Assembly: GCA_022841375.1 (NCBI GenBank)
Contig: JALHRQ010000010.1
Span: 62,001-126,000, forward strand
Source of the DNA: Burkholderiales bacterium
GTDB lineage: Bacteria; Pseudomonadota; Gammaproteobacteria; Burkholderiales; SG8-41
DNA length: 64,000 nucleotides
Direction of reading: 5' to 3'
In this document: positions 1 through 64,000 of the stretch, one piece after another
Layout of the letters: each line of letters starts with the position of its first letter
Position numbering within the stretch: the first letter of the stretch is position 1
The notes under the pieces: generated by a model
Told to the model about the DNA's origin: nothing
The model's database searches: none
The model's input: the letters and a program-made list of their open reading frames with translations, nothing else
Made by a program: the position numbers and the translations under genes

Positions 1-510
1 GGTATGGAAAACCTTGTAATGCGAGCGGCCGAGGAATTCGCCGACGCGCACGCCGCATTCGTACCCGGCAACCGAAGCGGCAATCAATTCCTTGCCGGTT
101 GCGCCGACATCCTGCGCCGCGGCCAGCACCGCAGGAAACACCACCGTGCCCGGATGCAATACCGAACTGTTGTGCAAGTCGTCCTGCTCGACAAAATGCG
201 AGGCCGCGCCGTTGACCAGCGCCGCAAAAAACGGCGAGGTGCGTTTACGCGTCAGCAGATTTTCCGCATTGCCGTCGCGCGGCCCCATCGCCGCCGCAAA
301 ACCATCAATGATCGAAACCGGACGCGCACCCTTGCCCGCCAGCGCCGAAGCGAACCAGTCGAGGAACAGTTCCTCGGTACGCGCCACCACCGGCTCCGGC
401 AGATCTTCGTAACGGATCGCGGCCAGGAAACGGCTCAGGGTTTGCGTGGGGCTGCCCGCAGGCGCCGGATTTTGTTTTTTGACTGGCATTTGCATATTGG
501 ACTCCGACAT
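1..510 (-). CDS. MmgE/PrpD family protein, N-terminal part (cut by window edge)
   Basis: Reading the minus strand from the ATG at 510 gives 170 open residues running off the left edge. The N-terminus (LSRFLAAIRYEDLPEPVV, then LFLDWFASALAG) and the segment with SHFVEQDDLHNSSVLHPG match the MmgE/PrpD fold, the family of 2-methylcitrate dehydratase and cis-aconitate decarboxylase. The DD-N-S-LHPG stretch is the usual active-site region. The substrate cannot be told from this fragment. It is divergent from the citryl-CoA-lyase-like gene with 108 bp between the starts, so a shared promoter region is likely. A second, complete PrpD-family gene lies at 43113. Confidence 0.85.
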   Translation of the reverse strand, partial: MSESNMQMPVKKQNPAPAGSPTQTLSRFLAAIRYEDLPEPVVARTEELFLDWFASALAGKGARPVSIIDGFAAAMGPRDGNAENLLTRKRTSPFFAALVNGAASHFVEQDDLHNSSVLHPGTVVFPAVLAAAQDVGATGKELIAASVAGYECGVRVGEFLGRSHYKVFHT

Positions 511-618
511 CGTAATGAACCGCCATTTTAAAGTGAAACCGCAGGCCGGCCTCTCAAAAATGCGTCAATCCGCCGCCAGTGCTAAGCTCGATTGATCCAC
601 ATCAACTCCGGACCCCCC

Positions 619-1398
619 ATGGCAAAACGTAAATCCATCCGCACCGACATCGCCTGGAGCGCGGTCGATCGCATCACCGTCAAGGGTTACGACCTGTGCA
701 CCGAAATCCTCGGCAAATTGTCGCTGGGCGACATGGCTTTTCTCGAAATCACCGACCGTCTGCCGACGCCGCGCGAATCGGTGATGTTCAACGCCATTGC
801 GGTGACCCTGGTCGAACACGGACTCACACCCAGCTCCATCGCCGCACGCATGACTTACACCGGCGCGCCGGAAGCCATGCAAGCGGCTGTGGCCGCCGGC
901 CTGTGCGGCCTCGGCAGCGTATTCGTCGGCAGCATGGAAACGGCGGCGCGCATGCTGCAGGAAGCGCTGCCCGACCCGACAGTCGATGCCGACCTCGACC
1001 AGCTGGCCGTGCAGATCGTCGAGCGCTTCCATGCGCGCAAGCAGATCGTACCCGGCATCGGTCACACGCTGCACAAACCGGTGGATCCGCGCGCGCCGCG
1101 GCTGTTCGCCATCGCTGCCGAACAGGGTTTCGACGGGCCTTATGTCCGACTCATGCAGAAAGTCGGCGCACAGGCCGAAAAGGTTTATGGCAAATCGCTG
1201 CCGGTCAACGCCACCGGTGCCATCGGCGCGATCGCCAGCGAATTGAAATTACCGTGGAAAATCGTCCGCGGCATCGGCGTGCTGGCGCGCGCCATCGGCC
1301 TGGTCGGCCACATCCTCGAGGAAATGAAAAACCCGATGGCTTATGAAATCAAACAGCGCGCCGAGGAAGAAGCCACCGCACACCTGCGGGCACAATGA
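619..1398 (+). CDS. Short citrate synthase-family protein, citryl-CoA lyase-like
   Basis: This 259-residue protein belongs to the citrate synthase superfamily but is much shorter than true citrate synthases (about 430). It keeps the condensing/cleaving core: a LVEHGLTPSS helix near residue 65 and GIGHTLHKPVDPRAPRL at 146-162, which matches the catalytic GHxxxKxxDPR motif. Short members are usually called citryl-CoA lyase or citrate synthase-like and act on acyl-CoA/oxo-acid pairs. The ATG at 619 was preferred to an upstream in-frame TTG at 592. The stop overlaps the next gene by 4 bp, so they are probably co-translated. The divergent PrpD-type gene suggests citrate- or methylcitrate-like chemistry; this is inference. 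Confidence 0.8.
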   Translation: MAKRKSIRTDIAWSAVDRITVKGYDLCTEILGKLSLGDMAFLEITDRLPTPRESVMFNAIAVTLVEHGLTPSSIAARMTYTGAPEAMQAAVAAGLCGLGSVFVGSMETAARMLQEALPDPTVDADLDQLAVQIVERFHARKQIVPGIGHTLHKPVDPRAPRLFAIAAEQGFDGPYVRLMQKVGAQAEKVYGKSLPVNATGAIGAIASELKLPWKIVRGIGVLARAIGLVGHILEEMKNPMAYEIKQRAEEEATAHLRAQ

Positions 1399-1628
1399 AA
1401 CTGGCGAACCAACAGACGCCGGATGATCATTCGCCGGTAATCAAAAAAGCCGGACTGCGCCAGGTCATGGCGACGATGTTCTGGGGCCTGTGCATGATCG
1501 GAAAAAAAGGCACCTGGGAACGCGACGGCGCGACGGTGACTCTGATTCAGGTGGTGCTGGGCGCCGCCGTCATGACCTTACTGGTAATCGGGCTGCTGCT
1601 GCTCCTGGTGCGCATCGCCATCGCTTAG
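1395..1628 (+). CDS. DUF2970 small membrane protein
   Basis: The protein has 77 residues: a soluble N-terminus, the FWGLCMIGKKGTWERD segment typical of DUF2970, and one strong C-terminal transmembrane helix (TLIQVVLGAAVMTLLVIG onward). DUF2970 is a small inner-membrane family of unknown function, common in Betaproteobacteria. It starts inside the stop of the citryl-CoA-lyase-like gene (ATGA overlap), which implies coupled translation. Confidence 0.8.
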   Translation: MKLANQQTPDDHSPVIKKAGLRQVMATMFWGLCMIGKKGTWERDGATVTLIQVVLGAAVMTLLVIGLLLLLVRIAIA

Positions 1629-1728
1629 CGACTCCGGCAATCGCTTGCAAGGCACTTGATCCAGATCAGCAAATGATGCGGCAGGGCTACTAGACTGGGC
1701 GCCATCGACGTCTACAGTCGGAGGAGCC

Positions 1729-2445
1729 ATGAAATACGAAGATCCAGCCTGCGCTTATTGCCCGCCTACCGTACGCGCCTGCCGCCATGGCGAAGCCGAA
1801 GCCCGCGGACCCGGTTACTGCCCGACCAAGGTCGATCCCGAAACGCAGTGCGCCGCGCGCGCGCTGTATGACGATGCCGAGACCCGCAAAATTGCGGTGG
1901 AATCCGCCAAAGTGGAATCAGAGGGTTACTGCAAATGGACCCGGGTCGAAGAAATCGTCCACTTCGCCAGGAATATGGGCTACCGCAAAATCGGCATCGC
2001 CAACTGCATCAGCTTTATCGACCATGCACACACGCTGTCGGGAATTCTCGAAAGCCACGGTTTCGAAGTGGTATCGGTAGCCTGCAAGAATGGCAACATC
2101 CCGAAAGAGGAACTCGGTCTCGCCGAACACGAGAAGGTACGACCGGGCCAGTTCGAGGCCCTCTGCAACCCGGTGGCACAGGCTGAACTGCTCAACGCGC
2201 ACGGCTGCGAATTCAACGTGGTGATGGGCCTGTGCATCGGCCACGACAGCCTGTTTTTCAAGTACGCCAAGGGGCTGACCACGGTGCTGGTGGCCAAAGA
2301 CCGTGTGCTGGGTCATAACCCGATCGCCGCGCTGCAACTGGCCGACAGCTACTACAGCCGCGTGTGGGGGCCCGACAAACCGGCAAAACCACAGAAACTG
2401 CCGGCAGCCGGGCGACGCAAGACCACCGAACCACAGAAACCCTGA
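1729..2445 (+). CDS. DUF1847 domain-containing protein
   Basis: The protein has 238 residues and starts at an ATG 2 nt after GGAGGAGCC. Cysteine-rich segments (CAYC...ACRHGE and GYCPTK at the N-terminus, then GYCKWTRVEE, IANCISF, SVACKNG, GCEFNVVMGLCIGHDS) are the DUF1847 signature and suggest metal or cluster binding. Function is unknown. The Lys/Pro-rich C-terminal tail (about the last 25 residues) looks disordered. It could be a separate unit or the end of the operon beginning at 619. Confidence 0.8.
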   Translation: MKYEDPACAYCPPTVRACRHGEAEARGPGYCPTKVDPETQCAARALYDDAETRKIAVESAKVESEGYCKWTRVEEIVHFARNMGYRKIGIANCISFIDHAHTLSGILESHGFEVVSVACKNGNIPKEELGLAEHEKVRPGQFEALCNPVAQAELLNAHGCEFNVVMGLCIGHDSLFFKYAKGLTTVLVAKDRVLGHNPIAALQLADSYYSRVWGPDKPAKPQKLPAAGRRKTTEPQKP

Positions 2446-2591
2446 AACGCTACCCGGCGCCGGACTTGGACGCCCCGGCCTTTTGAATTGCGCTGCAACA
2501 AAGGGCTGCGCTTGACATCGCGGTGAGGCAGCGCAGAATCCACGCTGCCGGCGCCATCCGGGTGCCATCCAATCTGGGGGAGACCAATAAT

Positions 2592-3197
2592 ATGAAACGC
2601 CTGTTTGCACTATTTGCATTTGCGGCAGCATTGTTCATCACCGGCTGTGCCCATACGCCTTCGGCAGGCTGGGTCGCATTGATCGAAGATGGAAAAGGCC
2701 TTGAAAATTTTGACCGCATCGGCGATGCCAACTGGCGCGCGGAAGGCGGACTGGTCGTTGCCGACAAAGGCAAAGGCGGCCACCTGGTGACCAAGCAGAC
2801 CTACAAGGATTTCCAGATCTACGCCGAATTCTGGGCTGATCACACGACCAACAGCGGCCTGTTCCTGCGCGCGCAGAACCCCAAGCAGATCGGCGCCAAC
2901 AATTCCTATGAAGTGAACATCTTCGACCAGCGACCCGGTCAGGAATACAGCACTGGCGGGATCGTCGACTTTGCCCGGGTGAGCCAGCCCTACCCCAAGG
3001 CCGGCGGCAAATGGAACACCTACGAGATTTTCGTCAAAGGCAGCGAAGTGACTGTCGCCCTCAATGGCGTGGTCACCTCCAGCATGAACAACAGTCAGTT
3101 CAAGGAAGGACCGTTCTCGCTGCAATACTCGACAGGCGCCAATGGCATTCCCGGCGGCGCAATCAAGTGGCGGAAGGTTATGGTACGACCGCTGTAA
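2592..3197 (+). CDS. Lipoprotein with DUF1080 (3-keto-disaccharide hydrolase-like) domain
   Basis: The protein has 201 residues. The start at 2592 follows GGGGGAG at about 2576. The N-terminus is a lipoprotein signal (MKRLFALFAFAAALFITGCAH, lipobox ITGC, lipidated Cys 19). The rest is a concanavalin-like DUF1080 domain with typical stretches GGHLVTKQTYKDFQIYAEF, NSGLFLRAQ and GKWNTYEIF. Members bind or cleave glycosides outside the cytoplasm; whether this one is catalytic is unclear. An intrinsic terminator follows directly. Confidence 0.8.
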   Translation: MKRLFALFAFAAALFITGCAHTPSAGWVALIEDGKGLENFDRIGDANWRAEGGLVVADKGKGGHLVTKQTYKDFQIYAEFWADHTTNSGLFLRAQNPKQIGANNSYEVNIFDQRPGQEYSTGGIVDFARVSQPYPKAGGKWNTYEIFVKGSEVTVALNGVVTSSMNNSQFKEGPFSLQYSTGANGIPGGAIKWRKVMVRPL

Positions 3198-3214
3198 CGA
3201 ATCCTCCCAGCACC

Positions 3215-3245
3215 CAAAAAAGCCGCGCTGAGCGCGGCTTTTTAT
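3215..3245. terminator. Bidirectional intrinsic terminator
   Basis: A perfect 10-bp stem (AAGCCGCGCT / AGCGCGGCTT) with a one-base nominal loop is flanked by A-runs on the left and T-runs on the right. It can stop transcription from both the DUF1080 lipoprotein gene (plus) and the small lipoprotein gene (minus). Confidence 0.85.
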
Positions 3246-3255
3246 TGTCCTATCG

Positions 3256-3519
3256 CTACTTGTTTGCTTTGTCCGGCTTGCCCCCATCCTTGAAAGCAGG
3301 GCTGGAGTGGTCGTTGGTCTGACCGGGTTTTGGAAAATCCGTCGGCGCATTTTTGGACACATCAGGCGCCGGAAGCCGCGGCGTGGGCTCCATGGCCGGC
3401 ACCGGATCCCCGGGTTTCATCAACGAAGGTTGCGGTGCTTCGGGAACCTTACTGTCTCTTTTCCCGCAACCACCGGCAAAAGCCGCAGCAACCATAACCA
3501 GCAACAGGTATTTTTTCAT
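3256..3519 (-). CDS. Small proline-rich lipoprotein, unknown function
   Basis: This 87-residue protein has a lipoprotein signal: MKKYLLLVMVAAAFAGGCGK, with lipobox AGGC. The mature part is Pro/Lys-rich and looks disordered. The start at 3519 was chosen because AGGATGG lies about 10 nt upstream and the signal peptide begins there; an in-frame ATG at 3531 is possible. It resembles the small orphan lipoproteins of Betaproteobacteria. No function can be assigned. Confidence 0.6.
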   Translation of the reverse strand: MKKYLLLVMVAAAFAGGCGKRDSKVPEAPQPSLMKPGDPVPAMEPTPRLPAPDVSKNAPTDFPKPGQTNDHSSPAFKDGGKPDKANK

Positions 3520-3760
3520 TGCATTGTCCATCCTGTGAATTGGAGATCTCTTCGCGGCAGTCACCCGCCTGGCCGTGCATCGGGGCAGTCGCAAATGACC
3601 GACGCCATGTGGAGAATCATCGGTTGCACGGCGCAGTCATTCCGTTCGCTATCGAACACAGACCAGAATAAGCGCAAACTGCACGACTGGCGCCACGCAG
3701 TGTTGTAACCGCCTTCAACAACCCTTAAAAACTGCTAAAACCTGGCACTGCCGGGGCTTT

Positions 3761-3789
3761 TTTACGCCCCGCTCCGCAAAAGGTATCAT
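3761..3789 (+). promoter_or_regulatory. Candidate sigma70 promoter for the oxidase gene at 3823
   Basis: TTTACG at 3761 and TATCAT at 3784 are separated by exactly 17 bp, 34 nt before the ATG at 3823. The -35 box overlaps the right part of a GGGGC...GCCCC hairpin. The remainder of the roughly 300-bp gap 3520-3822 holds no gene I can support. This is a prediction by eye. Confidence 0.35.
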
Positions 3790-3822
3790 CGCCCCTTCAA
3801 CGCAACCACCAAAAGCAAAAAC

Positions 3823-5055
3823 ATGTCCAGTGTCAGCTACGAAAACGCCGCTACCGCCGCACTGTCATCTTCGGCCCCCGGCATCCTCCAGAACATGCTG
3901 GCTCTTGATGATTTCGAAGAAGCCGCCCGGCGCGGCATTCCACGTCCGATCTTCGGTTACATCAACGGCGGCGCCGAAACCAATGCCTCACTGCACGACA
4001 ATCGCGCAGTGTGGGACGAACTGCAGTTCATTCCAAAAACGCTCGTCGACACGAGCGCGCGCTCGCTCAAGACGACCTTGATGGGCCAACAATACGACCT
4101 GCCCTTCGGCATCCCGCCGATGGGCGGCACCGGCATGGCCTGCGCTGATGGCGACGTGGCGCTGGCCCGTGCCGCAGCCCGCGCCAACATACCGATGGTG
4201 GTCAGCGGCGCCGCGCTGACGGCGCTGGAACGCGTCAAGCAGGAAGGCAAAACTGCCTGGTTCCAGGCCTACCTGCCGGGCGAGGATGACGTCATCAAAC
4301 AACTGGTCGAACGCGTCGCAAAGGCCGGCTATGACACGCTGGTGTTGACGGTGGACGTCTCCGTGCTTGCCAACCGCGAGAACAATGTGCGCACCGGTTT
4401 CAGCACGCCGCTGCGGCCTTCACTGCGGCTCGCCTGGGACATGGGTACCCGGCCGCGCTGGGCACTGAGCATGCTGCGCCACACGCTCACCCACGGCATG
4501 CCGCATTTCGAGAACATGGGCCCGCGCGTGCCGATGATCTCTGCGCTCAACCGCCAGGCCGGACGCCGCGACAAGCTGTCATGGCCCCACGTAGAGTTGA
4601 TGCGCCGGTTATGGAAAGGCAAGCTGGTTATCAAAGGAATTCTCGACCCGCAGGACGCCGCCCGCGCACGCGATGCCGGCGTGGACGGCGTGATGGTCTC
4701 CAACCACGGCGGGCGGCAACTGGACGGCGCAGTGAGCCCGTTGCGTGTGCTGCCGGCGGTCAAGGCCAATGCGGGCAACATGGCGGTGATGATGGACAGC
4801 GGTGTGCGCCGCGGCACTGACGTACTGAAGGCTCTTGCCCTCGGTGCCGATTTTGTTTTCGTCGGCCGCCCCTTTCTCTACGCAATTGCCGTCGGTGGCG
4901 AACACGGCGCGCAACACGTCATCAACCTGTTGCGCAGCGAACTGATGACTGACATGGCGCTGGTGGGCGTCAATTCACCTCAGGAAATGCGCCCGGAGCT
5001 GCTGATGGATCGTCGCGCTTACGACTGGCAGAGCGCGGGCGTGCTAAAAAAATAA
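3823..5055 (+). CDS. FMN-dependent alpha-hydroxy-acid oxidase/dehydrogenase
   Basis: This is a 410-residue member of the lactate/mandelate dehydrogenase and glycolate oxidase family, which oxidise (S)-2-hydroxy acids to 2-oxo acids with FMN in a TIM barrel. Hallmarks are GYINGGAETN (active-site Tyr followed by GGA), PMGGTGMACADGD, LTVDVSVLANRENN, KLVIKGILDPQDA, the catalytic SNHGGRQLDG (His and Arg) and the FMN-phosphate-binding MDSGVRRGTDVLKALALGA. The usual QLY strand is QAYLPGED here, so the substrate may not be lactate. No clear Shine-Dalgarno precedes the ATG. It appears monocistronic. A paralogue lies at 30861. Confidence 0.9.
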   Translation: MSSVSYENAATAALSSSAPGILQNMLALDDFEEAARRGIPRPIFGYINGGAETNASLHDNRAVWDELQFIPKTLVDTSARSLKTTLMGQQYDLPFGIPPMGGTGMACADGDVALARAAARANIPMVVSGAALTALERVKQEGKTAWFQAYLPGEDDVIKQLVERVAKAGYDTLVLTVDVSVLANRENNVRTGFSTPLRPSLRLAWDMGTRPRWALSMLRHTLTHGMPHFENMGPRVPMISALNRQAGRRDKLSWPHVELMRRLWKGKLVIKGILDPQDAARARDAGVDGVMVSNHGGRQLDGAVSPLRVLPAVKANAGNMAVMMDSGVRRGTDVLKALALGADFVFVGRPFLYAIAVGGEHGAQHVINLLRSELMTDMALVGVNSPQEMRPELLMDRRAYDWQSAGVLKK

Positions 5056-5100
5056 CAAGTAAAAACATAAGATGAGCCTGGGGGCTCACTCCCCCCTGAA

Positions 5101-5307
5101 TCAGCTGAGCACTTTGCCGCCGGACTCGACCGTTGCATTCTGCTTGATCCTGGCAAGGCCTTGGGCGTAAGAATGTGCATCAGTCTCGGTATCGAATGAA
5201 GCCAGCGCTTTGTCAAAACCTGTCTCGTTGACATTCCATTTGTTGTTTTCCCCGAGAGAAACCTTAAAAACGGTACTGCCTTTTTGATCGAATCCCATAA
5301 CTGCCAC
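5101..5307 (-). CDS. Small DUF2188-like protein
   Basis: This 68-residue protein starts at an ATG preceded by AAGGTGG. The pattern W-x-V...G-F-x-x-A...F-x-T-x-x-x-A...YA-x-x-LA (KWNVNETGFDKALASFDTET, then SYAQGLARIK) resembles DUF2188, small proteins with a beta-beta-alpha fold and unknown role. It converges on the oxidase gene. The 200 bp beyond its start hold nothing I can identify. Confidence 0.55.
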   Translation of the reverse strand: MAVMGFDQKGSTVFKVSLGENNKWNVNETGFDKALASFDTETDAHSYAQGLARIKQNATVESGGKVLS

Positions 5308-5508
5308 CTTCCATTAAATGTTCAATAATCGGCAAACTCCACAGCCCGAGTGAACCGTACTGCGTATCACAGCAGGATCACAATCAGTTTGAAGTCCGCG
5401 GCATCGTCAAACATTGTCGGGAGCATGAACGGATGAATCCGTTCGGCATCGAACATTCAGCATGGGGATTGGCGCAATGAGGCGATAACCGGCCCCTGCA
5501 CTGAGGGA

Positions 5509-6690
5509 CTAAACGGCGCCCGCCGCCTTTAGCACAGCAATCTCTGTCGTATCATAGCCCAGCTCTTTAAGGATGGATTCGCTGTGTTCACCCACTGCCG
5601 GTACCGGATCCATACGTGCTTCAAAGCCTTCAAAAGTCGCAGCGGGCAATAAAGCCGGGATCGTTCCCGCCGGCGTATTGACCTCTCTCCAGCGCTTGCG
5701 CGCCTGCAGCTGGGGGTGATCCCAGACCTGGTCCGGCGTATTGAGCCGCGAATTGGCGATATCGGCCGCATCCAGCTTTGCCACTACCTCATCGCTGGTC
5801 CAAGGTGCGAAGGTGTTCTCGATCAGCGCCACCACTTCAGCCCGCGCTGCAGTGCGCTTGGTGTTGTTGTCGTATCGCGAGTCCTTGGCCAATTCCGGCC
5901 GGCCCAGCACCTTGGCGCAGAAGTTCGCCCACTCGCGTTCGTTCTGAATTCCAAACAGAACATCGCCATCTTTGGTGCGGAAACGGCCATAAGGCACGAT
6001 GGTCGCGTGGTCCGGGCCGCTGCGCCGCGGCGCCTTGCCGGAAAAATGCGTGTAATACAACGGATGCCCCATCCACTCGGCCATGGTCTCGAACATGGTC
6101 AGGTCGATGTGCGTGCCTTCTCCCGTGCGCTCGCGGTTATAAAGTGCGCCGAGGATTGCCGCATAGGCATGCAGCCCCGTGCCGATGTCGGTAATGGAAA
6201 TACCGACTTTGGCGGGCGACTCCGGCGTCCCGGTCAGCGATATCACACCCGCTTCGCCCTGTACCAGCAGGTCGTAAGCTTTTTTCTTCGAGTACGGACC
6301 GCTGTCGCCATAACCGGAAACATCGCAAACGATCAGTCGCGGATGTTTCGCGCGTAGTTCGGCAGCACCCAGCCCCAGCCGCTTCGCCGCACCCGGCGCG
6401 AGGTTCTGGATGAACACATCGGCGCCTTCAATGAGTTTGGCGAGGATGTTCTTCGCCTCGGGATGCTTCACATCCAGCGTCAGGCTTTCCTTGGAGCGGT
6501 TGAGCCAGACGAAATAGGCTGACTGTCCTTTGACGGTCTGATCGTAGTCGCGCGCGAAGTCGCCGACTTTCGGCCGTTCGATCTTGATCACCCGCGCGCC
6601 GAGGTCGGCGAGCTGGCGTGAACAGAACGGCGCGGCGACGGCCTGCTCCAGTGCAACGACAGTAATTCCCTCCAGTGGCAGCGCAGCCAT
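5509..6690 (-). CDS. CaiB/BaiF CoA-transferase family protein (class III)
   Basis: At 393 residues this is normal length for class III CoA-transferases, which move CoA between carboxylic acids through an aspartyl-CoA thioester. The N-terminus (LEGITVVALEQAVAAPFCSR, then LGARVIKIERP) is the CoA-binding Rossmann part. The catalytic Asp of formyl-CoA transferase corresponds to Asp168 in GISITDIGTGLH. Its ATG overlaps the stop of the acyl-CoA dehydrogenase gene by one base (TGATG), so the two are translationally coupled. They probably activate an acid and then desaturate its CoA ester. Confidence 0.9.
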   Translation of the reverse strand: MAALPLEGITVVALEQAVAAPFCSRQLADLGARVIKIERPKVGDFARDYDQTVKGQSAYFVWLNRSKESLTLDVKHPEAKNILAKLIEGADVFIQNLAPGAAKRLGLGAAELRAKHPRLIVCDVSGYGDSGPYSKKKAYDLLVQGEAGVISLTGTPESPAKVGISITDIGTGLHAYAAILGALYNRERTGEGTHIDLTMFETMAEWMGHPLYYTHFSGKAPRRSGPDHATIVPYGRFRTKDGDVLFGIQNEREWANFCAKVLGRPELAKDSRYDNNTKRTAARAEVVALIENTFAPWTSDEVVAKLDAADIANSRLNTPDQVWDHPQLQARKRWREVNTPAGTIPALLPAATFEGFEARMDPVPAVGEHSESILKELGYDTTEIAVLKAAGAV

Positions 6691-7856
6691 CAGAACGACC
6701 GCGGCATGCCCAGAATATGCTCGCCGACGTAGGACAGGATCAGGTTGGTCGAAATCGGCGCCACCTGATACAGCCGCGTCTCGCGGAATTTGCGTTCGAC
6801 GTCGTATTCAGCGGCGAAACCAAAACCGCCGTGGGTCTGCAGGCACGCGTTGGCGGCTTCCCACGACGCATCCGCCGCCAGCAGCTTGGCCATATTGGCT
6901 TCGGCACCGCAGGGCTGATTGGCGTCGAACAGCGCGGCCGCCTTGTAACGCATCAGGTTGGCGGCTTCGACATTGACATAGCTGCGCGCAATCGGGAACT
7001 GCACACCCTGGTTCTTGCCAATCGGCCGGTCGAACACCACGCGGTCATTGGCATATTTGCGCGCGCGGTCGACAAACCAGTAACCGTCACCGATGCACTC
7101 TGCGGCAATCAGGATACGTTCGGCGTTCAGGCCGTCGAGGATGTATTTGAATCCACGACCTTCCTCGCCAATCAGGTTCTCAACAGGAATCTCAAGGTTG
7201 TCGAAAAACAATTCATTCGTTTCGTGATTCACCATGTTGCGGATCGGCTTGACCATCATGCCCTTGCCGATGGCCTCACGCAGGTCGACGATGAAAATCG
7301 ACATGCCTTCGGATTTTTTCTTGACCTCGGCCAGCGGCGTGGTGCGCGCCAGCAGGATCATCAGTTCGGAATGCTGGATGCGCGAGATCCACACCTTCTG
7401 GCCGTTGACGACATACTTGTCACCTTTTTTCACCGCCACGGTCTTGATTTTGGTGGTGTCGGTGCCGGCGGTAGGTTCGGTCACACCCATCGACTGCAGG
7501 CGCAGTTCGCCGGTGGCGATCTTCGGCAGGTATTTGTTTTTCTGCTCATCAGAGCCGTGACGCAGCAGCGTGCCCATGTTGTACATCTGGCCGTGGCAGG
7601 CGCCGGAATTGCCGCCACTGCGGTTGATTTCCTCCATGATGATCGACGCTTCGGTCAGCGACAGGCCGGACCCGCCGAATTCCTCGGGAATCAGCGCCGA
7701 CAGCCAGCCGGCTTCGGTCAGCGCGGTGACAAAGGCTTCGGGATAACCGCGCACATCATCGACCTGCTGCCAGTAGGCGCTGTCGAACTGGTTGCACACG
7801 GCGCGCACGCCCTCGCGAAGGTCGGCGTAATCGTTCTGGTCGGGGATCGACAACAT
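6690..7856 (-). CDS. Acyl-CoA dehydrogenase family protein
   Basis: From the ATG at 7856 this is a 388-residue FAD acyl-CoA dehydrogenase. It has the N-terminal helical domain, the beta domain (QSMGVTEPTAGTDTTKIKT, VVNGQKVWISRIQHSELMI) and the C-terminal helical domain (CLQTHGGFGFAAEYDVERKF). The usual YEGT loop carrying the catalytic Glu is APISTN here. A Glu in LDGLNAERI sits where isovaleryl-CoA and long-chain enzymes carry their base, so it is probably of that type. A longer start at 7889 has AGGGGG 12 nt upstream and cannot be excluded. It is co-transcribed with the CaiB gene. Confidence 0.88.
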   Translation of the reverse strand: MLSIPDQNDYADLREGVRAVCNQFDSAYWQQVDDVRGYPEAFVTALTEAGWLSALIPEEFGGSGLSLTEASIIMEEINRSGGNSGACHGQMYNMGTLLRHGSDEQKNKYLPKIATGELRLQSMGVTEPTAGTDTTKIKTVAVKKGDKYVVNGQKVWISRIQHSELMILLARTTPLAEVKKKSEGMSIFIVDLREAIGKGMMVKPIRNMVNHETNELFFDNLEIPVENLIGEEGRGFKYILDGLNAERILIAAECIGDGYWFVDRARKYANDRVVFDRPIGKNQGVQFPIARSYVNVEAANLMRYKAAALFDANQPCGAEANMAKLLAADASWEAANACLQTHGGFGFAAEYDVERKFRETRLYQVAPISTNLILSYVGEHILGMPRSF

Positions 7857-7974
7857 GGCTTTGAATTCGAATGAGATTAAGAGCCTCATTATAAACGAAC
7901 CCCCTGGCCGGTCCGCTGATTGGACAGCCGCGGCAAAGCGTCTAAACTGCCCGTTCCCGAATAAAGGAGCCCGT

Positions 7975-8511
7975 GTGCAAACCGACCAGCAGACCCGTGC
8001 CACAGTGTGGCCGGACCAGATTTTCGATGTACTCAAGGAAGCCGACATCTCCCAGGTGGCCTACGTGCCGGATGCCGGCCATGCCAAGCTGATCAACCGC
8101 TGCCAGGCCGAAAAATCCATGCGCACGGTGTCGCTGACCACCGAGGAAGAAGGCGTGGCGATGCTCGCCGGCTCGTGGATGGGCGGCGCCAAGGGCGTGC
8201 TGCTGATGCAGTCCAGCGGCGTCGGCAACTGCATCAACATGCTGTCGATGTTCGAGGAATGCCGTCTGCCGCTGCTGATGATCGTGACCATGCGCGGCGT
8301 CTGGGGTGAATTCAACCCGTGGCAGGTGGCGATGGGCGGCAGCACCGCTGCGGCGCTGGAAAACGCCGGCGTCATCGTGCATTCCGTGGACCGCGCCGAA
8401 GACGTCCGGGAAACCGTGCATGCCTGCACCGCACTGGCCTTCAATACGCAACGTCCGGTCGCGGTGCTGATCCAGCAGCGCGTGATTGGTTTTAAGAATT
8501 GGAGCAAATAG
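7975..8511 (+). CDS. TPP-dependent decarboxylase, PYR-domain subunit (sulfopyruvate/phosphonopyruvate type)
   Basis: The GTG at 7975 is preferred because AAAGGAG ends 5 nt before it; upstream residues overlap the divergent gene's leader. The 178-residue product is the pyrimidine-binding domain of a thiamine diphosphate enzyme. The conserved Glu lies in SLTTEEEGVAMLAGSWMGG, followed by SSGVGNCINMLSMFEECRLP. Size and a separate partner subunit match the alpha chain of sulfopyruvate decarboxylase (ComD) or split phosphonopyruvate-decarboxylase relatives. Its partner begins 2 nt after this stop. Confidence 0.82.
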   Translation: MQTDQQTRATVWPDQIFDVLKEADISQVAYVPDAGHAKLINRCQAEKSMRTVSLTTEEEGVAMLAGSWMGGAKGVLLMQSSGVGNCINMLSMFEECRLPLLMIVTMRGVWGEFNPWQVAMGGSTAAALENAGVIVHSVDRAEDVRETVHACTALAFNTQRPVAVLIQQRVIGFKNWSK

Positions 8512-8513
8512 CC

Positions 8514-9113
8514 ATGGCCGCCAAAAAATCCGCCGGACTCGATCGTCGCAAAGTCGTTGCCGCCCTGCTTGCCGAGCGTGGCGATGCGCTGGTGGTTACC
8601 GGCCTCGGTTCGCCGACGTATGACACCTTTGCCGCTGGTGATCATGACCTGAATTTTTATTTGTGGGGTGGCATGGGCGGCGCAGCGATGGTCGGACTCG
8701 GCCTCGCGCTTGCACAACCCAAACGCCGTGTGCTGGTGATTACCGGAGACGGTGAAATGCTGATGGGCCTGGGTTCTCTGGCGACGATTGCCGTGGAGGC
8801 GCCGAAGAACCTCGCCATTGCGGTCATTGATAACGGCCATTACGGCGAAACCGGCATGCAGCGCGCGCATACCGGTCGTGGCGTCGACATCGCAGGCATG
8901 GCCAAAGCCGCCGGCTTCAAATCAGCGAAGACAGTGAATACCGCATCGGACCTTAAAGAATGGATCGCCGCATTCCACCGCAAACCCGGTCCGGTATTCG
9001 GCGATATCAAGGTCTCTGCCGAGCCCGCGCCCATGGCGTTGCCGGTGCGCGATGGCACCGCGATCAAATACCGTTTCCGCACTGCGTTGCTGGGTGCCGA
9101 CGCACAAAAATAA
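8514..9113 (+). CDS. TPP-dependent decarboxylase, TPP-binding subunit (sulfopyruvate/phosphonopyruvate type)
   Basis: This 199-residue protein has its ATG 9 nt after GGAG. It is the diphosphate-binding half: GDG at 78-80 (VITGDGEMLMG) and Asn107 in AVIDNGHYGETG make the GDG-N Mg/ThDP motif, and WGGMGGAAMVGLGLAL precedes it. It resembles ComE. With the upstream subunit it would decarboxylate a 3-substituted pyruvate to an aldehyde. The aldehyde dehydrogenase 19 nt downstream could oxidise that product. The exact 2-oxo acid is not readable from sequence. Confidence 0.85.
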   Translation: MAAKKSAGLDRRKVVAALLAERGDALVVTGLGSPTYDTFAAGDHDLNFYLWGGMGGAAMVGLGLALAQPKRRVLVITGDGEMLMGLGSLATIAVEAPKNLAIAVIDNGHYGETGMQRAHTGRGVDIAGMAKAAGFKSAKTVNTASDLKEWIAAFHRKPGPVFGDIKVSAEPAPMALPVRDGTAIKYRFRTALLGADAQK

Positions 9114-9118
9114 TAAAT

Positions 9119-9134
9119 AAAAACAAATACTTAT
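9119..9134 (+). repeat. AT-rich element, copy 1 (core AAACAAATACTTAT)
   Basis: The 16-base AAAAACAAATACTTAT fills the gap between the decarboxylase subunit and the aldehyde dehydrogenase and runs into the latter's ATG. The same 16-mer occurs inverted at 61261-61276, and the 14-base core recurs at 32141-32154. It leaves no room for a GA-rich ribosome-binding site before the ATG at 9133. Confidence 0.6.
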
Positions 9135-10626
9135 GAATGACAGCCCGTTGCAGCGTTATCGCATGTTCATCGGCGGCGAATGGATAGAAGCCGCCAGCGG
9201 TGAACATTTCCCCAGCGACAATCCCTTCACCGGCAAACCCTGGGCGTCGATTCCGCGCGGCAGGGCTGCCGATGCCGCGCGCGCGGTTGAAGCCGCGTAT
9301 AAAGCACTGACCAGCGGCGAATGGCCCAAGTGCAATGCGACGAAGCGCGGTGCGCTGCTGCGCAAACTCGGCGACCTGATCACCGAACATTCAAAAGCCC
9401 TCGCCGAAACCGAAGTCCGCGACAACGGCAAGCTGTATGCGGAAATGAGCGCGCAGACCGCGTACATGGCGCAGTGGTATTACTACTTCGGCGGCCTCGC
9501 CGACAAGATCGAAGGTGCGGTGATTCCGATCGACAAGCCCGACACCTTCAACTACACGCGTTACGAACCGATGGGCGTGATCGCGATGATCATTCCGTGG
9601 AATTCGCCGCTGCTGCTGCTGGCGTGGAAACTCGCGCCGGCGCTGGCCGCCGGCAACACGGTGGTGGTCAAGCCGTCGGAATACACCTCGGCGTCGGCGC
9701 TGGAGTTCATGAAGCTGATTGAACAGGCCGGTTTCCCGCCGGGCGTGGTCAACGTCGTCACCGGTTTTGGCGCGGAAGTGGGCACGCCGCTGGTGGAGCA
9801 CCCGAAAGTCGCCAAGGTCGCCTTCACCGGTTCCGATGCCACCGGCCAGCGCATCTATGAAGCGGCGGCCAGGGGACTCAAACGCGTCAGCATGGAACTT
9901 GGCGGCAAGTCGCCGAATATCGTGTTTGACGATGCGCACATCGACAACGCCGTCAAAGGTGTGATCTCCGGCATCTTCGCCGCCACCGGCCAGACCTGCA
10001 TCGCCGGTTCGCGACTGCTGGTGCAGCAATCGATCCACGACCAGTTTGTCGACAAACTGGTGGCGCTGGCGAAGACCGCGAAAATGGGCGATCCGATGAG
10101 CATGGATACCCAAGTCGGGCCCGTCACCAACCCGCCGCAGTTCAAAAAAATCCTCGACTACATCGACATCGCCAAGAGTGAAGGCGCCAAGCCGGTGCTC
10201 GGCGGCGCCAAGGCCACACGCCCGGAATGCGGCAACGGCTGGTTTGTCGAGCCGACGATCTTCACCGGCGTCAATAATTCGATGCGCATCGCGCAGGAGG
10301 AAGTGTTCGGTCCGGTGCTGTCGGTGATTCCGTTCAAGGATGAGGAAGAAGCCATCGCCATCGGCAACGACGTGGTCTACGGCCTCGCCGCCGGGGTGTG
10401 GACGCAGAACATGCGCCGCGCTTTCCTGATGAGTGAAAAATTGCAGGCCGGCACGGTGTGGGTCAACACCTATCGCGCGGTGTCCTTTATGTCGCCTTTT
10501 GGCGGCTACAAGCGCTCGGGCATCGGCCGCGAAAGCGGCCAGGACATGATCTACGAATACCTGCAGACCAAAAGCGTGTGGATTTCCACCGCGACTGAAG
10601 TGCCCAATCCGTTCGTACTGCGCTAG
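9133..10626 (+). CDS. Aldehyde dehydrogenase family protein
   Basis: This 497-residue NAD(P)-dependent aldehyde dehydrogenase has the cofactor/oxyanion Asn in IIPWNSPLLLLAWK, the general base Glu255 in SMELGGKSPNIVFDD and the catalytic Cys289 in ATGQTCIAGSR. It also has the C-terminal EEVFGPVLSVIPF and PFGGYKRSGIGRE motifs. It follows the two TPP decarboxylase subunits closely, so the likely job is oxidation of the aldehyde they release (for example sulfoacetaldehyde or a plain aldehyde); that is inference. No Shine-Dalgarno is visible and the leader is an AT-rich repeat. A terminator follows after a palindromic repeat. Confidence 0.92.
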   Translation: MNDSPLQRYRMFIGGEWIEAASGEHFPSDNPFTGKPWASIPRGRAADAARAVEAAYKALTSGEWPKCNATKRGALLRKLGDLITEHSKALAETEVRDNGKLYAEMSAQTAYMAQWYYYFGGLADKIEGAVIPIDKPDTFNYTRYEPMGVIAMIIPWNSPLLLLAWKLAPALAAGNTVVVKPSEYTSASALEFMKLIEQAGFPPGVVNVVTGFGAEVGTPLVEHPKVAKVAFTGSDATGQRIYEAAARGLKRVSMELGGKSPNIVFDDAHIDNAVKGVISGIFAATGQTCIAGSRLLVQQSIHDQFVDKLVALAKTAKMGDPMSMDTQVGPVTNPPQFKKILDYIDIAKSEGAKPVLGGAKATRPECGNGWFVEPTIFTGVNNSMRIAQEEVFGPVLSVIPFKDEEEAIAIGNDVVYGLAAGVWTQNMRRAFLMSEKLQAGTVWVNTYRAVSFMSPFGGYKRSGIGRESGQDMIYEYLQTKSVWISTATEVPNPFVLR

Positions 10627-10643
10627 GACGGTGCATTGCACAC

Positions 10644-10741
10644 ACTCCCTCTCCCCACGGACTCGTTGGGAGAGGGGACACAAACGCCTGCGCAGCCCCC
10701 TCTCCCTGCCCTCTTCCCCAAAGACTTGGGGGAGAGGGAGT
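10644..10741. repeat. Intergenic palindromic repeat (CCCTCTCCC type)
   Basis: Outer arms ACTCCCTCTCCCC (10644-10656) and the complementary GGGGAGAGGGAGT (ending 10741) enclose two further hairpins, one with the GGGAGAGGGG arm near 10668 and one around CCCCAAAGACTTGGGG. CCCTCTCCC-type palindromes are common dispersed intergenic repeats in Proteobacteria. No coding potential. Confidence 0.7.
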
Positions 10742-10767
10742 TCAAAATGGTTGAACCAGAAACACCG

Positions 10768-10795
10768 AAAAAAAAGGGCGCCGAGGCGCCCTTTT
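10768..10795. terminator. Bidirectional intrinsic terminator
   Basis: The stem GGGCGCC / GGCGCCC is extended by AAAA/TTTT pairs and flanked by A- and T-runs. It sits between the convergent aldehyde dehydrogenase and GST genes and can serve both. Confidence 0.85.
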
Positions 10796-10824
10796 CTAAT
10801 GGTTCAGCAAAATGGCTGAGCGAT

Positions 10825-11451
10825 TCAGGCGCCTTCAGGCTTCACAAAACCCGGCGGCAGCGTTTCTTCAAACGACGGCCGCGCGGTGATGCCCGCAGCC
10901 CATTTCGCCAGCTTGGGTGCACGGCTGCGCCAGTCGTTCGGGTAACGGAAATCAGTGTACTGGATGGCCACGCCCATCACGATGTCGGCCAAGCCGAAGC
11001 GGTTGCCGAGCAGGAACTCGCTGCCTTCCTTGATGGTTTTTTCGGCGAGATCAATGGCGCGGTCGATGCGCTGCTCTTCACGTGCTTTTTTCTCCGGCAT
11101 CTGTTTGTCTTCGGGCCGGCGGTTCTCGAAGGCGCGGGTGATGCCGGCGTCGATAATGCCGTTGCCCAGGGACTGCCACCACTGCGACTGCCAGTAGCCG
11201 GCGGGATCGCGCGGGGTCAGCGACTTGCCGTCGCTGTGATCGAGGTAATGCACGACCAACTGGGATTCGAACATATAGCTGTCGGCGCCGATTTCGAGCA
11301 CCGGGATCTTCGACAGCGGATTCTTGAGGATGATCGGGCTGTCGTCGGTCCACGGATCCTCGATGACAAACTCGACCGGCATGCTCTTTTCATGGATCAG
11401 CACGCGCGCCTTGCGCACGTAAGGTGATGTGGGCGAACCGTAAAGCTTCAT
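10825..11451 (-). CDS. Glutathione S-transferase family protein
   Basis: This 208-residue protein has the GST layout. The N-terminal thioredoxin-like domain (MKLYGSPTSPYVRKARVL, with the cis-Pro and glutathione-binding segment SKIPVLEIG and SYMFESQLVVHYLD) is followed by an all-helical C-terminal domain (LADIVMGVAIQYTDFR). The residue near position 10 is Ser/Tyr in SPYVRK, consistent with bacterial soluble GSTs used in detoxification. It has a GAGGGAG ribosome site and stands alone. Confidence 0.88.
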   Translation of the reverse strand: MKLYGSPTSPYVRKARVLIHEKSMPVEFVIEDPWTDDSPIILKNPLSKIPVLEIGADSYMFESQLVVHYLDHSDGKSLTPRDPAGYWQSQWWQSLGNGIIDAGITRAFENRRPEDKQMPEKKAREEQRIDRAIDLAEKTIKEGSEFLLGNRFGLADIVMGVAIQYTDFRYPNDWRSRAPKLAKWAAGITARPSFEETLPPGFVKPEGA

Positions 11452-11609
11452 GGTGTTGCAACTCCCTCAGTGGGTGGGCAAAAACGGCATTCTATCAGGG
11501 CGGCGGAACACCCCCGGCTACCGCGCCATCCGCAACATGGAATGTCGCTTTATCGACCCTGTAGGCACTGCTACCATGCCCCGGCAAATCCTTCCTTCCG
11601 GGACCCTCC

Positions 11610-12521
11610 ATGATCACCGTTACCAAGCTCGGCAAACACATTGGTGCCAGCATCACCGGCGTCGACCTGTCCAAACCCCTGGACGACAACAACTTCGACC
11701 AGGTCAGCAAGACCTTTTTCGACAATGAAGTCGTGGTATTCCCGGGACAAAAACTGACGCCCGAACAGCAGATCGCCTTTACCCGGCGCTTTGGCGCGCT
11801 TGAACACCATGTGCGCAAGGAAGCGCGTCTGGCGGAACACCCTGAAATTTTCATACTTTCAAACAAGGTCGACGCCAAAGGCAATGCCATCGGCGCCCAG
11901 GATGCGGGCCGCTTCTGGCACAGCGATCTGTCGTACAAGACACAGCCGAGCCTGCTTTCCGCACTTTATGCCGTGGAAATTCCGGTCAAGGACGGCAAAC
12001 CGCTGGGCGATACCCGATTCGCCAGCAGTACCGCCGCCTACACCGCGCTGCCTGATGCGATGAAGCAGAAGCTCGCCGGCTTGAAGAACATCCACAGCTA
12101 TCGCGATTACCGCATCAAGAATTACGCTGCCCAGCAGGAAGACATGCGCCTGGGCATCCGCACCGTGCAGGAACACGCACCGACGCCGGAGCAGCTCGCC
12201 AGCGTGCCTGACATGGCGACGCCAGTGGTGCGCGTGCACCCGGTCACCGGCCGCAAAGGGCTGTTTGTCAGCGAAGGCCACACCTCGCACATGTACGACA
12301 TGCCACAGGAAGAAGGCGACAAACTGCTGCGCGAACTCTACGACCACATCACCAGCCCGGAATTTGTTTATACCCACCACTGGTCGCCGGGCGACCTGCT
12401 GATGTGGGACAACATCGCCGTGCAGCACAAGGCGACTTTTGATTACGACCCGCTGCCGCGCCTGCTCTACCGCACCACCGTGCGCGGCCCTGCAGTCGCC
12501 GACTCCGAGGTACTGGCATGA
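11610..12521 (+). CDS. TauD/TfdA family Fe(II)/2-oxoglutarate dioxygenase
   Basis: This 303-residue protein has the family's iron ligands: His104 and Asp106 in RFWHSDLSYK and His273 in DNIAVQHKATFDYD. Arg284 lies 11 residues later and Arg288 follows, the positions that hold 2-oxoglutarate in TauD. These enzymes hydroxylate sulfonates, phenoxy acids or other small acids. It heads a tight operon, overlapping the AtuA gene by 4 bp, so its product is probably handled by the AtuA/DUF4387 and ligase genes. Substrate unknown. Confidence 0.88.
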   Translation: MITVTKLGKHIGASITGVDLSKPLDDNNFDQVSKTFFDNEVVVFPGQKLTPEQQIAFTRRFGALEHHVRKEARLAEHPEIFILSNKVDAKGNAIGAQDAGRFWHSDLSYKTQPSLLSALYAVEIPVKDGKPLGDTRFASSTAAYTALPDAMKQKLAGLKNIHSYRDYRIKNYAAQQEDMRLGIRTVQEHAPTPEQLASVPDMATPVVRVHPVTGRKGLFVSEGHTSHMYDMPQEEGDKLLRELYDHITSPEFVYTHHWSPGDLLMWDNIAVQHKATFDYDPLPRLLYRTTVRGPAVADSEVLA

Positions 12522-13885
12522 AAGAAATCCGCATCCTCTCCGCCACCGGGATCCTCGGCTCGGGTTTCCGCGAGGAAACCCTGAAACGGGCAATGACGCT
12601 GAAGCCCGATTTCATCGGCTCGGACGCAGGCTCCACCGATCCCGGTCCGCACCACCTCGGTTCCGGCGAACCGCAGTTCTCCGACGCTGCATGCAAGCGT
12701 GACCTGCGGTTGATGATCATGGCCGCGCGCGCCGCTAAAATCCCGGTCCTTGTCGGCTCGGCAATGACCGCAGGCACCGACGCCCAGGTTGATCGCCTCG
12801 CCGGGATCGTCCGCGAAATCGCGCGCGAGGAAAAGCTCAATTTCAAACTGGCGACCATTTATTCCGAGCAGGATCGCGCTTACCTGAAGCGTCGCCTGAA
12901 GGAAGGCCGCATCAAGCCGCTGGCCAATGCACCGGTGTTTGACGAAGGTGTGATCGACCGCAGCAGCCACATCGTCGGCATGTGCGGCGCCGAACCGTAC
13001 ATTGAGGCACTGCAGAACGGCGCCGACGTGGTCATCGCCGGCCGTTCCAGCGACACCTCGATTTTTGCCGCGATGCCGGTGATGCAGGGCTTCAATCCGG
13101 CAACCGTCTGGCATATGGCCAAGATCATGGAATGCGGCGCCGCCAGCGTGGTGCTGCGCAAATACCCGGACTGCAACTTCGCCATCGTCACCGATGACCA
13201 TTTCATCATCGAGCCGCCGAATCCGGAATACCGCTGCAACCCGACCAGTGTCGCCTCGCACAATCTGTATGAAAACTCGACGCCGTACGAACTGATCGAG
13301 CCTTCGGGCGTGCTCAATACCGTCAACGCCCGCTACGAGGCGATTTCCGATCGCGCGGTCAAGGTCTCCGGCAGCACGTTCAAAAAAGCCGAGCGTTACA
13401 CGATCAAATTAGAGGGGGCGGAACTCGCCGGTTATCAGAGCATCGTGCTCGGTTCGGTGCGCGACCCGATCATCCTGCGCCAGTTCGACCACTGGCTGGA
13501 AAACCTGATCAATGCCGCGCGCGACCGCATTCGCGCGGTGATGGGCGAATCAATCGACAGCCAGTACCGGCTCGACGTGCGCCAATTCGGCCGCAATGCG
13601 GCAATGGGTGTGCTCGAACCCGATATGAGCATCGGCCATGAAGTCGGCCTGCTGTTCCAGATCACTGCGCCGACGCAGAAGCTGGCCACCGCGCTGGCCA
13701 AATCACTGAGCCACATCGCCGTGCACTACCCGGTGCCGGAGTGGACCGGCCTGATCACTTCCGTCGCCTTCCCCTACTCGCCTGCCGAAATTGACAAGGG
13801 TGCGAGCTACCGCTTCAACATGAACCATGTCGTCGAACCCGACTCTCCGCTGGAAATGTTCCGCCTCAACTACGAGAACGTCTGA
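12518..13885 (+). CDS. AtuA family protein (acyclic terpene utilisation, DUF1446)
   Basis: This 455-residue protein has the AtuA/DUF1446 core: ILSATGILGSGFREET, DFIGSDAGSTDPGPHHLGSG, IPVLVGSAMTAGTDAQV, HIVGMCGAEPYIEALQNGAD and VVIAGRSSDTSIFAAMP. AtuA is required for citronellol/geranyl-CoA growth in Pseudomonas but its reaction is not established. Longer homologues carry an extra C-terminal domain; here the DUF4387 protein is a separate gene 2 bp downstream. The start sits in an ATGA overlap with the dioxygenase gene, with GAGG upstream. No geranyl-CoA carboxylase is nearby, so a terpene substrate is not implied. Confidence 0.87.
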   Translation: MKEIRILSATGILGSGFREETLKRAMTLKPDFIGSDAGSTDPGPHHLGSGEPQFSDAACKRDLRLMIMAARAAKIPVLVGSAMTAGTDAQVDRLAGIVREIAREEKLNFKLATIYSEQDRAYLKRRLKEGRIKPLANAPVFDEGVIDRSSHIVGMCGAEPYIEALQNGADVVIAGRSSDTSIFAAMPVMQGFNPATVWHMAKIMECGAASVVLRKYPDCNFAIVTDDHFIIEPPNPEYRCNPTSVASHNLYENSTPYELIEPSGVLNTVNARYEAISDRAVKVSGSTFKKAERYTIKLEGAELAGYQSIVLGSVRDPIILRQFDHWLENLINAARDRIRAVMGESIDSQYRLDVRQFGRNAAMGVLEPDMSIGHEVGLLFQITAPTQKLATALAKSLSHIAVHYPVPEWTGLITSVAFPYSPAEIDKGASYRFNMNHVVEPDSPLEMFRLNYENV

Positions 13886-13887
13886 TC

Positions 13888-14202
13888 ATGGCTACCAAAC
13901 TCTGGCAAGTCACCAAGCTGATCCGCAGCAAGAACTCGGGTCCGTTCGAACTGACCTTCGACATCATTTTCAAGGACCACGCCACTTACGAAAAAGTGCG
14001 TGACATCAAGCTGATCAACGCCGACTGGTTCGCCAAAACCTACCGCCTGAAGCCCGAAGTTGTCGCCATCATCAATTACGATGCAGCGTCGGCGATCAAG
14101 ATCACCATCCCGCGCCCGGTGATCTCTGGCGACGTTGATGACGGTGACGTGTTCGGCGGGCAGCAGTACGGTCCCCTGGTGGATCTCGAAGTTCCCGCTT
14201 GA
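13888..14202 (+). CDS. DUF4387 domain-containing protein
   Basis: This 104-residue protein matches DUF4387, which is nearly always encoded beside or fused to AtuA-like proteins. Recognisable stretches are VTKLIRSKNSGPFELTFDI, near-N-terminal, and IPRPVISGDVDDGDVFG towards the end. It probably forms a two-part enzyme with the AtuA protein, whose stop is 2 bp upstream. Activity unknown. Confidence 0.85.
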   Translation: MATKLWQVTKLIRSKNSGPFELTFDIIFKDHATYEKVRDIKLINADWFAKTYRLKPEVVAIINYDAASAIKITIPRPVISGDVDDGDVFGGQQYGPLVDLEVPA

Positions 14203-14207
14203 GCCGC

Positions 14208-14909
14208 ATGAATTCAGACGCCGCGGGGCTGATCACGGTCCGTTTGGATGTTGCAGCCGAACACAACGACGAATTCAACGACTGGTACACGTTGGAGCAT
14301 GTGCCGCAGCTGACGGCAATGCCCGGCTTCGTGCGCACGCGGCGTTATTTCTGCGACAAATCCGACATCCGTTACCTCGCCTGGTATGAAACGGCTGACG
14401 AGACCATCGAGGCAGCGAAAGACTTCCAGCACGTCGTTGCCAATCCGACGCCGTGGTCGCTGCGCATGCGCAAGCTCTACGGCGACCAACGTGAACGCAT
14501 GAATTTCCAATTGATGTGCGAAGTTGGCCACATGCCGTCCGCGGACGCGCCGTGGATGTACATCGTGCATACCGACATCCCGGATTACATCGTCGACGAA
14601 TACAACGCCTGGTACGACCAGGAACATCTGCCGCGCTGTGTTGGCATCCCCGGCGTATTGCGCGCACGCCGCTTTGCATCCACCGGCATTCTTGGCGGCA
14701 CCAGCGACGGACCGCGTTATCTGACGGCCTATGAACTGACCGGACCCGACGTCTGGGAAAGCCCCGCCGCATTACAGGCGCGCAAAACGCCGTGGACCGA
14801 GAAGATGCGTTCGCTGTTCAGCAACACCCGCCGCGCCCTGTATCAACTCGTCGCGCCGACGCTCACCCACGAAGAAGCAGTGAAACAAAAGCGCGTATCA
14901 GTGGCCTAG
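14208..14909 (+). CDS. Tandem dimeric alpha/beta-barrel protein (EthD/DUF4286-like)
   Basis: From the ATG at 14208 it has 233 residues in two similar halves. Each carries a W/WY-x(4)-HLP/HVP-x(5)-PG-x(3)-R-A/T-RR pattern: FNDWYTLEHVPQLTAMPGF in half one and YNAWYDQEHLPRCVGIPGV in half two. This is the ferredoxin-like alpha/beta barrel of EthD and DUF4286 proteins, small oxygenases, isomerases or binding proteins. It lies 5 bp after the DUF4387 gene and so belongs to the same operon. A TTG at 14199 overlapping the previous stop is a possible alternative start. Confidence 0.7.
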   Translation: MNSDAAGLITVRLDVAAEHNDEFNDWYTLEHVPQLTAMPGFVRTRRYFCDKSDIRYLAWYETADETIEAAKDFQHVVANPTPWSLRMRKLYGDQRERMNFQLMCEVGHMPSADAPWMYIVHTDIPDYIVDEYNAWYDQEHLPRCVGIPGVLRARRFASTGILGGTSDGPRYLTAYELTGPDVWESPAALQARKTPWTEKMRSLFSNTRRALYQLVAPTLTHEEAVKQKRVSVA

Positions 14910-14960
14910 TTTCGTCGAACACCCTCTTCGCATAACTCGTATTAAATAAGTTATAAAATC

Positions 14961-16112
14961 ATGTATTTACTTGAACACGATGCCAAACAGTTGCTGGCGC
15001 GGCACCACATTCCGGCGCCGCAAGGCTGCCTGCTGACCGATCCCGCCAATGTGACGACACTGCCGCCCGGCCCGTGGGTGGTCAAAGCACAGATCACCGC
15101 CGGCGGTCGCGGCAAGGCCGGGTTGATCAAAAAAGCCGACAGTGCGACCGACGTCTCTGCGCGCGCCTCAGACATCATCGGCAAACAAGCCAAGGGCCGC
15201 ACGGTCAACGCCGTGCGCATCGAACAGCAGGTGTACGGTGCGAGTGAGGCCTATATTGCGATGATGCTCGATCCCGTCGCAGCGGGCGTGCGCATCATCA
15301 TGGCCGCGCAGGGCGGCATGGACATCGAAGCCCTGCCCCGCGATGCGCTGAGAACCACATCGGCCGCGCCCGATGTCGCGGCATTGACTGCGGCTGCGGA
15401 AAAACTGGCCGCGTCGTTCTCCGGCGTTGCGGGCCAGGCGCTCGCTGAAGCCGGTTGCGCAATGGCCGCGGCCTTTCTCGCAGAAGAAGCGCTGCTGATC
15501 GAAATCAATCCGCTGTTCGTCAACACCGACGGCAGCTGGGTCGCTGGCGACGCCAAGTTCGTGACCGACGATTCCGCACTGCCGCGGCAAGCGGAACAGC
15601 GCGTGCTGCTGAAAGATGTCTGCGGCGCCTACGTCGAAACCGCGCTGAAAGATGCCCACGGCTGCGATTACGTGGTGGTCGATCCCGAGGGTGAAATCGC
15701 ATTGCTGACCACCGGCGCCGGCCTGTCGATGATGCTGATCGACGAAATGCGCGGCGCAGGTCTGAAACCCTACAACTTCCTCGACATCCGCACCGGCGGC
15801 CTGCGCGGCGAAACCAGACGACTGGTCAACGTGCTGCACTGGATGCACCAGGGCCCCAAGGTCAAGGTGCTGCTGATCAATATCTTCGCCGGCATTACCG
15901 AACTCGGCGAATTTTCACGGCTGCTGGTCAGCGCGTTAAACGACGTACCCGAATTCAAGGTGCCGGTGGTCGCGCGGCTGGTCGGCAACGGCATGGAAAC
16001 CGCCCGTGGCGTGCTGAAGGATGCCGGCATCAATCTGCACACCGACCTTGACGCCGCGCTGGCGGAAGTCCGCACGCATTTGCAGTCCGCACAACGCGGA
16101 GGCGCGAAATGA
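14961..16112 (+). CDS. SucC-like ATP-grasp acid-CoA ligase, beta subunit
   Basis: This 383-residue homologue of succinyl-CoA synthetase beta has the ATP-grasp domain (VVKAQITAGGRGKAGLI, then LLIEINPLFVNTDGSWVAGDAKF) and a C-terminal flavodoxin-like domain (KVLLINIFAGITELGEFSRLL). It differs from housekeeping SucC where the conserved NGAGLAMATMD region reads TTGAGLSMMLIDEM and the following FLDVGGG is FLDIRTGG. This points to another acid, for example malate or a branched acid. It follows the AtuA operon by 51 bp of AT-rich DNA and overlaps the alpha-subunit gene by 4 bp. No Shine-Dalgarno is visible. Confidence 0.85.
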   Translation: MYLLEHDAKQLLARHHIPAPQGCLLTDPANVTTLPPGPWVVKAQITAGGRGKAGLIKKADSATDVSARASDIIGKQAKGRTVNAVRIEQQVYGASEAYIAMMLDPVAAGVRIIMAAQGGMDIEALPRDALRTTSAAPDVAALTAAAEKLAASFSGVAGQALAEAGCAMAAAFLAEEALLIEINPLFVNTDGSWVAGDAKFVTDDSALPRQAEQRVLLKDVCGAYVETALKDAHGCDYVVVDPEGEIALLTTGAGLSMMLIDEMRGAGLKPYNFLDIRTGGLRGETRRLVNVLHWMHQGPKVKVLLINIFAGITELGEFSRLLVSALNDVPEFKVPVVARLVGNGMETARGVLKDAGINLHTDLDAALAEVRTHLQSAQRGGAK

Positions 16113-16984
16113 TTTCGCCGCGCATCGATCGCAACACCAAAGTCATTCTACAGGGTATCAGCGGCCGCGCCGGTCGCCTGCACAGCCGGCTAATGAAGGA
16201 ATACGGCACCAACCTGGTCGGCGGCGTTGCACCGTCGAAGGATGTCAAAGACATCAACGGCATTCCGCTGTTCCCCGATTGCGCTTCAGCGGCTAAAGCC
16301 ACTGGGGCTAGCGTCAGCGTCGCGCTGGTCGGTGCCTATGACCTGCTCGACGCGATGCGCGAGGCGGTGGCCGCCGGCATCAAAATGATTATCACGCCTA
16401 CCGAAGGCATGCCCGTGCATGATGCCTTGAAAGCCAAACGCCTGACCCAGGACGCCGGCGTGTTGTGGATCGGCGGCTCGACCCCGGGAATGGCCGTCGC
16501 CGAAGTCGCCAAGCTCGGTTTCCTGCCCGATGTCTCGCTCAAATCGGGACCGCTGGGCCTGATGTCGAAATCGGGCACGCTGTCCTATGAATCCGGTTAT
16601 CGCCTCGCGCTGCGCGGCGTCGGCACCTCGGTGTGGGTTGGAGTCGGCGGCGATCCGGTCAAAGGCGCGCGTTATTCGGACCTGGTGCCTTTCTATGCCG
16701 CTGATGCACAGACCAAAGGCCTGTTGATCATCGGCGAGATCGGCGGTCATGACGAAGAGGATTTTGCCGATGCGCTGAAGGCCCATGCCTTCAACAAACC
16801 GGTGTTTGCGCTGATCGCCGGCCGCACCGCACCCGAGGGTGTCGCCATGGGCCATGCCGGTGCACTGACTTACGGCAGCCACGGCGGTTACGCCGCGAAA
16901 CGTGCGGCGCTGGAAGCTGCAGGGGTAAAAGTATTCGACACCCTCAACGCGATGGTCGAAGGTGTCGCTGCAAAACTGCTGTAG
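16109..16984 (+). CDS. SucD-like acid-CoA ligase, alpha subunit
   Basis: This 291-residue protein has the CoA-binding Rossmann segment (KVILQGISGRAGRLHSRL, YGTNLVGGVAPSK) and a ligase domain. GLMSKSGTLSYESG is the nucleotide-loop region. His283-type phospho-histidine lies in AMGHAGALTYG. The catalytic layout is intact. Differences from housekeeping SucD in the substrate loop (IGGSTPGMAVAEVAK rather than NCPG) again suggest a non-succinate acid. GGAGG precedes the ATG, which overlaps the beta-subunit stop. Last gene of the operon starting at 11610. Confidence 0.86.
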   Translation: MISPRIDRNTKVILQGISGRAGRLHSRLMKEYGTNLVGGVAPSKDVKDINGIPLFPDCASAAKATGASVSVALVGAYDLLDAMREAVAAGIKMIITPTEGMPVHDALKAKRLTQDAGVLWIGGSTPGMAVAEVAKLGFLPDVSLKSGPLGLMSKSGTLSYESGYRLALRGVGTSVWVGVGGDPVKGARYSDLVPFYAADAQTKGLLIIGEIGGHDEEDFADALKAHAFNKPVFALIAGRTAPEGVAMGHAGALTYGSHGGYAAKRAALEAAGVKVFDTLNAMVEGVAAKLL

Positions 16985-16998
16985 AAGCACTGCTGCAG

Positions 16999-17019
16999 AA
17001 GCGCGCGATGAGCGCGCCT
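16999..17019. terminator. Possible weak bidirectional terminator hairpin
   Basis: AAGCGCGC-GATGA-GCGCGCCTT forms a 6-bp GC stem in the 45-bp gap between the convergent SucD-like and acyl-CoA dehydrogenase genes. There is no long T-run on either strand, so termination would be inefficient. Confidence 0.35.
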
Positions 17020-17029
17020 TGAACGACCC

Positions 17030-18226
17030 TTACATCGCCAGCGGCATGTCCGGCAGACGCTTGACCACTTTTACGCGCTGCACGGTGTCGCCGGCCAGAT
17101 GCGTCCATACCAGCGCATCACGCAGCAGCTTGTCGACGCGGGCGTGCATCATGCAGCCTTCGGGACCGTGGATTTCCATATTGGCCTTGGTCACGCGCTG
17201 CACCACTTCCTGCGAATAATTCATCACCAGCACGTTATTACCGATGTCCGGCAGCTTGCGATCGCGCTCCCACGCGGTTCGCAGCACGAATGAACGCAGC
17301 GCTTCGGTCAGCATGTACATCTCGTTCAACTTCAGCTGCACCAGCTGGTGGTCGATGACGAATTTTCCGGCCCGTTTGTAGGTCTTGGCAAAATGCATGG
17401 CCATGCCCACGGCGTCTTCACAGATGCCAAGTGCATTGGCCGCAAGTTCGATATCACCGAACTCCGACTTGTCATTGGCGCGCGCCTTGACGCCACCGTT
17501 GACTTCGCCCATTACGCTGGAGCCGGGGACTCGGCAGTTTTCGAATATCAGTTCACCATTTTGGTAGAACCGCCAGCCGCGCTTGTTGAACACCTTGCCG
17601 ATGCGGAATCCCGGGGTGTCCTTCGGGATGATGAACATCGTCGTGCCCTGGCGAATACCGACGTCAGGATTGGTGCGCGCATCCACAAAGAACAGCTTGG
17701 CGACACTGCCGTTGGCGATGAACATCTTGCTGCCGTTGAGAATCCAGTCATCGCCATCGCGCTCGGCCCGCAGTTTCCAGCCGGCCTTGGGATCGTTTTC
17801 CGGCGGCATGCGATTGTCGGAACCGGCATTGGCTTCCGTGCCGCCCTTGCCCAGCAGGTAACCGTCGTCTTCCATGAAAGGCTTGAGGAAACGCTCTTTC
17901 TGCTCCTTGGTGCACGACGCGGCAACAAGATGGCTCCATTTCCAGCACTGGCTGAAAGTCTTCGACACCGAACTGTCGCCGCGAGCGAGTTCGATCATCA
18001 CCAGCGTCTGCGTGACGAAATCGGCTTCATGGCCGCCCCACTCCTTGGGCACTGCCAGCGTACGGAAACCGAGTTGGGAACCTCTCTTGATGATTTCCCA
18101 ATCGAAGGTGGCCTTGGGATCAGCGATCTGGTCACGCGCCAGCGACATCGGCCGCACTTCTTCATCGGAAAACCGCCGGGCTTCTGATTGCCAGTGGCGC
18201 TGCTCTTCGTTCAGTGAAAAATCCAT
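17030..18226 (-). CDS. Acyl-CoA dehydrogenase family protein
   Basis: This 398-residue protein has the normal three-domain layout: DFSLNEEQRHWQSEARRF at the start, the beta domain GKGGTEANAGSDNRMPP and WILNGSKMFIANGS, and the C-terminal MEIHGPEGCMMHARVDKLL. The usual IYEGTNEIQ loop with the catalytic Glu reads THLAGDTVQR, so the base must come from elsewhere (perhaps DIELAANALG) or activity is altered. The start follows AGAGGATTTGTC. It is the second gene after 18280..19518 on the minus strand, probably co-transcribed. Confidence 0.87.
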   Translation of the reverse strand: MDFSLNEEQRHWQSEARRFSDEEVRPMSLARDQIADPKATFDWEIIKRGSQLGFRTLAVPKEWGGHEADFVTQTLVMIELARGDSSVSKTFSQCWKWSHLVAASCTKEQKERFLKPFMEDDGYLLGKGGTEANAGSDNRMPPENDPKAGWKLRAERDGDDWILNGSKMFIANGSVAKLFFVDARTNPDVGIRQGTTMFIIPKDTPGFRIGKVFNKRGWRFYQNGELIFENCRVPGSSVMGEVNGGVKARANDKSEFGDIELAANALGICEDAVGMAMHFAKTYKRAGKFVIDHQLVQLKLNEMYMLTEALRSFVLRTAWERDRKLPDIGNNVLVMNYSQEVVQRVTKANMEIHGPEGCMMHARVDKLLRDALVWTHLAGDTVQRVKVVKRLPDMPLAM

Positions 18227-18279
18227 GACAAATCCTCTGAATTTATTAAATTAATCAATGACTTATCGATTTATCGCGC

Positions 18280-19518
18280 TCAACTGCGTGAGTATCCGGC
18301 AACGGCCTCGGCCACCACCAGCGGCGCGGCGAGATCGCAATCTACCGAATGTTGCATCACCAGTGTGTCGTGTACGTATTTCTGCAGCGGCATATCGCGC
18401 ATCACGCCCATTGCACCAAAACACTCGGTGGCCTCCAGCGTCGCGCGATGCAGCGACTGAGCGGTAAAAGTGCGCGCCACCACATGCCACGGCAGGTCGT
18501 TGACGCTGCGGTCGCCAACTGCTTCCGGATGATCGGTGATCCACGCAGCCTTCAGGGTCAATGCGCGTGCTGCTTCGAGCTGGATCGCGACGTCGGCCAG
18601 TTTCATGCCGATGGCCTGATGCTGGACGATATAGGCACCACCCTGCCAGCGCATCTTGGCGTAATCGACCGCCGACTCGTAGGCGGCACGTGCCACGCCG
18701 ACGTTCACCGCCGCAGTCTGCACCATGCGCCGCGCGATCAGGCCGGACTGCTGCATGCGATGCGCGGCATCGGCAGCCAGCACATCCTGTTCATCGACCT
18801 TGCAGTTTTTCAGCGTCACCGCGGCGACTGCGCCGTGATGCCAGCGCGTACGCTCTCCGCCCCCGCCGAATGCCGGCAGTTCATCATCAACGGACAATCC
18901 CTGGGCATCGCTGCCGATCAGCACCGTCACCGTTCCCGGTGCATCGGCGATCTTGGCCTGCACGACGAACAACCCGGCCACCGGCGCATTCGCCACAAAC
19001 GGCGCCAGCCCGCTGATGCTCCAGCCCTGGCCGTCGCGCTCGGCGACCACATCGGGTGCGCCGATCACATCGGCATCCGCCGGCACTGCATGGTGATAAC
19101 TCCAGCCCAATTCGGCGTTTTCGTCACGCGCGATCAGCGCCAGATGAAAACGCTCGCTGGCTTCGAATTTCGGCAGCCAGCGTTTGCGCTGCGCGTCGTT
19201 CATGGCTTCATGCACGGCGCGCGCCAGCACCGCGGTCTCGCCCAATACCATCGCCAGATCGACGTCGCCGGCGGCAATTTCTTCGAGCAGCACGCAGCAG
19301 GTCAGCAGATCGGCACCAGCGCCACCTGCCGTTTCCGGGAGCGCCAGACCGCGCAGCCCCATTTGCGACAACTGATCAAGCAGCTCCGTCATCAGCGGTT
19401 TCTCGAACGGCTCCAGCCGTTTCGGATCAATCGCAGCGGGCTGGACCTCCTGGGTGACAAAATCGCGCACGGCATCGCGAAACTCGATTTGTTCGGCCGT
19501 CAATTGCAGGTCATACAT
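18280..19518 (-). CDS. Acyl-CoA dehydrogenase family protein
   Basis: This 412-residue protein has an N-terminal domain typical of the family (MYDLQLTAEQIEFRDAVRDF, LRGLALPETAGGAGADLL). Its middle is divergent and the C-terminal domain carries EATECFGAMGVMRDMPLQKY. Pairs of dissimilar acyl-CoA dehydrogenases encoded side by side often form a heterotetramer with one weakly catalytic chain (as in steroid side-chain FadE pairs). That is possible here with 17030..18226, since neither chain shows a standard YEGT catalytic loop. AAGGACG lies 9 nt before the ATG. A small ORF is encoded 24 bp upstream. Confidence 0.86.
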   Translation of the reverse strand: MYDLQLTAEQIEFRDAVRDFVTQEVQPAAIDPKRLEPFEKPLMTELLDQLSQMGLRGLALPETAGGAGADLLTCCVLLEEIAAGDVDLAMVLGETAVLARAVHEAMNDAQRKRWLPKFEASERFHLALIARDENAELGWSYHHAVPADADVIGAPDVVAERDGQGWSISGLAPFVANAPVAGLFVVQAKIADAPGTVTVLIGSDAQGLSVDDELPAFGGGGERTRWHHGAVAAVTLKNCKVDEQDVLAADAAHRMQQSGLIARRMVQTAAVNVGVARAAYESAVDYAKMRWQGGAYIVQHQAIGMKLADVAIQLEAARALTLKAAWITDHPEAVGDRSVNDLPWHVVARTFTAQSLHRATLEATECFGAMGVMRDMPLQKYVHDTLVMQHSVDCDLAAPLVVAEAVAGYSRS

Positions 19519-19542
19519 GAAAAGGGGCGTCCTTGGTGGGGG

Positions 19543-19650
19543 TTACTGGGGGTCGATACCGGCTTCACGAGCCATCTTGAGCGCATATGCAAATACAGAT
19601 GCGAGGCCACAGGCGACAATGACACTGCAAAAACGGTTGCTGCGCTTCAT
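19543..19650 (-). CDS. 35-residue predicted membrane microprotein
   Basis: A short ORF starts at an ATG 4 nt after a strong GGAGGAG. The product is MKRSNRF, then a hydrophobic stretch (CSVIVACGLASVFAYAL), then KMAREAGIDPQ. It fits one positively anchored transmembrane helix. It lies 24 bp upstream of the acyl-CoA dehydrogenase gene on the same strand. No family is recognised; support comes only from the ribosome site and the helix. Confidence 0.45.
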   Translation of the reverse strand: MKRSNRFCSVIVACGLASVFAYALKMAREAGIDPQ

Positions 19651-19792
19651 CTACTCCTCCAAAAGCGCGCCGGTTGTTTTAGTGTTTTAGAGGGGCGACG
19701 CGAGTGCAGATAATGCCCAAAACGATGGGACGGAGCAACCGCGGGCGGACCAAAACCGGCCCGCGCCACTATACGGACACATCAAGCGGGCA

Positions 19793-20587
19793 TTAGATCA
19801 AGCCGCGCGCTATTCCGCCATCAACGAGGATCGACTGGCAGGTGACATAACTGGTCTTGTGAGAGGCCAGAAACACCACCATCGGCGCGATTTCCTCGGG
19901 CAGCGCGAAACGACCCATCGGAATTTCATGCGAAAACTCTTCGATGATTTTTTCGGGGGACTCGCCGCGCTCTTTCGACAGTTTGCCGATCCGCGTTGTC
20001 CATAATCCGGTCATTGTCCGCCCCGGCGAAACCGAATTGACGCGAATATTGAACGGCCGGAACTCGACGCCCAAGGTCTTCACCATCGCGATCAATCCCG
20101 CTTTATGCACGTTGGACACCAGCTGATGCGGGTAAGGCATGCGCGGCCCCGCGGCGCCCAGGATGACGATTCGTCCGCCGCTTTTAGATTGCTTCAGCGG
20201 CTCCAGCGCGGCGCGGATCGTCCTCACTGCGCCCATCACGTTGAATTCGTAGTTCGCATACCAGGCGTCGTCATCGAGTTCTTCAAACAACGCGCGCTGA
20301 CTGCCGCCCACCGCGGAAACCAGAATGTCCAGCGACGGGGCTTCATTGGTGATCCATGTTTTGAATCCGGCCACATCATCCGCTTTGGTCACATCGGCGG
20401 CAAACCAGCGCACTGTGCGACCCGTCGCCTGCTGCAAACGTGTCGCTGCAGTTTTGAGCTTCCCGGCATTGCGCGAACAGATCAGCACGTTGACACCTTC
20501 TTCCAGCAGCCCCTTCGCGCTTTCGTAACCGATGCCTTCGCTGGCGCCGACCACCAGCGCGGTTTCCCCCTTGATGCCCAGATCCAT
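19793..20587 (-). CDS. SDR family oxidoreductase
   Basis: From the ATG at 20587 (GAGGAG upstream) this is 264 residues of classical short-chain dehydrogenase. The cofactor motif is VVGASEGIGYESAKGL (TGxxxGxG variant with VGA). A Ser lies in the VSAVGGSQ region, and the expected catalytic YxxxK is HQLVSNVHKAG, so the Tyr is replaced. The C-terminal YVTCQSILVDGG is typical. The missing Tyr suggests altered catalysis or a 3-oxoacyl reductase-like paralogue with another base. It is downstream of the Bug trio on the same strand, across a hairpin. Confidence 0.83.
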   Translation of the reverse strand: MDLGIKGETALVVGASEGIGYESAKGLLEEGVNVLICSRNAGKLKTAATRLQQATGRTVRWFAADVTKADDVAGFKTWITNEAPSLDILVSAVGGSQRALFEELDDDAWYANYEFNVMGAVRTIRAALEPLKQSKSGGRIVILGAAGPRMPYPHQLVSNVHKAGLIAMVKTLGVEFRPFNIRVNSVSPGRTMTGLWTTRIGKLSKERGESPEKIIEEFSHEIPMGRFALPEEIAPMVVFLASHKTSYVTCQSILVDGGIARGLI

Positions 20588-20661
20588 ATTGCCTCGCTCC
20601 TCAAAATAAAGACCGGGAGGCGGCGCACTAATCACTGTGCTCCGCGTTCCCGGTTGGAATT

Positions 20662-20681
20662 CTTCCGGGTTTCCCCGGAAG
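20662..20681 (-). other. Intergenic hairpin between Bug and SDR genes
   Basis: CTTCCGGG and CCCGGAAG pair perfectly around a TTTC loop, just downstream of the Bug gene ending at 20707 on the minus strand. No T-run follows, so it is more likely an mRNA-stabilising or attenuating structure than a full terminator. Confidence 0.4.
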
Positions 20682-20706
20682 GTCTGAACTTTACTCGATT
20701 TTGACC

Positions 20707-21678
20707 TTACTCGATTTTTGCACCTGTCAGCTTGATCAGCTTGCCATATTTATCATAGTCAACCTTAAGCAACGTATTGAACTGGTCGACGGTGCCGGGC
20801 GCTGCATCGAGCGCCTGGTTCTCCAGACTCTTGACGACATCAGGAAGCGCCAGCGCCTTGTTGATCTCGGCGTTGAGCCTGTCGATGACCGGTTTCGGTG
20901 TGCCGGCCGGTGCAAACACGCCGATCCACGGGCTCATGTCGTAGCCTTTGACACCGGATTCATCCAGTGTCGGCACGCCCGGCAGCGCCTTGCTCGGCCT
21001 GGTTGATCCCAGACCCAGCGGACGCAGTTTGCCGCCGCGGATATGGTTGATCACTGTGCCCACCGTCGCGAAAGACGCCTGGGTTTCACCGGCGAGCAGC
21101 GCAGTCACCTGCGGCGCGCCGCCTTTGTACGGCACGTGCGTGATGTCCATGCCGGTCATCGAGATCAGCAAGGCCATCTGCAGATGCGGCGCACTGCCGT
21201 TGCCAGATGACGAGTAGTTGATCTGACCGGGGCGCGATTTCGCCAGCGCGATGAATTCCCTAGGCGTCTTTACCGGAAGCGAAGGGTGAACCGTAAGCAC
21301 GCCGGGCTGAGCTGAGAGCATGGCGACGCCGGTAAAATCTTTCTGCGTGTCATAAGCCAGTTTTTTGCCGTAAAGATGGGCGTTGCCGACATGGGTGGTT
21401 GAATGCACCATGATGGTATAGCCGTCAGGGACCGCTTTCGCCACAATGTCGGCGCCGATCGAACCGGCAGCTCCGCCGCGATTGTCGACCACGAACTGCT
21501 GGCCCAGCGACTCAGACAGTTTCTGCATCACGATGCGACCGACGACGTCATTCGATCCGCCCGCCGGCCACGGAATCACCACGCGTACGGTTTTCGCGGG
21601 ATAAGCCTGCGCCATCACCGCAACCGGCGCTGCCGCCAGGATGCCGAGCACAGCAACAAAACATATTGTTTTTTTCAT
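20707..21678 (-). CDS. Bug family periplasmic receptor (TctC-type), first of a tandem trio
   Basis: This 323-residue solute-binding protein of tripartite tricarboxylate transporters has a signal peptide (MKKTICFVAVLGILAAAPVAVMAQ). The mature protein begins AYPAKTVRVVIPWPAGGSNDVVGR, the ligand-binding Bug motif, followed by VDNRGGAAGSIGAD. Bug receptors bind carboxylates, amides or aromatic acids. Of three ATGs, 21678 is best spaced from GGAGG. It has about the same architecture as its two neighbours but is the most divergent. The end of the gene is duplicated: AAAATCGAGTAA recurs 4 bp after the stop. Confidence 0.92.
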   Translation of the reverse strand: MKKTICFVAVLGILAAAPVAVMAQAYPAKTVRVVIPWPAGGSNDVVGRIVMQKLSESLGQQFVVDNRGGAAGSIGADIVAKAVPDGYTIMVHSTTHVGNAHLYGKKLAYDTQKDFTGVAMLSAQPGVLTVHPSLPVKTPREFIALAKSRPGQINYSSSGNGSAPHLQMALLISMTGMDITHVPYKGGAPQVTALLAGETQASFATVGTVINHIRGGKLRPLGLGSTRPSKALPGVPTLDESGVKGYDMSPWIGVFAPAGTPKPVIDRLNAEINKALALPDVVKSLENQALDAAPGTVDQFNTLLKVDYDKYGKLIKLTGAKIE

Positions 21679-21758
21679 CATCATTTCCTCCAGTCTTGGG
21701 ATCGGTAAATCTCCGGACTTTGCCGGATCATGTGCAATTCAACGGGCCGCAACAACAA

Positions 21759-21786
21759 CAAAAAACGGCCCTGCTCAGGGGCCGTT
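21759..21786 (-). terminator. Intrinsic terminator after the second Bug gene
   Basis: On the minus strand, ACGGCCC / GGGCCGT with a 7-base loop is followed by TTTTTTG. It sits directly downstream of the Bug gene ending at 21794, so the trio is not simply one transcript. Confidence 0.8.
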
Positions 21787-21793
21787 GACAGGA

Positions 21794-22765
21794 TCAATCC
21801 GCTTTTGCGCCCGAAGCCTTGATCACCTTGGCGTACTTGTCGAAATCCGATTTCAGGCGCGCCGCGAACTGCTCCGGGCTCATGAACATCGGATCGAGCG
21901 TCTGCGAAACCAGTTTTTCAGCGACGCCCTTGTCTTTCAGCGTCTTCTGGATTTCCGCATTGAGGCGGTCAACGATGGCCTTCGGCGTATTGGCCGGCGC
22001 CAGCATGCCGACCCATGCCGTAAATTCATAACCTTTCACGGTTTCGGCAATCGCCGGTACCTGCGGGAACTGCGGGATGCGGTCTTCCGAAGTCACCGCC
22101 ACCGGACGCAACCGCTTCGAACTGACATGCGGAATCACCGAACCAACAGTGGCCGTCATCGCCTGCACTTCGCCCGAAGCGATCGCCACTGCCGCCGGGC
22201 CGCCGCCCTTGTACGGCACATGGATCATCCTGGTGCCGGTCATCGAGTTCAGCTGTGCCATCGCCAGATGGACAAAACTGCCGGCTCCCGACGAGGCATA
22301 GGTGATCGCATTGGGCTGCTTGCGGCTCAAATCGATCAGTTCCTTGACCGTTTTTACCGGCAGCGACGGATGTACGACGAGCATGCCGACCTGTCGGCCG
22401 AGCGGCGAAATGCCGATGAAATCCTTCATCGTGTCGTACGGAATCTTGCTATAGAGACTCGGATTGGACACGTGCGCGGCCGAATGCACCAGGATGGTGT
22501 AACCATCGGCCGGACTTTTCGCCACGACGTCGGCGCCGACAATGCCGGAAGCGCCGCCGCGGTTGTCGACCACAAACTGCTGGCCGAGGTTTTCGGTCAG
22601 TTTCTGCGCGACGATGCGGCCGGCGATGTCATTGGCACCGCCCGGTGGCCAGGCAATGATCACCCGCACCGGCTTGGCCGGATAGGTCTGAGCCTGCACG
22701 GCAAACGACAGCAATGAGGCCAGAACGGCCGATACGCACAGCAAAAGCGCTCTGTTGATATTCAA
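21794..22765 (-). CDS. Bug family periplasmic receptor, second of tandem trio (TTG start)
   Basis: The TTG at 22765 is chosen because GAGGAG lies 6 nt before it and the signal peptide (NINRALLLCVSAVLASLLSFAVQAQ) begins there; the ATG far upstream has no such site. The product is 323 residues. Ligand-binding motifs are YPAKPVRVIIAWPPGGANDIAGR and VDNRGGASGIVGADVVAKSP. It is very similar to the next receptor (both have the segment SKIPYDTMKDF and the LVVHPSLPV strand), which suggests local duplication. Confidence 0.9.
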   Translation of the reverse strand: MNINRALLLCVSAVLASLLSFAVQAQTYPAKPVRVIIAWPPGGANDIAGRIVAQKLTENLGQQFVVDNRGGASGIVGADVVAKSPADGYTILVHSAAHVSNPSLYSKIPYDTMKDFIGISPLGRQVGMLVVHPSLPVKTVKELIDLSRKQPNAITYASSGAGSFVHLAMAQLNSMTGTRMIHVPYKGGGPAAVAIASGEVQAMTATVGSVIPHVSSKRLRPVAVTSEDRIPQFPQVPAIAETVKGYEFTAWVGMLAPANTPKAIVDRLNAEIQKTLKDKGVAEKLVSQTLDPMFMSPEQFAARLKSDFDKYAKVIKASGAKAD

Positions 22766-22868
22766 TACAGGCTCCTCAAAATTTTCCCGGCGGGCAAGCC
22801 GGAACTGGAAAATTATTCTGTACATCAACTCGATTGATGCGCTCAATTGAAGCGGACAATCGATGCAC

Positions 22869-23840
22869 TCAATCGATGCGCGCGCCGGTTTCCTTGATGA
22901 CCTTGGCGTATTTGTCGTAATCCGATTTCAGCCGCACCGTAAACTGCTCGGGCGTCATGAACATCGGATCCAGCGTCTGCGAGCTGAGTTTTTCGGCGAC
23001 TCCCTTGTCTTTCAGCGCCTTATGCATCTCGCTGTTCAAACGGTCGAGTATCGGCTTGGGTATTCCGGCCGGCCCCAGGGCGCCGATCCACGCTGTAAAT
23101 TCATACCCTTTGACGCCGCCTTCGGCGATGGTTTGAATCTGCGGATACTGTGTAATTCGCGCATCCGAAGTCACCGCCACCGCGCGCAGGCGCTTGGCGT
23201 TAATGTGCGGGATCACCGAACCCACCGTGGCCATCATCGCCTGCACTTCGCCCGACGAAATCGCCACCGCCGCAGGACCGCCACCCTTGTATGGCACATG
23301 CACCAGCTTGGTGTTGCTCATCGAAGCCAGCAGCGCCATGCCAAGATGGACAAAACTGCCGTTACCGGAGGAAGAGTAAGTGATCTGGTTGGGACGCTTG
23401 CGACCCAGATCGATGAATTCCTTGGTATTTGCAACCGGCAGCGAAGGATGCACGACCAGAATGCCGACTTGCCGCGCCAACGGCGCGATGCCGACAAAGT
23501 CCTTCATCGTGTCGTAGGGAATCTTGCTGTACAGATGCGGATTCGACACGTGTGTCGTCGAGTGAATCATGAACGTGTAGCCGTCCGCGGGACTCTTCGC
23601 CACGACATCCGATCCGACGATGCCCGAAGCGCCGCCGCGGTTGTCGATGATGAATTGCTGGCCGGCATTTTCGCTCAGCTTCTGTGCCACCAGGCGGGCG
23701 ACGATATCGTTGGAGCCGCCAGGCGGCCACGGCACAATCACGCGCACGGTTTTGGCCGGGAAGTTCTGCGCCATCGCAGCAACCGGAACAGCCATCAATC
23801 CGGCAATCGGCAACAGCAGTGCTAAAGTAACTTTGCGCAT
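22869..23840 (-). CDS. Bug family periplasmic receptor, third of tandem trio
   Basis: This 323-residue protein has a signal peptide (MRKVTLALLLPIAGLMAVPVAAMAQ) and the Bug motifs NFPAKTVRVIVPWPPGGSND and IDNRGGASGIVGSD. GGAGG precedes the ATG. It is close to the adjacent 21794..22765 protein across the whole length and to 20707..21678 less so. No TctA/TctB permease is nearby, so it must work with a permease elsewhere or act as a sensor/binding protein. Confidence 0.92.
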   Translation of the reverse strand: MRKVTLALLLPIAGLMAVPVAAMAQNFPAKTVRVIVPWPPGGSNDIVARLVAQKLSENAGQQFIIDNRGGASGIVGSDVVAKSPADGYTFMIHSTTHVSNPHLYSKIPYDTMKDFVGIAPLARQVGILVVHPSLPVANTKEFIDLGRKRPNQITYSSSGNGSFVHLGMALLASMSNTKLVHVPYKGGGPAAVAISSGEVQAMMATVGSVIPHINAKRLRAVAVTSDARITQYPQIQTIAEGGVKGYEFTAWIGALGPAGIPKPILDRLNSEMHKALKDKGVAEKLSSQTLDPMFMTPEQFTVRLKSDYDKYAKVIKETGARID

Positions 23841-24005
23841 GATTTCCTCCTGGTTGTTTTATGGCATGCGGGACCGGCATTATCGGGGTAAATCTCCCAC
23901 CCGATCAACCGCATTTACCTGTAACAACGCGAGCGGGATAAAATCCGCTGACCCGTCTTAATTATGTGATGCCTGATGCGGCATTGCGCCATTTTGGAGT
24001 TCTTT

Positions 24006-25223
24006 ATGCCCTTACCCCTGGAAGGCGTTACCGTACTGGATCTCACCACCGTAATGGCCGGCCCTTATTGCACCATGGTTTTAGGCGACATGGGCGCCAC
24101 AGTCATCAAGATTGAGAACTTCCCGGAAGGCGATGGTTCCCGGCGCTTCGAACCCAAGGTCAATGGCGAGTCCTATTGTTTTGCCGTGCTGAACCGCAAC
24201 AAAAAAAGCATCGGCATCAACATGAAGGATCCCCGCGGCAAGGCGATGTTCATGAAACTGGCTGCCAAGGCCGACATCATCACCGAAAATTTCCGCCCCG
24301 GCGTGGTCAAGAAACTGGGGATTGATTACGCCGCCGTCAGCGCCTTCAACCCCGGCGTGATCTATGCCTCAATGTCGGGCTTCGGCCAGACCGGTCCCTA
24401 CGGTCACAAGGGCGGCTTCGACATCGTCGCCCAGGGCATGTCCGGCATCATGATGATGACCGGCGCACCCGGGGGTCGCCCGGCCAAGGTCGGCATTGCG
24501 ATGAACGACATCGCCAGCGGTGTGACCGCCTTGTACGCCATCCTCGGCGCCTATATCGGCAAGCTGCGCCACGGCAAGGGCCAATACGTCGAAACCTCGC
24601 TGCTCGAAGCCGGTCTCGCGTGGAGTCACTGGGAATCTGGCGCATTTTTTGGTGGCGGCGAAGAACCGCTCGCCACCGGCACCCGGCACCGCCGCTCCAC
24701 GCCCTATCAGGCTTACAAGACGCAGGACGGCTACGTCACTGTCGGTGCCAACAACAACAAGCTGTGGAGCAATTTCTGCAACATCACCTGCAACAAGCCG
24801 GAGTGGCTGGGCGACCCTCGCTTCAAGGACCTGCCGTCGCGGCTGAAGAACATCGATGCGCTCGAAGTCGAAATTGAAAAAGTGTTTGCCGCAAAACCGA
24901 CTGCACACTGGGTTGAAAAGCTGGATGAAGCACAAGTGCCCGGCGGACCGGTGTACACCTACAAGCAGATTCTCGGTGATGCGCACATCAAGGCGCGCAA
25001 CATGGTGATCGAATACGATCACCCGAAAATCGGCCGCATGAAATCGCTCGGCATCCCGGTGAAATCCAGCGGCGAACTCACTGCCATCCGCCAGCCCGCG
25101 CCGTGGCTCGGCCAGCACTCCACCGAAACCGCTCGCGGACTCGGCATGACCGATGATGAAATCGACCAGTTGTTTGCCGACGGCGTGCTATACGACAAAT
25201 ACCGCAGCGCATCCGCTGCCTGA
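24006..25223 (+). CDS. CaiB/BaiF CoA-transferase family protein
   Basis: This 405-residue class III CoA-transferase starts at an ATG 6 nt after GGAG. The N-terminus is PLEGVTVLDLTTVMAGPYCT, then LGDMGATVIKIENFPEGD. The catalytic Asp168 lies in VGIAMNDIASGVTA. It probably moves CoA from succinyl-CoA or another donor to an acid. The SMR exporter gene follows 9 bp later, suggesting one transcript. Paralogues lie at 5509 and 50008. Confidence 0.9.
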   Translation: MPLPLEGVTVLDLTTVMAGPYCTMVLGDMGATVIKIENFPEGDGSRRFEPKVNGESYCFAVLNRNKKSIGINMKDPRGKAMFMKLAAKADIITENFRPGVVKKLGIDYAAVSAFNPGVIYASMSGFGQTGPYGHKGGFDIVAQGMSGIMMMTGAPGGRPAKVGIAMNDIASGVTALYAILGAYIGKLRHGKGQYVETSLLEAGLAWSHWESGAFFGGGEEPLATGTRHRRSTPYQAYKTQDGYVTVGANNNKLWSNFCNITCNKPEWLGDPRFKDLPSRLKNIDALEVEIEKVFAAKPTAHWVEKLDEAQVPGGPVYTYKQILGDAHIKARNMVIEYDHPKIGRMKSLGIPVKSSGELTAIRQPAPWLGQHSTETARGLGMTDDEIDQLFADGVLYDKYRSASAA

Positions 25224-25232
25224 GGAGGCTCC

Positions 25233-25562
25233 ATGTCCACCCCCTGGTTAATGCTCGTTGCCGCCGGACTGCTGGAAGTGATCTGGGCCATCGGCCTCAA
25301 ATACACCGATGGTTTTTCGCGCATCATGCCCAGCGTAATTACCATCGCCGCAATGATCGGCAGCGTGTGGCTGCTCGCACTGGCATTGAAATCCATCCCG
25401 GTCGGCACCGGTTATGCGGTATGGACGGGCATCGGTGCCGTCGGCACTGCCATCCTTGGCATCATCCTGTTCAACGAAGCCGCTACCGTCGCCCGCCTCG
25501 CCTGCATCGGGCTGATCGTCGCCGGAATATTTGGACTCAAACTGGTCTCGTCCGCTACCTGA
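25233..25562 (+). CDS. gdx: SMR family exporter, SugE/Gdx (guanidinium) type
   Basis: This 109-residue protein has four transmembrane helices. The N-terminal [20 protein letters not shown] carries the proton/substrate-coupling Glu (EmrE Glu14 equivalent) followed by Trp. GLKYTDGF and [15 protein letters not shown] are signatures of the Gdx/SugE branch, which exports guanidinium, rather than the EmrE drug branch. GAGGAGGCTCC precedes the ATG. The 86 bp before the amidohydrolase gene show no obvious guanidine riboswitch, and upstream DNA is coding. Confidence 0.88.
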
Positions 25563-25648
25563 GCAGCCTCCTTACTGCGTACCTGGGTTGACGGATTGCA
25601 GGCGACCTCCGCTATGATGAGGGCTACCCTCTTCCTCCCGGAGCATCG

Positions 25649-27067
25649 ATGTCACGCACGCTGATTCGCAACGCCACGCTGGTTTCCATGGACCCGGCCG
25701 TCGGCAACCCCTCCGGCACCGACATCCTGATTGACGGCCCCATCATCGCCGCAGTCGGCAAAAATCTGTCGGCCGATGGAGCAACCGTCATTGATGGCAG
25801 CAACACCATCGTCACGCCCGGAATGGTCAACGCGCATATTCACACCTGGGAATTTTCGCTTCGCGGCATCGGCGCAGGCTGGGTCAGCAGCCGCGATTAC
25901 CACGGCAACATGCACCAGAACCTGGCGACCCGTTACACCGCCCGCGACGTGCATATCGCCAACCTGATCGGTGCGCTGAACCAGATCCACCACGGCACGA
26001 CGACGATCATGGACTGGTGTCACATCCTGAAGGATGAGGAAATGACCGACGCCGCAGTGGATGCCCTGGAAGAGTCCGGCATCCGCGCCGTATTTGCCCG
26101 CGGCACGGTCAAACCGCCGGTCACCCCTGACACCACGCCTTATTACAAGATTCCGTTTCCGCGCGAGGAAATCCGCCGCCTGCGCACCGGGCGCTTTGCT
26201 TCCGACGACCGGCTGGTCACTCTGGCAATGGCCATACTCGGTCCCGACTGGGGTGAATACGATGTGGCCGTGCACGACATCCGCCTCGCACGGGAATTCG
26301 GCCTGATCAACTCCGCACACACCTACGGCCGCAAGGGCAAACGCAAAGTCGAAGACGGCATGCCGCGGCTGGCAAAAGAAGGCCTGCTCGGCCCGGATCA
26401 CAATATCGCCCACGGCAACTGTTTTTCAGAGGACGAACTGAAGATCGTGCTCGACGCGGGTTGCACCATTACCTCGACCTGCTTCACCGAGATGATGAAC
26501 TACGAAAAACCGGCAATGCTCGGGCGCATGATCAAGTTCGGCGCGACCCCTTCCATCGGCAGCGACTGTGATCCGTACTTCAACAGCTCCATGCTGTGGG
26601 TCACCCGCCACGCCTTCCATCACCAGCGTGAACTCGACAACCGCACGCTGCACGCCACCGGCGACTGGCCGGCCAAAACCAACCATGCCACGCACCCGCG
26701 CGATGCCCTTTATTGGGCGACGATGGGTGGCGCCAAGGCCCTGCGTCTGGATCACAAAATCGGTTCGATCACGCCGGGGAAGCAGGCCGACCTCGCGCTG
26801 TTCGATACGCGCGGCATGAATCTGTTCGCTGCGCTGCCCGGCGGCGATCCGGTGCATGCCGTGGTGATGTTCGCGGAAGCCGCGGACGTCCGCGACGTGA
26901 TGGTCGCGGGCAAATTCCTCAAACGCGACGGCCAACTCATTTATCCCGCAGACAAACTGGCCAAACTGCGTGAACAAACACTGGATTCACGCCAGCGCAT
27001 GATGCGCGAAGGAAACTATGTCTACCAACCCGCCCTCAACGGACCACAACCGAAATATCATGTATAA
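25649..27067 (+). CDS. Amidohydrolase family protein (ATZ/TRZ/cytosine deaminase-like)
   Basis: This 472-residue metal hydrolase has metal ligands in the usual places: HxH in GMVNAHIHTWEFS, His in INSAHTYGRKG, His in IAHGNCFSEDE and Asp in TPSIGSDCDPYFN. The composite domain ends with GSITPGKQADLALFD. Relatives deaminate or dechlorinate N-heterocycles and hydrolyse amidines or guanidines. Being next to a guanidinium exporter makes a guanidine- or urea-like product conceivable; this is inference. The following Bug gene starts inside its last codons, so the receptor probably imports its substrate. Confidence 0.87.
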   Translation: MSRTLIRNATLVSMDPAVGNPSGTDILIDGPIIAAVGKNLSADGATVIDGSNTIVTPGMVNAHIHTWEFSLRGIGAGWVSSRDYHGNMHQNLATRYTARDVHIANLIGALNQIHHGTTTIMDWCHILKDEEMTDAAVDALEESGIRAVFARGTVKPPVTPDTTPYYKIPFPREEIRRLRTGRFASDDRLVTLAMAILGPDWGEYDVAVHDIRLAREFGLINSAHTYGRKGKRKVEDGMPRLAKEGLLGPDHNIAHGNCFSEDELKIVLDAGCTITSTCFTEMMNYEKPAMLGRMIKFGATPSIGSDCDPYFNSSMLWVTRHAFHHQRELDNRTLHATGDWPAKTNHATHPRDALYWATMGGAKALRLDHKIGSITPGKQADLALFDTRGMNLFAALPGGDPVHAVVMFAEAADVRDVMVAGKFLKRDGQLIYPADKLAKLREQTLDSRQRMMREGNYVYQPALNGPQPKYHV

Positions 27068-28034
27068 ACAAATACTTGCTGTATGCCTGCTGGCCGCTGC
27101 CACTGCCACTGCTCAGGCACTGGCAGCGAACAGCAGTTTCCCGAGCCGGCCGATGCGCATGATTCACGGCTTCGTACCCGGCGGCAATGTCGATATCACC
27201 GCGCGATTGATAGCCGGCCAGATGACCAGCCTGCTCGGCCAGCAGGTGATCGTTGACGGCCGTCCCGGCGCCGGCGGCACCAATGGCGCAGCCATCGTTG
27301 CCAATAGCGAACCCGATGGTTACACGCTATTCCTGATGGCCTCGGGCCATGCCACCTCGCCTGCGCTCTATCGCAAGCTGCCTTATGACCCGGTCAGGGA
27401 TTTCACGATGATCTCGATGGTCGCCAGCAATCCAATGGTGGTGCTGGCCTCACCCAATTTCGGCGCGAAGTCGATTCGGGAACTGGTGGCCACGGCCAAA
27501 TCAAGTCCCGGGAAAATCAATTACGGAACCGGTGGTATCGGCAGCGGCATGCATCTCGCCGCCGTGCTGTTCGAAGCGCGAGCGGGCGTCCAGATGAACC
27601 ATGTGCCGTACAAGGGGGGCACTGCAGGCCCCCTTGCAGTGATTTCCGGTGAAATTCCGTTGATCTTCACCACCGCGGGCGGCGCCGCCAATTTTGTCAG
27701 CAACGGCCGATTGCGCGCGCTGGCGGTCACCACCAAAAAGCGCTTCTCGCTGTGGCCGGAGGTGCCCACCATCGATGAAACCGTGTTGCCGGGATTTGAT
27801 GTGACTACCTGGTACGCCGTGGCCGCTCCGAAAAACCTGCAGGTGGCATTGGTGGGGCGACTCAACGGAACCGTGCACACCATCCTGCAGCGTCCGGATA
27901 TCCGGGAAAAATTCGTGGCCTTCGGCGCTGAGCCTTATTCAACCAGTGCACGCGATGCCCAGCAGTTCCTCGCATCCGAAGTCTCCCGCTGGACTCAGGT
28001 CGTGCGCGACGCCAAGATTCCGCCTCAGGACTAA
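27060..28034 (+). CDS. Bug family periplasmic receptor
   Basis: From the ATG at 27060 this is 324 residues with signal peptide MYKQILAVCLLAAATATAQALAA. Bug motifs are PSRPMRMIHGFVPGGNVDITAR, VDGRPGAGGTNGA and MNHVPYKGGTAGP. The ATG lies in CATGTATAA, overlapping the amidohydrolase stop by 8 bp, a translational-coupling arrangement. The first codons contain AAACAAATACTT, 12 bases of the AT-rich element found elsewhere in the window. It converges with 28045. Confidence 0.9.
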   Translation: MYKQILAVCLLAAATATAQALAANSSFPSRPMRMIHGFVPGGNVDITARLIAGQMTSLLGQQVIVDGRPGAGGTNGAAIVANSEPDGYTLFLMASGHATSPALYRKLPYDPVRDFTMISMVASNPMVVLASPNFGAKSIRELVATAKSSPGKINYGTGGIGSGMHLAAVLFEARAGVQMNHVPYKGGTAGPLAVISGEIPLIFTTAGGAANFVSNGRLRALAVTTKKRFSLWPEVPTIDETVLPGFDVTTWYAVAAPKNLQVALVGRLNGTVHTILQRPDIREKFVAFGAEPYSTSARDAQQFLASEVSRWTQVVRDAKIPPQD

Positions 28035-28044
28035 ACGCAAAAAA

Positions 28045-28722
28045 TTACTGCTGCGGCGTTACCGCTGCGGGGGCTGGTGTCGCTGGGGCTGCTGATGTCG
28101 CTGGGGCTGCTGATGCTGCTGCGGGGGCTGATGCCGATGCGGGTGCGGGTGCGGGTGCGGGTGCGGGTGCGGGTGCGGGTGCGGGTGCGGGTGCGGGTGC
28201 GGCAACAGGAGCAGGCTCCACGGGCAGCTCGTCCATCACGCCCTCCAGTTCGCACTGATCGCGGCCACGTGTGACTGTCAGGCTGCCGGTGATCTTGCCG
28301 GGCATGCCGCAGAAACGTTCACGGTCAATGTCACGAAACAAAAATTTGACGAACTGCTTCTCGTGATCGATGAGAAAGGATCCCTTCTCCTCTTTCAGCG
28401 TAACGATGGTCACGTGACCGGTGTCTTCCCATTTACTGTAGGCGTCGTCACGGACGATGTGCACCGAGCAGGTCCGCGGTTTCCACTTTGAGTAATAAGC
28501 GATGCTCTTGGTGCGGCCTCCAATCAGCTCAACCGCAATACGTGCGTGACGATCCTCGGTGCCCAGCTTGCACGTCAGCTTCTCCAGCTTGCCCTTCATC
28601 ACTGTGCCTTGCGGCTTCTGCTGTGACTTCTGCTTCGGCGCGCTTTGCTGGGCAGCGACAGGCGCTGCCAGCAATACCGCGAATACTAAACAAGATATTT
28701 TTTTAATTGATAAATAGTTCAT
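28045..28722 (-). CDS. Secreted protein with C-terminal Pro-Ala repeat tail
   Basis: From the ATG at 28722 this is 225 residues. It has a signal peptide (MNYLSIKKISCLVFAVLLAAPVAAQ), a Gln/Lys-rich linker, then a folded domain of about 120 residues with paired cysteines (KLTCKLGTEDRHARI, TCSVHIVRDDAYS, ERFCGMPGKITG, RDQCELEGVMDELP). The last 55 residues are almost only Ala, Pro and Ser. An alternative start at 28746 would overlap the IDH-like stop (TGATG) and couple the two. No family is recognised. The Ala-Pro tail is encoded by a pure hexanucleotide repeat. Confidence 0.65.
   Translation of the reverse strand: MNYLSIKKISCLVFAVLLAAPVAAQQSAPKQKSQQKPQGTVMKGKLEKLTCKLGTEDRHARIAVELIGGRTKSIAYYSKWKPRTCSVHIVRDDAYSKWEDTGHVTIVTLKEEKGSFLIDHEKQFVKFLFRDIDRERFCGMPGKITGSLTVTRGRDQCELEGVMDELPVEPAPVAAPAPAPAPAPAPAPAPAPAPASASAPAAASAAPATSAAPATPAPAAVTPQQ
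28141..28200. repeat. Hexanucleotide tandem repeat, (GGGTGC)x10
   Basis: Sixty bases are ten exact copies of GGGTGC, reading GCACCC (Ala-Pro) on the coding minus strand. Just beside it (28083-28125) are two or more imperfect 18-base CTGGGGCTGCTGATGTCG units. Exact copies with no synonymous drift imply recent expansion. Slippage would change the tail length by two residues without a frameshift. Confidence 0.95.
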
Positions 28723-28745
28723 ATCACTGTTGGGGGTTAAGACCA

Positions 28746-29801
28746 TCAGATCGCCGCCGCAATGGCATCGCCCATCTGCGTGGTGCTCGCATTGCCGCCC
28801 AGATCACCGGTCAGATTTTTGGCTTCGGCAACCACCTTGTCGACCGCGGTATCCATCAGTTTCGCGGCAGCTGTCGCCTTCGCATCATTGCGCGTGCGAC
28901 CCAGCCATTCGAACAGCATCATGCCGGACATGATCATCGCGTACGGATTGGCGATGTTCTTGCCGGCGATGTCCGGCGCCGAGCCGTGCGTGGCCTGCGC
29001 CATTGCCTGTTTCTCGCCGACCACCAATCCCGGCGCCAGCCCCAGACCGCCGACCAGACCCGCACCCAGGTCGGTCATGATGTCGCCGAACTGGTTGGTG
29101 GTGACCACCACGTCATACTGCTGCGGCTTCATCACGGCCTTCATCGCAAAACCGTCGATCAACACTTCCTCGAATTCGACGTCGGGATAATTTTTCGCCA
29201 TGTTGCGGCACTCCTGCGCAAACATGCCGCAGACCAGCCGGTAGACCGGCTCCTTGTGCAATGCGGTGACCTTCTTGCGCTTGCGCGTACGCGCAATTTC
29301 GAACGCCTCGCGGGCGACGCGGCTCGCGCCCTTGCGCGTGACCACGCGCATGCCGATGGCGATGTCATCGTTGGGCTGGAATTCGCCGGTGCCGGCAAAC
29401 ACCACGCTGCTCGACTGCATGCCTTCGGTGGTCTCGCGCAGGAACACGATGTCCACGTTCTTGTGCAACGACGGCAGGTTGGGATAGGACTTCACCGGCT
29501 TGACGTTGGCGAAGAGTTCAAATTTCTTGCGCAGCGGCGGATTGATCCAGGTGTTGTCATGCCGCGGATAAACATTGTGGCCGATCGGGCCCTGCACCCA
29601 GCCGTCGACCGTCTTCAGCGTGTCCACTGTCACTTGCGGCATCGTGTGGCCGTGTGACTCATGGCCCTTGCGTCCGATCGGCAAGGGCAGCCATTCGATT
29701 TGCACACCGGCTTTCGCTGCGGCCGCTTTCATTACCTTTACACATTCCGGCACCACCTCCAGACCAATGTCGTCGCCTTCCAATATTCCTATTTTGTACA
29801 C
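28746..29801 (-). CDS. Isocitrate/isopropylmalate dehydrogenase family protein
   Basis: The GTG at 29801 follows AGGAG by 7 nt and begins MYKIGILEGDDIGLEVVPEC. The product is 351 residues. The metal/substrate-binding Arg lies in RETTEGM, the Lys-Tyr region is KVTALHKEPVYRL, the Asp ligands are in TTNQFGDIMTDLGAGL, and THGSAPDIAGKNIANP is the NAD-binding tail. These enzymes oxidatively decarboxylate 2-hydroxy acids with a 3-carboxylate. The same family occurs at 59684. It is the eighth gene of the long minus-strand operon. Confidence 0.9.
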   Translation of the reverse strand: MYKIGILEGDDIGLEVVPECVKVMKAAAAKAGVQIEWLPLPIGRKGHESHGHTMPQVTVDTLKTVDGWVQGPIGHNVYPRHDNTWINPPLRKKFELFANVKPVKSYPNLPSLHKNVDIVFLRETTEGMQSSSVVFAGTGEFQPNDDIAIGMRVVTRKGASRVAREAFEIARTRKRKKVTALHKEPVYRLVCGMFAQECRNMAKNYPDVEFEEVLIDGFAMKAVMKPQQYDVVVTTNQFGDIMTDLGAGLVGGLGLAPGLVVGEKQAMAQATHGSAPDIAGKNIANPYAMIMSGMMLFEWLGRTRNDAKATAAAKLMDTAVDKVVAEAKNLTGDLGGNASTTQMGDAIAAAI

Positions 29802-29854
29802 TTCCCTGCTCCTTTGCACTCTGTCGTTATTCAACGACATGCGTTTGACTGCAG

Positions 29855-30832
29855 CTATTCAGTGATATCGCCGATCTGCTTGACCACCTGCACAAAGCGT
29901 TCGTTCTGTTCCTTCATGAACGTGGTGAATTCTTCGGGGGAATTGCTGACGATGACCTCCGCCCCGCTGTCGTTGATGCGTTTGATCACTTCGGGATCCG
30001 CCATGGTTTTGACGGCAGCAGCAAACATCCGCTCGATCATCGCGCGCGGCGTCCCGGTCGGGAAGTACACACCCTGCCAGGATCCGGTTTTCATATCCTT
30101 GAAGCCCAGTTCCGGCATGGTCGGTACATCGGGCAAGGCCTTCACCCGCCGGACTGCGGACACACCGAGGATTTTCATCTTGCCGTTGCGCACATGGGGC
30201 ATCACCGAGGCGATACTGACAAACGCCACGCCGACTTCACCGGTCAGCAGTGCGGTGGCCGCAGCACCGGCGCCGCCCTTGTACGGGATATGCACCAGAT
30301 CAATGCCGGCCAGCTTCATGAACTGCTCCATCTCCAGCCTGCCGTTGCTGCCGGCGCCGGCGGAACCGTAATTGAGCTTGCCTTTGTGCAATTTGGCGAA
30401 AGCAATGAATTCCTTCATCGTTTTCACCGGAACCGAAGGATGCACCGCCAAACCCACCGGCACGTCGACAACCTGCGTCACCGGAACAAAATCACGCACC
30501 GGACGCACCGGGAATTTCGGAAAGATGCTCGGGTTGATCGCCATGGTGCCGATGTTGCCGAGCAGGAAGGTGTAGCCGTCGGGCGGCGCTTTCGCCGCGA
30601 CTTCGACACCGATGTTGCCGGAAGCACCTGCCCGGTTATCGATCAGGATCTGCTGACCAAGCTCCTGTTGCAGCCGCGGCTGCATCAGACGCCCTACCAG
30701 ATCCGATGCGCCACCCGGTGCAAAAGGCACCACCATGCGCACCGCGCGCACGGGATAAACATCCGCTGCCTGCACCGGCAGCGCCATGACGAGCGCCAGC
30801 GCGCCCCCTATCATTGCTGTTTTTCTGTTCAT
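29855..30832 (-). CDS. Bug family periplasmic receptor
   Basis: This 325-residue protein has signal peptide MNRKTAMIGGALALVMALPVQAAD. Bug motifs are YPVRAVRMVVPFAPGGASDLVGR, IDNRAGASGNIGVEVAAKAP and VHIPYKGGAGAA. An upstream in-frame ATG at 30841 is possible. It sits between the oxidase and the IDH-like gene in the operon, so it is a candidate importer component for that pathway's substrate. Confidence 0.9.
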   Translation of the reverse strand: MNRKTAMIGGALALVMALPVQAADVYPVRAVRMVVPFAPGGASDLVGRLMQPRLQQELGQQILIDNRAGASGNIGVEVAAKAPPDGYTFLLGNIGTMAINPSIFPKFPVRPVRDFVPVTQVVDVPVGLAVHPSVPVKTMKEFIAFAKLHKGKLNYGSAGAGSNGRLEMEQFMKLAGIDLVHIPYKGGAGAAATALLTGEVGVAFVSIASVMPHVRNGKMKILGVSAVRRVKALPDVPTMPELGFKDMKTGSWQGVYFPTGTPRAMIERMFAAAVKTMADPEVIKRINDSGAEVIVSNSPEEFTTFMKEQNERFVQVVKQIGDITE

Positions 30833-30860
30833 CCTGCCCATCCTGTTGATTGGTTTTTTG

Positions 30861-32087
30861 TTATGCAGACCGCTCAGCTTTTCGCTTTACCGCTGCTTCG
30901 AGCAGCGGATAGGCGCTGACCGGACCCGGCGTACCGAGTATCGGCACTTCGCGCAGCCATTGCGGCCCCAACTGCTTGATCGAGGTCACGCCCATCAGAC
31001 CCATCGCAGTACGCACTTCGAGTTCCATCAGCTCCAGCATGCGCGCCACACCGGCCTCGCCGCCCGCGCTCAAGGCCAGGCCCAGCAGCTTTCCGACGCC
31101 TACTGCGCTCGCACCCAGGCACAACATCTTCACCACATCGGTGCCGCGCTGCACGCCGCCGTCGGCGAGCACTTCGGCGCGACCGGCCACCGCCTTGACC
31201 ACCTCGGCCAGCACTTCAATGCTGCCCTGCGCATGATCAAGCTGGCGTCCGCCGTGATTGGACACGTAGACCACATCCGCGCCGTGTTCGATCGCCAGTA
31301 CGGCATCTTCCGCAGTGGCAATGCCCTTGGCGATCAGCGGCAGTCCCACGCGCTCCTTCATCCACACCAGGTCTTTCCAGTTCAGGCTGGCCTGGTAGGA
31401 CTGGTCGCCGAACCCTTCCTTGACCGGCAGACCGCTGACGATATCGCGCTCGCGGCGGCCGTAGAAATTGCGGTCCACCGTCACGCACAACGCGCCGTAT
31501 TCGGCCTTGCGCACGCGATCGAGTATGCCTTCGATCCAGGTCCGGTCGCCGCGAACATAAAGCTGGAATACCAGTTTTTGCTTAACGGCCTCCTGCGCCG
31601 CTTCCAGACTGGGCTTGGCCGCCGTAGCGATAAACGCCGTGGTGCCGCGCGACACCGCGGCACGCGCCACTGCAGGCCCCCCTTCGTTGTGAACCTTGCC
31701 CAGGAAACCCCCTACCGGCGCCGGGAACACCGGGAACGCCAGTTTCTGACCGAGCAGCGTGGTGCCCAAGTCAATGTTGCGGACGTCAACCAGCACGCGC
31801 TGACGCAGCGCCAGCGCATCAAGACCGGCGCGGTTGCGCCGCAGGGTCATCTCCGAATCGGCGCCACCCATCAGGTGATCCCATACCGGCGCCGGCAGCT
31901 TGCGATGCGCGGCGAGCGCGATTTCCTGAAGGGTGTCGAACTGACCGGGCGCTTTTTTCTCCAGGCCCAGCGGATTGGAAGTTTTTCTGGCGGGTTTCGC
32001 GGCGCTGGCGTTAGCGGCCGGTTTGCGAGCCGGGGATTTTTTACCCGCGGCTTTACTGAGGGATTTTTTGACAGGGGCTACGGCCAT
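30861..32087 (-). CDS. FMN-dependent alpha-hydroxy-acid oxidase with Lys/Ala-rich N-terminal extension
   Basis: This 408-residue protein begins with about 45 residues rich in Lys, Ala and Pro (MAVAPVKKSLSKAAGKK, then ARKPAANASAAKPARK) that the family lacks and that look disordered and strongly basic. The TIM barrel follows: PVFPAPVGGFLGKVHNEGG, LCVTVDRNFYGRRERD, PLIAKGIATAEDA, catalytic VSNHGGRQLDHAQG and VLADGGVQRGTDVVKML. The conserved Tyr before GGA (Y-x-x-GGA) is His here (DHLMGGADSE). It likely oxidises a 2-hydroxy acid made in this pathway. AAGGACC precedes the ATG. Confidence 0.88.
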   Translation of the reverse strand: MAVAPVKKSLSKAAGKKSPARKPAANASAAKPARKTSNPLGLEKKAPGQFDTLQEIALAAHRKLPAPVWDHLMGGADSEMTLRRNRAGLDALALRQRVLVDVRNIDLGTTLLGQKLAFPVFPAPVGGFLGKVHNEGGPAVARAAVSRGTTAFIATAAKPSLEAAQEAVKQKLVFQLYVRGDRTWIEGILDRVRKAEYGALCVTVDRNFYGRRERDIVSGLPVKEGFGDQSYQASLNWKDLVWMKERVGLPLIAKGIATAEDAVLAIEHGADVVYVSNHGGRQLDHAQGSIEVLAEVVKAVAGRAEVLADGGVQRGTDVVKMLCLGASAVGVGKLLGLALSAGGEAGVARMLELMELEVRTAMGLMGVTSIKQLGPQWLREVPILGTPGPVSAYPLLEAAVKRKAERSA

Positions 32088-32140
32088 TGCAATGGTCCTT
32101 CGTTCGGTGAGACTTAACGGTATTTTAATTATTTATTAAT

Positions 32141-32154
32141 AAACAAATACTTAT
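32141..32154 (+). repeat. AT-rich element, copy 2 (core AAACAAATACTTAT)
   Basis: The 14-base core lies within a 50-bp AT-only-like island (about 32112-32160) separating the lyase and FMN-oxidase genes. The core is identical to 9121-9134 and, inverted, 61261-61274. It is the widest gap in the operon (80 bp), so it may hold an internal promoter or processing site. Confidence 0.6.
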
Positions 32155-32167
32155 AAATTCATGCAGT

Positions 32168-33064
32168 TTATTGCCGATTCAGCAGGAAGCGTTTTTCCCA
32201 CTGTTCCACGCCATCCAGTCCGAGCACCTCGTTGTATTCCCTGGACGACAGCATGCGATCACGCACCGCCGCGGTATTGCCGTCGCGCTTCAGAGTGCCC
32301 AGAGCATTCTTGATCGCAAATCCGGCGGCATTGCGTGCCAGCCCCGGGAATATGGCCAGACGGAATCCGAGTTGTTCAATTTCCGGCACCGTCAGTTCAC
32401 CCAGCTTGCCGCCGCCGTCGATATTGACCAGGCACGGCGCGTCGGTTTCCGTGGTCACGCGTTTCAGATCATCGAGGATGGTCGGGCTGTTCTTCAGTTC
32501 GACAAACACCACATCGGCACCGGCTTTGCGGTAGGCCTGACCGCGGCGGATCGCCTCATCCAGTCCGAGGCCGCCCGCGGCATCGGTGCGCGCAATGATG
32601 ATGAAGTCCGGATCCCGGCGCGCCGCAGCCGCCGCTTCGATCTTGCCGACATGTTCTTCCATCGCCACCACCGGCCGCGAGCCCGGCAGATGGCCGCAGC
32701 GTTTGGGCGCGACCTGGTCCTCGATATGAATCGCGGCAACACCCGCGTTTTCGAATTCGCGCACGGTATGCCACACGTTCACCGCGTTGCCATAACCGGT
32801 GTCGGCATCGCAGATCAGCGGAATGTTCACGCAGGCTGCCGCGCGATGCGCATGCGCGGCAAACAAGGTCAGGTCAACCAGGCCGACGTCGGGCTGGCCG
32901 AGCAGACAGGCAGACACGCCGTTGCCGGTCATGTACACCGCCTCAAATCCGGCCTGCTGCACCATCCGCGCGCCGTAAGCGTCGTAAATGCCCGGCGCCA
33001 CGATCATGCCGCCTTCGGTCAGCCGCTTGCGCAACTGCTGTCGTACCGTAAGATTTGCCGCCAC
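32168..33064 (-). CDS. Isocitrate lyase/PEP mutase family C-C lyase (methylisocitrate/dimethylmalate lyase-like)
   Basis: A GTG start gives 298 residues. The Mg-binding motif is CDADTGYGNAVNVWHTVREF. The catalytic loop reads EDQVAPKRCGHLPGSRPV, keeping the Cys of the K-R/K-CGH motif that marks true lyases of the family. IIARTDA and FVELKNSP follow. Such enzymes split 2-hydroxy-3-carboxylates (methylisocitrate, dimethylmalate, petal-death substrates) into a 2-oxo acid and a smaller acid. With LeuCD-like hydratase genes in the operon, a 2,3-dimethylmalate-type lyase is my best guess. No strong ribosome site. Confidence 0.87.
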   Translation of the reverse strand: MAANLTVRQQLRKRLTEGGMIVAPGIYDAYGARMVQQAGFEAVYMTGNGVSACLLGQPDVGLVDLTLFAAHAHRAAACVNIPLICDADTGYGNAVNVWHTVREFENAGVAAIHIEDQVAPKRCGHLPGSRPVVAMEEHVGKIEAAAAARRDPDFIIIARTDAAGGLGLDEAIRRGQAYRKAGADVVFVELKNSPTILDDLKRVTTETDAPCLVNIDGGGKLGELTVPEIEQLGFRLAIFPGLARNAAGFAIKNALGTLKRDGNTAAVRDRMLSSREYNEVLGLDGVEQWEKRFLLNRQ

Positions 33065-33089
33065 GTTTTATGCTCTCGATGTCGAAGTG

Positions 33090-34046
33090 TTACTGTGAAT
33101 CGGTCAGACCGAGCTTCTTCTTCACCGCCTCGGTTTCCTTGATGTCCTGCGCCAGCTGGGCGCGGAATGCATCCGGCCCCTGGAACCCGTCGAGCTGCGA
33201 CACCCGCGTCAGATATGTCTTCCATTCCTGGGTCTGCTGCGCCTTCTGGATTGCTGACGCCAGCCGGTCCACGACCGGTTTCGGCGTGCCGGCCTTCACC
33301 ATGATGCCGCGCCACTGGTAACGCACGACATCCCAGCCTTTTTCCTTGTAGGTCGGCACGTCGGAAAAATCCTCCAGGCGCTTGTCCGAAGACACCGCCA
33401 GCACACGCACCTTGCCGGCATCGATCATCGGCTTGACGTTGCCCGGATTCGTTGCCGCAGCATCGATATGGCCGCCGGCAATCGCGGTCAGTGCCGGCCC
33501 GCCGCCCTGATACGGCACCCAGGTGGTCTTGAACTTAGCCACATCCGAAAACACTTCCCACGCCACGCGGTGCGCGCTGATCGCAAACGGCCCGCCGATG
33601 TTCAGGTAATCCGGCTTCTTGCGGGCAAAGGCGACAAACTGCTCCAGCGTCTTGAACGGCGTCGAGGTATGCACGATCAGGCCGTACGGATCGATCTGCG
33701 AACGCGCCACCATCTGCAGGTCGTCCAGCTTGAATTGCGCGGTCTTTTCGCTGAACAGCGTTGCCAGCGACAATGTATTCGCGGCGATGGTGTAGCCATC
33801 GGCGGCGCCGCGCACCAGCATATTGACCATGACGATGCCCGATCCGCCGGTGCGGTTCTCCACCACCACGTTCTGACCCAGTTCCGGCGTCACCAATTTG
33901 GCCAGCGTCCGTGCATAAATATCCACCGGCGAACCCGCAGCAGACCAGCACAGGATGGTGATCTGCTTGTTCGGATAAGTCTGAGCCTGTGCCAGACCGG
34001 CAAGCCCGGCGAGCGTCAGCAATGCAACGATACGCTTGAGCTTCAT
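33090..34046 (-). CDS. Bug family periplasmic receptor
   Basis: This 318-residue protein has signal peptide MKLKRIVALLTLAGLAGLAQAQ. The first binding loop is unusual: ITILCWSAAGSPVDIYARTL instead of the PFxPGG consensus. VENRTGGSGIVMVNMLVRGA follows. The changed loop suggests a ligand unlike that of the other Bugs. GAGGAGG precedes the ATG. It lies between the MLE-like and lyase genes of the operon. Confidence 0.88.
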   Translation of the reverse strand: MKLKRIVALLTLAGLAGLAQAQTYPNKQITILCWSAAGSPVDIYARTLAKLVTPELGQNVVVENRTGGSGIVMVNMLVRGAADGYTIAANTLSLATLFSEKTAQFKLDDLQMVARSQIDPYGLIVHTSTPFKTLEQFVAFARKKPDYLNIGGPFAISAHRVAWEVFSDVAKFKTTWVPYQGGGPALTAIAGGHIDAAATNPGNVKPMIDAGKVRVLAVSSDKRLEDFSDVPTYKEKGWDVVRYQWRGIMVKAGTPKPVVDRLASAIQKAQQTQEWKTYLTRVSQLDGFQGPDAFRAQLAQDIKETEAVKKKLGLTDSQ

Positions 34047-34097
34047 GTATTCCTCCTCGAATCAATGCCGCGCCTGCCGGAAATCGGCGGCGCTGTT

Positions 34098-35219
34098 TTA
34101 TTTGACTTCGAACTTGAATTTGGCCAGCTGCGCGTCGTCCAGCGTCACGCCCAGACCCGGCCCGTCCGGAAGCGCAATGCTTCCTTTCGACAGATCCAGC
34201 TTTTGCGTAACGATGTCTTCCTTGGTTTTCAGCGGACCCACGCATTCGAGGCCGTCGATCACGTTGCTGGACGTCGCCGCAAGCATGATTTCCGCCATCG
34301 TATTCACGCCCAGACCAAAACCATGACCGACCACGCAGCGGATGCCTGCCGCTTCCGCGGTGGCGATCATGCGCCGGGTATTGAGGAAGCCGCCCTGCTT
34401 CATCACCTTGACCTTGACGATGTCGGCAGCGTCCATGCGGATGATGTTGATCAGGCTGGCGTGGTCGATCACCGACTCGTCGGCCATGATCGGCACGCCT
34501 ACGGCATTGGCCGCCTTGCGAACCCGTGCCATGCCGGCAATGTCATCCGCCGGCACCGGTTGCTCGAACAACTGCAGATTGTACGGCGCGACCAGTTCGG
34601 CGAGCTTGATTGAAGTGTCGGCATCGTAACCGGCGTTGGCGTCGATGCGGATGTTGAACTCCGGACCGCAGGCCTCGCGCACCGCCTTGATGCGGTCACG
34701 GTCGGCGTAAATGTCGCCGCCGACTTTGATCTTGCAGGACTTGAAACCTTTTTTCTGCCAGTCCGCCGTTTCCTTCGCGGCATTCTCCGGCGACTGGATG
34801 CTGATCCAGGCATTGAACATCAGCCGGTCCTTCACCGCGCCGCCAAGATAGGTGTACACCGGCATGCCCGCCACGCGCGCCGACAGATCGGTGCAGGCCA
34901 TATCGATGGTGGCCTTGGCGTCATAAAAATCCGCCACCACTGCATCCATTTTCGCGGTCAGGCGATGGATGTTGGTCGGGTCCATGCCGATCACTGCCGG
35001 TGCGAGTTTGGCCTGGAGCATTTTCAGGCTGTCTTCAATGGTTTCCTTGGAGTAGCCCGGCGTCGGATCGATGTTGCCGTAACCGACCACTCCGCCTGTC
35101 GCGGTGACGCGCACCACGGCGCTTTTTACCACCGACTTCGACAGATAGGCGTTTTTGAACTCCATGACCAGCGGCATGGCCACGCCAAAGACTTCGACTC
35201 GTTCGATTTTCAGGTTCAT
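34098..35219 (-). CDS. Enolase-superfamily enzyme, muconate-lactonizing/dipeptide-epimerase subgroup
   Basis: From the ATG at 35219 this is 373 residues. An N-terminal capping domain (MNLKIERVEVFGVAMPLVM) precedes the barrel. Catalytic lysines are in FKSCKIKVGGD (KxK) and opposite in IVKVKVMKQGG. Metal ligands are Asp in IRIDANAGYD, Glu in LFEQPVPADD and Asp/Glu in IMADESVID. Two Lys bases mark the MLE subgroup rather than mandelate racemase. It catalyses proton abstraction next to a carboxylate (cycloisomerisation or epimerisation). Overlap ATGA with the LeuD-like gene shows coupling. Confidence 0.9.
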   Translation of the reverse strand: MNLKIERVEVFGVAMPLVMEFKNAYLSKSVVKSAVVRVTATGGVVGYGNIDPTPGYSKETIEDSLKMLQAKLAPAVIGMDPTNIHRLTAKMDAVVADFYDAKATIDMACTDLSARVAGMPVYTYLGGAVKDRLMFNAWISIQSPENAAKETADWQKKGFKSCKIKVGGDIYADRDRIKAVREACGPEFNIRIDANAGYDADTSIKLAELVAPYNLQLFEQPVPADDIAGMARVRKAANAVGVPIMADESVIDHASLINIIRMDAADIVKVKVMKQGGFLNTRRMIATAEAAGIRCVVGHGFGLGVNTMAEIMLAATSSNVIDGLECVGPLKTKEDIVTQKLDLSKGSIALPDGPGLGVTLDDAQLAKFKFEVK

Positions 35220-35728
35220 GCGGTTTGCTCCTTGAGATTCCAGTCCGGATGTTTTTGCAGGAACGGAATCAGTCCGCCCGCTTCCAGCAAAGCCTGCACT
35301 GCGGCCGGCAACGGCGGCACGGCGCGGACAATGTTTTTGGCCGGCACGGCAATACTTCCGCCAGCCAGATCGACTTCCAGCGCATCTCCGGCAACGATGC
35401 CGCTGATGTCGCATTCGATTACCGGCATGCCGTTGTTGATCGCGTTGCGGTAGAACTGGCGTCCGAAACTCGGCGCGATGATCGCCGCCACGCCCATCTG
35501 GTGCATCACATGCACAGCCTGCTCGCGCGATGAATTGATGCCGAAATTCTCGCCGGCCACAATGATGTCGCCCTTGATGAAGGTTTTGGCGAAACCCGGC
35601 GCGACGTTATCGAAAGCCACTGTGGCAATGAACGCGGTGTCTTTGCCCGGCAGATATTTGCTGGAGCAATGGATGTCGGTGCTGACCTCTTTGCCAAGGA
35701 TGCGGGCACTGCCTTTGATGATTTTCAT
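35216..35728 (-). CDS. LeuD-like aconitase-superfamily small (swivel) subunit
   Basis: At 170 residues this matches archaeal-type small subunits and DmdB rather than the roughly 200-residue LeuD of leucine biosynthesis. Motifs are ARILGKEVSTDIHCSSKYLP, GDIIVAGENFGINSSREQAVH (the substrate-binding SSREQA loop) and VIAPSFGRQFYRNAINNGMP. With the next gene it forms a [4Fe-4S] hydro-lyase for small hydroxy-di/tricarboxylates. It is translated 9 bp after the large subunit. Confidence 0.9.
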   Translation of the reverse strand: MKIIKGSARILGKEVSTDIHCSSKYLPGKDTAFIATVAFDNVAPGFAKTFIKGDIIVAGENFGINSSREQAVHVMHQMGVAAIIAPSFGRQFYRNAINNGMPVIECDISGIVAGDALEVDLAGGSIAVPAKNIVRAVPPLPAAVQALLEAGGLIPFLQKHPDWNLKEQTA

Positions 35729-35737
35729 GTGTCGATC

Positions 35738-37033
35738 CTATGCTGCTGCGCGCCAGTCGCCACCGGCGACGGTGCGTGCATCGGTAATCAGCCCTGTCAG
35801 CGCAGACGCAGCCACAGTTGCCGCCGAGCCGATCCAGATTTCCGACTTCGGATTGCCAAGGCGCCCCTTGAAATTGCGGTTGGCGCTGGAAATCACCACC
35901 TGATCGTCGCCGGCGATGTAATGTCCGGTGATATTGACGCAGGTGCCGCAGCCCGCGGCCTCGACCGAAGCGCCGGCGGCCGTGAGAATTTCGAACAGGC
36001 CTTCGCGCAGTGCCGTCAGATAAATCGCCCGCGACGCCGGCGTGACGATCATGCGCACGCCTTTGGCGAGTTTTTTGCCTTTGAGAATTGCCGCAGCCTG
36101 GCGGATGTCGTCGAGGCGGCCGTTGGTGCAGGTGCCGATCAGCGCGACCTGAATTTTTTGGCCGGCGACGTCGGGCACTGCGACCACATCATCGATGTTG
36201 TGCTGGCGCGCCACCTGCGGCGCCAGCTTCGCGGTGTCGATGACGATACGTTGCGTGTAAACCGCATCGGCATCGGCTTTCACCGGTTGCGGCGCCGCGG
36301 CGCCATGCGCCTTCAGCCAGGCAAAGGTTTTTTCATCGGCTTCAAGCAGCGCCGCCTTGGCGCCCAGTTCCGCCGCGTGGTTGGACAGCGTCATACGGTC
36401 GTCGATGGCCATTGCCGCGACGCCGCTGCCGCAATATTCCAACGCCTGGTAATTCGCACCCTCGGCGCCCAGCCGGCCGAGCATGGTCAGCGTGACATCC
36501 TTGGCCCACACGCCCGGCTGCAATGCGCCGTTCAATTCAATACGGATGGTCTCCGGCACGCGGAACCACAACTTGCCGGTCATCATCACCGCCGACACGT
36601 CGGTGCCTTCAACGCCGGTGCCGAAGGCATTAAAAGCGCCATAGGTCGTCGAGTGGGTATCGGTGCCGACAACCAGGTCGCCGCAGGTCAGATGACCGCC
36701 CTCAGGCAATACCTGATGGCAGATGCCGTCGCCGACGTCATACAACGGTGAACCGTGTTTGTCGGCAAAGGCGCGCATCGCCACATGGGTATTGGCCGCT
36801 TCCATATTGGGCGGCGGCGAATAATGATCCAGCACCAATGCGGTGCGTTTGACATGGGGCAACGCAAAGTCAGCCCGGCCTGCGCCGAGCTTTTCGATCA
36901 TTTTCAGCGCGTTGCCGGCACGCGCGTCATGGATCATCGCGAAATCAACGTCCGCAACGACAATTTCACCGGCCTTGGCCGGTTTGCCGCCCGCGTGATG
37001 GCCGAGAATCTTCTCGGCGATGGTATGACCCAT
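35738..37033 (-). CDS. LeuC-like aconitase-superfamily large subunit
   Basis: At 431 residues it is nearer the archaeal LeuC/homoaconitase/DmdA type than bacterial LeuC (about 470). Cluster ligands appear as GTCTNGRLDD and AAGCGTCVNITG. GTDTHSTTYGAFNAFGTGVEG and HVKRTALVLDHYSPPPN are family hallmarks, the latter with a shortened HSP region. It is a [4Fe-4S] dehydratase. AGGAGG lies 7 nt before the ATG. It is the first gene of the long minus-strand operon (to 28045), implying a catabolic role separate from leucine synthesis. Confidence 0.9.
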   Translation of the reverse strand: MGHTIAEKILGHHAGGKPAKAGEIVVADVDFAMIHDARAGNALKMIEKLGAGRADFALPHVKRTALVLDHYSPPPNMEAANTHVAMRAFADKHGSPLYDVGDGICHQVLPEGGHLTCGDLVVGTDTHSTTYGAFNAFGTGVEGTDVSAVMMTGKLWFRVPETIRIELNGALQPGVWAKDVTLTMLGRLGAEGANYQALEYCGSGVAAMAIDDRMTLSNHAAELGAKAALLEADEKTFAWLKAHGAAAPQPVKADADAVYTQRIVIDTAKLAPQVARQHNIDDVVAVPDVAGQKIQVALIGTCTNGRLDDIRQAAAILKGKKLAKGVRMIVTPASRAIYLTALREGLFEILTAAGASVEAAGCGTCVNITGHYIAGDDQVVISSANRNFKGRLGNPKSEIWIGSAATVAASALTGLITDARTVAGGDWRAAA

Positions 37034-37327
37034 CGGGTGTCCTCCTGAAGGAAATCGCCGTAATGAGCTGTAACAGCGAAGCCTTGAATTCTAACTCAGC
37101 GACCGGGTATACACAGGCGCTGGTTCACCATGTGAGCAAGTGCGGTCAGATCACTGAAGCAGGCTATGTCGCTCGAGATCAGGTCTGCAGACCGGCAATG
37201 ACCACAGGGCCGGATCGCCTTTTGATTCATTCTGCATGACATCGATTTCCACATCGTGAAGCCCGGGGCGCAATGGTCGGATGACAAGTCTGCTACGCCC
37301 TGCCCCGGATTCCGCAATCCCGGCAGA
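37034..37327. other. Intergenic region without recognisable gene
   Basis: This 294-bp gap lies upstream of the LeuC-like operon and downstream of the LigI-like gene. It must hold the operon promoter, but I see no convincing -35/-10 pair. Open frames here have no coding character, no ribosome site and no known motif. Confidence 0.5.
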
Positions 37328-38197
37328 TCAGAATCCGTACAGCTTTGCGGGATTTTCCACCAGAATTTTTCTGCGCATCGTCTCGTCATCGCAGAATTTT
37401 GCGAACAGATCGACCAGTTCGCCATCGTTCGGCATGATCTTGACGTTCGGGTGCGGAAAGTCGGTGCCCCACAATACGCGTTCCGGTGCAGCGGCAATCA
37501 GTTCGCGCACAAACGGCTCGGCGTCGTGAAACGGCTTGCCCGCAGATGAAATCCGTTCCGGGCCACTGACCTTGGTCCACGCCAGCGGATTCCGCATCAG
37601 GTCGAGCATTTGCAGGAATGCATCCTGTTTCACACCAAGCTTCGCTTCAGGACGCCCCATGTGATCGATGATGAACGGAATCCTGAGGCTGTCGAGAAAT
37701 GTGCGGTACTGCCGGATGTCATGCGCATCCAGGTGCAGCTGGAGATGCCAGCCGAAAGGCGTGATGCGATCGGTCACCGCTGTCACCGCAGCCATGTCCG
37801 GGGCGCCGCCCAGATGCGCGACAAAGTTGATACGCGCACCGCGCACGCCACCGGCGTGCAGCCGTTCCAGTTCCTTCTCACTTGCATCGGGCCTGACCAT
37901 GGCCACGCCGCGCCAGGCGCCGTCTGAATGTGCCAGCGCGTCGAGCATGGCGCTGTTGTCAGTGCCATGACAGCTGGCCTGGACAATGATCGCGCGGGAA
38001 AAACCAAGGTGTTTATGCAGCGCAGCCAGCCGTTCACGCCCTGCATCCTCGGGCGTATAGCTGCGGTTGGGCGCATAAGGAAACTTCGCCGCCGGGCCGA
38101 ACACATGGCAATGCCCGTCACAGGCATCCGCTGGCGTCGTGTATTTGGGTTTGACCGGATTGGGGTCCGGGGCAAGGATGGTTTTCGGGGCGCTCAT
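37328..38197 (-). CDS. Amidohydrolase, 2-pyrone-4,6-dicarboxylate lactonase (LigI)-like
   Basis: From the ATG at 38197 this is 289 residues of the TIM-barrel amidohydrolase group containing LigI. Sites seen are DGHCHVFGPAAKFPY (HxH), QASCHGTDN, LQLHLDAHD, FIIDHMGRPEAK and LWGTDFPHPN (catalytic Asp). LigI hydrolyses 2-pyrone-4,6-dicarboxylate in protocatechuate 4,5-cleavage; homologues hydrolyse other lactones. The ATG overlaps the stop of the upstream Bug gene (ATGA), so that receptor and this hydrolase are coupled. A LigJ is encoded at 47785. Confidence 0.85.
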   Translation of the reverse strand: MSAPKTILAPDPNPVKPKYTTPADACDGHCHVFGPAAKFPYAPNRSYTPEDAGRERLAALHKHLGFSRAIIVQASCHGTDNSAMLDALAHSDGAWRGVAMVRPDASEKELERLHAGGVRGARINFVAHLGGAPDMAAVTAVTDRITPFGWHLQLHLDAHDIRQYRTFLDSLRIPFIIDHMGRPEAKLGVKQDAFLQMLDLMRNPLAWTKVSGPERISSAGKPFHDAEPFVRELIAAAPERVLWGTDFPHPNVKIMPNDGELVDLFAKFCDDETMRRKILVENPAKLYGF

Positions 38198-39156
38198 AGT
38201 CTGGGTATCCGGGCCTGGTCGATCAGGGCGTTCCACTTGGCGATTTCTTCGGTTACGTTTTTGCGCATGCCTTCAGGCGTGTTGAGATTCTGTTCAACAC
38301 CCAGTTCCTGGAAACGCTGCTTGACCAGCGGCGAATTGACTGCGGCATGCACTTCCTTGTTCAAGCGGTCAACGAGTAAGCGCGGCGTCCTGGCGGCCAC
38401 GCCGATACCGTTCCACGACATCACTTCATAACCCGGCAAACCGCTCTCATGCAGCGTCGGTACGTCAGGCAGCGGTGCAAAACGCGTTTTCGAAGACACC
38501 GCAATGACCCGCAATGCATTGGCCCTCACCTGCCCGAGCACTGGCGGCAGGAATTCAAACGCCGCCCGCACGTCGCCGCCGCGCACCGCGGTGATGACAC
38601 TCGCGGTATTGTTGAAAGGCACGGTCGTATAGCTGAGTCCGGCCATCGATTTGAACAATTCGGATGACAGATACTGCGTGGTGCCGATATTGATGCTGCC
38701 GACATTCATCTTGCCGGCGCTGGATTTGGCCAGCGCAATCAGCTCTTTGGTGGTTTTTACCGGGGAATCGGGCGCAACCAGCACGCCCAGGCTGAATGCG
38801 CCGATGGTGGTGACCATTTCGAAATCCCGCAGCGTGTTGTACGGCAGGGATTTGAACATCGCCGCGCTGACGGCATTGGTATTGTTGAGCAGCATCAGCG
38901 TGTAACCGTCGGGTTCGGATTTGGCCACCACTTCCGCGGCGACAATCCCGCCGGCACTGGGACGATTGTCGACAATGACCTGCTGGCCCAGCGTTTCGCT
39001 CATTTTCTGCGCCACGACGCGCGCCGTCAGGTCGCCGACGCCGCCGGGACCGAAAGGCAGCACCAGCCGTATCGGACGGCTTGGGTAGTTCTGCGCAGAC
39101 ACAGGGCCCGCGATCATCGCCACGCCCACAATTGCCAGTTTCAACAGGGATTTCAT
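38194..39156 (-). CDS. Bug family periplasmic receptor
   Basis: From the ATG at 39156 (GGGAG upstream) it has 320 residues. Signal peptide MKSLLKLAIVGVAMIAGPVSAQ; binding loops YPSRPIRLVLPFGPGGVGDLTAR and VDNRPSAGGIVAAE. The MKSLL start is preferred to an ATG 15 codons earlier. It is coupled to the LigI-like hydrolase downstream and probably delivers a lactone or dicarboxylate ligand to that pathway. Confidence 0.9.
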   Translation of the reverse strand: MKSLLKLAIVGVAMIAGPVSAQNYPSRPIRLVLPFGPGGVGDLTARVVAQKMSETLGQQVIVDNRPSAGGIVAAEVVAKSEPDGYTLMLLNNTNAVSAAMFKSLPYNTLRDFEMVTTIGAFSLGVLVAPDSPVKTTKELIALAKSSAGKMNVGSINIGTTQYLSSELFKSMAGLSYTTVPFNNTASVITAVRGGDVRAAFEFLPPVLGQVRANALRVIAVSSKTRFAPLPDVPTLHESGLPGYEVMSWNGIGVAARTPRLLVDRLNKEVHAAVNSPLVKQRFQELGVEQNLNTPEGMRKNVTEEIAKWNALIDQARIPRL

Positions 39157-39213
39157 GGGTTCTCCCAAAACTTGGAGTATCTGTAACAGCCAAATGATCA
39201 AGTCGAAACCATG

Positions 39214-39990
39214 CTATTTGCTTCTGTAGGATCGACCGCCATCGACGGTGAGCACGGTGCCGGTGATGTACGAAGCCCGGCCGGAGGCAAGAAAAACTAT
39301 GGCGCTGGCAATCTCATCGACTGAGGCCAACCGCCCGAAAGGATAACCCTTGGTCAACTCAGGCCAGCGTTTGCTGTCTCCGAGTTCCTTTTGCGCCCTG
39401 GCCTCCCAGCGCACCCGCTGCCGCTCGGTTTCAGTTGCCGCGGGATTGAGCCCGACCACGCGCACGCCGTAATCCGGACCTTCCGCACCCAGCGCGCGCG
39501 ACATCGCGATCAGCGCTGCATTGGCCATGCTGCCCGAAATGTAATCGGCCCGCGGCCGCGCGCCGGAGGCTCCGATGACATTGATAATGACGCCGCTGCG
39601 GCGCTCGCACATGGCGGTATAAACCTGACGCGCCATATTCAGGAAACCAAACAGCTTCAACGACCACGAAGCCTGCAATGCGGCATCGTCCATCTTGGCC
39701 AGTGACCCTTGCGGAATCGATCCGGCGTTGTTGACCAGAATGTCGACGTCCCTGAGCTTGCCGGCGAGGTTCGTCGCTGCCGCCGAGTCCGCAAGATCTA
39801 CCGCATGGCAGTTCACATCGACCTTGTACGCGGCCAGTATCGCCTGCCGGGCGGCGTCGAGATTGTCCTGCTTGCGCGACACCAGATGCAGGTTGCAGCC
39901 TTCCTCGGCCAGCAATTGGGCGACCCCCAGACCAATTCCCCGTGAACCGCCGGTGATCAGCGCGGTTTTACCTTTGATGCGCAGGTCCAT
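39214..39990 (-). CDS. SDR family oxidoreductase
   Basis: This 258-residue protein has cofactor motif LITGGSRGIGLGVAQLL, DLADSAA, NNAGSIPQG, a catalytic Ser in INVIGASGARPRADYISGS with Tyr-x-x-x region ADYISGSMANA (the Lys of YxxxK replaced by Met/Ser), and C-terminal YITGTVLTVDGG. Like the SDR at 19793, its YxxxK motif is not canonical. It is 3 bp downstream of a Bug gene. Probable substrate: a hydroxy acid or hydroxyacyl compound. Confidence 0.83.
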   Translation of the reverse strand: MDLRIKGKTALITGGSRGIGLGVAQLLAEEGCNLHLVSRKQDNLDAARQAILAAYKVDVNCHAVDLADSAAATNLAGKLRDVDILVNNAGSIPQGSLAKMDDAALQASWSLKLFGFLNMARQVYTAMCERRSGVIINVIGASGARPRADYISGSMANAALIAMSRALGAEGPDYGVRVVGLNPAATETERQRVRWEARAQKELGDSKRWPELTKGYPFGRLASVDEIASAIVFLASGRASYITGTVLTVDGGRSYRSK

Positions 39991-39993
39991 GAA

Positions 39994-40986
39994 TCAGCCG
40001 CCTTTCTTGAGAAGTCCGAGGTCATCCAGCGTGCTGCGCATCTGCGCATCAAGCTCATCCCAGTATTTGCGGGTGTCGCGGCTGTTGGTGTAATTGGGCT
40101 CCCACTCATTCTTGTCGAGGTGGGCGCGCCAGCTGGCATCCTTGTCGAGATTGGCGAAGAACTGTTCCCAGTACGCCAACTGGTTTGCAGGCACCGTCTT
40201 GCCCGTGATCAGGCCGCGGTAATTCGAGAAAGAGGTGTTAGCGCCCTGCTCCCTGAACGTCGGCACGTCGGCAAAAACCCCGCCGATGCGCTTGGGCGAA
40301 GTAATGCCGATCACACGCACCGTGCCGGCCTTCAGATGCGACACCGCCGATGAAGCGCTGGCCGACACGAAGTCGACGTGACCACCCAGCGTTGCAGTGA
40401 TGGCCTTGCCGGCTGAATCAAACACCACGGCGCGCACTTTTTTGATATCAATGCCGGCCGCCTTGAACACCAGTCCGGCAGCGATGTGATTGGCGCCGCC
40501 CGCAACCGACGAAAACGACAGGCTTAATGAAGTAGGGTCTTTTTTCAACCGCTCCAGCAGATCGCGACCGGTCTTGATCGGCGATTCGTTGCGAACCACA
40601 AACACCACGTATTCATCGTAGAGCAGGCTCACCGGGGTGAAATCGCGGTAGCTGAACGTCGTTGTTCCCGTCAGATGCCCCACGGAAAGGTTCAGGTTGG
40701 CCATCATCAGGTAGTGCCCGTCGCCGGCATGCTGGTTCAGATAGCTCCAGGCAATGGTGTTGCCGCCGCCGGGTTTGTTCATCACATTCATCGGTACATC
40801 AAGAAGGCGTTTCTCCTGCGCGACTTGCGAGATCAGACGCAGCATCAGGTCATTGCTGTTACCCGCTGCGGAGCCGACGATCAGTTCGACCGGACGCTGG
40901 GGCTTCCATGGTGCTTGCGCGAATGCAGTGGTTGATGCCAACAGCAGAACCACAGAAAAAAGCCGGGTACAAGAAAGACTGGTCAT
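39994..40986 (-). CDS. Divergent Bug/TctC-type periplasmic receptor
   Basis: From the ATG at 40986 (GGAGGAGG upstream) this is 330 residues. Signal peptide MTSLSCTRLFSVVLLLASTTAFAQ. The N-terminal binding loop is VELIVGSAAGNSNDLMLRLI, distinct from the PFxPGG consensus, and the second loop is NVMNKPGGGNTIAWSYLNQ. The C-terminus is also longer than usual. It belongs to a TctC-like subgroup whose ligand is likely different from the others. Confidence 0.86.
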   Translation of the reverse strand: MTSLSCTRLFSVVLLLASTTAFAQAPWKPQRPVELIVGSAAGNSNDLMLRLISQVAQEKRLLDVPMNVMNKPGGGNTIAWSYLNQHAGDGHYLMMANLNLSVGHLTGTTTFSYRDFTPVSLLYDEYVVFVVRNESPIKTGRDLLERLKKDPTSLSLSFSSVAGGANHIAAGLVFKAAGIDIKKVRAVVFDSAGKAITATLGGHVDFVSASASSAVSHLKAGTVRVIGITSPKRIGGVFADVPTFREQGANTSFSNYRGLITGKTVPANQLAYWEQFFANLDKDASWRAHLDKNEWEPNYTNSRDTRKYWDELDAQMRSTLDDLGLLKKGG

Positions 40987-41167
40987 TGCGTTCCTCCTCC
41001 GTTTTTGACCATACAAAACCTCTTCAGCGCAGTATTTTTTCAACAGCCCCTTCGGCCATTTCGTCCCGATGGAGGTTGCCGGCTAATGGCGAACCCCTCT
41101 GATTGTAATCAGGCGGATTCGCGTCAATAAAATCAAATAGTTGAATGACACCCACAGCTCCCTCATT

Positions 41168-42052
41168 TCAGTAAGTGGCAATTCCCAGCATCGCCCGCGC
41201 CTGATCTGTCGTCGCCGGCTCTCGCCCCACCGCACGACCGAGCTCCGCGAAACGCCGCACCAGCTCTGCGTTGGTCGGGCAACCCAGTTCCGGATAGGGA
41301 TAATCACCGATGCCCGGCGCCAGGTGGCCATTGCGGTCCAGTGCGGTTGAGGCCACGTTGAACAGATTGCCCTCCTTGCAAGCCACCGTCCATTCGATAC
41401 GGCGTTGCGGCGGCAGGAAATCGATCAACGCTTCCAGGCCGCGGGTCGTGCAGGGATGCGCGCCGACAATACCGCCCTCGGCCAGCACGCACTGCACATA
41501 AGCCGGCTCCTTGATCGCGCCCATGTCGAGAAAGGCATCGACCATGCGCACAAAAGGCACCGCCCACACCGACAGGTGCGGCTTGACGCCGGCATCGGTC
41601 ATGCCCTTGGCGAGAAACAGGCAGGTCTCGGTGCTGTTCTTGTATATTTTGTTGGTGGTGAGAAATTTTTTCTGCACCGGGTCGTAGGCATCGATATTGC
41701 TGCTGCCGGTGTCGACCGCGGCAAAATCCGGTCTGGTGCTGTTCTTCTGCCCCATCAGCTTGATGTGGGCCAGACGGTTCTCGTCTTCATTGACGGTGAT
41801 CTGACCCAGCGTCGAATCGATCAGAATGTCGGTCTTCTCACGGATCTTGGCGACGATCTCGGCATAGACCTCGGGCTCGTGGCATTTGCCGCCGTCGGGC
41901 TTGCGCGCATGGAAATGGATGATCGAGGCGCCGGTAGCGCGGCATTCCGCTGCCGTCTCGGCAATCTCGTCCGGCGTGAACGGCACGTTTTTGTTGATAT
42001 CGCGCGACATGTATTCATTGATGCGCACGGTGATGATCAGTTTCTTGGACAT
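41168..42052 (-). CDS. BKACE family protein (3-keto-5-aminohexanoate cleavage enzyme-like)
   Basis: At 294 residues this is a BKACE family zinc enzyme, which condenses a beta-keto acid with acetyl-CoA to yield acetoacetate and a new CoA ester. The HxH zinc ligands are in ASIIHFHARKPDG; a Glu ligand is probably in TVACKEGNLFN, although typical family members have GLEDN here. That substitution makes substrate prediction unsafe. It lies 181 bp upstream of the receptor gene at 39994. An inverted repeat separates it from the aldolase gene. Confidence 0.85.
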   Translation of the reverse strand: MSKKLIITVRINEYMSRDINKNVPFTPDEIAETAAECRATGASIIHFHARKPDGGKCHEPEVYAEIVAKIREKTDILIDSTLGQITVNEDENRLAHIKLMGQKNSTRPDFAAVDTGSSNIDAYDPVQKKFLTTNKIYKNSTETCLFLAKGMTDAGVKPHLSVWAVPFVRMVDAFLDMGAIKEPAYVQCVLAEGGIVGAHPCTTRGLEALIDFLPPQRRIEWTVACKEGNLFNVASTALDRNGHLAPGIGDYPYPELGCPTNAELVRRFAELGRAVGREPATTDQARAMLGIATY

Positions 42053-42078
42053 TCAGACCCCAAAGTCAGAACCTTTTA

Positions 42079-42207
42079 GCCACAGAGGACACAGAGATCA
42101 CAGAGAAAAACCAAAGTAATGCAAGACAGAGCAGTAGTCATTACCGACACCCTCGCCTTGCCATGAAATTCTCTGTGTCCTCTGTGACCTCTGTGACCTC
42201 TGTGGCA
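42079..42207. repeat. Intergenic inverted repeat (CCACAGAGGACACAGAG type)
   Basis: The left arm GCCACAGAGGACACAGAG (42079-42096) and the right arm with CTCTGTGTCCTCTGTG (42171-42186) plus two ACCTCTGTG units ending TGTGGC are complementary, with a 70-bp loop. This sequence type recurs in intergenic regions of many Proteobacteria. It may fold in mRNA between the aldolase and BKACE genes. Confidence 0.8.
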
Positions 42208-42213
42208 AGGTTT

Positions 42214-42981
42214 TCAGTTTTTAACAGTATTTAACCGCCGACAGACATCCAAGAACAGATGCCCGTCAGTGCCGAGCACGATGGCCTGAACGCCGCGGTT
42301 GCGCACCGACTTGCCGTATACCGGGTCCGGTTTGTTGCCGATGGTGGTCATTACGTATTTGCCGTGTTTGCGCGTCGCAGCAACGACTTTCTCCAGCGCC
42401 GCAGCCATTTTCGGTTCGTCAAACGTCGCATGCGGCACGCCCAGCGCAATCGACAGATCGGTCGGTCCGATGAAAAACACTTCCAGACCCGGCATCGCCG
42501 CCATCGCCTCAAAATTCTGCAGCGTCGACTGGTCTTCGATCAGCGGGATCACCATCAGCTCGTCATTGGTCATGCGCACATGTGCGGTCCAGTCGCCCGG
42601 CGAATAACCCGCCGAACGCACGATGGTGCATGCGCCGCGCTCGCCTTCGGGTGCATATCGCGCGTAATCGAGTGCTTTCGCGCAGTTCCCGGTAGTAGCG
42701 TGCGAGATGGCAATGCCGGCCACACCCATATTCATCAACTTGAGAATCAGCGTACGTTCAACATCGGCGATGCGCACGAAAGGCGTAATACCCGCAGCGT
42801 CGGCGGCGCGAACGACGTGGGCACAGGTATCAAAATCCAGCGCGCTGTGCTCCATGTCGATGATTACGAAATCAATGCCGGCCGCGGCGGCCAGTTCGGT
42901 GATCATCGGACTGCCGCTGAACAGGATCAGACCGGTGACGGTATCGCCCCGCTGCAGTGCGGCACGGATGGGATTTTTCAT
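42214..42981 (-). CDS. HpcH/HpaI family class II aldolase
   Basis: From the ATG at 42981 this is 255 residues. It has the pyruvate-aldolase layout: FVIIDMEHSALDFD (catalytic His), PFVRIADVER (substrate Arg), VIPLIEDQSTLQN (metal Glu) and FFIGPTDLSIALG (metal Asp). HpcH-type enzymes split 4-hydroxy-2-oxo acids to pyruvate and an aldehyde. An N-terminal extension to 43107 would run into the divergent gene and is unlikely. Divergent from the PrpD gene by 131 bp. Confidence 0.88.
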   Translation of the reverse strand: MKNPIRAALQRGDTVTGLILFSGSPMITELAAAAGIDFVIIDMEHSALDFDTCAHVVRAADAAGITPFVRIADVERTLILKLMNMGVAGIAISHATTGNCAKALDYARYAPEGERGACTIVRSAGYSPGDWTAHVRMTNDELMVIPLIEDQSTLQNFEAMAAMPGLEVFFIGPTDLSIALGVPHATFDEPKMAAALEKVVAATRKHGKYVMTTIGNKPDPVYGKSVRNRGVQAIVLGTDGHLFLDVCRRLNTVKN

Positions 42982-43112
42982 GGGATTAATTTTCGGATTT
43001 ATTCTTCGGAAACGTTCAATGAATTGAGCAGCGAGATTACCCCGCGTCCGCCGGAGCGGCAAGAAGCAGAAGTGCGATAATCCGCATCCGCAATCCGATT
43101 CCAACATCCGTC

Positions 43113-44549
43113 ATGACCAAAGAATACGCACTGACCGCCGAAGTCGCCCGTTTTGTCACTCGCACGCAAGCGGGGCGCATCCCCCGCAAGGTGATGCATC
43201 TGGGTAAACGCTCGCTGCTCGACGGCCTCGGCCTCGCACTTGCCGGCAACGTCGCCGAATCCGGTCATGTGATCCGCAATTACCTGAAAACCCTGGGTGT
43301 GCCGCTGAACAGCGGCGCCACCGTGATTGGCACCGCGCTCAAAGTGCCGCCGCGTTTCGCCGCATTTGCCAACGGCATCGCCATTCATGCCGACGACTAC
43401 GACGACACCCAGCTCGCCGTCGCCAGTGATCGCGTCTATGGTCTGCTTACCCACCCCACGGCGCCAGCGCTGCCCGCGGTGCTCGCGCTGGCCGAACGCG
43501 ACAACCGTTCCGGCCTTGACCTGCTCTGCGCATTCCAGATCGCTGTTGAAGTCGAAACCAAACTCGCTGAAGCCATCAATCCACGGCATTACGCCGATGG
43601 TTTTCATTCGACGGCAACGCTGGGCGTGATCGGTGCCGCCGCGGGCGCAGCGCGTTTGCTCGGGCTCGATATCAATCAAACCGCACAGGCGCTGAGCCTC
43701 GGCGCCAGCCAGGCCGCGGGTTTGCGCGAGAACTTCGGCACCATGACCAAACCCTTTCATCCGGGCCGCTCGGCCGAGTCCGGCGTGATGGCCGCCGAAC
43801 TGATCAAACTCGGCTGGACCGCGGCGCCCAATGCGCTGGAAGCCAAACGCGGTTTTTTCAATGCCGCGGGCGGTGGTTATAACCCTGCTGCCATCCAAGG
43901 CAAACTCGGCAAACCGTGGACCTTCGCGATGCCCGGCGTGTCGATCAAACCGCATCCCAGCGGCTCGCTGACCCATCCCGGCATGGGTGTGATGCTGGAA
44001 CTTGTGCTCAAACACGACATCAAACCTTCGCAAGTTGTAAAAGTCCGGGTCGGCACCAACCGCCACATGCCGAATACGCTGATCCATCGCCGCCCGAAAA
44101 ACGAATTGCAGGCTAAATTCAGCATGGAGTTCTGCATGGCCATCCTGCTTCTCGAACGCAAAGCCGGGCTCGCCGAATTCACCGACCCCATCGTCAACCG
44201 CGCCGATGTGCAGCGCATTATTAGCCTTATCGATTTCGGCGTACATCCCAGGGCCGAAGCAGCCGGTTATGAAAAAATGACCACCATCATCGACATTGAA
44301 TTGAAGGACGGCCGCACCATCAGTGGCAGCGCCGACTTCGGCAAGGGCAGCCCGGCCAATCCGATGAGCGACGATGAGGTCGCAAACAAATTTATCGAAT
44401 GCGCCACCTGGGGCGGGCTGTCAAAAACCGGCGCCGGGAAAATCATTGATATGGTGTTCAATCTCGAAAAACTCCGCAGCACCCGTGAACTGACCCGGTT
44501 GCTGGCCATCGCCCCGCGCCGCAAAAGCCCGGCAAAAGCAAAAAAATAG
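43113..44549 (+). CDS. MmgE/PrpD family protein
   Basis: This complete 478-residue member has GKRSLLDGLGLALAGN near the N-terminus, ANGIAIHADDYDDTQ (the active-site DD with Asp/His) and DGFHSTATLGVIGAAAGAAR and PFHPGRSAESGVMAA further on. Members dehydrate 2-methylcitrate or decarboxylate cis-aconitate; this one may act on another tricarboxylate. No ribosome site is seen. It begins a plus-strand group with PdxA-like, two Bug and LigJ genes. Confidence 0.88.
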   Translation: MTKEYALTAEVARFVTRTQAGRIPRKVMHLGKRSLLDGLGLALAGNVAESGHVIRNYLKTLGVPLNSGATVIGTALKVPPRFAAFANGIAIHADDYDDTQLAVASDRVYGLLTHPTAPALPAVLALAERDNRSGLDLLCAFQIAVEVETKLAEAINPRHYADGFHSTATLGVIGAAAGAARLLGLDINQTAQALSLGASQAAGLRENFGTMTKPFHPGRSAESGVMAAELIKLGWTAAPNALEAKRGFFNAAGGGYNPAAIQGKLGKPWTFAMPGVSIKPHPSGSLTHPGMGVMLELVLKHDIKPSQVVKVRVGTNRHMPNTLIHRRPKNELQAKFSMEFCMAILLLERKAGLAEFTDPIVNRADVQRIISLIDFGVHPRAEAAGYEKMTTIIDIELKDGRTISGSADFGKGSPANPMSDDEVANKFIECATWGGLSKTGAGKIIDMVFNLEKLRSTRELTRLLAIAPRRKSPAKAKK

Positions 44550-44579
44550 ACTAAAATCGTGGTCCCTATTGGAGCATCC

Positions 44580-45608
44580 ATGACCACCCTCCCCCGCATC
44601 GGATTTATGCTCGGCGACGTCACCGGGATCGGCCCGGAAATCGCCGCCAAACTGCTGGCCTCCGGCAAACCCGCCGCCTGCGCCGAAACCATCATCATCG
44701 GCGACCGCCGCGTGCTTGAACTGGGCATGCGCAACGCCGGCGTCAAATTTGCCTACAGCGTTTGCAAAAGCATCGATGACATCCGCTGGCCGCGCAAGGA
44801 TTACCCACTGATCGATCTCGGCAACATCGACCCGGCCCAATACCCGCAAGGCGTTTCTTCGGATGAATCCGGCAAATTGACCGGCGACACGCTGAAAGTC
44901 ATGATCGACCTCGCCATCGCCGGCAAACTCGACGGCATCAGCTTTGCTCCACTGAACAAGGGCGCAATGAACCGCGGCGGCTGGAAGTTCAATGACGAAC
45001 ACCAGATGTTTGCCAGCCTGCTCAACCACAGCGGCTTTTTCGGTGAAATGAACGTCATTGACCAGTTCAGCACTTTCCGCGTCACCTCGCATGTCGCACT
45101 GCGCGAAGCCGTCAACATGATCAGCCCGGAGCGCATCACCGCAGCCGTCAACCTGGCCAACGACACGTTGCGCGCCGCCGGCAAAACCAACCCGCGTCTC
45201 GGCGTCGCCGCGCTGAACCCGCACAACGGTGAAAACGGCCTGTTTGGCGATGAAGAAATCCGTATCATCCGCCCGACGGTCGACAAACTGCGCGCCAGCG
45301 GCATCAATTGCGAAGGGCCAATTTCCTCCGATGTAATTTTCCTGAAGGCACTGAAAGGCGAATTCGACGGTGTGGTGATGATGTACCACGACCAGGGCCA
45401 GATCGCGACCAAGCTGCTCGGCTTCAACAAGGGCGTCACCGTCACCGCCGGACTCCAATCGGTGTTTACCACCCCGGCGCACGGCACCGCCTATGACATC
45501 GTCGGCCAGGGCAAGGCCGACGTTGGCGCCATGGAACACGCCTTCATCCTAGCCGCGCGTATGGCCGCCGGACGCAAAGCAGCCAAAGCCGCAACCGCCG
45601 CCGCCTGA
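44580..45608 (+). CDS. PdxA-family NAD-dependent dehydrogenase (PdxA2/TphB-like)
   Basis: From the ATG at 44580 (GGAG upstream) this is 342 residues. Zinc ligands are the His residues in LLNHSGFFGEMNV, AALNPHNGENGLFG and VVMMYHDQGQIATKLLG; DVTGIGPEIAAKLL and PAHGTAYDIVGQGKAD are family hallmarks. PdxA makes a pyridoxal precursor; relatives oxidise D-threonate or the cis-diol of terephthalate (TphB). With Bug receptors (as in TphC) and LigJ nearby a catabolic role is more likely than vitamin B6 synthesis. Confidence 0.87.
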   Translation: MTTLPRIGFMLGDVTGIGPEIAAKLLASGKPAACAETIIIGDRRVLELGMRNAGVKFAYSVCKSIDDIRWPRKDYPLIDLGNIDPAQYPQGVSSDESGKLTGDTLKVMIDLAIAGKLDGISFAPLNKGAMNRGGWKFNDEHQMFASLLNHSGFFGEMNVIDQFSTFRVTSHVALREAVNMISPERITAAVNLANDTLRAAGKTNPRLGVAALNPHNGENGLFGDEEIRIIRPTVDKLRASGINCEGPISSDVIFLKALKGEFDGVVMMYHDQGQIATKLLGFNKGVTVTAGLQSVFTTPAHGTAYDIVGQGKADVGAMEHAFILAARMAAGRKAAKAATAAA

Positions 45609-45660
45609 ACGCGCATAATCATTCCCGCAGCAATCAACAACACAAAAACCTGGAGGAACC

Positions 45661-46647
45661 ATGACTCAGAAACTGATCCCGAGCCTGATCACCGGCGCCA
45701 TTTGCGCCGCGCTGTCCGCGAATGCCTTGGCAGCCGCTGCCGCAGGCGATTGGCAACCGACCAAACCGATCCGCATGCTGGTCGGCTTCGCCCCCGGCGG
45801 CGGTACCGACACCACCGCGCGCGCGATGGGCGTCAAGCTGGGCGAACGTCTCGGCCAGCAGATCATTATCGACAACCGCCCCGGCGCTTCGGGCAACATT
45901 GCCACTGAGATCACCGCCAATGCCGCACCCGACGGTTACACAGTTCTGATGGGCACCATCGCATCACTGGCAATCAACCCTGCGCTGTACAAAAAACTGC
46001 CGTTTGATCCGCTGAAAGATGTGCTGCCGGTTTCACAGGCCGTCGATTCGACCAATATCCTTGTCGTGCATCCTTCAGTGACTGCTAAAAGTGTCACCGA
46101 ACTGATCGCCCTCGCCAAGTCGAAATCGCTCAACGGCGGCTCGTCGGGCGTCGGCGGGGCCGGTCACCTTGCGCTGGAATTGTTCAACCTGCAGACCGGC
46201 ACCAAGATCGTGCACATCGCCTACAAAGGCGGCGGCCCGGCCATCGTCGACCTGCTCTCCGGCAACATCAACCTGATCTTCGCCACCGCCGCAAGCGCCG
46301 TGCCGCACATGCAGACCAACCGCATCCGCGCGTTGGCGGTCACCACGATCAAACGTTCCGCACTGGTGCCCAACCTGCCGACGATCTCCGAAGCCGGCGT
46401 CAAAGGTTTCGATGCCAACAACTGGTATGGCGTGCTGGTGCCTGCCAAGACCCCGCGTCCCATCATCAACCGCCTGAACAAGGAAATCGTTGCCGTGCTG
46501 AACCTGGCGGACATCAAGGACATCCTGTTCAAGTCCGGCCTCGATGCCGCGCCGAGCACCCCGGAGCAATTCGGCGCCTATATCAAGTCGGAAAAGGAAA
46601 AGTGGGAAAAAGTCATCAGGGCAGCCGGCCTGTATCAGACCAACTGA
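45661..46647 (+). CDS. Bug family periplasmic receptor
   Basis: This 328-residue protein starts right after GGAGGAACC. Signal peptide MTQKLIPSLITGAICAALSA with an AAAAA-type cleavage region. Binding loops: KPIRMLVGFAPGGGTDTTAR and IDNRPGASGNIATEI, then HIAYKGGGPAIVDLL. It closely follows the PdxA-like gene and is followed by a strong terminator, so it probably closes the transcript starting at 43113. Confidence 0.92.
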   Translation: MTQKLIPSLITGAICAALSANALAAAAAGDWQPTKPIRMLVGFAPGGGTDTTARAMGVKLGERLGQQIIIDNRPGASGNIATEITANAAPDGYTVLMGTIASLAINPALYKKLPFDPLKDVLPVSQAVDSTNILVVHPSVTAKSVTELIALAKSKSLNGGSSGVGGAGHLALELFNLQTGTKIVHIAYKGGGPAIVDLLSGNINLIFATAASAVPHMQTNRIRALAVTTIKRSALVPNLPTISEAGVKGFDANNWYGVLVPAKTPRPIINRLNKEIVAVLNLADIKDILFKSGLDAAPSTPEQFGAYIKSEKEKWEKVIRAAGLYQTN

Positions 46648-46702
46648 TCCGAAACCGCCGGTCAACCGGGTGAGCAACAAGGAAACTAAGCCGGTTACTG
46701 AC

Positions 46703-46742
46703 AAAAAAGACTGCACGGCGCCTGCTGTGCAGTCTTTTTTTT
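46703..46742 (+). terminator. Strong intrinsic terminator
   Basis: AGACTGCAC and GTGCAGTCT pair around a roughly 10-base GC-rich loop, with A-run before and eight or more T after. Stops the transcript of the Bug gene ending at 46647. Confidence 0.9.
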
Positions 46743-46788
46743 GGCAGAATGATGCAGCGCACATACCACTTACCCAAGGGTCATCACC

Positions 46789-47763
46789 ATGAAATCGCTC
46801 AACCGCATTGCCGCCGCCGTCGCGGCCTCCGCATCACTCCTCGCTGCACCGGCCTTCGCCGCAGACTGGGGCCCGACCAAACCGGTACGGTTCATCGTCG
46901 GCTTCCCGCCGGGCGGCGCCACCGACCTCGTCGCACGCATCCTGCAGCCCAAACTCTCGGCCAGCCTCGGCACCCAGGTCATTGTCGACAACCGTCCCGG
47001 CGCCAACGGCGTGATCTCGATGCAGATCCTGTCGAACTCGGAACCCGACGGCCATTCCGTCGGCATGTCGCACATCGGCTCGCTGGTGGTCAGCCCAGCG
47101 ATCCAGAAAACCGGTTACGACCCGCTGAAAGGCCTTGCACACATCGGCATGCTGGTCACGCTGCAAAACCTGCTGATCGTACATCCGTCGGTGCCGGCGA
47201 AAAACATCAACGAGTTCATCGCCTACGCCAAAAGCCAGCCCGGCAAAGTCAACTACGCCACCTCCGGCATCGGCAGCCCCGGCCATCTGGCTGTCGCATT
47301 GTTCGAAGGCATGACCGGCACCACGCTGAACCACGTGCCGTACAAAGGCGGCGGCCCCGCCATCACCGACCTGATCGCCGGCCACATCCCCGCGTTCATG
47401 GCAGTGATCTCCACCGGTGTACCGCATGTGCAATCGGGCAAAGCGCGCGCACTGGGTGTCACTGGTGCCAAACGCGCCGAAGCCTTACCCGAAGTGCCGA
47501 CCATCGCCGAAGCCGGCGTCAAGGGTTACCTCGCGATCAACTGGTACGGCCTGTCCGCATCTCCTAAAACCCCGCCCGCGATCCTCGCGCGCCTGAACAA
47601 GGATTTCACCGCGGCACTGAATGCGCCGGATGTAATCAAACAACTGAAGGACCGCGGTATCGACTCCTCACCGTCCAGCGGCGCGGACTACGCCAAGTTC
47701 ATTATCGAGGAACAAAAGCGCTGGGGGCCGGTTATTAAGAAGGCTAAAATCGAAGCCAGTTAA
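46789..47763 (+). CDS. Bug family periplasmic receptor
   Basis: This 324-residue protein has signal peptide MKSLNRIAAAVAASASLLAAPAFAAD. Binding loops: KPVRFIVGFPPGGATDLVAR and VDNRPGANGVISMQ, with LNHVPYKGGGPAITDL. AAGGG lies 8 nt before the ATG. It is closest in loop sequence to 55773..56759 (PPGGATDLVARIL in both). It directly precedes LigJ, so it may bind an aromatic-derived acid. Confidence 0.92.
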   Translation: MKSLNRIAAAVAASASLLAAPAFAADWGPTKPVRFIVGFPPGGATDLVARILQPKLSASLGTQVIVDNRPGANGVISMQILSNSEPDGHSVGMSHIGSLVVSPAIQKTGYDPLKGLAHIGMLVTLQNLLIVHPSVPAKNINEFIAYAKSQPGKVNYATSGIGSPGHLAVALFEGMTGTTLNHVPYKGGGPAITDLIAGHIPAFMAVISTGVPHVQSGKARALGVTGAKRAEALPEVPTIAEAGVKGYLAINWYGLSASPKTPPAILARLNKDFTAALNAPDVIKQLKDRGIDSSPSSGADYAKFIIEEQKRWGPVIKKAKIEAS

Positions 47764-47784
47764 TCAACGGCCAGGTTGCAGCCC

Positions 47785-48810
47785 ATGATCATCGACTGTC
47801 ACGGACACTACACCACCGCACCGCAATCGCTCGAGGCCTTCCGCCAGAAGCAGATCGACAGCCTGAAAGACGCCCGGCTCAGCCCGGCGAAAGACTCGCT
47901 GATTATCCGCGATGATGAAATCCGTGACAGCATCGAAGGCGCGCAACTGCGCATCCAGCGCGAGCGCGGCACCCACCTGACGGTGTTCTCGCCGCGCGCC
48001 GGCGGCATGGGCCATCACATCGGCAATGCCGCGACCAGCGCGTTGTGGTCGGACATCTGCAACGAACTGATCCATCGCGTGTGTATGCTTTTTCCGAAAA
48101 ACTTCGTCGGCGTCTGCCAGTTGCCACAAAGCCCCGGCGTGCCCCCGGAAAACTGCATTCCGGAACTTGAACGCTGCGTCAGGGAATACGGCTTCATCGG
48201 CTGCAACCTGAACCCGGATCCTTCCGGCGGCTACTGGACCGATCCGCCGCTGACCGACCGTTACTGGTATCCGCTGTATGAAAAACTGGTCGAGCTTGAT
48301 GTGCCGGCGATGGTGCATGTCAGCGCCTCCTGCAATCCGGCCTTCCATTTCACCGGTGCGCACTACATCAACGGCGATACCACCGCCTTCATGCAGTTCA
48401 TCACCGCGGATCTGTTCAAGGATTTCCCGACGCTGCGTTTCGTCATTCCGCACGGCGGCGGCGCGGTGCCCTACCACTGGGGCCGCTACCGCGGACTCGC
48501 CCAGGACATGGGCAAACCGACACTGCAGGAACATTTGCTGGGCAATGTCTTTTTCGACACCTGCGTCTATCACCAGGCCGGCATCGACCTGCTGACGCGG
48601 GTGATTCCGGCCGACAACATCCTGTTTGCTTCGGAAATCGTCGGCGCCGTGCGCGGCATCGACCCGGAGTCCGGCCACTACTACGACGATACCAAGCGCT
48701 ACATCGACGCGGTCACCACGCTGTCGGCGGCGGACAAGAAAAAGATTTTCGAGGACAACGTTTACAAGGTTTATCCGCGACTTGCGGCGCGCATCCCGCG
48801 CACCGTCTGA
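47785..48810 (+). CDS. ligJ: 4-oxalomesaconate hydratase (LigJ-type amidohydrolase)
   Basis: From the ATG at 47785 this is 341 residues. His6 and His8 (IIDCHGHYTTAP), His178 (AMVHVSASC) and Glu284 (LFASEIVGAVRG) fall at the same numbers as the zinc ligands I recall for LigJ, and PHGGGAVPYHWGRYRG is conserved. LigJ hydrates 4-oxalomesaconate to 4-carboxy-4-hydroxy-2-oxoadipate in protocatechuate 4,5-cleavage and gallate pathways. Pathway partners LigAB, LigC and LigK are not in the window. The upstream TTG at 47776 would spoil the numbering. It is 21 bp after the Bug gene. Confidence 0.9.
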   Translation: MIIDCHGHYTTAPQSLEAFRQKQIDSLKDARLSPAKDSLIIRDDEIRDSIEGAQLRIQRERGTHLTVFSPRAGGMGHHIGNAATSALWSDICNELIHRVCMLFPKNFVGVCQLPQSPGVPPENCIPELERCVREYGFIGCNLNPDPSGGYWTDPPLTDRYWYPLYEKLVELDVPAMVHVSASCNPAFHFTGAHYINGDTTAFMQFITADLFKDFPTLRFVIPHGGGAVPYHWGRYRGLAQDMGKPTLQEHLLGNVFFDTCVYHQAGIDLLTRVIPADNILFASEIVGAVRGIDPESGHYYDDTKRYIDAVTTLSAADKKKIFEDNVYKVYPRLAARIPRTV

Positions 48811-48861
48811 CGCTCAAGATATCAGTGGACCACTGCGCTCCACGCGCAGGACGCAGATCCC

Positions 48862-48977
48862 GTAGCCCGGATGAAGCGCAGCGTAATCCGGGGAAATGCG
48901 GTGATTGTCACTGATACGTGCCTGGTTGGATTGAAGCCTTCCCCGGATTACGGCCTTGCGGCCTGCATCCGGGCTAC
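48862..48977. repeat. REP-like intergenic inverted repeat (GTAGCCCGGATGAAGCGCAG type)
   Basis: The left arm starts GTAGCCCGGATGAAGCGCAG and ends ATCCGGGG (48862-48893). The right arm runs CCCCGGATTACGGCC to CATCCGGGCTAC (48941-48977). The arms are largely complementary. This palindrome family is widespread between genes in Proteobacteria. It lies between convergent LigJ and hypothetical genes. Confidence 0.85.
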
Positions 48978-48989
48978 AACGACGCGCAG

Positions 48990-49460
48990 CTAACCGCCCT
49001 CGGACACCAGGCGGCCGTTGCGTTCCACCCGCGTGCTGCAGGCGCTGGTGCCGCAGCGGTATTCAGTCTTCACCACATCCTTGGGTGTGACCACCACAGT
49101 GCCGCGCCCGCGGTGTGCCGTTCCCGCGTCAAATTCATAGGTGACGATGCCGGCAGGTTCATCAATCAGCATTGAAAAACTCATGAATTCGCCGAAAAAC
49201 AAACCATTGGTTTTCGGCGCAACGACTTCGACGCGCAGCGGAATGCGGTTCTTGGTCGTCGGATGGGTACGGAAATAACGCTTCACCCGGTCACCGTATT
49301 TGAACGATGGGTCCACCGCTTCAATGCGCTTGAGCAGTTTCAATTCGCTGGGCCGCAGCGGCACATCCTCCATGCCCAGACCGATGGCCTGCGCGCAGGC
49401 CGCGCCCGCGCTGATCAGCAGTGCAAGCGCCGCGCCCAAACGCATCGCCTCATGCTGCAT
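48990..49460 (-). CDS. Secreted hypothetical protein
   Basis: From the ATG at 49460 this is 156 residues: MQHEAMRLGAALALLISAGAACA is a signal peptide. The mature part contains LRPSELKLLKRIEAVDPSF, VKRYFRTHPTTKNRIPLRVE and one cysteine pair near the C-terminus (RCGTSACSTRVERNG). No family is recognised. It overlaps the cupin gene's stop; an alternative start at 49445 is possible. Probably the second gene after the cupin. Confidence 0.55.
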   Translation of the reverse strand: MQHEAMRLGAALALLISAGAACAQAIGLGMEDVPLRPSELKLLKRIEAVDPSFKYGDRVKRYFRTHPTTKNRIPLRVEVVAPKTNGLFFGEFMSFSMLIDEPAGIVTYEFDAGTAHRGRGTVVVTPKDVVKTEYRCGTSACSTRVERNGRLVSEGG

Positions 49461-49824
49461 CGTCAATAGCCTCATAGGCTTCCGGCATAAAGCGCGGACT
49501 GCAGATCGCCAGAAACACCAGATCGCCCTCACCGATATTGGCGATGCGCTGCCGGCACGACGGCGGGATCATCACCACATCGCCGGCCTGCACTTCCTGC
49601 GGCGGATAGTCGCCGATCTCCACGCGTCCCTGGCCGTCGAGGATCACGTAACGCTCGACGGTATCCTTTACGCGGTGCCATTTAGTGGTGGCGCCGGGCA
49701 GCACGCGCGCCCGCGCGATCGACAGCGCGGGATCGCTGTCGTCATTGGACAGTTCGAGGATGTAACAACCCTCATCGATAAAGGTTTCGACGCCCGGATG
49801 GGCGCGGAGGATGGGCGGCTGCAT
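49450..49824 (-). CDS. Cupin domain protein
   Basis: At 124 residues it is a single cupin barrel: TTKWHRVKDTVERYVILDGQG is motif 1 (metal ligands partly changed, WHRxxxTxE) and PPSCRQRIANIGEGDLVF is motif 2, in which the usual GxxHxxxN carries Arg where His is expected. Metal binding may be weakened. Such proteins bind or sense small ligands or act as dioxygenases and isomerases. Divergent from the CaiB gene at 50008. Confidence 0.75.
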   Translation of the reverse strand: MQPPILRAHPGVETFIDEGCYILELSNDDSDPALSIARARVLPGATTKWHRVKDTVERYVILDGQGRVEIGDYPPQEVQAGDVVMIPPSCRQRIANIGEGDLVFLAICSPRFMPEAYEAIDDAA

Positions 49825-50007
49825 GTTCTGGAAATGCTTTCCTTGGTGGCACAGGAATTCTGTGGCCCTGCATCATACCGGTGGCACGGCATCGTGCACG
49901 CAACTAAGCTCAAATCCCGCCAGCATATGGTCGGCGTTTTGCGGGCAAGGAATTGGACTGCCATACTGGCGCGCCAATTCCCTTAGACCTCAATCAAAGT
50001 CCTCACC

Positions 50008-51198
50008 ATGAACAACACCGGCCCGCTCTCCCGCTACACCGTACTCGACCTCACCCGCGCGCGCTCCGGCCCCACCGCCGTGCGCCAGCTCGCCGACTGG
50101 GGCGCCAAGGTCATCAAGATTGAAGAACTCGGTGAGCAGGACGGCGACGGTAGCCCCTTTGACAAACGCCACGGTCCCGACTTCCAGAACCTGCATCGCA
50201 ACAAGCGCAGCATCACGCTGAACCTGAAATCGCCCGAAGGCCTCGCGGTGTTCAAGCGCCTCGCCGAAAAAGCCGACGTCATCGTCGAAAACTACCGCCC
50301 CAACGTCAAAATCCGCCTCGGCATCGATTACGACAGCATCCGCAAGATCAACCCGCGCATTGTCTACGGCAGCATCAGCGGTTTCGGCCAGGACGGCCCC
50401 TACGCCGACCGCCCCGGCCTCGACCAGGTCGCGCAGGGCATGAGCGGCCTGATGTCGATCACCGGTCTGCCCGGCCAAGGCCCGACCCGCGCAGGCATCG
50501 CCATCGGCGACTCCAGTGCAGGGCTTTACCTCTCCTTCGGCATCGTCACCGCGCTGCTCGACCGTGAACACACCGGTGAAGGGCAATGGGTGCATACCTC
50601 ATTGCTGCAGGCGCTGGTCGCGATGACCGATTTCCAGGCCGCGCGCTGGACCGTCGCCGGTGAAGTCGCCGGACAGGCCGGCAACAACCACCCCACCGCG
50701 ATTCCGACCGGCACTTATAAAACTTCGGACGGCCATATCAACATAGCAGGCTCAGGCCAGTTGTTTGCGAGATTGTGCAAAGCCATTGATCTGCCCGACA
50801 TACCCAACAACCCGGATTATTCCGGGTCAAAAATCCGCTACAAGAATCGCGAAGCGCTGAACAGGATCATTGCGGCCCAGATTGAGAAACGCACTTCGGC
50901 AGAATGGATCGAAAGCCTGAACGCTGCCGGCGTGCCCTGCGGCCCGATCTACAAGATGAATGAAGTGTTTGCCGATCCGCAGGTGCAGCACCTGGGGCTG
51001 GCGGCGCCGGTGAAGCATTACCAGCTGGGCGACATCAGGGTGGTGCGCAATGGCATTAACTTTTCGAAGACGCGGTTTGCGGTACGTAATGCAGCACCGG
51101 ATCGGGGGGCGGAAACGGATGAGATACTCAAAGAATATGGGTACGGGGACGCCGAGATAGCTACATTAAAAATAAACGGCATCACCACATTAAAGTAG
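50008..51198 (+). CDS. CaiB/BaiF CoA-transferase family protein
   Basis: This 396-residue class III CoA-transferase starts MNNTGPLSRYTVLDLTRARS and has WGAKVIKIEELGEQDGDGS. The catalytic Asp168 is in AGIAIGDSSAGLYLS. It is followed by convergent hydrolase gene 51223. Ribosome site not obvious. Codon use becomes more AT-rich at the last 60 bp (AAAATAAACGGC and so on), a drift at the 3' end only. It probably activates an acid in a pathway with the cupin or other distant genes. Confidence 0.9.
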   Translation: MNNTGPLSRYTVLDLTRARSGPTAVRQLADWGAKVIKIEELGEQDGDGSPFDKRHGPDFQNLHRNKRSITLNLKSPEGLAVFKRLAEKADVIVENYRPNVKIRLGIDYDSIRKINPRIVYGSISGFGQDGPYADRPGLDQVAQGMSGLMSITGLPGQGPTRAGIAIGDSSAGLYLSFGIVTALLDREHTGEGQWVHTSLLQALVAMTDFQAARWTVAGEVAGQAGNNHPTAIPTGTYKTSDGHINIAGSGQLFARLCKAIDLPDIPNNPDYSGSKIRYKNREALNRIIAAQIEKRTSAEWIESLNAAGVPCGPIYKMNEVFADPQVQHLGLAAPVKHYQLGDIRVVRNGINFSKTRFAVRNAAPDRGAETDEILKEYGYGDAEIATLKINGITTLK

Positions 51199-51222
51199 AT
51201 TATAGAAAAATACACGGCTGCG

Positions 51223-51927
51223 TTAAATGTGAGTGCTTTTGATCCAGTCGGTCAACACCCGGCTGACCGTTTCCGGTCGATCCAGCGCCGACAGATGGCC
51301 GCACTGCGGGATGATTTCCAATTGCGCGCCGGGGATGCCCTCGACGATTTCAGTCGCCATCGCCGGCGGCGTGATCAGATCGTTCTCACCGCAGATGACC
51401 AGCGTCGGACAGTTGATGGTGGCCAGCACCGGCTGACTGTCGGGGCGCGCCATGATCGCGCGTTGCTGGCGTTCGAAAACTTCCTTGCCGAGACTGGCGG
51501 CCATCGAAGTAATGACACCGCGCACCGCGGGCAGCTCCATTTTTTCCGGATGCGAAAGGCGCGGCAGCAGTTTCTCCATCACTGCCGCCAGATCGGTCTG
51601 CGCCAGTTCGATCAGGGCTTCACGCGCGGCGCGGGCTTCGTCCGTATCAGCACGGACCGTCGTATCCATCAGTACGAGACCGGCCACCCGCTCCGGCGCC
51701 TGACGCATGATCTCAAAGGCGACATAACCGCCCAGTGACAGGCCGATCAGGATAAAACGCGGCGCGGAGGCCGTCTCCAGCACCTTGGCCGCCATGTCGC
51801 TGATCGACTCTCCTGTCGTCAGGTCGCCCACTTCAACCGTGGCGATATTCGACAAGGCAGGAATCTGCCCGGCAAAAAGATCGGCGTTATTAAGCAGACC
51901 CGGCAGCAGCACGATGTGCGGATTCAT
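51223..51927 (-). CDS. Alpha/beta hydrolase
   Basis: This 234-residue protein has VLLPGLLNNADLFAGQIP (oxyanion strand), the nucleophile elbow ILIGLSLGGYVAFEIMR with Ser in G-L-S-L-G, an Asp in GENDLITPP and the catalytic His in PQCGHLSALDRPE. It is compact, like carboxylesterases and 3-oxoadipate enol-lactonase relatives. The start follows AGGG. It converges with the CaiB gene. Confidence 0.87.
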   Translation of the reverse strand: MNPHIVLLPGLLNNADLFAGQIPALSNIATVEVGDLTTGESISDMAAKVLETASAPRFILIGLSLGGYVAFEIMRQAPERVAGLVLMDTTVRADTDEARAAREALIELAQTDLAAVMEKLLPRLSHPEKMELPAVRGVITSMAASLGKEVFERQQRAIMARPDSQPVLATINCPTLVICGENDLITPPAMATEIVEGIPGAQLEIIPQCGHLSALDRPETVSRVLTDWIKSTHI

Positions 51928-52077
51928 GAGTTTTTCCCTGCATCGCCCATTGGCGATTGCGTGTTAGCGAATCATTGCAAAAGTTTTCCACATGGATATT
52001 GCAGTGATTCACAACGCTGCTCTGTTCGTTTTCGAACAGAGTATTAAGGCGGCCTGGAAATTCCTTGCCTGTAAAAC

Positions 52078-52105
52078 AACGGGGGCCGCATTTGCGGCCC
52101 CCGTT
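52078..52105 (-). terminator. Perfect GC-rich terminator after tcuB
   Basis: AACGGGGGCCGCA / TGCGGCCCCCGTT pairs perfectly over 13 bp with a 2-base nominal loop. On the minus strand it is followed by GTTTTAC. It lies just past the stop of tcuB (52139). The remaining bases up to 51928 show nothing I can identify. Confidence 0.85.
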
Positions 52106-52138
52106 ATTCAGATCATGCTGAATGATTGCTGAAACTAT

Positions 52139-53290
52139 TTATTCAGCAGCGATTCCCGGCACCGGGCGCCGCCGCTCAAGGTGGTAACGCACCAGCGCAG
52201 TCAAGCGGTACAGGCCGTGCACGAACTTGCCGTAGGGCATGGTCAGGAACAGCGCCAGCACAAAGCCCAGGTGAATGGCAAGCCAGGTACCCATCGATGC
52301 GTGTTCACGGAAGGCCAGCAGGCCGAGGCCGGTCAGGCTGATCATGAACAGCAGCACCAGGAAGCCCGCGTCCATGCCGGTCTGGTCCTTGGCAACCAGT
52401 TCGGGATCACGCTGCGCTTTCAGATACAGCAGCCCCGCCGGTCCGATCAGCAGGCCGATGCCGCCGACGATGCCGAGCAACACCGGCAGGCTGGTCACCG
52501 GATACGGTGCCGGCTGGTTCAGCACATAGTGATACAGCGTCGCCACACTGGTGGCGGCAAAACAGAGCAGAAAACCGTAGAAGGTGAAGTGGTGGTAAGT
52601 CCGGCGCGCCAGCGACTTCTGTTCCGTCGGATAGGTGCAGCCTTCGTTTTCAACGCCGCCGCCCAGATTCTTGAGAGTCAGCGCATCATGCACGCCTTCG
52701 GCCAGCGGTCCGGCCTTGAAGAAGTCAGCCAGTTCCTCGCCCATATACGGCCAGAAACGGATGAAGCCCATCAGCAATGCAAACGCGACAAACACCGACA
52801 CCGTGCCGAACACCGACACCATCAGGTTGTGCGGCATCAGCGCGTAGAACGAACCGTGCGCGTCGCTGTGTGCTGCAAAAAAACGTTCCGGATTGTTCAG
52901 CGCGCCGGCCAGCCAGAACAGCAGCGCGATGCTGAACGCGGTGATCAGGCTGACCGCCACGGCGTTGTTGTCATAGAGCTTGCCGAGGAAACCGGGCCAC
53001 GCGTAGCGACGGTAAGTCTCGCCGCGCGCTTTCGCCATCAGCCGCGGGAAGTTGACCTGAAATTCATGCGGCGGCGCGAACTGGCAGGCATACAGACAGG
53101 AGCCGCAGTTGTGGCACAGGTTGCCCAGATACAGCACGTCGTTCTCGGTAAATTCGAGACGGCGCGCCAGTGCCGGAAATACCGCGCAGTAGCCTTCACA
53201 GTAACGGCAGGCGTTGCACACGCGAAGCACGCGCTGCGCATCCTCGATCAGTTCGTCAAGGGACATCGGTTTGTCTTCAGCCGCGAACAT
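52139..53290 (-). CDS. tcuB: Tricarballylate utilisation 4Fe-4S membrane protein TcuB
   Basis: From the ATG at 53290 this is 383 residues. N-terminal cluster motifs: RVCNACRYCEGYCAVFP and CHNCGSCLYACQFAPPHEF. At least five hydrophobic helices follow in the C-terminal two-thirds (e.g. SLITAFSIALLFWLAGAL, FYGFLLCFAATSVATLY, LVLLFMISLTGLGLLAF). TcuB takes electrons from FADH2 of TcuA and passes them to the quinone pool. It overlaps tcuA by 14 bp, so translation is coupled. Confidence 0.92.
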   Translation of the reverse strand: MFAAEDKPMSLDELIEDAQRVLRVCNACRYCEGYCAVFPALARRLEFTENDVLYLGNLCHNCGSCLYACQFAPPHEFQVNFPRLMAKARGETYRRYAWPGFLGKLYDNNAVAVSLITAFSIALLFWLAGALNNPERFFAAHSDAHGSFYALMPHNLMVSVFGTVSVFVAFALLMGFIRFWPYMGEELADFFKAGPLAEGVHDALTLKNLGGGVENEGCTYPTEQKSLARRTYHHFTFYGFLLCFAATSVATLYHYVLNQPAPYPVTSLPVLLGIVGGIGLLIGPAGLLYLKAQRDPELVAKDQTGMDAGFLVLLFMISLTGLGLLAFREHASMGTWLAIHLGFVLALFLTMPYGKFVHGLYRLTALVRYHLERRRPVPGIAAE

Positions 53291-54674
53291 GTTTTGCCGC
53301 CTCCTCGCCCGCGATGCGTCCGAACGTGGTGCCGATGGACATGCCGATGCCCGCCAGGTACCCCTTGCCCAATACATTGCCTGCCATGATTTCCCCTGCT
53401 GCAAATACGTTTTTGCAGGGCTTGTCGTCCTGCAGGATCATCCGCGACTTGTCGTCGACGGTGACCCCAAGATAGGTAAAGGTAATGCCCGGCCGCAGCG
53501 GATAACCGAAATAAGGCGCGGTATCAAGCTTCAGCGCCCAGTGCGTCTTCGGCGGCGTCAGGCCTTCGGTGACGCAATCATCCTGGATGGTGTGGTCGAA
53601 GGTGCCGGGGCGCACCGCGGCGTTGAAATCGGCGACGGTTTTTTCCAGTGCGTCCGGATTGATTTCGAGTTTGGTCGCCAGTTCGCGCAGCGAATTGGCA
53701 CGGATCGGCGGATACACCGGCGGCATGAACTTGCCCATCGCCTTGGCGTCGACGATCGAATAACCGATCTGGTCGGGCTGACCCGCTACCAGTCGGCCCC
53801 AGATCGCATAACGCTTGGGCCAGAAATCTTCACCCTCGTCATAAAAGCGCTGCGCGTTTTTGTTAACTACAATGCCCAGTGACACCGCATCCACACGGGT
53901 GATGATGCCGCCGTCGTATTTCGGTGAACGGGCATCAATCGCCACGCAATGGCCCTGCAGCGGATCGCTGATCTGCTTGGCGCCTTTCGCCAGCAGCACT
54001 TTGAGAATATCGCCGCGGTTGTACGGCGTGCCGCGCACCAGGAAGTTTTTTGCCGCCGGACCCCAGGCTTCTTCCAGCCATTCGAGGTTGGCCTGAAAGC
54101 CGCCACAGGCGATGACTACCGCCTTGGCTCGCACCTGGTGCGTAGCGCCCTGGTAGATAAACGTCGCCGACTTGAACTGGTCGCCGTCGATTTCGAGATC
54201 GGTGACCTTGGCTTCGTAGTGGATCGAAATGCCGAGTTGTTCGGCCGAGTGGTAATAGGCGTTCATCAGCGCCTTGCCGCCGCCGAGGAAAAACGCATTG
54301 GTGCGCGACAGGTGCAGCGTGCCGCCCAGCGGCGGCTGAAAACGCACGCCGTGCTTGACCATCCACGGCCGGCACGACGACGTGTGATGCAAAACGATAC
54401 GCGCGAGTTTTTCGCTGGTCAGGCCGCCGGTGACTTTCAGCAGGTCCTGCCAGTATTCCTCTTCGGGGTAAGTGCCGGTGAGGATGTCCTGCGGCTCTTC
54501 GTGCATGCAGCGCAGGTTGCGGGTGTGGCGGCTGTTGCCGCCGCGAAAATCCTTGGGTGCGCCTTCGAGCAGCATGACGCTGCAGCCGGCTTCGCGCGCC
54601 ATTAACGCCGCGCACAGCGCCGCGTTGCCGCCGCCGACCACCAGCAGGTCCCAGGTTTTGGATGTATCCAACAT
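53277..54674 (-). CDS. tcuA: FAD-dependent tricarballylate dehydrogenase TcuA
   Basis: From the ATG at 54674 this is 465 residues, the usual TcuA size. FAD motif: DLLVVGGGNAALCAALMAREAG. FRGGNSRHTRNLRCMHEEP and the C-terminal GKGYLAGIGMSIGTTFGRIAG are family hallmarks. TcuA oxidises tricarballylate to cis-aconitate, feeding the citric-acid cycle. No TcuC permease or TcuR regulator is seen; the divergent Bug gene (55773) probably replaces the uptake function. Confidence 0.92.
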   Translation of the reverse strand: MLDTSKTWDLLVVGGGNAALCAALMAREAGCSVMLLEGAPKDFRGGNSRHTRNLRCMHEEPQDILTGTYPEEEYWQDLLKVTGGLTSEKLARIVLHHTSSCRPWMVKHGVRFQPPLGGTLHLSRTNAFFLGGGKALMNAYYHSAEQLGISIHYEAKVTDLEIDGDQFKSATFIYQGATHQVRAKAVVIACGGFQANLEWLEEAWGPAAKNFLVRGTPYNRGDILKVLLAKGAKQISDPLQGHCVAIDARSPKYDGGIITRVDAVSLGIVVNKNAQRFYDEGEDFWPKRYAIWGRLVAGQPDQIGYSIVDAKAMGKFMPPVYPPIRANSLRELATKLEINPDALEKTVADFNAAVRPGTFDHTIQDDCVTEGLTPPKTHWALKLDTAPYFGYPLRPGITFTYLGVTVDDKSRMILQDDKPCKNVFAAGEIMAGNVLGKGYLAGIGMSIGTTFGRIAGEEAAKHVRG

Positions 54675-54754
54675 GAGAGGGCTTTCGACTGTCAAAAAGT
54701 GCGCGAATTATACCTGCGCAGCTGGCCCGACTCACCCCCGGGGTGCAGCGTTGT

Positions 54755-55630
54755 TCACATATTGAACAACTCGTCCACGGCAAAGCGCCGCGGGATCAGT
54801 CCCTGCTGGAACGCATAGTGGATGATCAAATCCAGACTGGGACGCAGTTCCTCGATGCCCGACTGTATCGAATCCGCACCGGGCATCTCCGGCGCCGCGG
54901 CAGCGCTTTGTTGCAGCAGGCGCACGACTTCATCGCCCACCCACGGGTGCGCACGCGCGAGGTCGCGATGCACCACCACCACGTGATTCAGCGGCCGCGC
55001 CTGCGTCTCGACCCGCCAGCGATGCAATGCCATTGCGGGTTCGGGAATCACCGGCTTGAGCAAACCGTCCCGCTGGTCCGACACCATCACCACGCCGGCA
55101 TCGAGTTCGCCGGCGCGCAGCATGCCGGCGAGCGTCTTGCCGGCTGGCGCGCGCGTGACGTTGGCCGGCTCAATACATTCCGGCACATGCGGGTCTTCAA
55201 ACGTCACCCATTGGATGCGGTCAAGATCGACCCCGTAGTCGTTTTGCAAAATGCCGCGCACCCAGGTCACCGTGGTCACTGAATGCGCGCGGATGCCGAT
55301 GCGCTTGCCGGAAAGATCGGAGGGCCGCAGCACGCCATGGGCACTGTTGTAAGCCAGGCAGGGATGCGACGGAAACGCCATCACCACGGTCGGCAACAGC
55401 AGCACCGGTTTGCCGTAAGACAGCGCCTGCAGATAAGTGACGATCGCCAGTTCGGCGACGTCGTATTCACCGCGAACCACCTTTTTAAAAGCGGTCTGCG
55501 GCAGTTTGACGTCGTCAAATTCAAACGCCAGTCGCTGCGAGACGACAGCGCCCGACTTCAGACCCCGCGTATTGGCGTAGTCGCCCAGCATGGTGTGCAG
55601 GCGCAGCATATTTCCCTGGTGTTGTGCCAT
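54755..55630 (-). CDS. 4,5-dihydroxyphthalate decarboxylase-like/periplasmic-binding-fold protein
   Basis: From the ATG at 55630 this is 291 residues. It resembles 4,5-dihydroxyphthalate decarboxylase (Pht5) and substrate-binding-fold relatives: YDVAELAIVTYLQALSYGKP, LLPTVVMAFPSHPCLAYNS and LSGKRIGIRAHSVTTVTWVR, then GILQNDYGVDLDRIQWVTFE. No signal peptide is present, so it is cytoplasmic. A role in phthalate decarboxylation is possible but unproven. It may be co-transcribed with tcuA (80-bp gap) and is divergent from the Bug gene with 142 bp between starts. Confidence 0.8.
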   Translation of the reverse strand: MAQHQGNMLRLHTMLGDYANTRGLKSGAVVSQRLAFEFDDVKLPQTAFKKVVRGEYDVAELAIVTYLQALSYGKPVLLLPTVVMAFPSHPCLAYNSAHGVLRPSDLSGKRIGIRAHSVTTVTWVRGILQNDYGVDLDRIQWVTFEDPHVPECIEPANVTRAPAGKTLAGMLRAGELDAGVVMVSDQRDGLLKPVIPEPAMALHRWRVETQARPLNHVVVVHRDLARAHPWVGDEVVRLLQQSAAAAPEMPGADSIQSGIEELRPSLDLIIHYAFQQGLIPRRFAVDELFNM

Positions 55631-55772
55631 CGGATTCCGTCTTCGTGCGTTAATGTTCCGGCAATATGCCCTGCGACTGAGCCCGTGCAGCGGTCCCGGA
55701 GCACTCGTATAATCCGGGAAGGTCTGCCGCGGGAGTGAGCAGGCCGGAACAATACCATCTGAGGAGCGCTTG

Positions 55773-56759
55773 ATGATGCAGCCCCCGAAACCCCTGACCC
55801 TGTGCGCAGCAGCCTGCGGCGCCCTGTTCGCATTGACGGCTGGCGCGGTCATCGCGGAAGACTATCCGACCCGTCCGGTGCGCATCATTGTCGGCTTCCC
55901 GCCGGGCGGCGCCACCGATCTGGTTGCACGCATCCTCGCGCCCAAACTCAGCGACACACTGAAACAGCAGGTGGTGATCGACAACCGCGCGGGCGCCAAC
56001 GGCACCATCGGCGCCGAACTGGCCGCCAACGCCACCCCTGACGGTTACAGCCTGCACCTTGGCACACTCGGCGCGCTGGTGATCAGCCCGACCATCACCA
56101 AAGTGCCTTACGACCCGCTGAAGGATTTCACCACAATCACGATGGCGGTGCAGCTGCAGAACATGTTTATCGTGCATCCCACGGTTGCCGCCAAAACCAT
56201 TCCAGATTTGATTGCCCTTGCGAAACAAAAACCCGGCGCGCTGAACTATGCGTCATCAGGTCTGGGCAGCCCGGGCCATCTCGCCGGCGAATTGTTCAAG
56301 GCCATGGCCAAGGTCGACATGGTGCACATCCCGTATAAAGGCGGTGGCCCGGCCTTGAGTGATCTGCTCGGCGGTCAGTTGCCGGTATTTGTTTCGGTAA
56401 TTTCGACCGGCGTGCCGCCGGTGAAGTCCGGACGCGTGGTGGCGCTGGCGGTGACCGGTGCCAAACGCTCGCCCGCCCTGCCCGATGTGCCAACGGTGGG
56501 TGAAACCGCATTGCTGAAAGGTTACGAAGCGAGCAACTGGTATGGCGTCATGGCGCCGGCCGGAACGCCCAAGCCGGTGATCGATCGGCTGCAGAAGGAT
56601 CTGACCACGGTGCTGAATACAAACAGCATCCGCGACCAGCTTGCCGCCCAGGGCATCGAGGCCTCGCCATCCTCGCCCGAGGAATTCACCAGCTACATTC
56701 GCAGCGAATCGATGAAATGGCAAAAAGTGATCCGTGCGGCGAATCTGAAGGCGCAATAA
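55773..56759 (+). CDS. Bug family periplasmic receptor
   Basis: From the ATG at 55773 (GAGGAG 6 nt upstream; an ATG at 55776 and TTG at 55770 are alternatives) this is 328 residues. Signal peptide MMQPPKPLTLCAAACGALFA, then LTAGAVIAED. Binding loops: YPTRPVRIIVGFPPGGATDL and IDNRAGANGTIGAE; HIPYKGGGPALSDLLGG. Divergent from the tcuAB group, it is the likely tricarballylate or phthalate receptor. Confidence 0.92.
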   Translation: MMQPPKPLTLCAAACGALFALTAGAVIAEDYPTRPVRIIVGFPPGGATDLVARILAPKLSDTLKQQVVIDNRAGANGTIGAELAANATPDGYSLHLGTLGALVISPTITKVPYDPLKDFTTITMAVQLQNMFIVHPTVAAKTIPDLIALAKQKPGALNYASSGLGSPGHLAGELFKAMAKVDMVHIPYKGGGPALSDLLGGQLPVFVSVISTGVPPVKSGRVVALAVTGAKRSPALPDVPTVGETALLKGYEASNWYGVMAPAGTPKPVIDRLQKDLTTVLNTNSIRDQLAAQGIEASPSSPEEFTSYIRSESMKWQKVIRAANLKAQ

Positions 56760-56840
56760 GCAATCAATATTCAACCGGACGGACCCGTGCGCTCCGTGAC
56801 GGGGTCAACAAACGTTCTCTGGCAACCGTTCGCAAGCCAA

Positions 56841-56864
56841 TAAAAAACCCCGCCGTAGCGGGGT
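56841..56864 (-). terminator. Intrinsic terminator after the 62-residue ORF
   Basis: On the minus strand ACCCCGC / GCGGGGT with a 4-base loop is followed by TTTTTTA. It lies just beyond the stop of the small ORF at 56899. The plus-strand side lacks a T-run. Confidence 0.8.
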
Positions 56865-56898
56865 CTGCGGACCATCCGGTATTCCGGATTCCAATCGT

Positions 56899-57087
56899 CT
56901 AAAGCAAGGCGGCGCGCTTTCGTTTTACAGGAATTTTTTTGACCTTGGGTTTCCCGCGCCGCAATCCGCTTTCACTGTCGGGCTGTATAGCGTCTTTTTG
57001 CCCGTCAGACAGTACCGGGTCAATCACCATACCAATAGCCCGCTTTACTGAATCGACATGCTCTTGATTGAAAGCTTTTTTTCCCAT
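56899..57087 (-). CDS. Small basic hypothetical protein
   Basis: A 62-residue ORF from the ATG at 57087: MGKKAFNQEHVDSVKRAIG, an acidic middle, and a strongly basic C-terminus (GKPKVKKIPVKRKRAALL). The upstream in-frame ATGs to 57192 overlap the next gene and are unlikely. AGG precedes the ATG weakly. No family is recognised. The basic tail could bind nucleic acid, but this is speculation. Confidence 0.45.
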   Translation of the reverse strand: MGKKAFNQEHVDSVKRAIGMVIDPVLSDGQKDAIQPDSESGLRRGKPKVKKIPVKRKRAALL

Positions 57088-57124
57088 CGCTGGCGCCTGA
57101 TAAAAATTCTGCCGATGTCGTGAC

Positions 57125-57313
57125 TTAATGGGCTTCCGCGGGCTTTGCGGTGGAAGCATGCACGATGCCGCCTTCGTTTTCCCAGACCTCAAGCGCGTGC
57201 TGATGCTCGCGCGCTTTTACCTTGAGATTACGCTGACGACTGACATAAGCGGATAGCGCGACGGCGCAACTGGTCAGCGCCAAAGCGGCCATGTAACGTT
57301 TATCGAAATTCAT
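57125..57313 (-). CDS. Small single-helix membrane protein
   Basis: This 62-residue protein has an ATG 6 nt after GGAG. A hydrophobic helix (MAALALTSCAVALSAYV) follows MNFDKRY, then a basic stretch (SRQRNLKVKAREHQH) and an acidic tail. No family is recognised. It precedes the basic ORF on the same strand by 37 bp and probably shares its transcript. Confidence 0.6.
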   Translation of the reverse strand: MNFDKRYMAALALTSCAVALSAYVSRQRNLKVKAREHQHALEVWENEGGIVHASTAKPAEAH

Positions 57314-57561
57314 GAATACTCCTGCAGATTTAGGGTAACTACGGTTAATTTTGCCTGCCGCACGAGCGCAAACTTCAAGTCATCATGCATGGCTGGCAAA
57401 GGAGACCGAGTATTGATGATTTGAGCCGGGCAATCCGTGTGGTGACGTACATAGCGCAGGGAACCCAACCTGCATGAACGTTGCAAAAATCAGCCATCCT
57501 GCAATGCGCACAACGACCTGTTGAATCGCATGCGATCCATCAGATCCAGAGTCCGTTGATC
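57314..57561. other. Intergenic region without recognisable gene
   Basis: Most of a 300-bp gap between the haloacetate-dehalogenase-like gene and the small membrane protein gene. Apart from the terminator at its right side I find no gene, repeat or clear promoter. Confidence 0.5.
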
Positions 57562-57597
57562 AAAAACAAACGGGCGGAAATTTCCGCCCGTTTGTTT
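57562..57597 (-). terminator. Intrinsic terminator, 13-bp perfect palindrome
   Basis: AAACGGGCGGAAA and TTTCCGCCCGTTT are exact inverse complements with T-rich flank (GTTTTTG) on the minus strand. It lies 16 bp past the stop of the hydrolase at 57614. Confidence 0.85.
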
Positions 57598-57613
57598 AAC
57601 TCTTTCCCGTGAA

Positions 57614-58498
57614 TCAATCGCGGAAAAACGTGCTGATTTCGTCGTAGACCAGGTCCGGCACCTGCTCCGCCGGGTAATGGCCGCAGGGCAGCGGCTGGAT
57701 GCGGACAATGTTCGATGCATACTGCGGCCATGCCTTGCGCGGGTCGAAATGTTTTTCAGTGTGGCTCAGCTCACCCCAGTACACCGCTGTCGGGCACTGG
57801 ATCTTGCGCCCGGCATTAAAGTCTTCGGTGTCCATCGCCATGTCGACGCTGACAGCGGCACGGTAGTCCTCGCAGACGCCGTGGATGTTCTCCGCGGTAC
57901 AGACGCGGGCATATTCCTTCAGCGTTTCTTCGGAAAAACCGCCCTTGCCTATGCCGAGCTTGGTCAGCTTCTGTTTGATGTAGTAGTCGTATTTGCCTTC
58001 GATCAGCTTTTCAGGAATGTCATGGGCCTGCGCCATGAAAAACCAGTGCGATGAATTCAACGCCCACTGCCAGGTGGCGTTGTTGAGCATGTGGTGTGTG
58101 GGCAGGATGTCGAAGCTGGCAAATTTTTTGATCTTGTCCGGGTGATCCAGCGCCATGCGAAAAGCGGTGCGCGCGCCGCGGTCGTGCCCGGCGACGCAGA
58201 ACTTGTCAAAGCCCAGCTGCGCCATCACGTCAATCTGGTCCTGACCCATGCGCCGGAACGAATAATTGCTGTGATCGGGCAGGCCGCGCGGCTTGCCGCT
58301 ATCGCCATAACCGCGCAAATCGGTCACCACTACTGTGAAGTCCTTGGCCAGTCGCGGCGCCACCAGATGCCAGTGCACGTGGGTCAGCGGATTGCCGTGA
58401 ATCAACAGGATCGGCGGCCCGTTGCCGCCGTAACGCAGGTTGATTTTGACCTCAGGGTCGGTAGTCTGGATCTGGGTGTGCTTGAAACCTTCGAACAT
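57614..58498 (-). CDS. Alpha/beta hydrolase, haloacetate (fluoroacetate) dehalogenase-like
   Basis: This 294-residue protein has every residue I recall as essential in fluoroacetate dehalogenase, shifted by about -4 to -7: nucleophile Asp106 with Arg107 and Arg110 (VAGHDRGARTAFR), Asp130 (SFDILPTH), the halide pocket His151-Trp152 (SSHWFFMAQ) and Tyr212 (DYRAAV), and base His274 (PCGHYPAEQVP). It should hydrolyse 2-haloacids by an ester intermediate. Soluble epoxide hydrolase-like activity is less likely because the motif is HDRGAR. AGGAG precedes the ATG. A terminator follows. Confidence 0.85.
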   Translation of the reverse strand: MFEGFKHTQIQTTDPEVKINLRYGGNGPPILLIHGNPLTHVHWHLVAPRLAKDFTVVVTDLRGYGDSGKPRGLPDHSNYSFRRMGQDQIDVMAQLGFDKFCVAGHDRGARTAFRMALDHPDKIKKFASFDILPTHHMLNNATWQWALNSSHWFFMAQAHDIPEKLIEGKYDYYIKQKLTKLGIGKGGFSEETLKEYARVCTAENIHGVCEDYRAAVSVDMAMDTEDFNAGRKIQCPTAVYWGELSHTEKHFDPRKAWPQYASNIVRIQPLPCGHYPAEQVPDLVYDEISTFFRD

Positions 58499-58745
58499 CG
58501 TGACGCTCCTGGAGAATGGTGTTGAGGCCGGCCGATGCTACCGCACCGTTGCCGAGGGTGTGCAGTCAAAGCCGCGATATGGACCGCGGCATTCCCTTGC
58601 AACCCTGCTGTGATGCGGGGGACGCGTGCTAACATCGCCGCGCCCATCGTGGCCGCGAACAATTCAGCTGCTGTGATTATGCCCGCGCCCGCATTAAATA
58701 ATTTACCAATAAAATCATATATTTAATTAAGAGGATCGTCGCATC

Positions 58746-59672
58746 ATGTACAACCCGTTCAAACCCCTCGAACATATCACCACCGAAGTTTTCACCACGC
58801 TGCCCGCCAAGTTCCGCAAAAAAAGCCGCAGCGCATGGTCCGACCCCAATCGGCAGAACGCCGAAGTCGAATGTTTCCTCGAAGGCCCGGCCTTCGACCG
58901 TGAGGGCAATCTGTGGGTTTGCGACATCCCCTTCGGCCGCATTTTCCGCATCACGCCGAAAGGCGACTGGGATCTGGTGCTGCAGTACGACGGCTGGCCC
59001 AACGGCATGAAGTTCCACAAGGACGGCCGCCTGTTCATCTGTGATTATAAGGAAGGCCTGCTGACCCTGGATCCGAAGACCGGCAAGCTCGAGAACGTAC
59101 TGCGCACCGCGTACAGCGAAAGCTTCAAGGGCTTGAACGATCTGCACTTCACCAAGGACGGTGATCTCTATTTCACCGATCAGGGCCAGACCGGCATCGC
59201 CGATCCCACCGGCGCGGTGTTCCGCCTGAAGGCCAACGGCGACCTGCGCAAGCTGGTCAACAACGCACCCAGCCCCAACGGCATCACCATGACCACGGTC
59301 GAGAAACACGTCTATGTCGGTGTCACGCGCTCGAATTCGGTATGGCGTCTGCCGGTGATGGCCGACGGCTCGGTATCGAAGACCGGCGTTGCGATCCAAT
59401 TGTCGGGCGGCGTCGGCGGCCCGGACGGCATTGAGATGGATTCGGAGAACGGCCTGCTGGTGTGCCAGCTCGGCGTTGGCATCTGGCGCTTTGACGCCAA
59501 CATGTTGCCCACGCATCTGGTGCATTCCAGCGATCACAAACATCACCATCTCGCCAACCTCGCCTTCGGCGGCGCCGATCGCAGGACCATCTACATTACC
59601 GAATCGCTGTCAGGCGACATTCTGACGGCAAAAATGCCGGTCGCCGGCAAACAACTTTACGGTCACATGTAA
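58746..59672 (+). CDS. SMP-30/gluconolactonase family protein
   Basis: This 308-residue beta-propeller has GPAFDREGNLWVCDIPFGR (metal-Glu region is FLEGPAFD), LQYDGWPNGMKFHKDGRL, LNDLHFTKDGDLYFTDQG (Asn/Asp metal ligands) and VNNAPSPNGITMTTVEKH. Relatives hydrolyse sugar or other lactones with a divalent metal. It is followed 11 bp later by an IDH-like gene, so a lactone leading to a hydroxy acid would make sense. GAGG lies about 11 nt before the ATG after an AT-rich stretch (58693-58730). Confidence 0.87.
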   Translation: MYNPFKPLEHITTEVFTTLPAKFRKKSRSAWSDPNRQNAEVECFLEGPAFDREGNLWVCDIPFGRIFRITPKGDWDLVLQYDGWPNGMKFHKDGRLFICDYKEGLLTLDPKTGKLENVLRTAYSESFKGLNDLHFTKDGDLYFTDQGQTGIADPTGAVFRLKANGDLRKLVNNAPSPNGITMTTVEKHVYVGVTRSNSVWRLPVMADGSVSKTGVAIQLSGGVGGPDGIEMDSENGLLVCQLGVGIWRFDANMLPTHLVHSSDHKHHHLANLAFGGADRRTIYITESLSGDILTAKMPVAGKQLYGHM

Positions 59673-59683
59673 GAAGCCTGAAA

Positions 59684-60739
59684 ATGAAATTACTCGTATT
59701 ACCTGGCGACGGCATCGGCCCGGAAATTACTCAAGCCACCCTCACCGTGCTCGATCAGGCCAGCAGGAAATTCAAGCTCGGCCTCGAATGGGATCAACGC
59801 GAAATCGGTTTTGGCGCACTGAAAAAATACGGTTCCACCTTCCCCGAAGCGATTCAACAGGCCGCGCGCCAGGCGCCTGGCATCATCCTAGGCCCGGTCG
59901 ATCACCTGCAATATCCGCCCAAGGAACAGGGTGGCATCAACCCTTCGGGATGGTTGCGGGTGCAGCTCGACCTGTTCGCCAACATCCGTCCGGCTAAATC
60001 GCGGATGGGCTTGGGCCTCACCGGCAAGCCGATTGATCTGGTGATCTTCCGCGAATGCACCGAGGGTTTTTACGGCGACCGCAACATGTTCATGGGTCGC
60101 GGCGAATTCATGCCAACCGAAGATGTGGCCATCGCCATCCGCAAGGTCACGGCGAAGCAGTGCCGGCGCATTGCCGAAGTGGCGTTTGAATGGGCGCGCC
60201 GCCGCCGCAAAAAAGTCACCGCCGTGCACAAGGCCAATGTGCTGCATATGTCCGACGGCCTGTTTCTGAAAGAAGTGCGCGCCGTGGCGAAGAAGTATCC
60301 GGATGTAGAACTGGATGAAAAAATCGTCGATGCGATGGCAGCGCTGCTGGTGCGCATCCCGGACCAATTCGACTGCATCGTCACCGGCAATATGTTCGGC
60401 GACATTCTTTCCGATGAAGCATCGGAATTGTCGGGTGGACTCGGCCTCGCCGCCTCAACAATGACCGGCGACACTGCCTGCTGCGCGCAAGCCCAGCACG
60501 GCTCAGCGCCGGACATCGCAGGTCAGGACAAGGCTAATCCGGTGTCGCTGATACTGTCAGCTGCAATGCTTTTGGAATGGCTGGCGGTGAAACACCAGCG
60601 GCCGGAGTTCGATGCCGCGGCCAAAGCCATTGAAGGCGCCATCGACGCCGCGCTGCAATCACCGCAGACACGCACGGTTGATCTCGGCGGCAAGCTGGGC
60701 ACCAAGGCGTTCACCGCGAATATCGTCGCGACCATTTGA
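59684..60739 (+). CDS. Isocitrate/isopropylmalate dehydrogenase family protein
   Basis: This 351-residue protein has LVLPGDGIGPEITQATLTVL, the RECTEGFYGDRNMF region with the catalytic Arg and Tyr, KVTAVHKANVLHMSDGLF (catalytic Lys), the metal Asp in VTGNMFGDILSDEASEL, and the cofactor loop QHGSAPDIAGQDKANP. It is the same length as the paralogue at 28746 but has a different active-site Arg context (RECTEG vs RETTEG). It is probably co-transcribed with the SMP-30 gene and oxidises a hydroxy acid, for example tartrate- or malate-like. Confidence 0.9.
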   Translation: MKLLVLPGDGIGPEITQATLTVLDQASRKFKLGLEWDQREIGFGALKKYGSTFPEAIQQAARQAPGIILGPVDHLQYPPKEQGGINPSGWLRVQLDLFANIRPAKSRMGLGLTGKPIDLVIFRECTEGFYGDRNMFMGRGEFMPTEDVAIAIRKVTAKQCRRIAEVAFEWARRRRKKVTAVHKANVLHMSDGLFLKEVRAVAKKYPDVELDEKIVDAMAALLVRIPDQFDCIVTGNMFGDILSDEASELSGGLGLAASTMTGDTACCAQAQHGSAPDIAGQDKANPVSLILSAAMLLEWLAVKHQRPEFDAAAKAIEGAIDAALQSPQTRTVDLGGKLGTKAFTANIVATI

Positions 60740-60770
60740 ACCGCGCGTTGGTCGACGTAAAGAGTGTCGA

Positions 60771-61190
60771 CTAAGCCGCCGGACGCGATTCCGGCGGCCC
60801 CTTCAGTTCCACCGTATTGCCTTCCGGGTCGCTGAGATACAACGACGGACCCGTACCGTCGGCGCCGTAACGCGGTTTGATTTCACCGGGCACCACACCA
60901 TGCTGGATCAGATGCGTGGTCAGTGCGCCCGGATCAAACGGTTCGATGCGCAAACACAGGTGATCCATGTTGCGCCCTTCTGCACCGGGTGCGGCGCCGC
61001 CCTTGCGGCCGATGGCGCCATCCACCGCCACCAGATCAATCAATGAATTGCCGGCGCGCAATTGTGTGAGGCCGATGTCTTCCCGTTCGCGCTCCAGCGT
61101 GCAGCCCAGCACGTCGCAATAAAACCGCACCATGCGCGGAACATTCGTTGCGCGCAGCACGACATGATCCAGGCTGAGAATGCTGAACAT
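60771..61190 (-). CDS. VOC family protein (glyoxalase/bleomycin-resistance fold)
   Basis: This 139-residue protein has VOC hallmarks: LDHVVLRATNVPRMVRFYCDVLG in the first half and NMDHLCLRIEPFD plus LYLSDPEGNTVELKGPP in the second, with metal ligands His, His/Glu in DHV, DHL and VELK. These domains bind a divalent metal and act as isomerases, dioxygenases or glyoxalases. It is downstream of the SSADH gene across a strong terminator, so it needs its own promoter. It converges with the IDH-like gene. Confidence 0.85.
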   Translation of the reverse strand: MFSILSLDHVVLRATNVPRMVRFYCDVLGCTLEREREDIGLTQLRAGNSLIDLVAVDGAIGRKGGAAPGAEGRNMDHLCLRIEPFDPGALTTHLIQHGVVPGEIKPRYGADGTGPSLYLSDPEGNTVELKGPPESRPAA

Positions 61191-61203
61191 GACCTAGGGA
61201 CGA

Positions 61204-61235
61204 TAAAAAGCCGCCGCAGTGGTCTCTGCGGCGGC
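61204..61235 (-). terminator. Strong intrinsic terminator after the SSADH gene
   Basis: GCCGCCGCAG and CTGCGGCGGC pair over 10 bp with a 6-base loop. On the minus strand CTTTTTATCG follows. It closes the SSADH transcript before the VOC gene. Confidence 0.9.
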
Positions 61236-61260
61236 GGGTATTGCAGGCGTCATTGGTTAT

Positions 61261-61276
61261 ATAAGTATTTGTTTTT
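61261..61276 (-). repeat. AT-rich element, copy 3 (inverted; core AAACAAATACTTAT)
   Basis: ATAAGTATTTGTTTTT on the plus strand is the exact reverse complement of the 16-mer at 9119-9134. It lies just downstream of the SSADH stop on the minus strand, between it and the terminator hairpin. Confidence 0.6.
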
Positions 61277-61282
61277 AAACGA

Positions 61283-62764
61283 CTATTTGTTCACATCACC
61301 CATACACAGATATTTCACTTCAACAAATTCCTCGATCCCGTACTTGGAACCTTCACGGCCGATGCCCGACTCCTTGATGCCGCCGAAAGGCGCAATCTCA
61401 TTGGAGATGATGCCGACGTTGATGCCGACAATGCCCGACTCCAGGCCTTCGGCAATACGCCAGATGCGGCCGATGTCGCGGCTGTAGAAGTACGATGCCA
61501 GACCGTACTCCGTGTTGTTCGCCAGCCTCAGCAGTTCCTCTTCGGTTTTGAAACGATACAGCGGCGCCACCGGACCGAAGGTTTCCTCATGGGTGACTTT
61601 CATGTCGGTGGTGACGTTGGCAAGCACGGTGGGCTGGAAAAACTGTCCGCCCTTTTCGTGGCGCTTGCCGCCGGTGAGAATTGTTGCGCCCTTGGCTAAT
61701 GCGTCCTCGATATGTTCTTCAACCTTTTCGACAGCCTTCATGTCGATCAACGGGCCCTGAAGGTTGCCGTCGTCGAGACCATTGCCGACTTTCATCTGGC
61801 TGACGCGCTCGGACAGCATTTTCGAGAATTTGTCATAAACACCTTCCTGCACAAAAATGCGGTTGGCGCAGACGCAGGTCTGTCCGGTGTTGCGGAACTT
61901 GGAAGCCATCGCACCTTCGACCGCCGAAGCCAGATCAGCGTCATCAAACACGATGAACGGCGCATTGCCGCCAAGCTCAAGTGATACTTTTTTCACCGTG
62001 GTCGCGCACTGCTGCATCAGCAGCTTGCCGATTTCGGTGGAACCGGTGAACGTGAACTTGCGCACCAGCGAATTGGTGGTCAGTTCCTTGCCGATGGGGC
62101 CGGCAGAACCGGTCACCACCGACAACACGCCTTTCGGGATGCCCGCGCGTTCCGCCAGTTCGCACAGCGCCAGCGCTGAAAACGGCGTCTGCGACGCGGG
62201 CTTGATCACCATGGTGCAGCCGGCAGCCAGCGCCGGGCCGGCTTTGCGCGTAATCATCGCGTTGGGGAAATTCCACGGCGTGATGGCGGCGCAGACGCCG
62301 ATCGGCTGTTTGATGACAACGATGCGCTTGTCCGGCGCATGGGTTGGAATGGTGTCGCCGTAAATGCGCTTGCCTTCTTCGGCAAACCATTCGATGAATG
62401 ATGCGCCGTAAGCGATCTCGCCGCGCGACTCGGCAACCGGCTTGCCCTGCTCCACGGTCATCAGTTTCGCCAGGTCTTCCTGGTTCGCCATCATCAGGTC
62501 GAACCATTTGCGCAGGATGATTGAGCGCTCCTTTGCGGTCTTCGCGCGCCACGCCGGCCAAGCCGCATTCGCCGCCTCGATCGCCCGTCGCGTTTCCGTC
62601 ACGCCCATTTTCGGCACCGTGCCCACCGGCACACCCGTCGCCGGGTTGACTACGGTAATCGTCGCCTTGTCATCGGCGTCAACCCACGCGCCATCGACGT
62701 AACACTGCTGGCGGAACAGGCTTTTGTCCTTCAGATCAAATCCCGGATCGGCTTTCTGCAACAT
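61283..62764 (-). CDS. NAD(P)-dependent succinate-semialdehyde dehydrogenase-type enzyme
   Basis: From the ATG at 62764 (AGGAG 7 nt upstream; a GTG at 62767 also reads in frame) this is 493 residues. Motifs: ITPWNFPNAMITRK, FTGSTEIGKLLM, the base Glu263 in SLELGGNAPF, the catalytic Cys297 in FRNTGQTCVCANR, and PFGGIKESGIGREGSKYGI. It matches the GabD/SSADH group closely, oxidising succinate semialdehyde or a similar omega-semialdehyde to the acid. It is monocistronic, with a terminator after it, and divergent from mlaA (about 200 bp between the starts). Confidence 0.92.
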   Translation of the reverse strand: MLQKADPGFDLKDKSLFRQQCYVDGAWVDADDKATITVVNPATGVPVGTVPKMGVTETRRAIEAANAAWPAWRAKTAKERSIILRKWFDLMMANQEDLAKLMTVEQGKPVAESRGEIAYGASFIEWFAEEGKRIYGDTIPTHAPDKRIVVIKQPIGVCAAITPWNFPNAMITRKAGPALAAGCTMVIKPASQTPFSALALCELAERAGIPKGVLSVVTGSAGPIGKELTTNSLVRKFTFTGSTEIGKLLMQQCATTVKKVSLELGGNAPFIVFDDADLASAVEGAMASKFRNTGQTCVCANRIFVQEGVYDKFSKMLSERVSQMKVGNGLDDGNLQGPLIDMKAVEKVEEHIEDALAKGATILTGGKRHEKGGQFFQPTVLANVTTDMKVTHEETFGPVAPLYRFKTEEELLRLANNTEYGLASYFYSRDIGRIWRIAEGLESGIVGINVGIISNEIAPFGGIKESGIGREGSKYGIEEFVEVKYLCMGDVNK

Positions 62765-62914
62765 CACTCAACTCCTTGCACAAGCTGGAAAAAAAGCGGG
62801 GGCGCCAGTGGCAGCCCCGCGAGAAGAATCGAGTATAACAAAGGCAATCCGACCAATCAGGGACCAATATACAAGCCAGAACGCAGATGCCAACTCGCCC
62901 GGCAAATGGTTGTA

Positions 62915-62920
62915 TATAAT
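62915..62920 (+). promoter_or_regulatory. Candidate -10 box for mlaA
   Basis: A perfect TATAAT at 62915 in TTGTATATAATGG lies 47 nt before the mlaA ATG. No good -35 hexamer is present at 17 bp. It may be weak or activator-dependent. Confidence 0.35.
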
Positions 62921-62966
62921 GGCGAATCCCGGAATCTTCACCTTCTCGGTAAAAAGGACCCGCAAC

Positions 62967-63872
62967 ATGCTTCGTCTCGCCCGCCGCCTGCGCTTCTATA
63001 GCGTGTGCGCAATTGCCAGTCTGGTCATGCTGGGCGGCTGTGCTACCACCGGTGCCGGCGATCCGCGGGATCCGTTCGAGCCGATGAACCGCGCGATCTA
63101 TTCGTTCAACGATGGTGTCGACAAGGTCGCGCTGAAACCGCTGGCGCAGGCCTACCAGGCGGTGTTTCCGGTCGTCGTGCGCACCGGCGTCAGCAATGTG
63201 TTTTCCAACCTCAACGACATCGTCGTTGCACTGAATAATCTTCTGCAGGGCAAGATCGGCCCCGCGTTTTCCGATATCAGCCGGGTAATGGTCAACACCA
63301 CGGTCGGCATTCTCGGCATTTTCGACGTTGCCACAGATTTGGGTATCGAGAAAAACGACGAGGACTTCGGCCAGACCCTCGGTTATTGGGGCATCGGCGA
63401 CGGCCCTTACATCGTGCTGCCGTTCCTCGGACCGCGCAATGCCCGCGATACGGTCGGCCTGGTCGGAGATATGTGGGCCGATCCCCTGATGCAACTCGAT
63501 CCAGTGCGCGACCGCAACGCCGCCGCCGGCCTGCGCCTGGTTTCACGACGCGCTGAACTGCTCAATGCCAGCAAGGTGCTGGAAGTCGCCGCGATCGACG
63601 AATATGAATTCCTGCGCGACGCCTACCTGCAGCGCCGCCGCAACCTGATTTACGACGGCAATCCTCCGCGGGAGAAAGACGACGGCGCCGCTGCGGGTCA
63701 AGCCGCAGCGCGTGGCGTCAACTTGCGCAAGTCAGTGGAAACTGAAACCAGCGTGATCATCAGCGGCCAGCCGACACCGGCCGAGGAGGAACTGCTGCTC
63801 AAACAGCAGGCGCAGACCGCAGGCGGAAACGAAACAGCGCCCGTCTCCGTCCAGGTTTCTACTCCGCCTTAA
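62967..63872 (+). CDS. mlaA: MlaA/VacJ family outer-membrane lipid-asymmetry lipoprotein
   Basis: From the ATG at 62967 (AAGGA about 8 nt upstream) this is 301 residues. Signal peptide ends at lipobox LGGC (lipidated Cys 25). Family motif DPFEPMNRAIYSFNDGVDKV is followed by FSNLNDIVVALNNLLQGK and EDFGQTLGYWGIGDGPYIV, then LPFLGPRNARDTVG. MlaA removes mis-placed phospholipid from the outer leaflet with porins. The C-terminal 90 residues are Gln/Ala/Glu-rich and probably disordered. Its last 14 bp overlap the convergent SPFH gene. Confidence 0.92.
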   Translation: MLRLARRLRFYSVCAIASLVMLGGCATTGAGDPRDPFEPMNRAIYSFNDGVDKVALKPLAQAYQAVFPVVVRTGVSNVFSNLNDIVVALNNLLQGKIGPAFSDISRVMVNTTVGILGIFDVATDLGIEKNDEDFGQTLGYWGIGDGPYIVLPFLGPRNARDTVGLVGDMWADPLMQLDPVRDRNAAAGLRLVSRRAELLNASKVLEVAAIDEYEFLRDAYLQRRRNLIYDGNPPREKDDGAAAGQAAARGVNLRKSVETETSVIISGQPTPAEEELLLKQQAQTAGGNETAPVSVQVSTPP

Positions 63873-64000
63873 CACTGCCGGCGGCGCTGCCGGGCGTCGC
63901 CTTTTTCACGTTGTCCATCACGGCCATCGCCGAACTGACCAGCGTCGCAACGTCAGCGACATTGGCCGGCACGATCAGCGTGTTGTTGGTGCGCGCGAGG
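63859..64000 (-). CDS. SPFH/Band-7 family protein, C-terminal fragment (cut by window edge)
   Basis: Reading from the right edge on the minus strand gives 47 residues ending in a TAG at 63859: LARTNNTLIVPANVADVATL, then VSSAMAVMDNVKKATPG and a short tail. The NNTLIVPAN-x-x-D-x-A-x-LV segment is typical of the end of QmcA/stomatin-like SPFH membrane proteins. The catalytic or membrane part lies outside the window. Convergent and overlapping with mlaA. Confidence 0.75.
   Translation of the reverse strand, partial: LARTNNTLIVPANVADVATLVSSAMAVMDNVKKATPGSAAGSVKAE

Follow-up and report, generated by a model that had tools for sequence, protein, structure and literature searches.

A conserved nine-gene cluster in a Burkholderiales bacterium: a candidate catabolic operon for substituted di- or tricarboxylic acids

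Introduction

Which carboxylic acid would be degraded by the products of nine closely spaced genes in a Burkholderiales bacterium (assembly GCA_022841375.1, contig JALHRQ010000010.1)? The genes lie in the stretch of 64,000 nucleotides that was analysed as a whole, here called the window. They include a LeuC/LeuD-type hydro-lyase and a lyase of the isocitrate lyase (ICL) superfamily. Such a pair is known from the nicotinate fermentation of Eubacterium barkeri, as dimethylmaleate hydratase (DmdAB) and 2,3-dimethylmalate lyase. A preliminary description of the locus had proposed an undescribed pathway for a branched di- or tricarboxylate.

Results

Layout and gene families

All nine open reading frames were found where the preliminary description had placed them, on the minus strand from 37033 to 28045:

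35738..37033, minus: LeuC/HacA-type large subunit of a [4Fe-4S] hydro-lyase, first of the nine (Pfam Aconitase, TIGR01343)
35216..35728, minus: LeuD/DmdB-type small subunit, substrate loop K-Y-L-P-G-K-D (Aconitase_C, TIGR02087)
34098..35219, minus: enolase-superfamily enzyme, MLE subgroup (MR_MLE_C, 190 bits)
33090..34046, minus: Bug/TctC periplasmic receptor 1 (TctC, 162 bits)
32168..33064, minus: ICL/PEP-mutase superfamily lyase, K-R-C-G-H motif (PEP_mutase, 165 bits)
30861..32087, minus: FMN-dependent 2-hydroxyacid oxidase/dehydrogenase, altered pocket (FMN_dh, 344 bits)
29855..30841, minus: Bug/TctC periplasmic receptor 2, variable (TctC, 227 bits)
28746..29840, minus: NAD-type IDH/isopropylmalate-dehydrogenase-fold enzyme without the catalytic tyrosine (Iso_dh, 273 bits)
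28045..28722, minus: probably exported protein, Pro-Ala tail (signal-peptide-like start by eye)

The ORF coordinates confirm the single strand, the short gaps and the ATGA overlap. The gaps range from 9 to 80 bp: LeuC-LeuD 9 bp, MLE-first Bug 51 bp, first Bug-lyase 25 bp, lyase-FMN oxidase 80 bp, FMN oxidase-second Bug 19 bp and second Bug-IDH-like 14 bp. LeuD and MLE share the 4-bp ATGA overlap, and the IDH-like and last genes overlap by 1 bp; a start of the last gene at the alternative ATG at 28722, just ahead of its signal peptide, would turn this overlap into a gap of 23 bp. Of the 21 terminator-like sites listed, none falls inside these gaps on the minus strand. The 80-bp gap holds one promoter-like match; the region's total of 6 is close to the shuffled mean of 4.9 (sd 2.0). 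The LeuC ATG is preceded by AGGAGG, and 294 bp separate the gene from its upstream neighbour.

Pfam and NCBIfam profiles agree with the family names given earlier, and the Pro-Ala protein is without a family: it has no Pfam/NCBIfam match, a sequence comparison with the PDB gave nothing better than E 0.5, and its model (pLDDT 78) has no PDB fold match at E<=0.001. Besides its signal-peptide-like start and Pro-Ala tail it has a conserved all-beta domain, 58-94% identical in 17 relatives.

Conservation in related genomes

Gene order was compared at 14 related loci with enough upstream sequence, and the last gene was scored in 15 loci with downstream sequence. LeuC, LeuD, the first Bug and the lyase are each present in 14/14, MLE and the FMN oxidase in 13/14, the second Bug in 8/14 and the last gene in 15/15. 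The order is conserved in uncultured Burkholderiales bacteria, and this conservation (13-14/14 loci for six genes) shows that the set exceeds chance. The variable members, absent or replaced at some loci, are MLE, the second Bug and the FMN oxidase. L034, L038, L051, L049 and L052 have no MLE gene (the first two did not reach the length needed for the 14-locus count); it is found in 13 of the 16 close loci where LeuD and the first Bug are both visible.

The cluster is part of a wider set, with an aldolase and BKACE upstream and a divergent MmgE-PdxA pair:

37328..38197, minus: LigI/sulfomuconolactone-hydrolase-like amidohydrolase, variable neighbour (Amidohydro_2, 191 bits)
41168..42052, minus: BKACE (beta-keto acid cleavage enzyme), upstream of LeuC in several relatives (Pfam BKACE, 206 bits)
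42214..42981, minus: HpcH/HpaI-type aldolase, upstream of LeuC in several relatives (Pfam, 81 bits)
43113..44549, plus: MmgE/PrpD family protein, divergent (Pfam, N 197 and C 99 bits)
44580..45608, plus: PdxA-like dehydrogenase, adjoining MmgE (PdxA, 276 bits; pdxA equivalog 240 vs 290 bits)

BKACE occurs in 6/14 loci (10-kb limit), as does the aldolase, and both in all three wider same-genus loci (L116-L118). MmgE/PrpD is linked to the set in L116-L118 (3/3), L042, L049 and L084, and the PdxA-like gene in L116-L118 (3/3), L049 and L084. The amidohydrolase (NF042924, 232 bits vs cut-off 500) was found in 1/14 loci. In two small-genome relatives (L112, L114) MLE, MmgE, LeuC, LeuD, lyase and PdxA are kept together. 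The LeuC orthologue of another relative (G055, L105) is adjoined by LeuD and an MmgE paralogue, with no lyase in the 20 kb read. The extras beside LeuCD and lyase differ among relatives (a molybdenum hydroxylase in L113, an iron alcohol dehydrogenase in L124); therefore the substrate probably varies among them.

The hydro-lyase and the lyase

The LeuC-like protein scores 304 bits with Pfam Aconitase and 455 bits with TIGR01343 (cut-off 386), and its cysteines C302, C362 and C365 are kept in 38/38 homologues. LeuD matches TIGR02087, the LeuD/DmdB family, at 135.9 bits (cut-off 108.95), and its loop was compared across 40 homologues. The features of a DmdAB-type hydratase, a LeuC-like subunit with three Fe-S cysteines and a LeuD/DmdB-type small subunit, are thus present.

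The lyase carries the superfamily signature (D-x-D, K-[KR]-C-G-H, catalytic Cys); D86, D88, K121 and C123 are kept in all 37 scorable of 38 homologues and the motif His in 33/37. It falls under the prpB equivalog (252.9 bits vs cut-off 354), and a separate true prpB lies at G000:C7:141918. The best solved matches are petal death protein, methylisocitrate lyase and, third, dimethylmalate lyase (3fa3, 172 bits). The substrate loop of the window lyase has L-G at the place of T-P in the alignments of 1zlp, 3eoo and 3fa3, unlike the genome's true prpB, which also ends in T-P. T or P was found in 0/31 scorable homologues at >=60% identity and in 4/6 below. Homologue alignments show conserved catalytic residues in LeuC, LeuD, MLE and lyase, and specificity loops of lyase and LeuD that vary between groups of relatives. 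Dimethylmaleate as substrate is not supported by these loops.

The linkage of hydro-lyase and lyase is supported. In a sample of 300 genomes of the order, which includes several close relatives, and with 150 lyase matches listed, at least 32 of 96 LeuC-like places have a same-strand lyase gene no more than 10 kb away, at least 23 of them no more than 2 kb away; about 0.7 would be expected by uniform placing. The pairs occur in at least 26 of the 300 genomes, in 8 families. The matches listed also include 5 opposite-strand cases, in each of which an additional lyase gene adjoins a pair that is in the count. Among the 16 closest LeuC orthologues, a lyase lies no more than 10 kb away in at least 10, and 5 are at contig ends. 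On a Roseomonas plasmid the pair occurs with a Bug gene. Adjacency so far beyond close relatives supports a core that first hydrates and then cleaves, the arrangement of DmdAB and dimethylmalate lyase.

The IDH-like enzyme

The oddest part of the operon is the IDH-like enzyme, in which the catalytic tyrosine is replaced while the lysine and metal residues are retained. The model (pLDDT 89.6) best matches homoisocitrate dehydrogenase (1x0l), and the enzyme shares its fold, NAD-type motif, metal aspartates and catalytic lysine with isocitrate, homoisocitrate, isopropylmalate and tartrate dehydrogenases. Unlike those, it has Gln (Q142) at the tyrosine position, and one substrate Arg is Lys in most close relatives. 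Tyrosine is absent in 78/78 scorable homologues at >=45% identity (4 more are gapped), with Leu, Met or Lys in relatives, and present in 4/4 homologues below 45% and in 5/5 paralogues of the same genome. The lysine of the Lys-Tyr pair and the metal Asp residues are kept in 84/84 scorable homologues; one of the five paralogues (L137) has Asn at the third metal Asp. A substrate-loop Trp differs from IDH and is common to tartrate-dehydrogenase-like homologues; it also occurs in the four homologues below 45%, and so is not subfamily-specific. The label "IDH-like" understates an enzyme that lacks this tyrosine.

The subfamily is found in records titled Beta-, Alpha- and Deltaproteobacteria. Outside the close clade the gene is not tied to the lyase, which lies within 8 kb in 3 of 20 loci with a 60-78% identical homologue and at least 3 kb upstream.

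MLE enzyme, FMN oxidase and receptors

The MLE enzyme keeps six catalytic residues (K-x-K, D, E, D, K) in 23/23 homologues and carries K-x-K, D-E-D and a lysine on strand 6, which we take to be the subgroup signature. It is likely an epimerase, dehydratase or cycloisomerase. Its score is under the muconate cycloisomerase cut-off (TIGR02534, 206.5 vs 335 bits).

The FMN oxidase has the FMN_dh fold of the glycolate/lactate oxidase family and keeps residues equivalent to Tyr129, Arg164, Lys230, His254 and Arg257. At the positions of Tyr24 and Trp108 (spinach glycolate oxidase numbering), which we take to belong to the active site of that family, it differs in having His and Ala, and both changes are found in 19/19 homologues at >=60% identity. 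Beside the IDH-like gene at 48 loci, an FMN oxidase occurs 17 times, MmgE/PrpD 12 times and both never. This mutual exclusion suggests a shared job.

The earlier description had given the route two receptors. Both Bug genes are present, but their value as a clue is slight: the genome has at least 150 Bug receptors, and the second is found in 8 of 14 relatives. TctA and TctB are absent among the nine genes; the genome has 9 TctA genes, only one of them on this contig (C10:54988-56250).

Discussion

We consider the nine genes, with a probability of about 0.6, the core of a catabolic operon for a C2/C3-substituted succinate/malate-type di- or tricarboxylic acid. A Bug receptor would bind the acid and pass it to a TctAB permease encoded elsewhere. 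The MLE enzyme, with MmgE/PrpD where present, would abstract the carboxylate-adjacent proton and epimerise or dehydrate the acid. LeuCD would then hydrate the unsaturated acid or shift a hydroxyl between C2 and C3, and the lyase would cleave the 2-hydroxyacid between C2 and C3, giving a 2-oxoacid and a shorter carboxylate. A branch 2-hydroxyacid, or a stereoisomer that the lyase cannot use, may be oxidised by the FMN oxidase or by the IDH-like enzyme, the latter with NAD as cofactor and without the usual tyrosine. BKACE, HpaI and CoA-transferase reactions, where linked, could bring the fragments to central metabolism. The data show which genes are present, how far they are conserved, the linkage of LeuCD with the lyase and the residue changes; we infer the reactions, the sequence in which they run and the class of substrate. 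One common skeleton is known to be used by LeuCD, ICL-type lyases and IDH-type enzymes, and the residues fix no single substrate. The proposal of an undescribed branched-acid pathway is thus partly supported, by the conserved set, the hydro-lyase/lyase pair and the distance from leucine biosynthesis; dimethylmaleate, or any other named substrate, is not supported.

Known systems resemble the cluster in parts. Unlike the DmdAB system, it adds the MLE enzyme, FMN oxidase, IDH-like enzyme, Bug receptors and Pro-Ala protein. With the methylcitrate cycle (PrpB, AcnD/PrpF or PrpD) it shares an aconitase-type hydratase, a nearby MmgE/PrpD and a PrpB-like lyase, but that lyase is under the prpB cut-off, and citrate synthase is absent among the window proteins scanned. 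The Pseudomonas/Cupriavidus itaconate-methylsuccinate cluster (PMC9875883, PMC12290011) also handles branched C4-C5 dicarboxylates and has an MmgE/PrpD isomerase; one such member is a (S)-(R)-methylsuccinate isomerase, and characterised substrates of the family have a common 1,4-dicarboxylate backbone substituted at C2/C3. That cluster is, however, CoA-dependent (transferase, hydratase, citramalyl-CoA lyase), whereas LeuCD here goes with a lyase of a CoA-independent superfamily. The Bug/TctC (TTT) receptor expansions of Bordetella and Rhodoplanes (PMC5994714) likewise include orphan receptors without adjoining TctA/TctB, but here two receptors lie inside one putative catabolic operon. No operon with this gene set or core was found in the literature searched, which most subscription journals lay outside; to that extent the earlier statement that none is described agrees.

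A dimethylmaleate or citraconate pathway, with LeuCD as DmdAB, the lyase as dimethylmalate lyase, pyruvate and propionate (or acetate) as products and the other genes as accessories, is very doubtful. The LeuD/DmdB family match and the rank of 3fa3 favour it, but the L-G ending and the K-Y-L-P-G-K-D loop do not, nicotinate dehydrogenase, mutase and methylitaconate isomerase are absent among the 30 window proteins scanned with Pfam, PrpF-family genes lie at C1 and C20 only, and the conserved IDH-like, MLE and FMN genes are left without a role. A substituted tricarboxylate (e.g. alkylcitrate, homocitrate or methylated aconitate) is a narrower version of the best explanation and unlikely. It would use TcuAB-type desaturation, LeuCD/MmgE hydration, cleavage of an isocitrate-like acid and IDH-like oxidation. 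TcuA (724 bits, cut-off 369) and TcuB (TIGR02484, 414 bits, cut-off 247, but NF011607 490 under cut-off 524) are in the window, and TcuA homologues adjoin the IDH-like gene in L057 and L058 and also occur close to a different lyase of the window's genome (L146). TcuAB is, however, about 15 kb and many genes away from LeuC, and a comparison of 62 related loci of at least 8 kb gave TcuA homologues at 2 of them (34-36% identity) and no TcuB.

Duplicate genes for leucine or 2-oxoacid chain elongation (LeuBCD) are hardly credible. LeuC, LeuD and an isopropylmalate-dehydrogenase-fold protein do share one operon, but all are far under the leuC, leuD and leuB equivalog cut-offs (211 vs 560, 47 vs 116 and 205 vs 353 bits), the true leuC (767 bits) and leuB (513 bits) lie together at G000:C1:232.8-236.1 kb, and the lyase and Bug genes would be unexplained; the operon is not one for leucine biosynthesis, and that candidate was rejected. 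It is unlikely that only LeuCD, lyase and Bug form a unit, with the IDH-like, FMN and MLE genes independent members of a carboxylate island. Each of the extra genes is missing or has another location in certain relatives, 17 of the 20 more distant IDH-like homologues have no nearby lyase, and the genome abounds in Bug genes and has five leuC-equivalog genes. Against this stand the tight gaps and overlaps, the six widely conserved genes and the FMN/MmgE exclusion.

Within the catabolic-operon reading, a bolder version is conceivable but less likely than not. The route would be an undescribed CoA-free one for a C2/C3-substituted succinate- or citrate-type acid, with the IDH-fold enzyme as a new functional subfamily: a beta-hydroxyacid dehydrogenase with the lysine and metal site and without the product-protonating tyrosine, oxidising without decarboxylation, or decarboxylating with another proton donor. 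The FMN oxidase and MmgE/PrpD would be alternative suppliers of the right stereoisomer or oxidation state.

The operon offers a definite case in which to study a widespread, uncharacterised arrangement, with LeuC/LeuD paralogues next to ICL-type lyases and orphan Bug receptors, set in genomes with more than 100 Bug receptors whose substrates are mostly unassigned. The tyrosine-less IDH-like subfamily would test for a natural exception to the Lys-Tyr rule of its enzyme class.

A conserved nine-gene operon

The genome (G000; 4.08 Mb in 66 contigs, with the window on contig C10) carries nine ORFs on the minus strand, from 37033 down to 28045. By Pfam and NCBIfam, their products are, in order, a LeuC/HacA-type protein, a LeuD/DmdB-type protein, an MLE-subgroup member of the enolase superfamily, a TctC/Bug receptor, a lyase of the ICL/PEP-mutase superfamily, a member of the FMN-dependent hydroxyacid oxidase family, a second TctC/Bug receptor and a protein of the IDH/IPMDH fold; the last, a Pro-Ala protein, belongs to no family. 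Intergenic gaps are 9–80 bp, LeuD and MLE share a 4-bp ATGA overlap, and a 1-bp overlap precedes the last gene. No terminator-like sites are listed on the minus strand inside these gaps, and promoter-like matches over the region are at about the shuffled level. The preliminary description of a nine-gene operon was right in the particulars checked (ORFs, strand, families, gaps).

With the IDH-like protein as query, 55 loci were found in GTDB species genomes. Records titled Burkholderiales, Betaproteobacteria, beta proteobacterium or Bordetella account for 38; the other 17 come from Alpha- and Deltaproteobacteria, unspecified Proteobacteria and one MAG labelled Chitinophaga (two loci). Gene sets were counted in 54 of the 55, all with IDH identity of at least 60% (L088, at 52%, was left out). 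In the 14 close loci (IDH at least 85%, at least 8.5 kb upstream), LeuC, LeuD, the first Bug and the lyase are always present, MLE and the FMN oxidase in 13 each and the second Bug in 8. MLE is also absent from two shorter loci (L034, L038) in which both neighbours of its slot are visible, which gives 13/16. Both loci with IDH identity of 79–84% and upstream range contain LeuC, LeuD and the lyase; at 60–78% (n = 12) LeuC and LeuD occur in two and the lyase in three. The full operon is a property of one clade, and its core extends slightly beyond. Gene order across genomes, the comparison proposed in the preliminary description, therefore proved conserved, with core genes in 14/14 close loci.

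LeuC orthologues occur at E≤1e-100 in 15 of the other 299 genomes sampled from the order, whereas the phylum sample yielded none at E≤1e-110 in its 397 other genomes. Plasmids of named bacteria yielded no close LeuC orthologue (best match 44%); an MLE homologue 62% identical is present on two Variovorax plasmids.

Genes beside the operon and other arrangements

The following features of the window lie at the end of the operon or outside it:
23976–25223, opposite strand: family III CoA transferase, past the operon end in 15/15 relatives
28045–28746, minus strand: last gene of the operon, a conserved all-beta domain with a Pro-Ala tail
43113–45608, divergent: MmgE/PrpD–PdxA pair
52139–54674: TcuB–TcuA pair (tricarballylate utilisation), 15 kb from LeuC

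In 15/15 close loci with 4 kb downstream, the Pro-Ala protein gene is downstream of the IDH-like gene and is followed by the oppositely oriented CoA transferase; the transferase may belong to the pathway. The last gene product is probably exported, judging by a signal peptide recognised by eye. It gave no significant sequence or fold match: its model, from an 18-sequence alignment (pLDDT 78), has a best PDB match at E 0.24, with fatty-acid-binding-protein-like barrels at a TM of about 0.37.

HpaI and BKACE genes are found upstream of LeuC in 6/14 close loci, where the flank ends at 10 kb, and in all three wider same-genus loci (L116–L118), which also share the divergent MmgE/PrpD–PdxA pair. 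The linked set exceeds nine genes. In the small genomes of group g20 (L112 and L114, with L115 partial), TctA, MLE, a TauD-type protein, LysR, MmgE, LeuC, LeuD, the lyase and PdxA are linked, with TctB in L114; TctA, TctB and LysR of L112 and L114 were identified by eye, and at 162 bits the L114 TauD-like protein falls short of its cut-off (313). No IDH-like or FMN genes were found in the 20 kb read of L112 and L114. A TauD-type dioxygenase gene adjoins the MLE orthologue both in g20 (L114:2260-4254) and on a Variovorax plasmid from linuron-contaminated soil (L123:11119-13113; MLE 62% identical). In L113, from group g15, molybdenum-hydroxylase genes (12757–16543; large subunit by family scan, two small subunits by eye) lie between LeuCD and the lyase. 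Two rhizobial plasmids group MmgE, an AbrB-annotated protein, the IDH-like gene, tartrate-dehydrogenase-like genes and PdxA; the 17 kb read there contains neither LeuCD nor lyase. The nine-gene cluster is thus one of several ways in which a modular kit is put together. On a Pacificitalea plasmid (L126:40-12920), five MmgE/PrpD genes and TctABC adjoin an IDH-like gene in one 19-kb stretch.

The LeuCD–lyase core and candidate substrates

Of 300 genomes sampled from the order, 44 contain LeuC-like places (E≤1e-45), 96 in all. A same-strand lyase of the ICL-type superfamily lies within 10 kb of at least 32 of these and within 2 kb of at least 23, in at least 26 genomes and 8 families. Uniform placing in 4.5 Mb genomes would give about 0.7, and the observed counts are lower bounds, as the best few candidates per genome were scored and the comparison covered the first 150 lyases of a longer list. 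Five opposite-strand lyases within 2 kb are each a second lyase next to an already-counted pair. The 16 closest LeuC orthologues have a lyase within 10 kb in 10 cases and meet a contig end in 5; the remaining one (L105, genome G055) has LeuD and an MmgE paralogue, and its 20 kb of read sequence contains no lyase. The host genome has a second LeuC–lyase pair (C6:185-187 kb), and a Roseomonas plasmid carries LeuC–LeuD–lyase–alcohol dehydrogenase–Bug. In such a core, LeuCD would hydrate an unsaturated dicarboxylate and the lyase would then split the resulting 2-hydroxyacid.

The preliminary description likened the operon to DmdAB and dimethylmalate lyase. The recurrent LeuC–lyase linkage supports this analogy as a way of working; identity with that very pathway is not supported. 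Residues were counted in the lyase, LeuD and FMN proteins with identical proteins taken once and matches covering less than 85% of the query dropped, and lyase positions follow PrpB residue numbers and roles. In the lyase, the catalytic residues D-x-D and K-R-C-G-H are intact, but the substrate loop lacks the T-P that petal death protein, methylisocitrate lyase and dimethylmalate lyase show in the alignments; the true prpB product of the same genome has it. The LeuD loop reads S-K-Y-L-P-G-K-D in the window versus A-K-Y-N-M-G-K or A-K-Y-N-I/V-G-K in g15, so substrates probably differ between groups of relatives. Leucine biosynthesis, whose precursors the preliminary description named as an example of unrelated substrates, is ruled out by the scores and by a separate leuC–leuB pair in the genome. 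Products also score under the cut-offs of the PrpB, muconate cycloisomerase and L-lactate dehydrogenase models, and gene context yielded no substrate name, the contexts being too different between families. Across C1, C2, C10 and C15 the genome holds five leuC genes over the leuC equivalog cut-off, two of them adjacent on C15, and several HacA-type copies.

A substituted tricarboxylate could instead be desaturated by TcuAB-type enzymes, hydrated by LeuCD or MmgE, cleaved by the lyase and oxidised by the IDH-like enzyme. The window TcuA (724 bits, cut-off 369) and TcuB (414 bits, cut-off 247) speak for this route, as do TcuA homologues in L146 and, 34–36% identical and close to the IDH-like gene, in L057 and L058. 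However, L057 and L058 are just 2 of the 62 related loci of at least 8 kb, none of which has TcuB, and the scarcity of TcuA makes the tricarboxylate route, rather unlikely as it is, slightly less probable. The TcuAB neighbourhood is a hint rather than a link. Both Bug genes announced in the preliminary description are present, but they are not a telling feature: Bug/TctC genes number at least 150 in the genome (of 216 candidates, 150 were scored and every one exceeded the cut-off), beside nine TctA permease genes, so two in one operon are ordinary here. Comparable expansions are described for Bordetella, Cupriavidus and Rhodoplanes (PMC5994714).

The IDH-like enzyme

The surprise of the operon is its IDH-like enzyme, by alignment a putative dehydrogenase without the catalytic tyrosine. 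Catalytic Tyr, Lys and Asp positions were placed by E. coli IDH residue numbers and roles. Among 86 distinct homologues (identical proteins once, matches covering less than 85% of the query dropped), the tyrosine column of the 82 with at least 45% identity contains Gln (58), Leu (8), Lys (8), Met (4) or a gap (4); Tyr is found in 4/4 below 45%, and in all five other IDH-family members of the host genome, true LeuB included. One of these paralogues (L137) carries Asn in place of the third Asp; row L142, a wrong ORF, was excluded from this comparison. All 84 scorable sequences retain the catalytic lysine and the three aspartates. The Lys–Tyr pair reportedly performs the acid-base chemistry of this dehydrogenase class (Aktas and Cook 2009, by its title). 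At 60% identity or more, one substrate Arg is Lys in 62/73 homologues, and Trp replaces the substrate-loop Ser of IDH in 73/73; as Trp also occurs in 4/4 below 45%, this change is not specific to the subfamily.

The predicted structure (pLDDT 89.6) best matches homoisocitrate dehydrogenase 1x0l (E 2.9e-34, TM 0.86). The stretch with and after the replaced tyrosine (model residues 129–139, protein 141–151) has a pLDDT under 50, so the model gives no guide as to whether a substitute residue takes over. A second IDH/tartrate-dehydrogenase-like gene, with the catalytic tyrosine kept, lies on the plus strand at 59684–60739.

FMN oxidase and MmgE/PrpD

In 48 loci with an IDH-like gene of at least 45% identity and at least 3 kb upstream, an FMN gene lies within 5 kb of it in 17, a same-strand MmgE/PrpD gene in 12 and both in none. 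In L049, L052, L055 and L088, MmgE sits between the lyase and the IDH-like gene, the slot of the FMN gene elsewhere; the rest of the 12 have no comparable slot or a lyase farther away. This mutual exclusion suggests a common job, though it may stem from a single replacement event, since all 17 FMN loci have at least 85% IDH identity. In the FMN protein, His and Ala take the places of Tyr24 and Trp108 (spinach glycolate oxidase numbering and roles) in 19/19 close homologues, which predicts a pocket unlike that of glycolate or lactate oxidases.

LeuCD, ICL-type lyases and IDH-type enzymes use 1,4-dicarboxylates substituted at C2/C3. According to the authors of PMC12290011 and PMC9875883, known MmgE/PrpD substrates too have a common 1,4-dicarboxylate backbone with C2/C3 substituents, and one member is a demonstrated (S)-(R)-methylsuccinate isomerase. 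The operon substrate is putatively placed on this skeleton because all these families act there.

The LeuCD–lyase core together with MLE, the FMN oxidase and an IDH-like enzyme devoid of the tyrosine was not found in the literature searched, in agreement with the preliminary description, which knew of no described operon with this set. Its hydrate-and-cleave core, taken alone, belongs to a known type. The nine-gene operon is real, conserved and metabolically coherent, with a putative substrate class.
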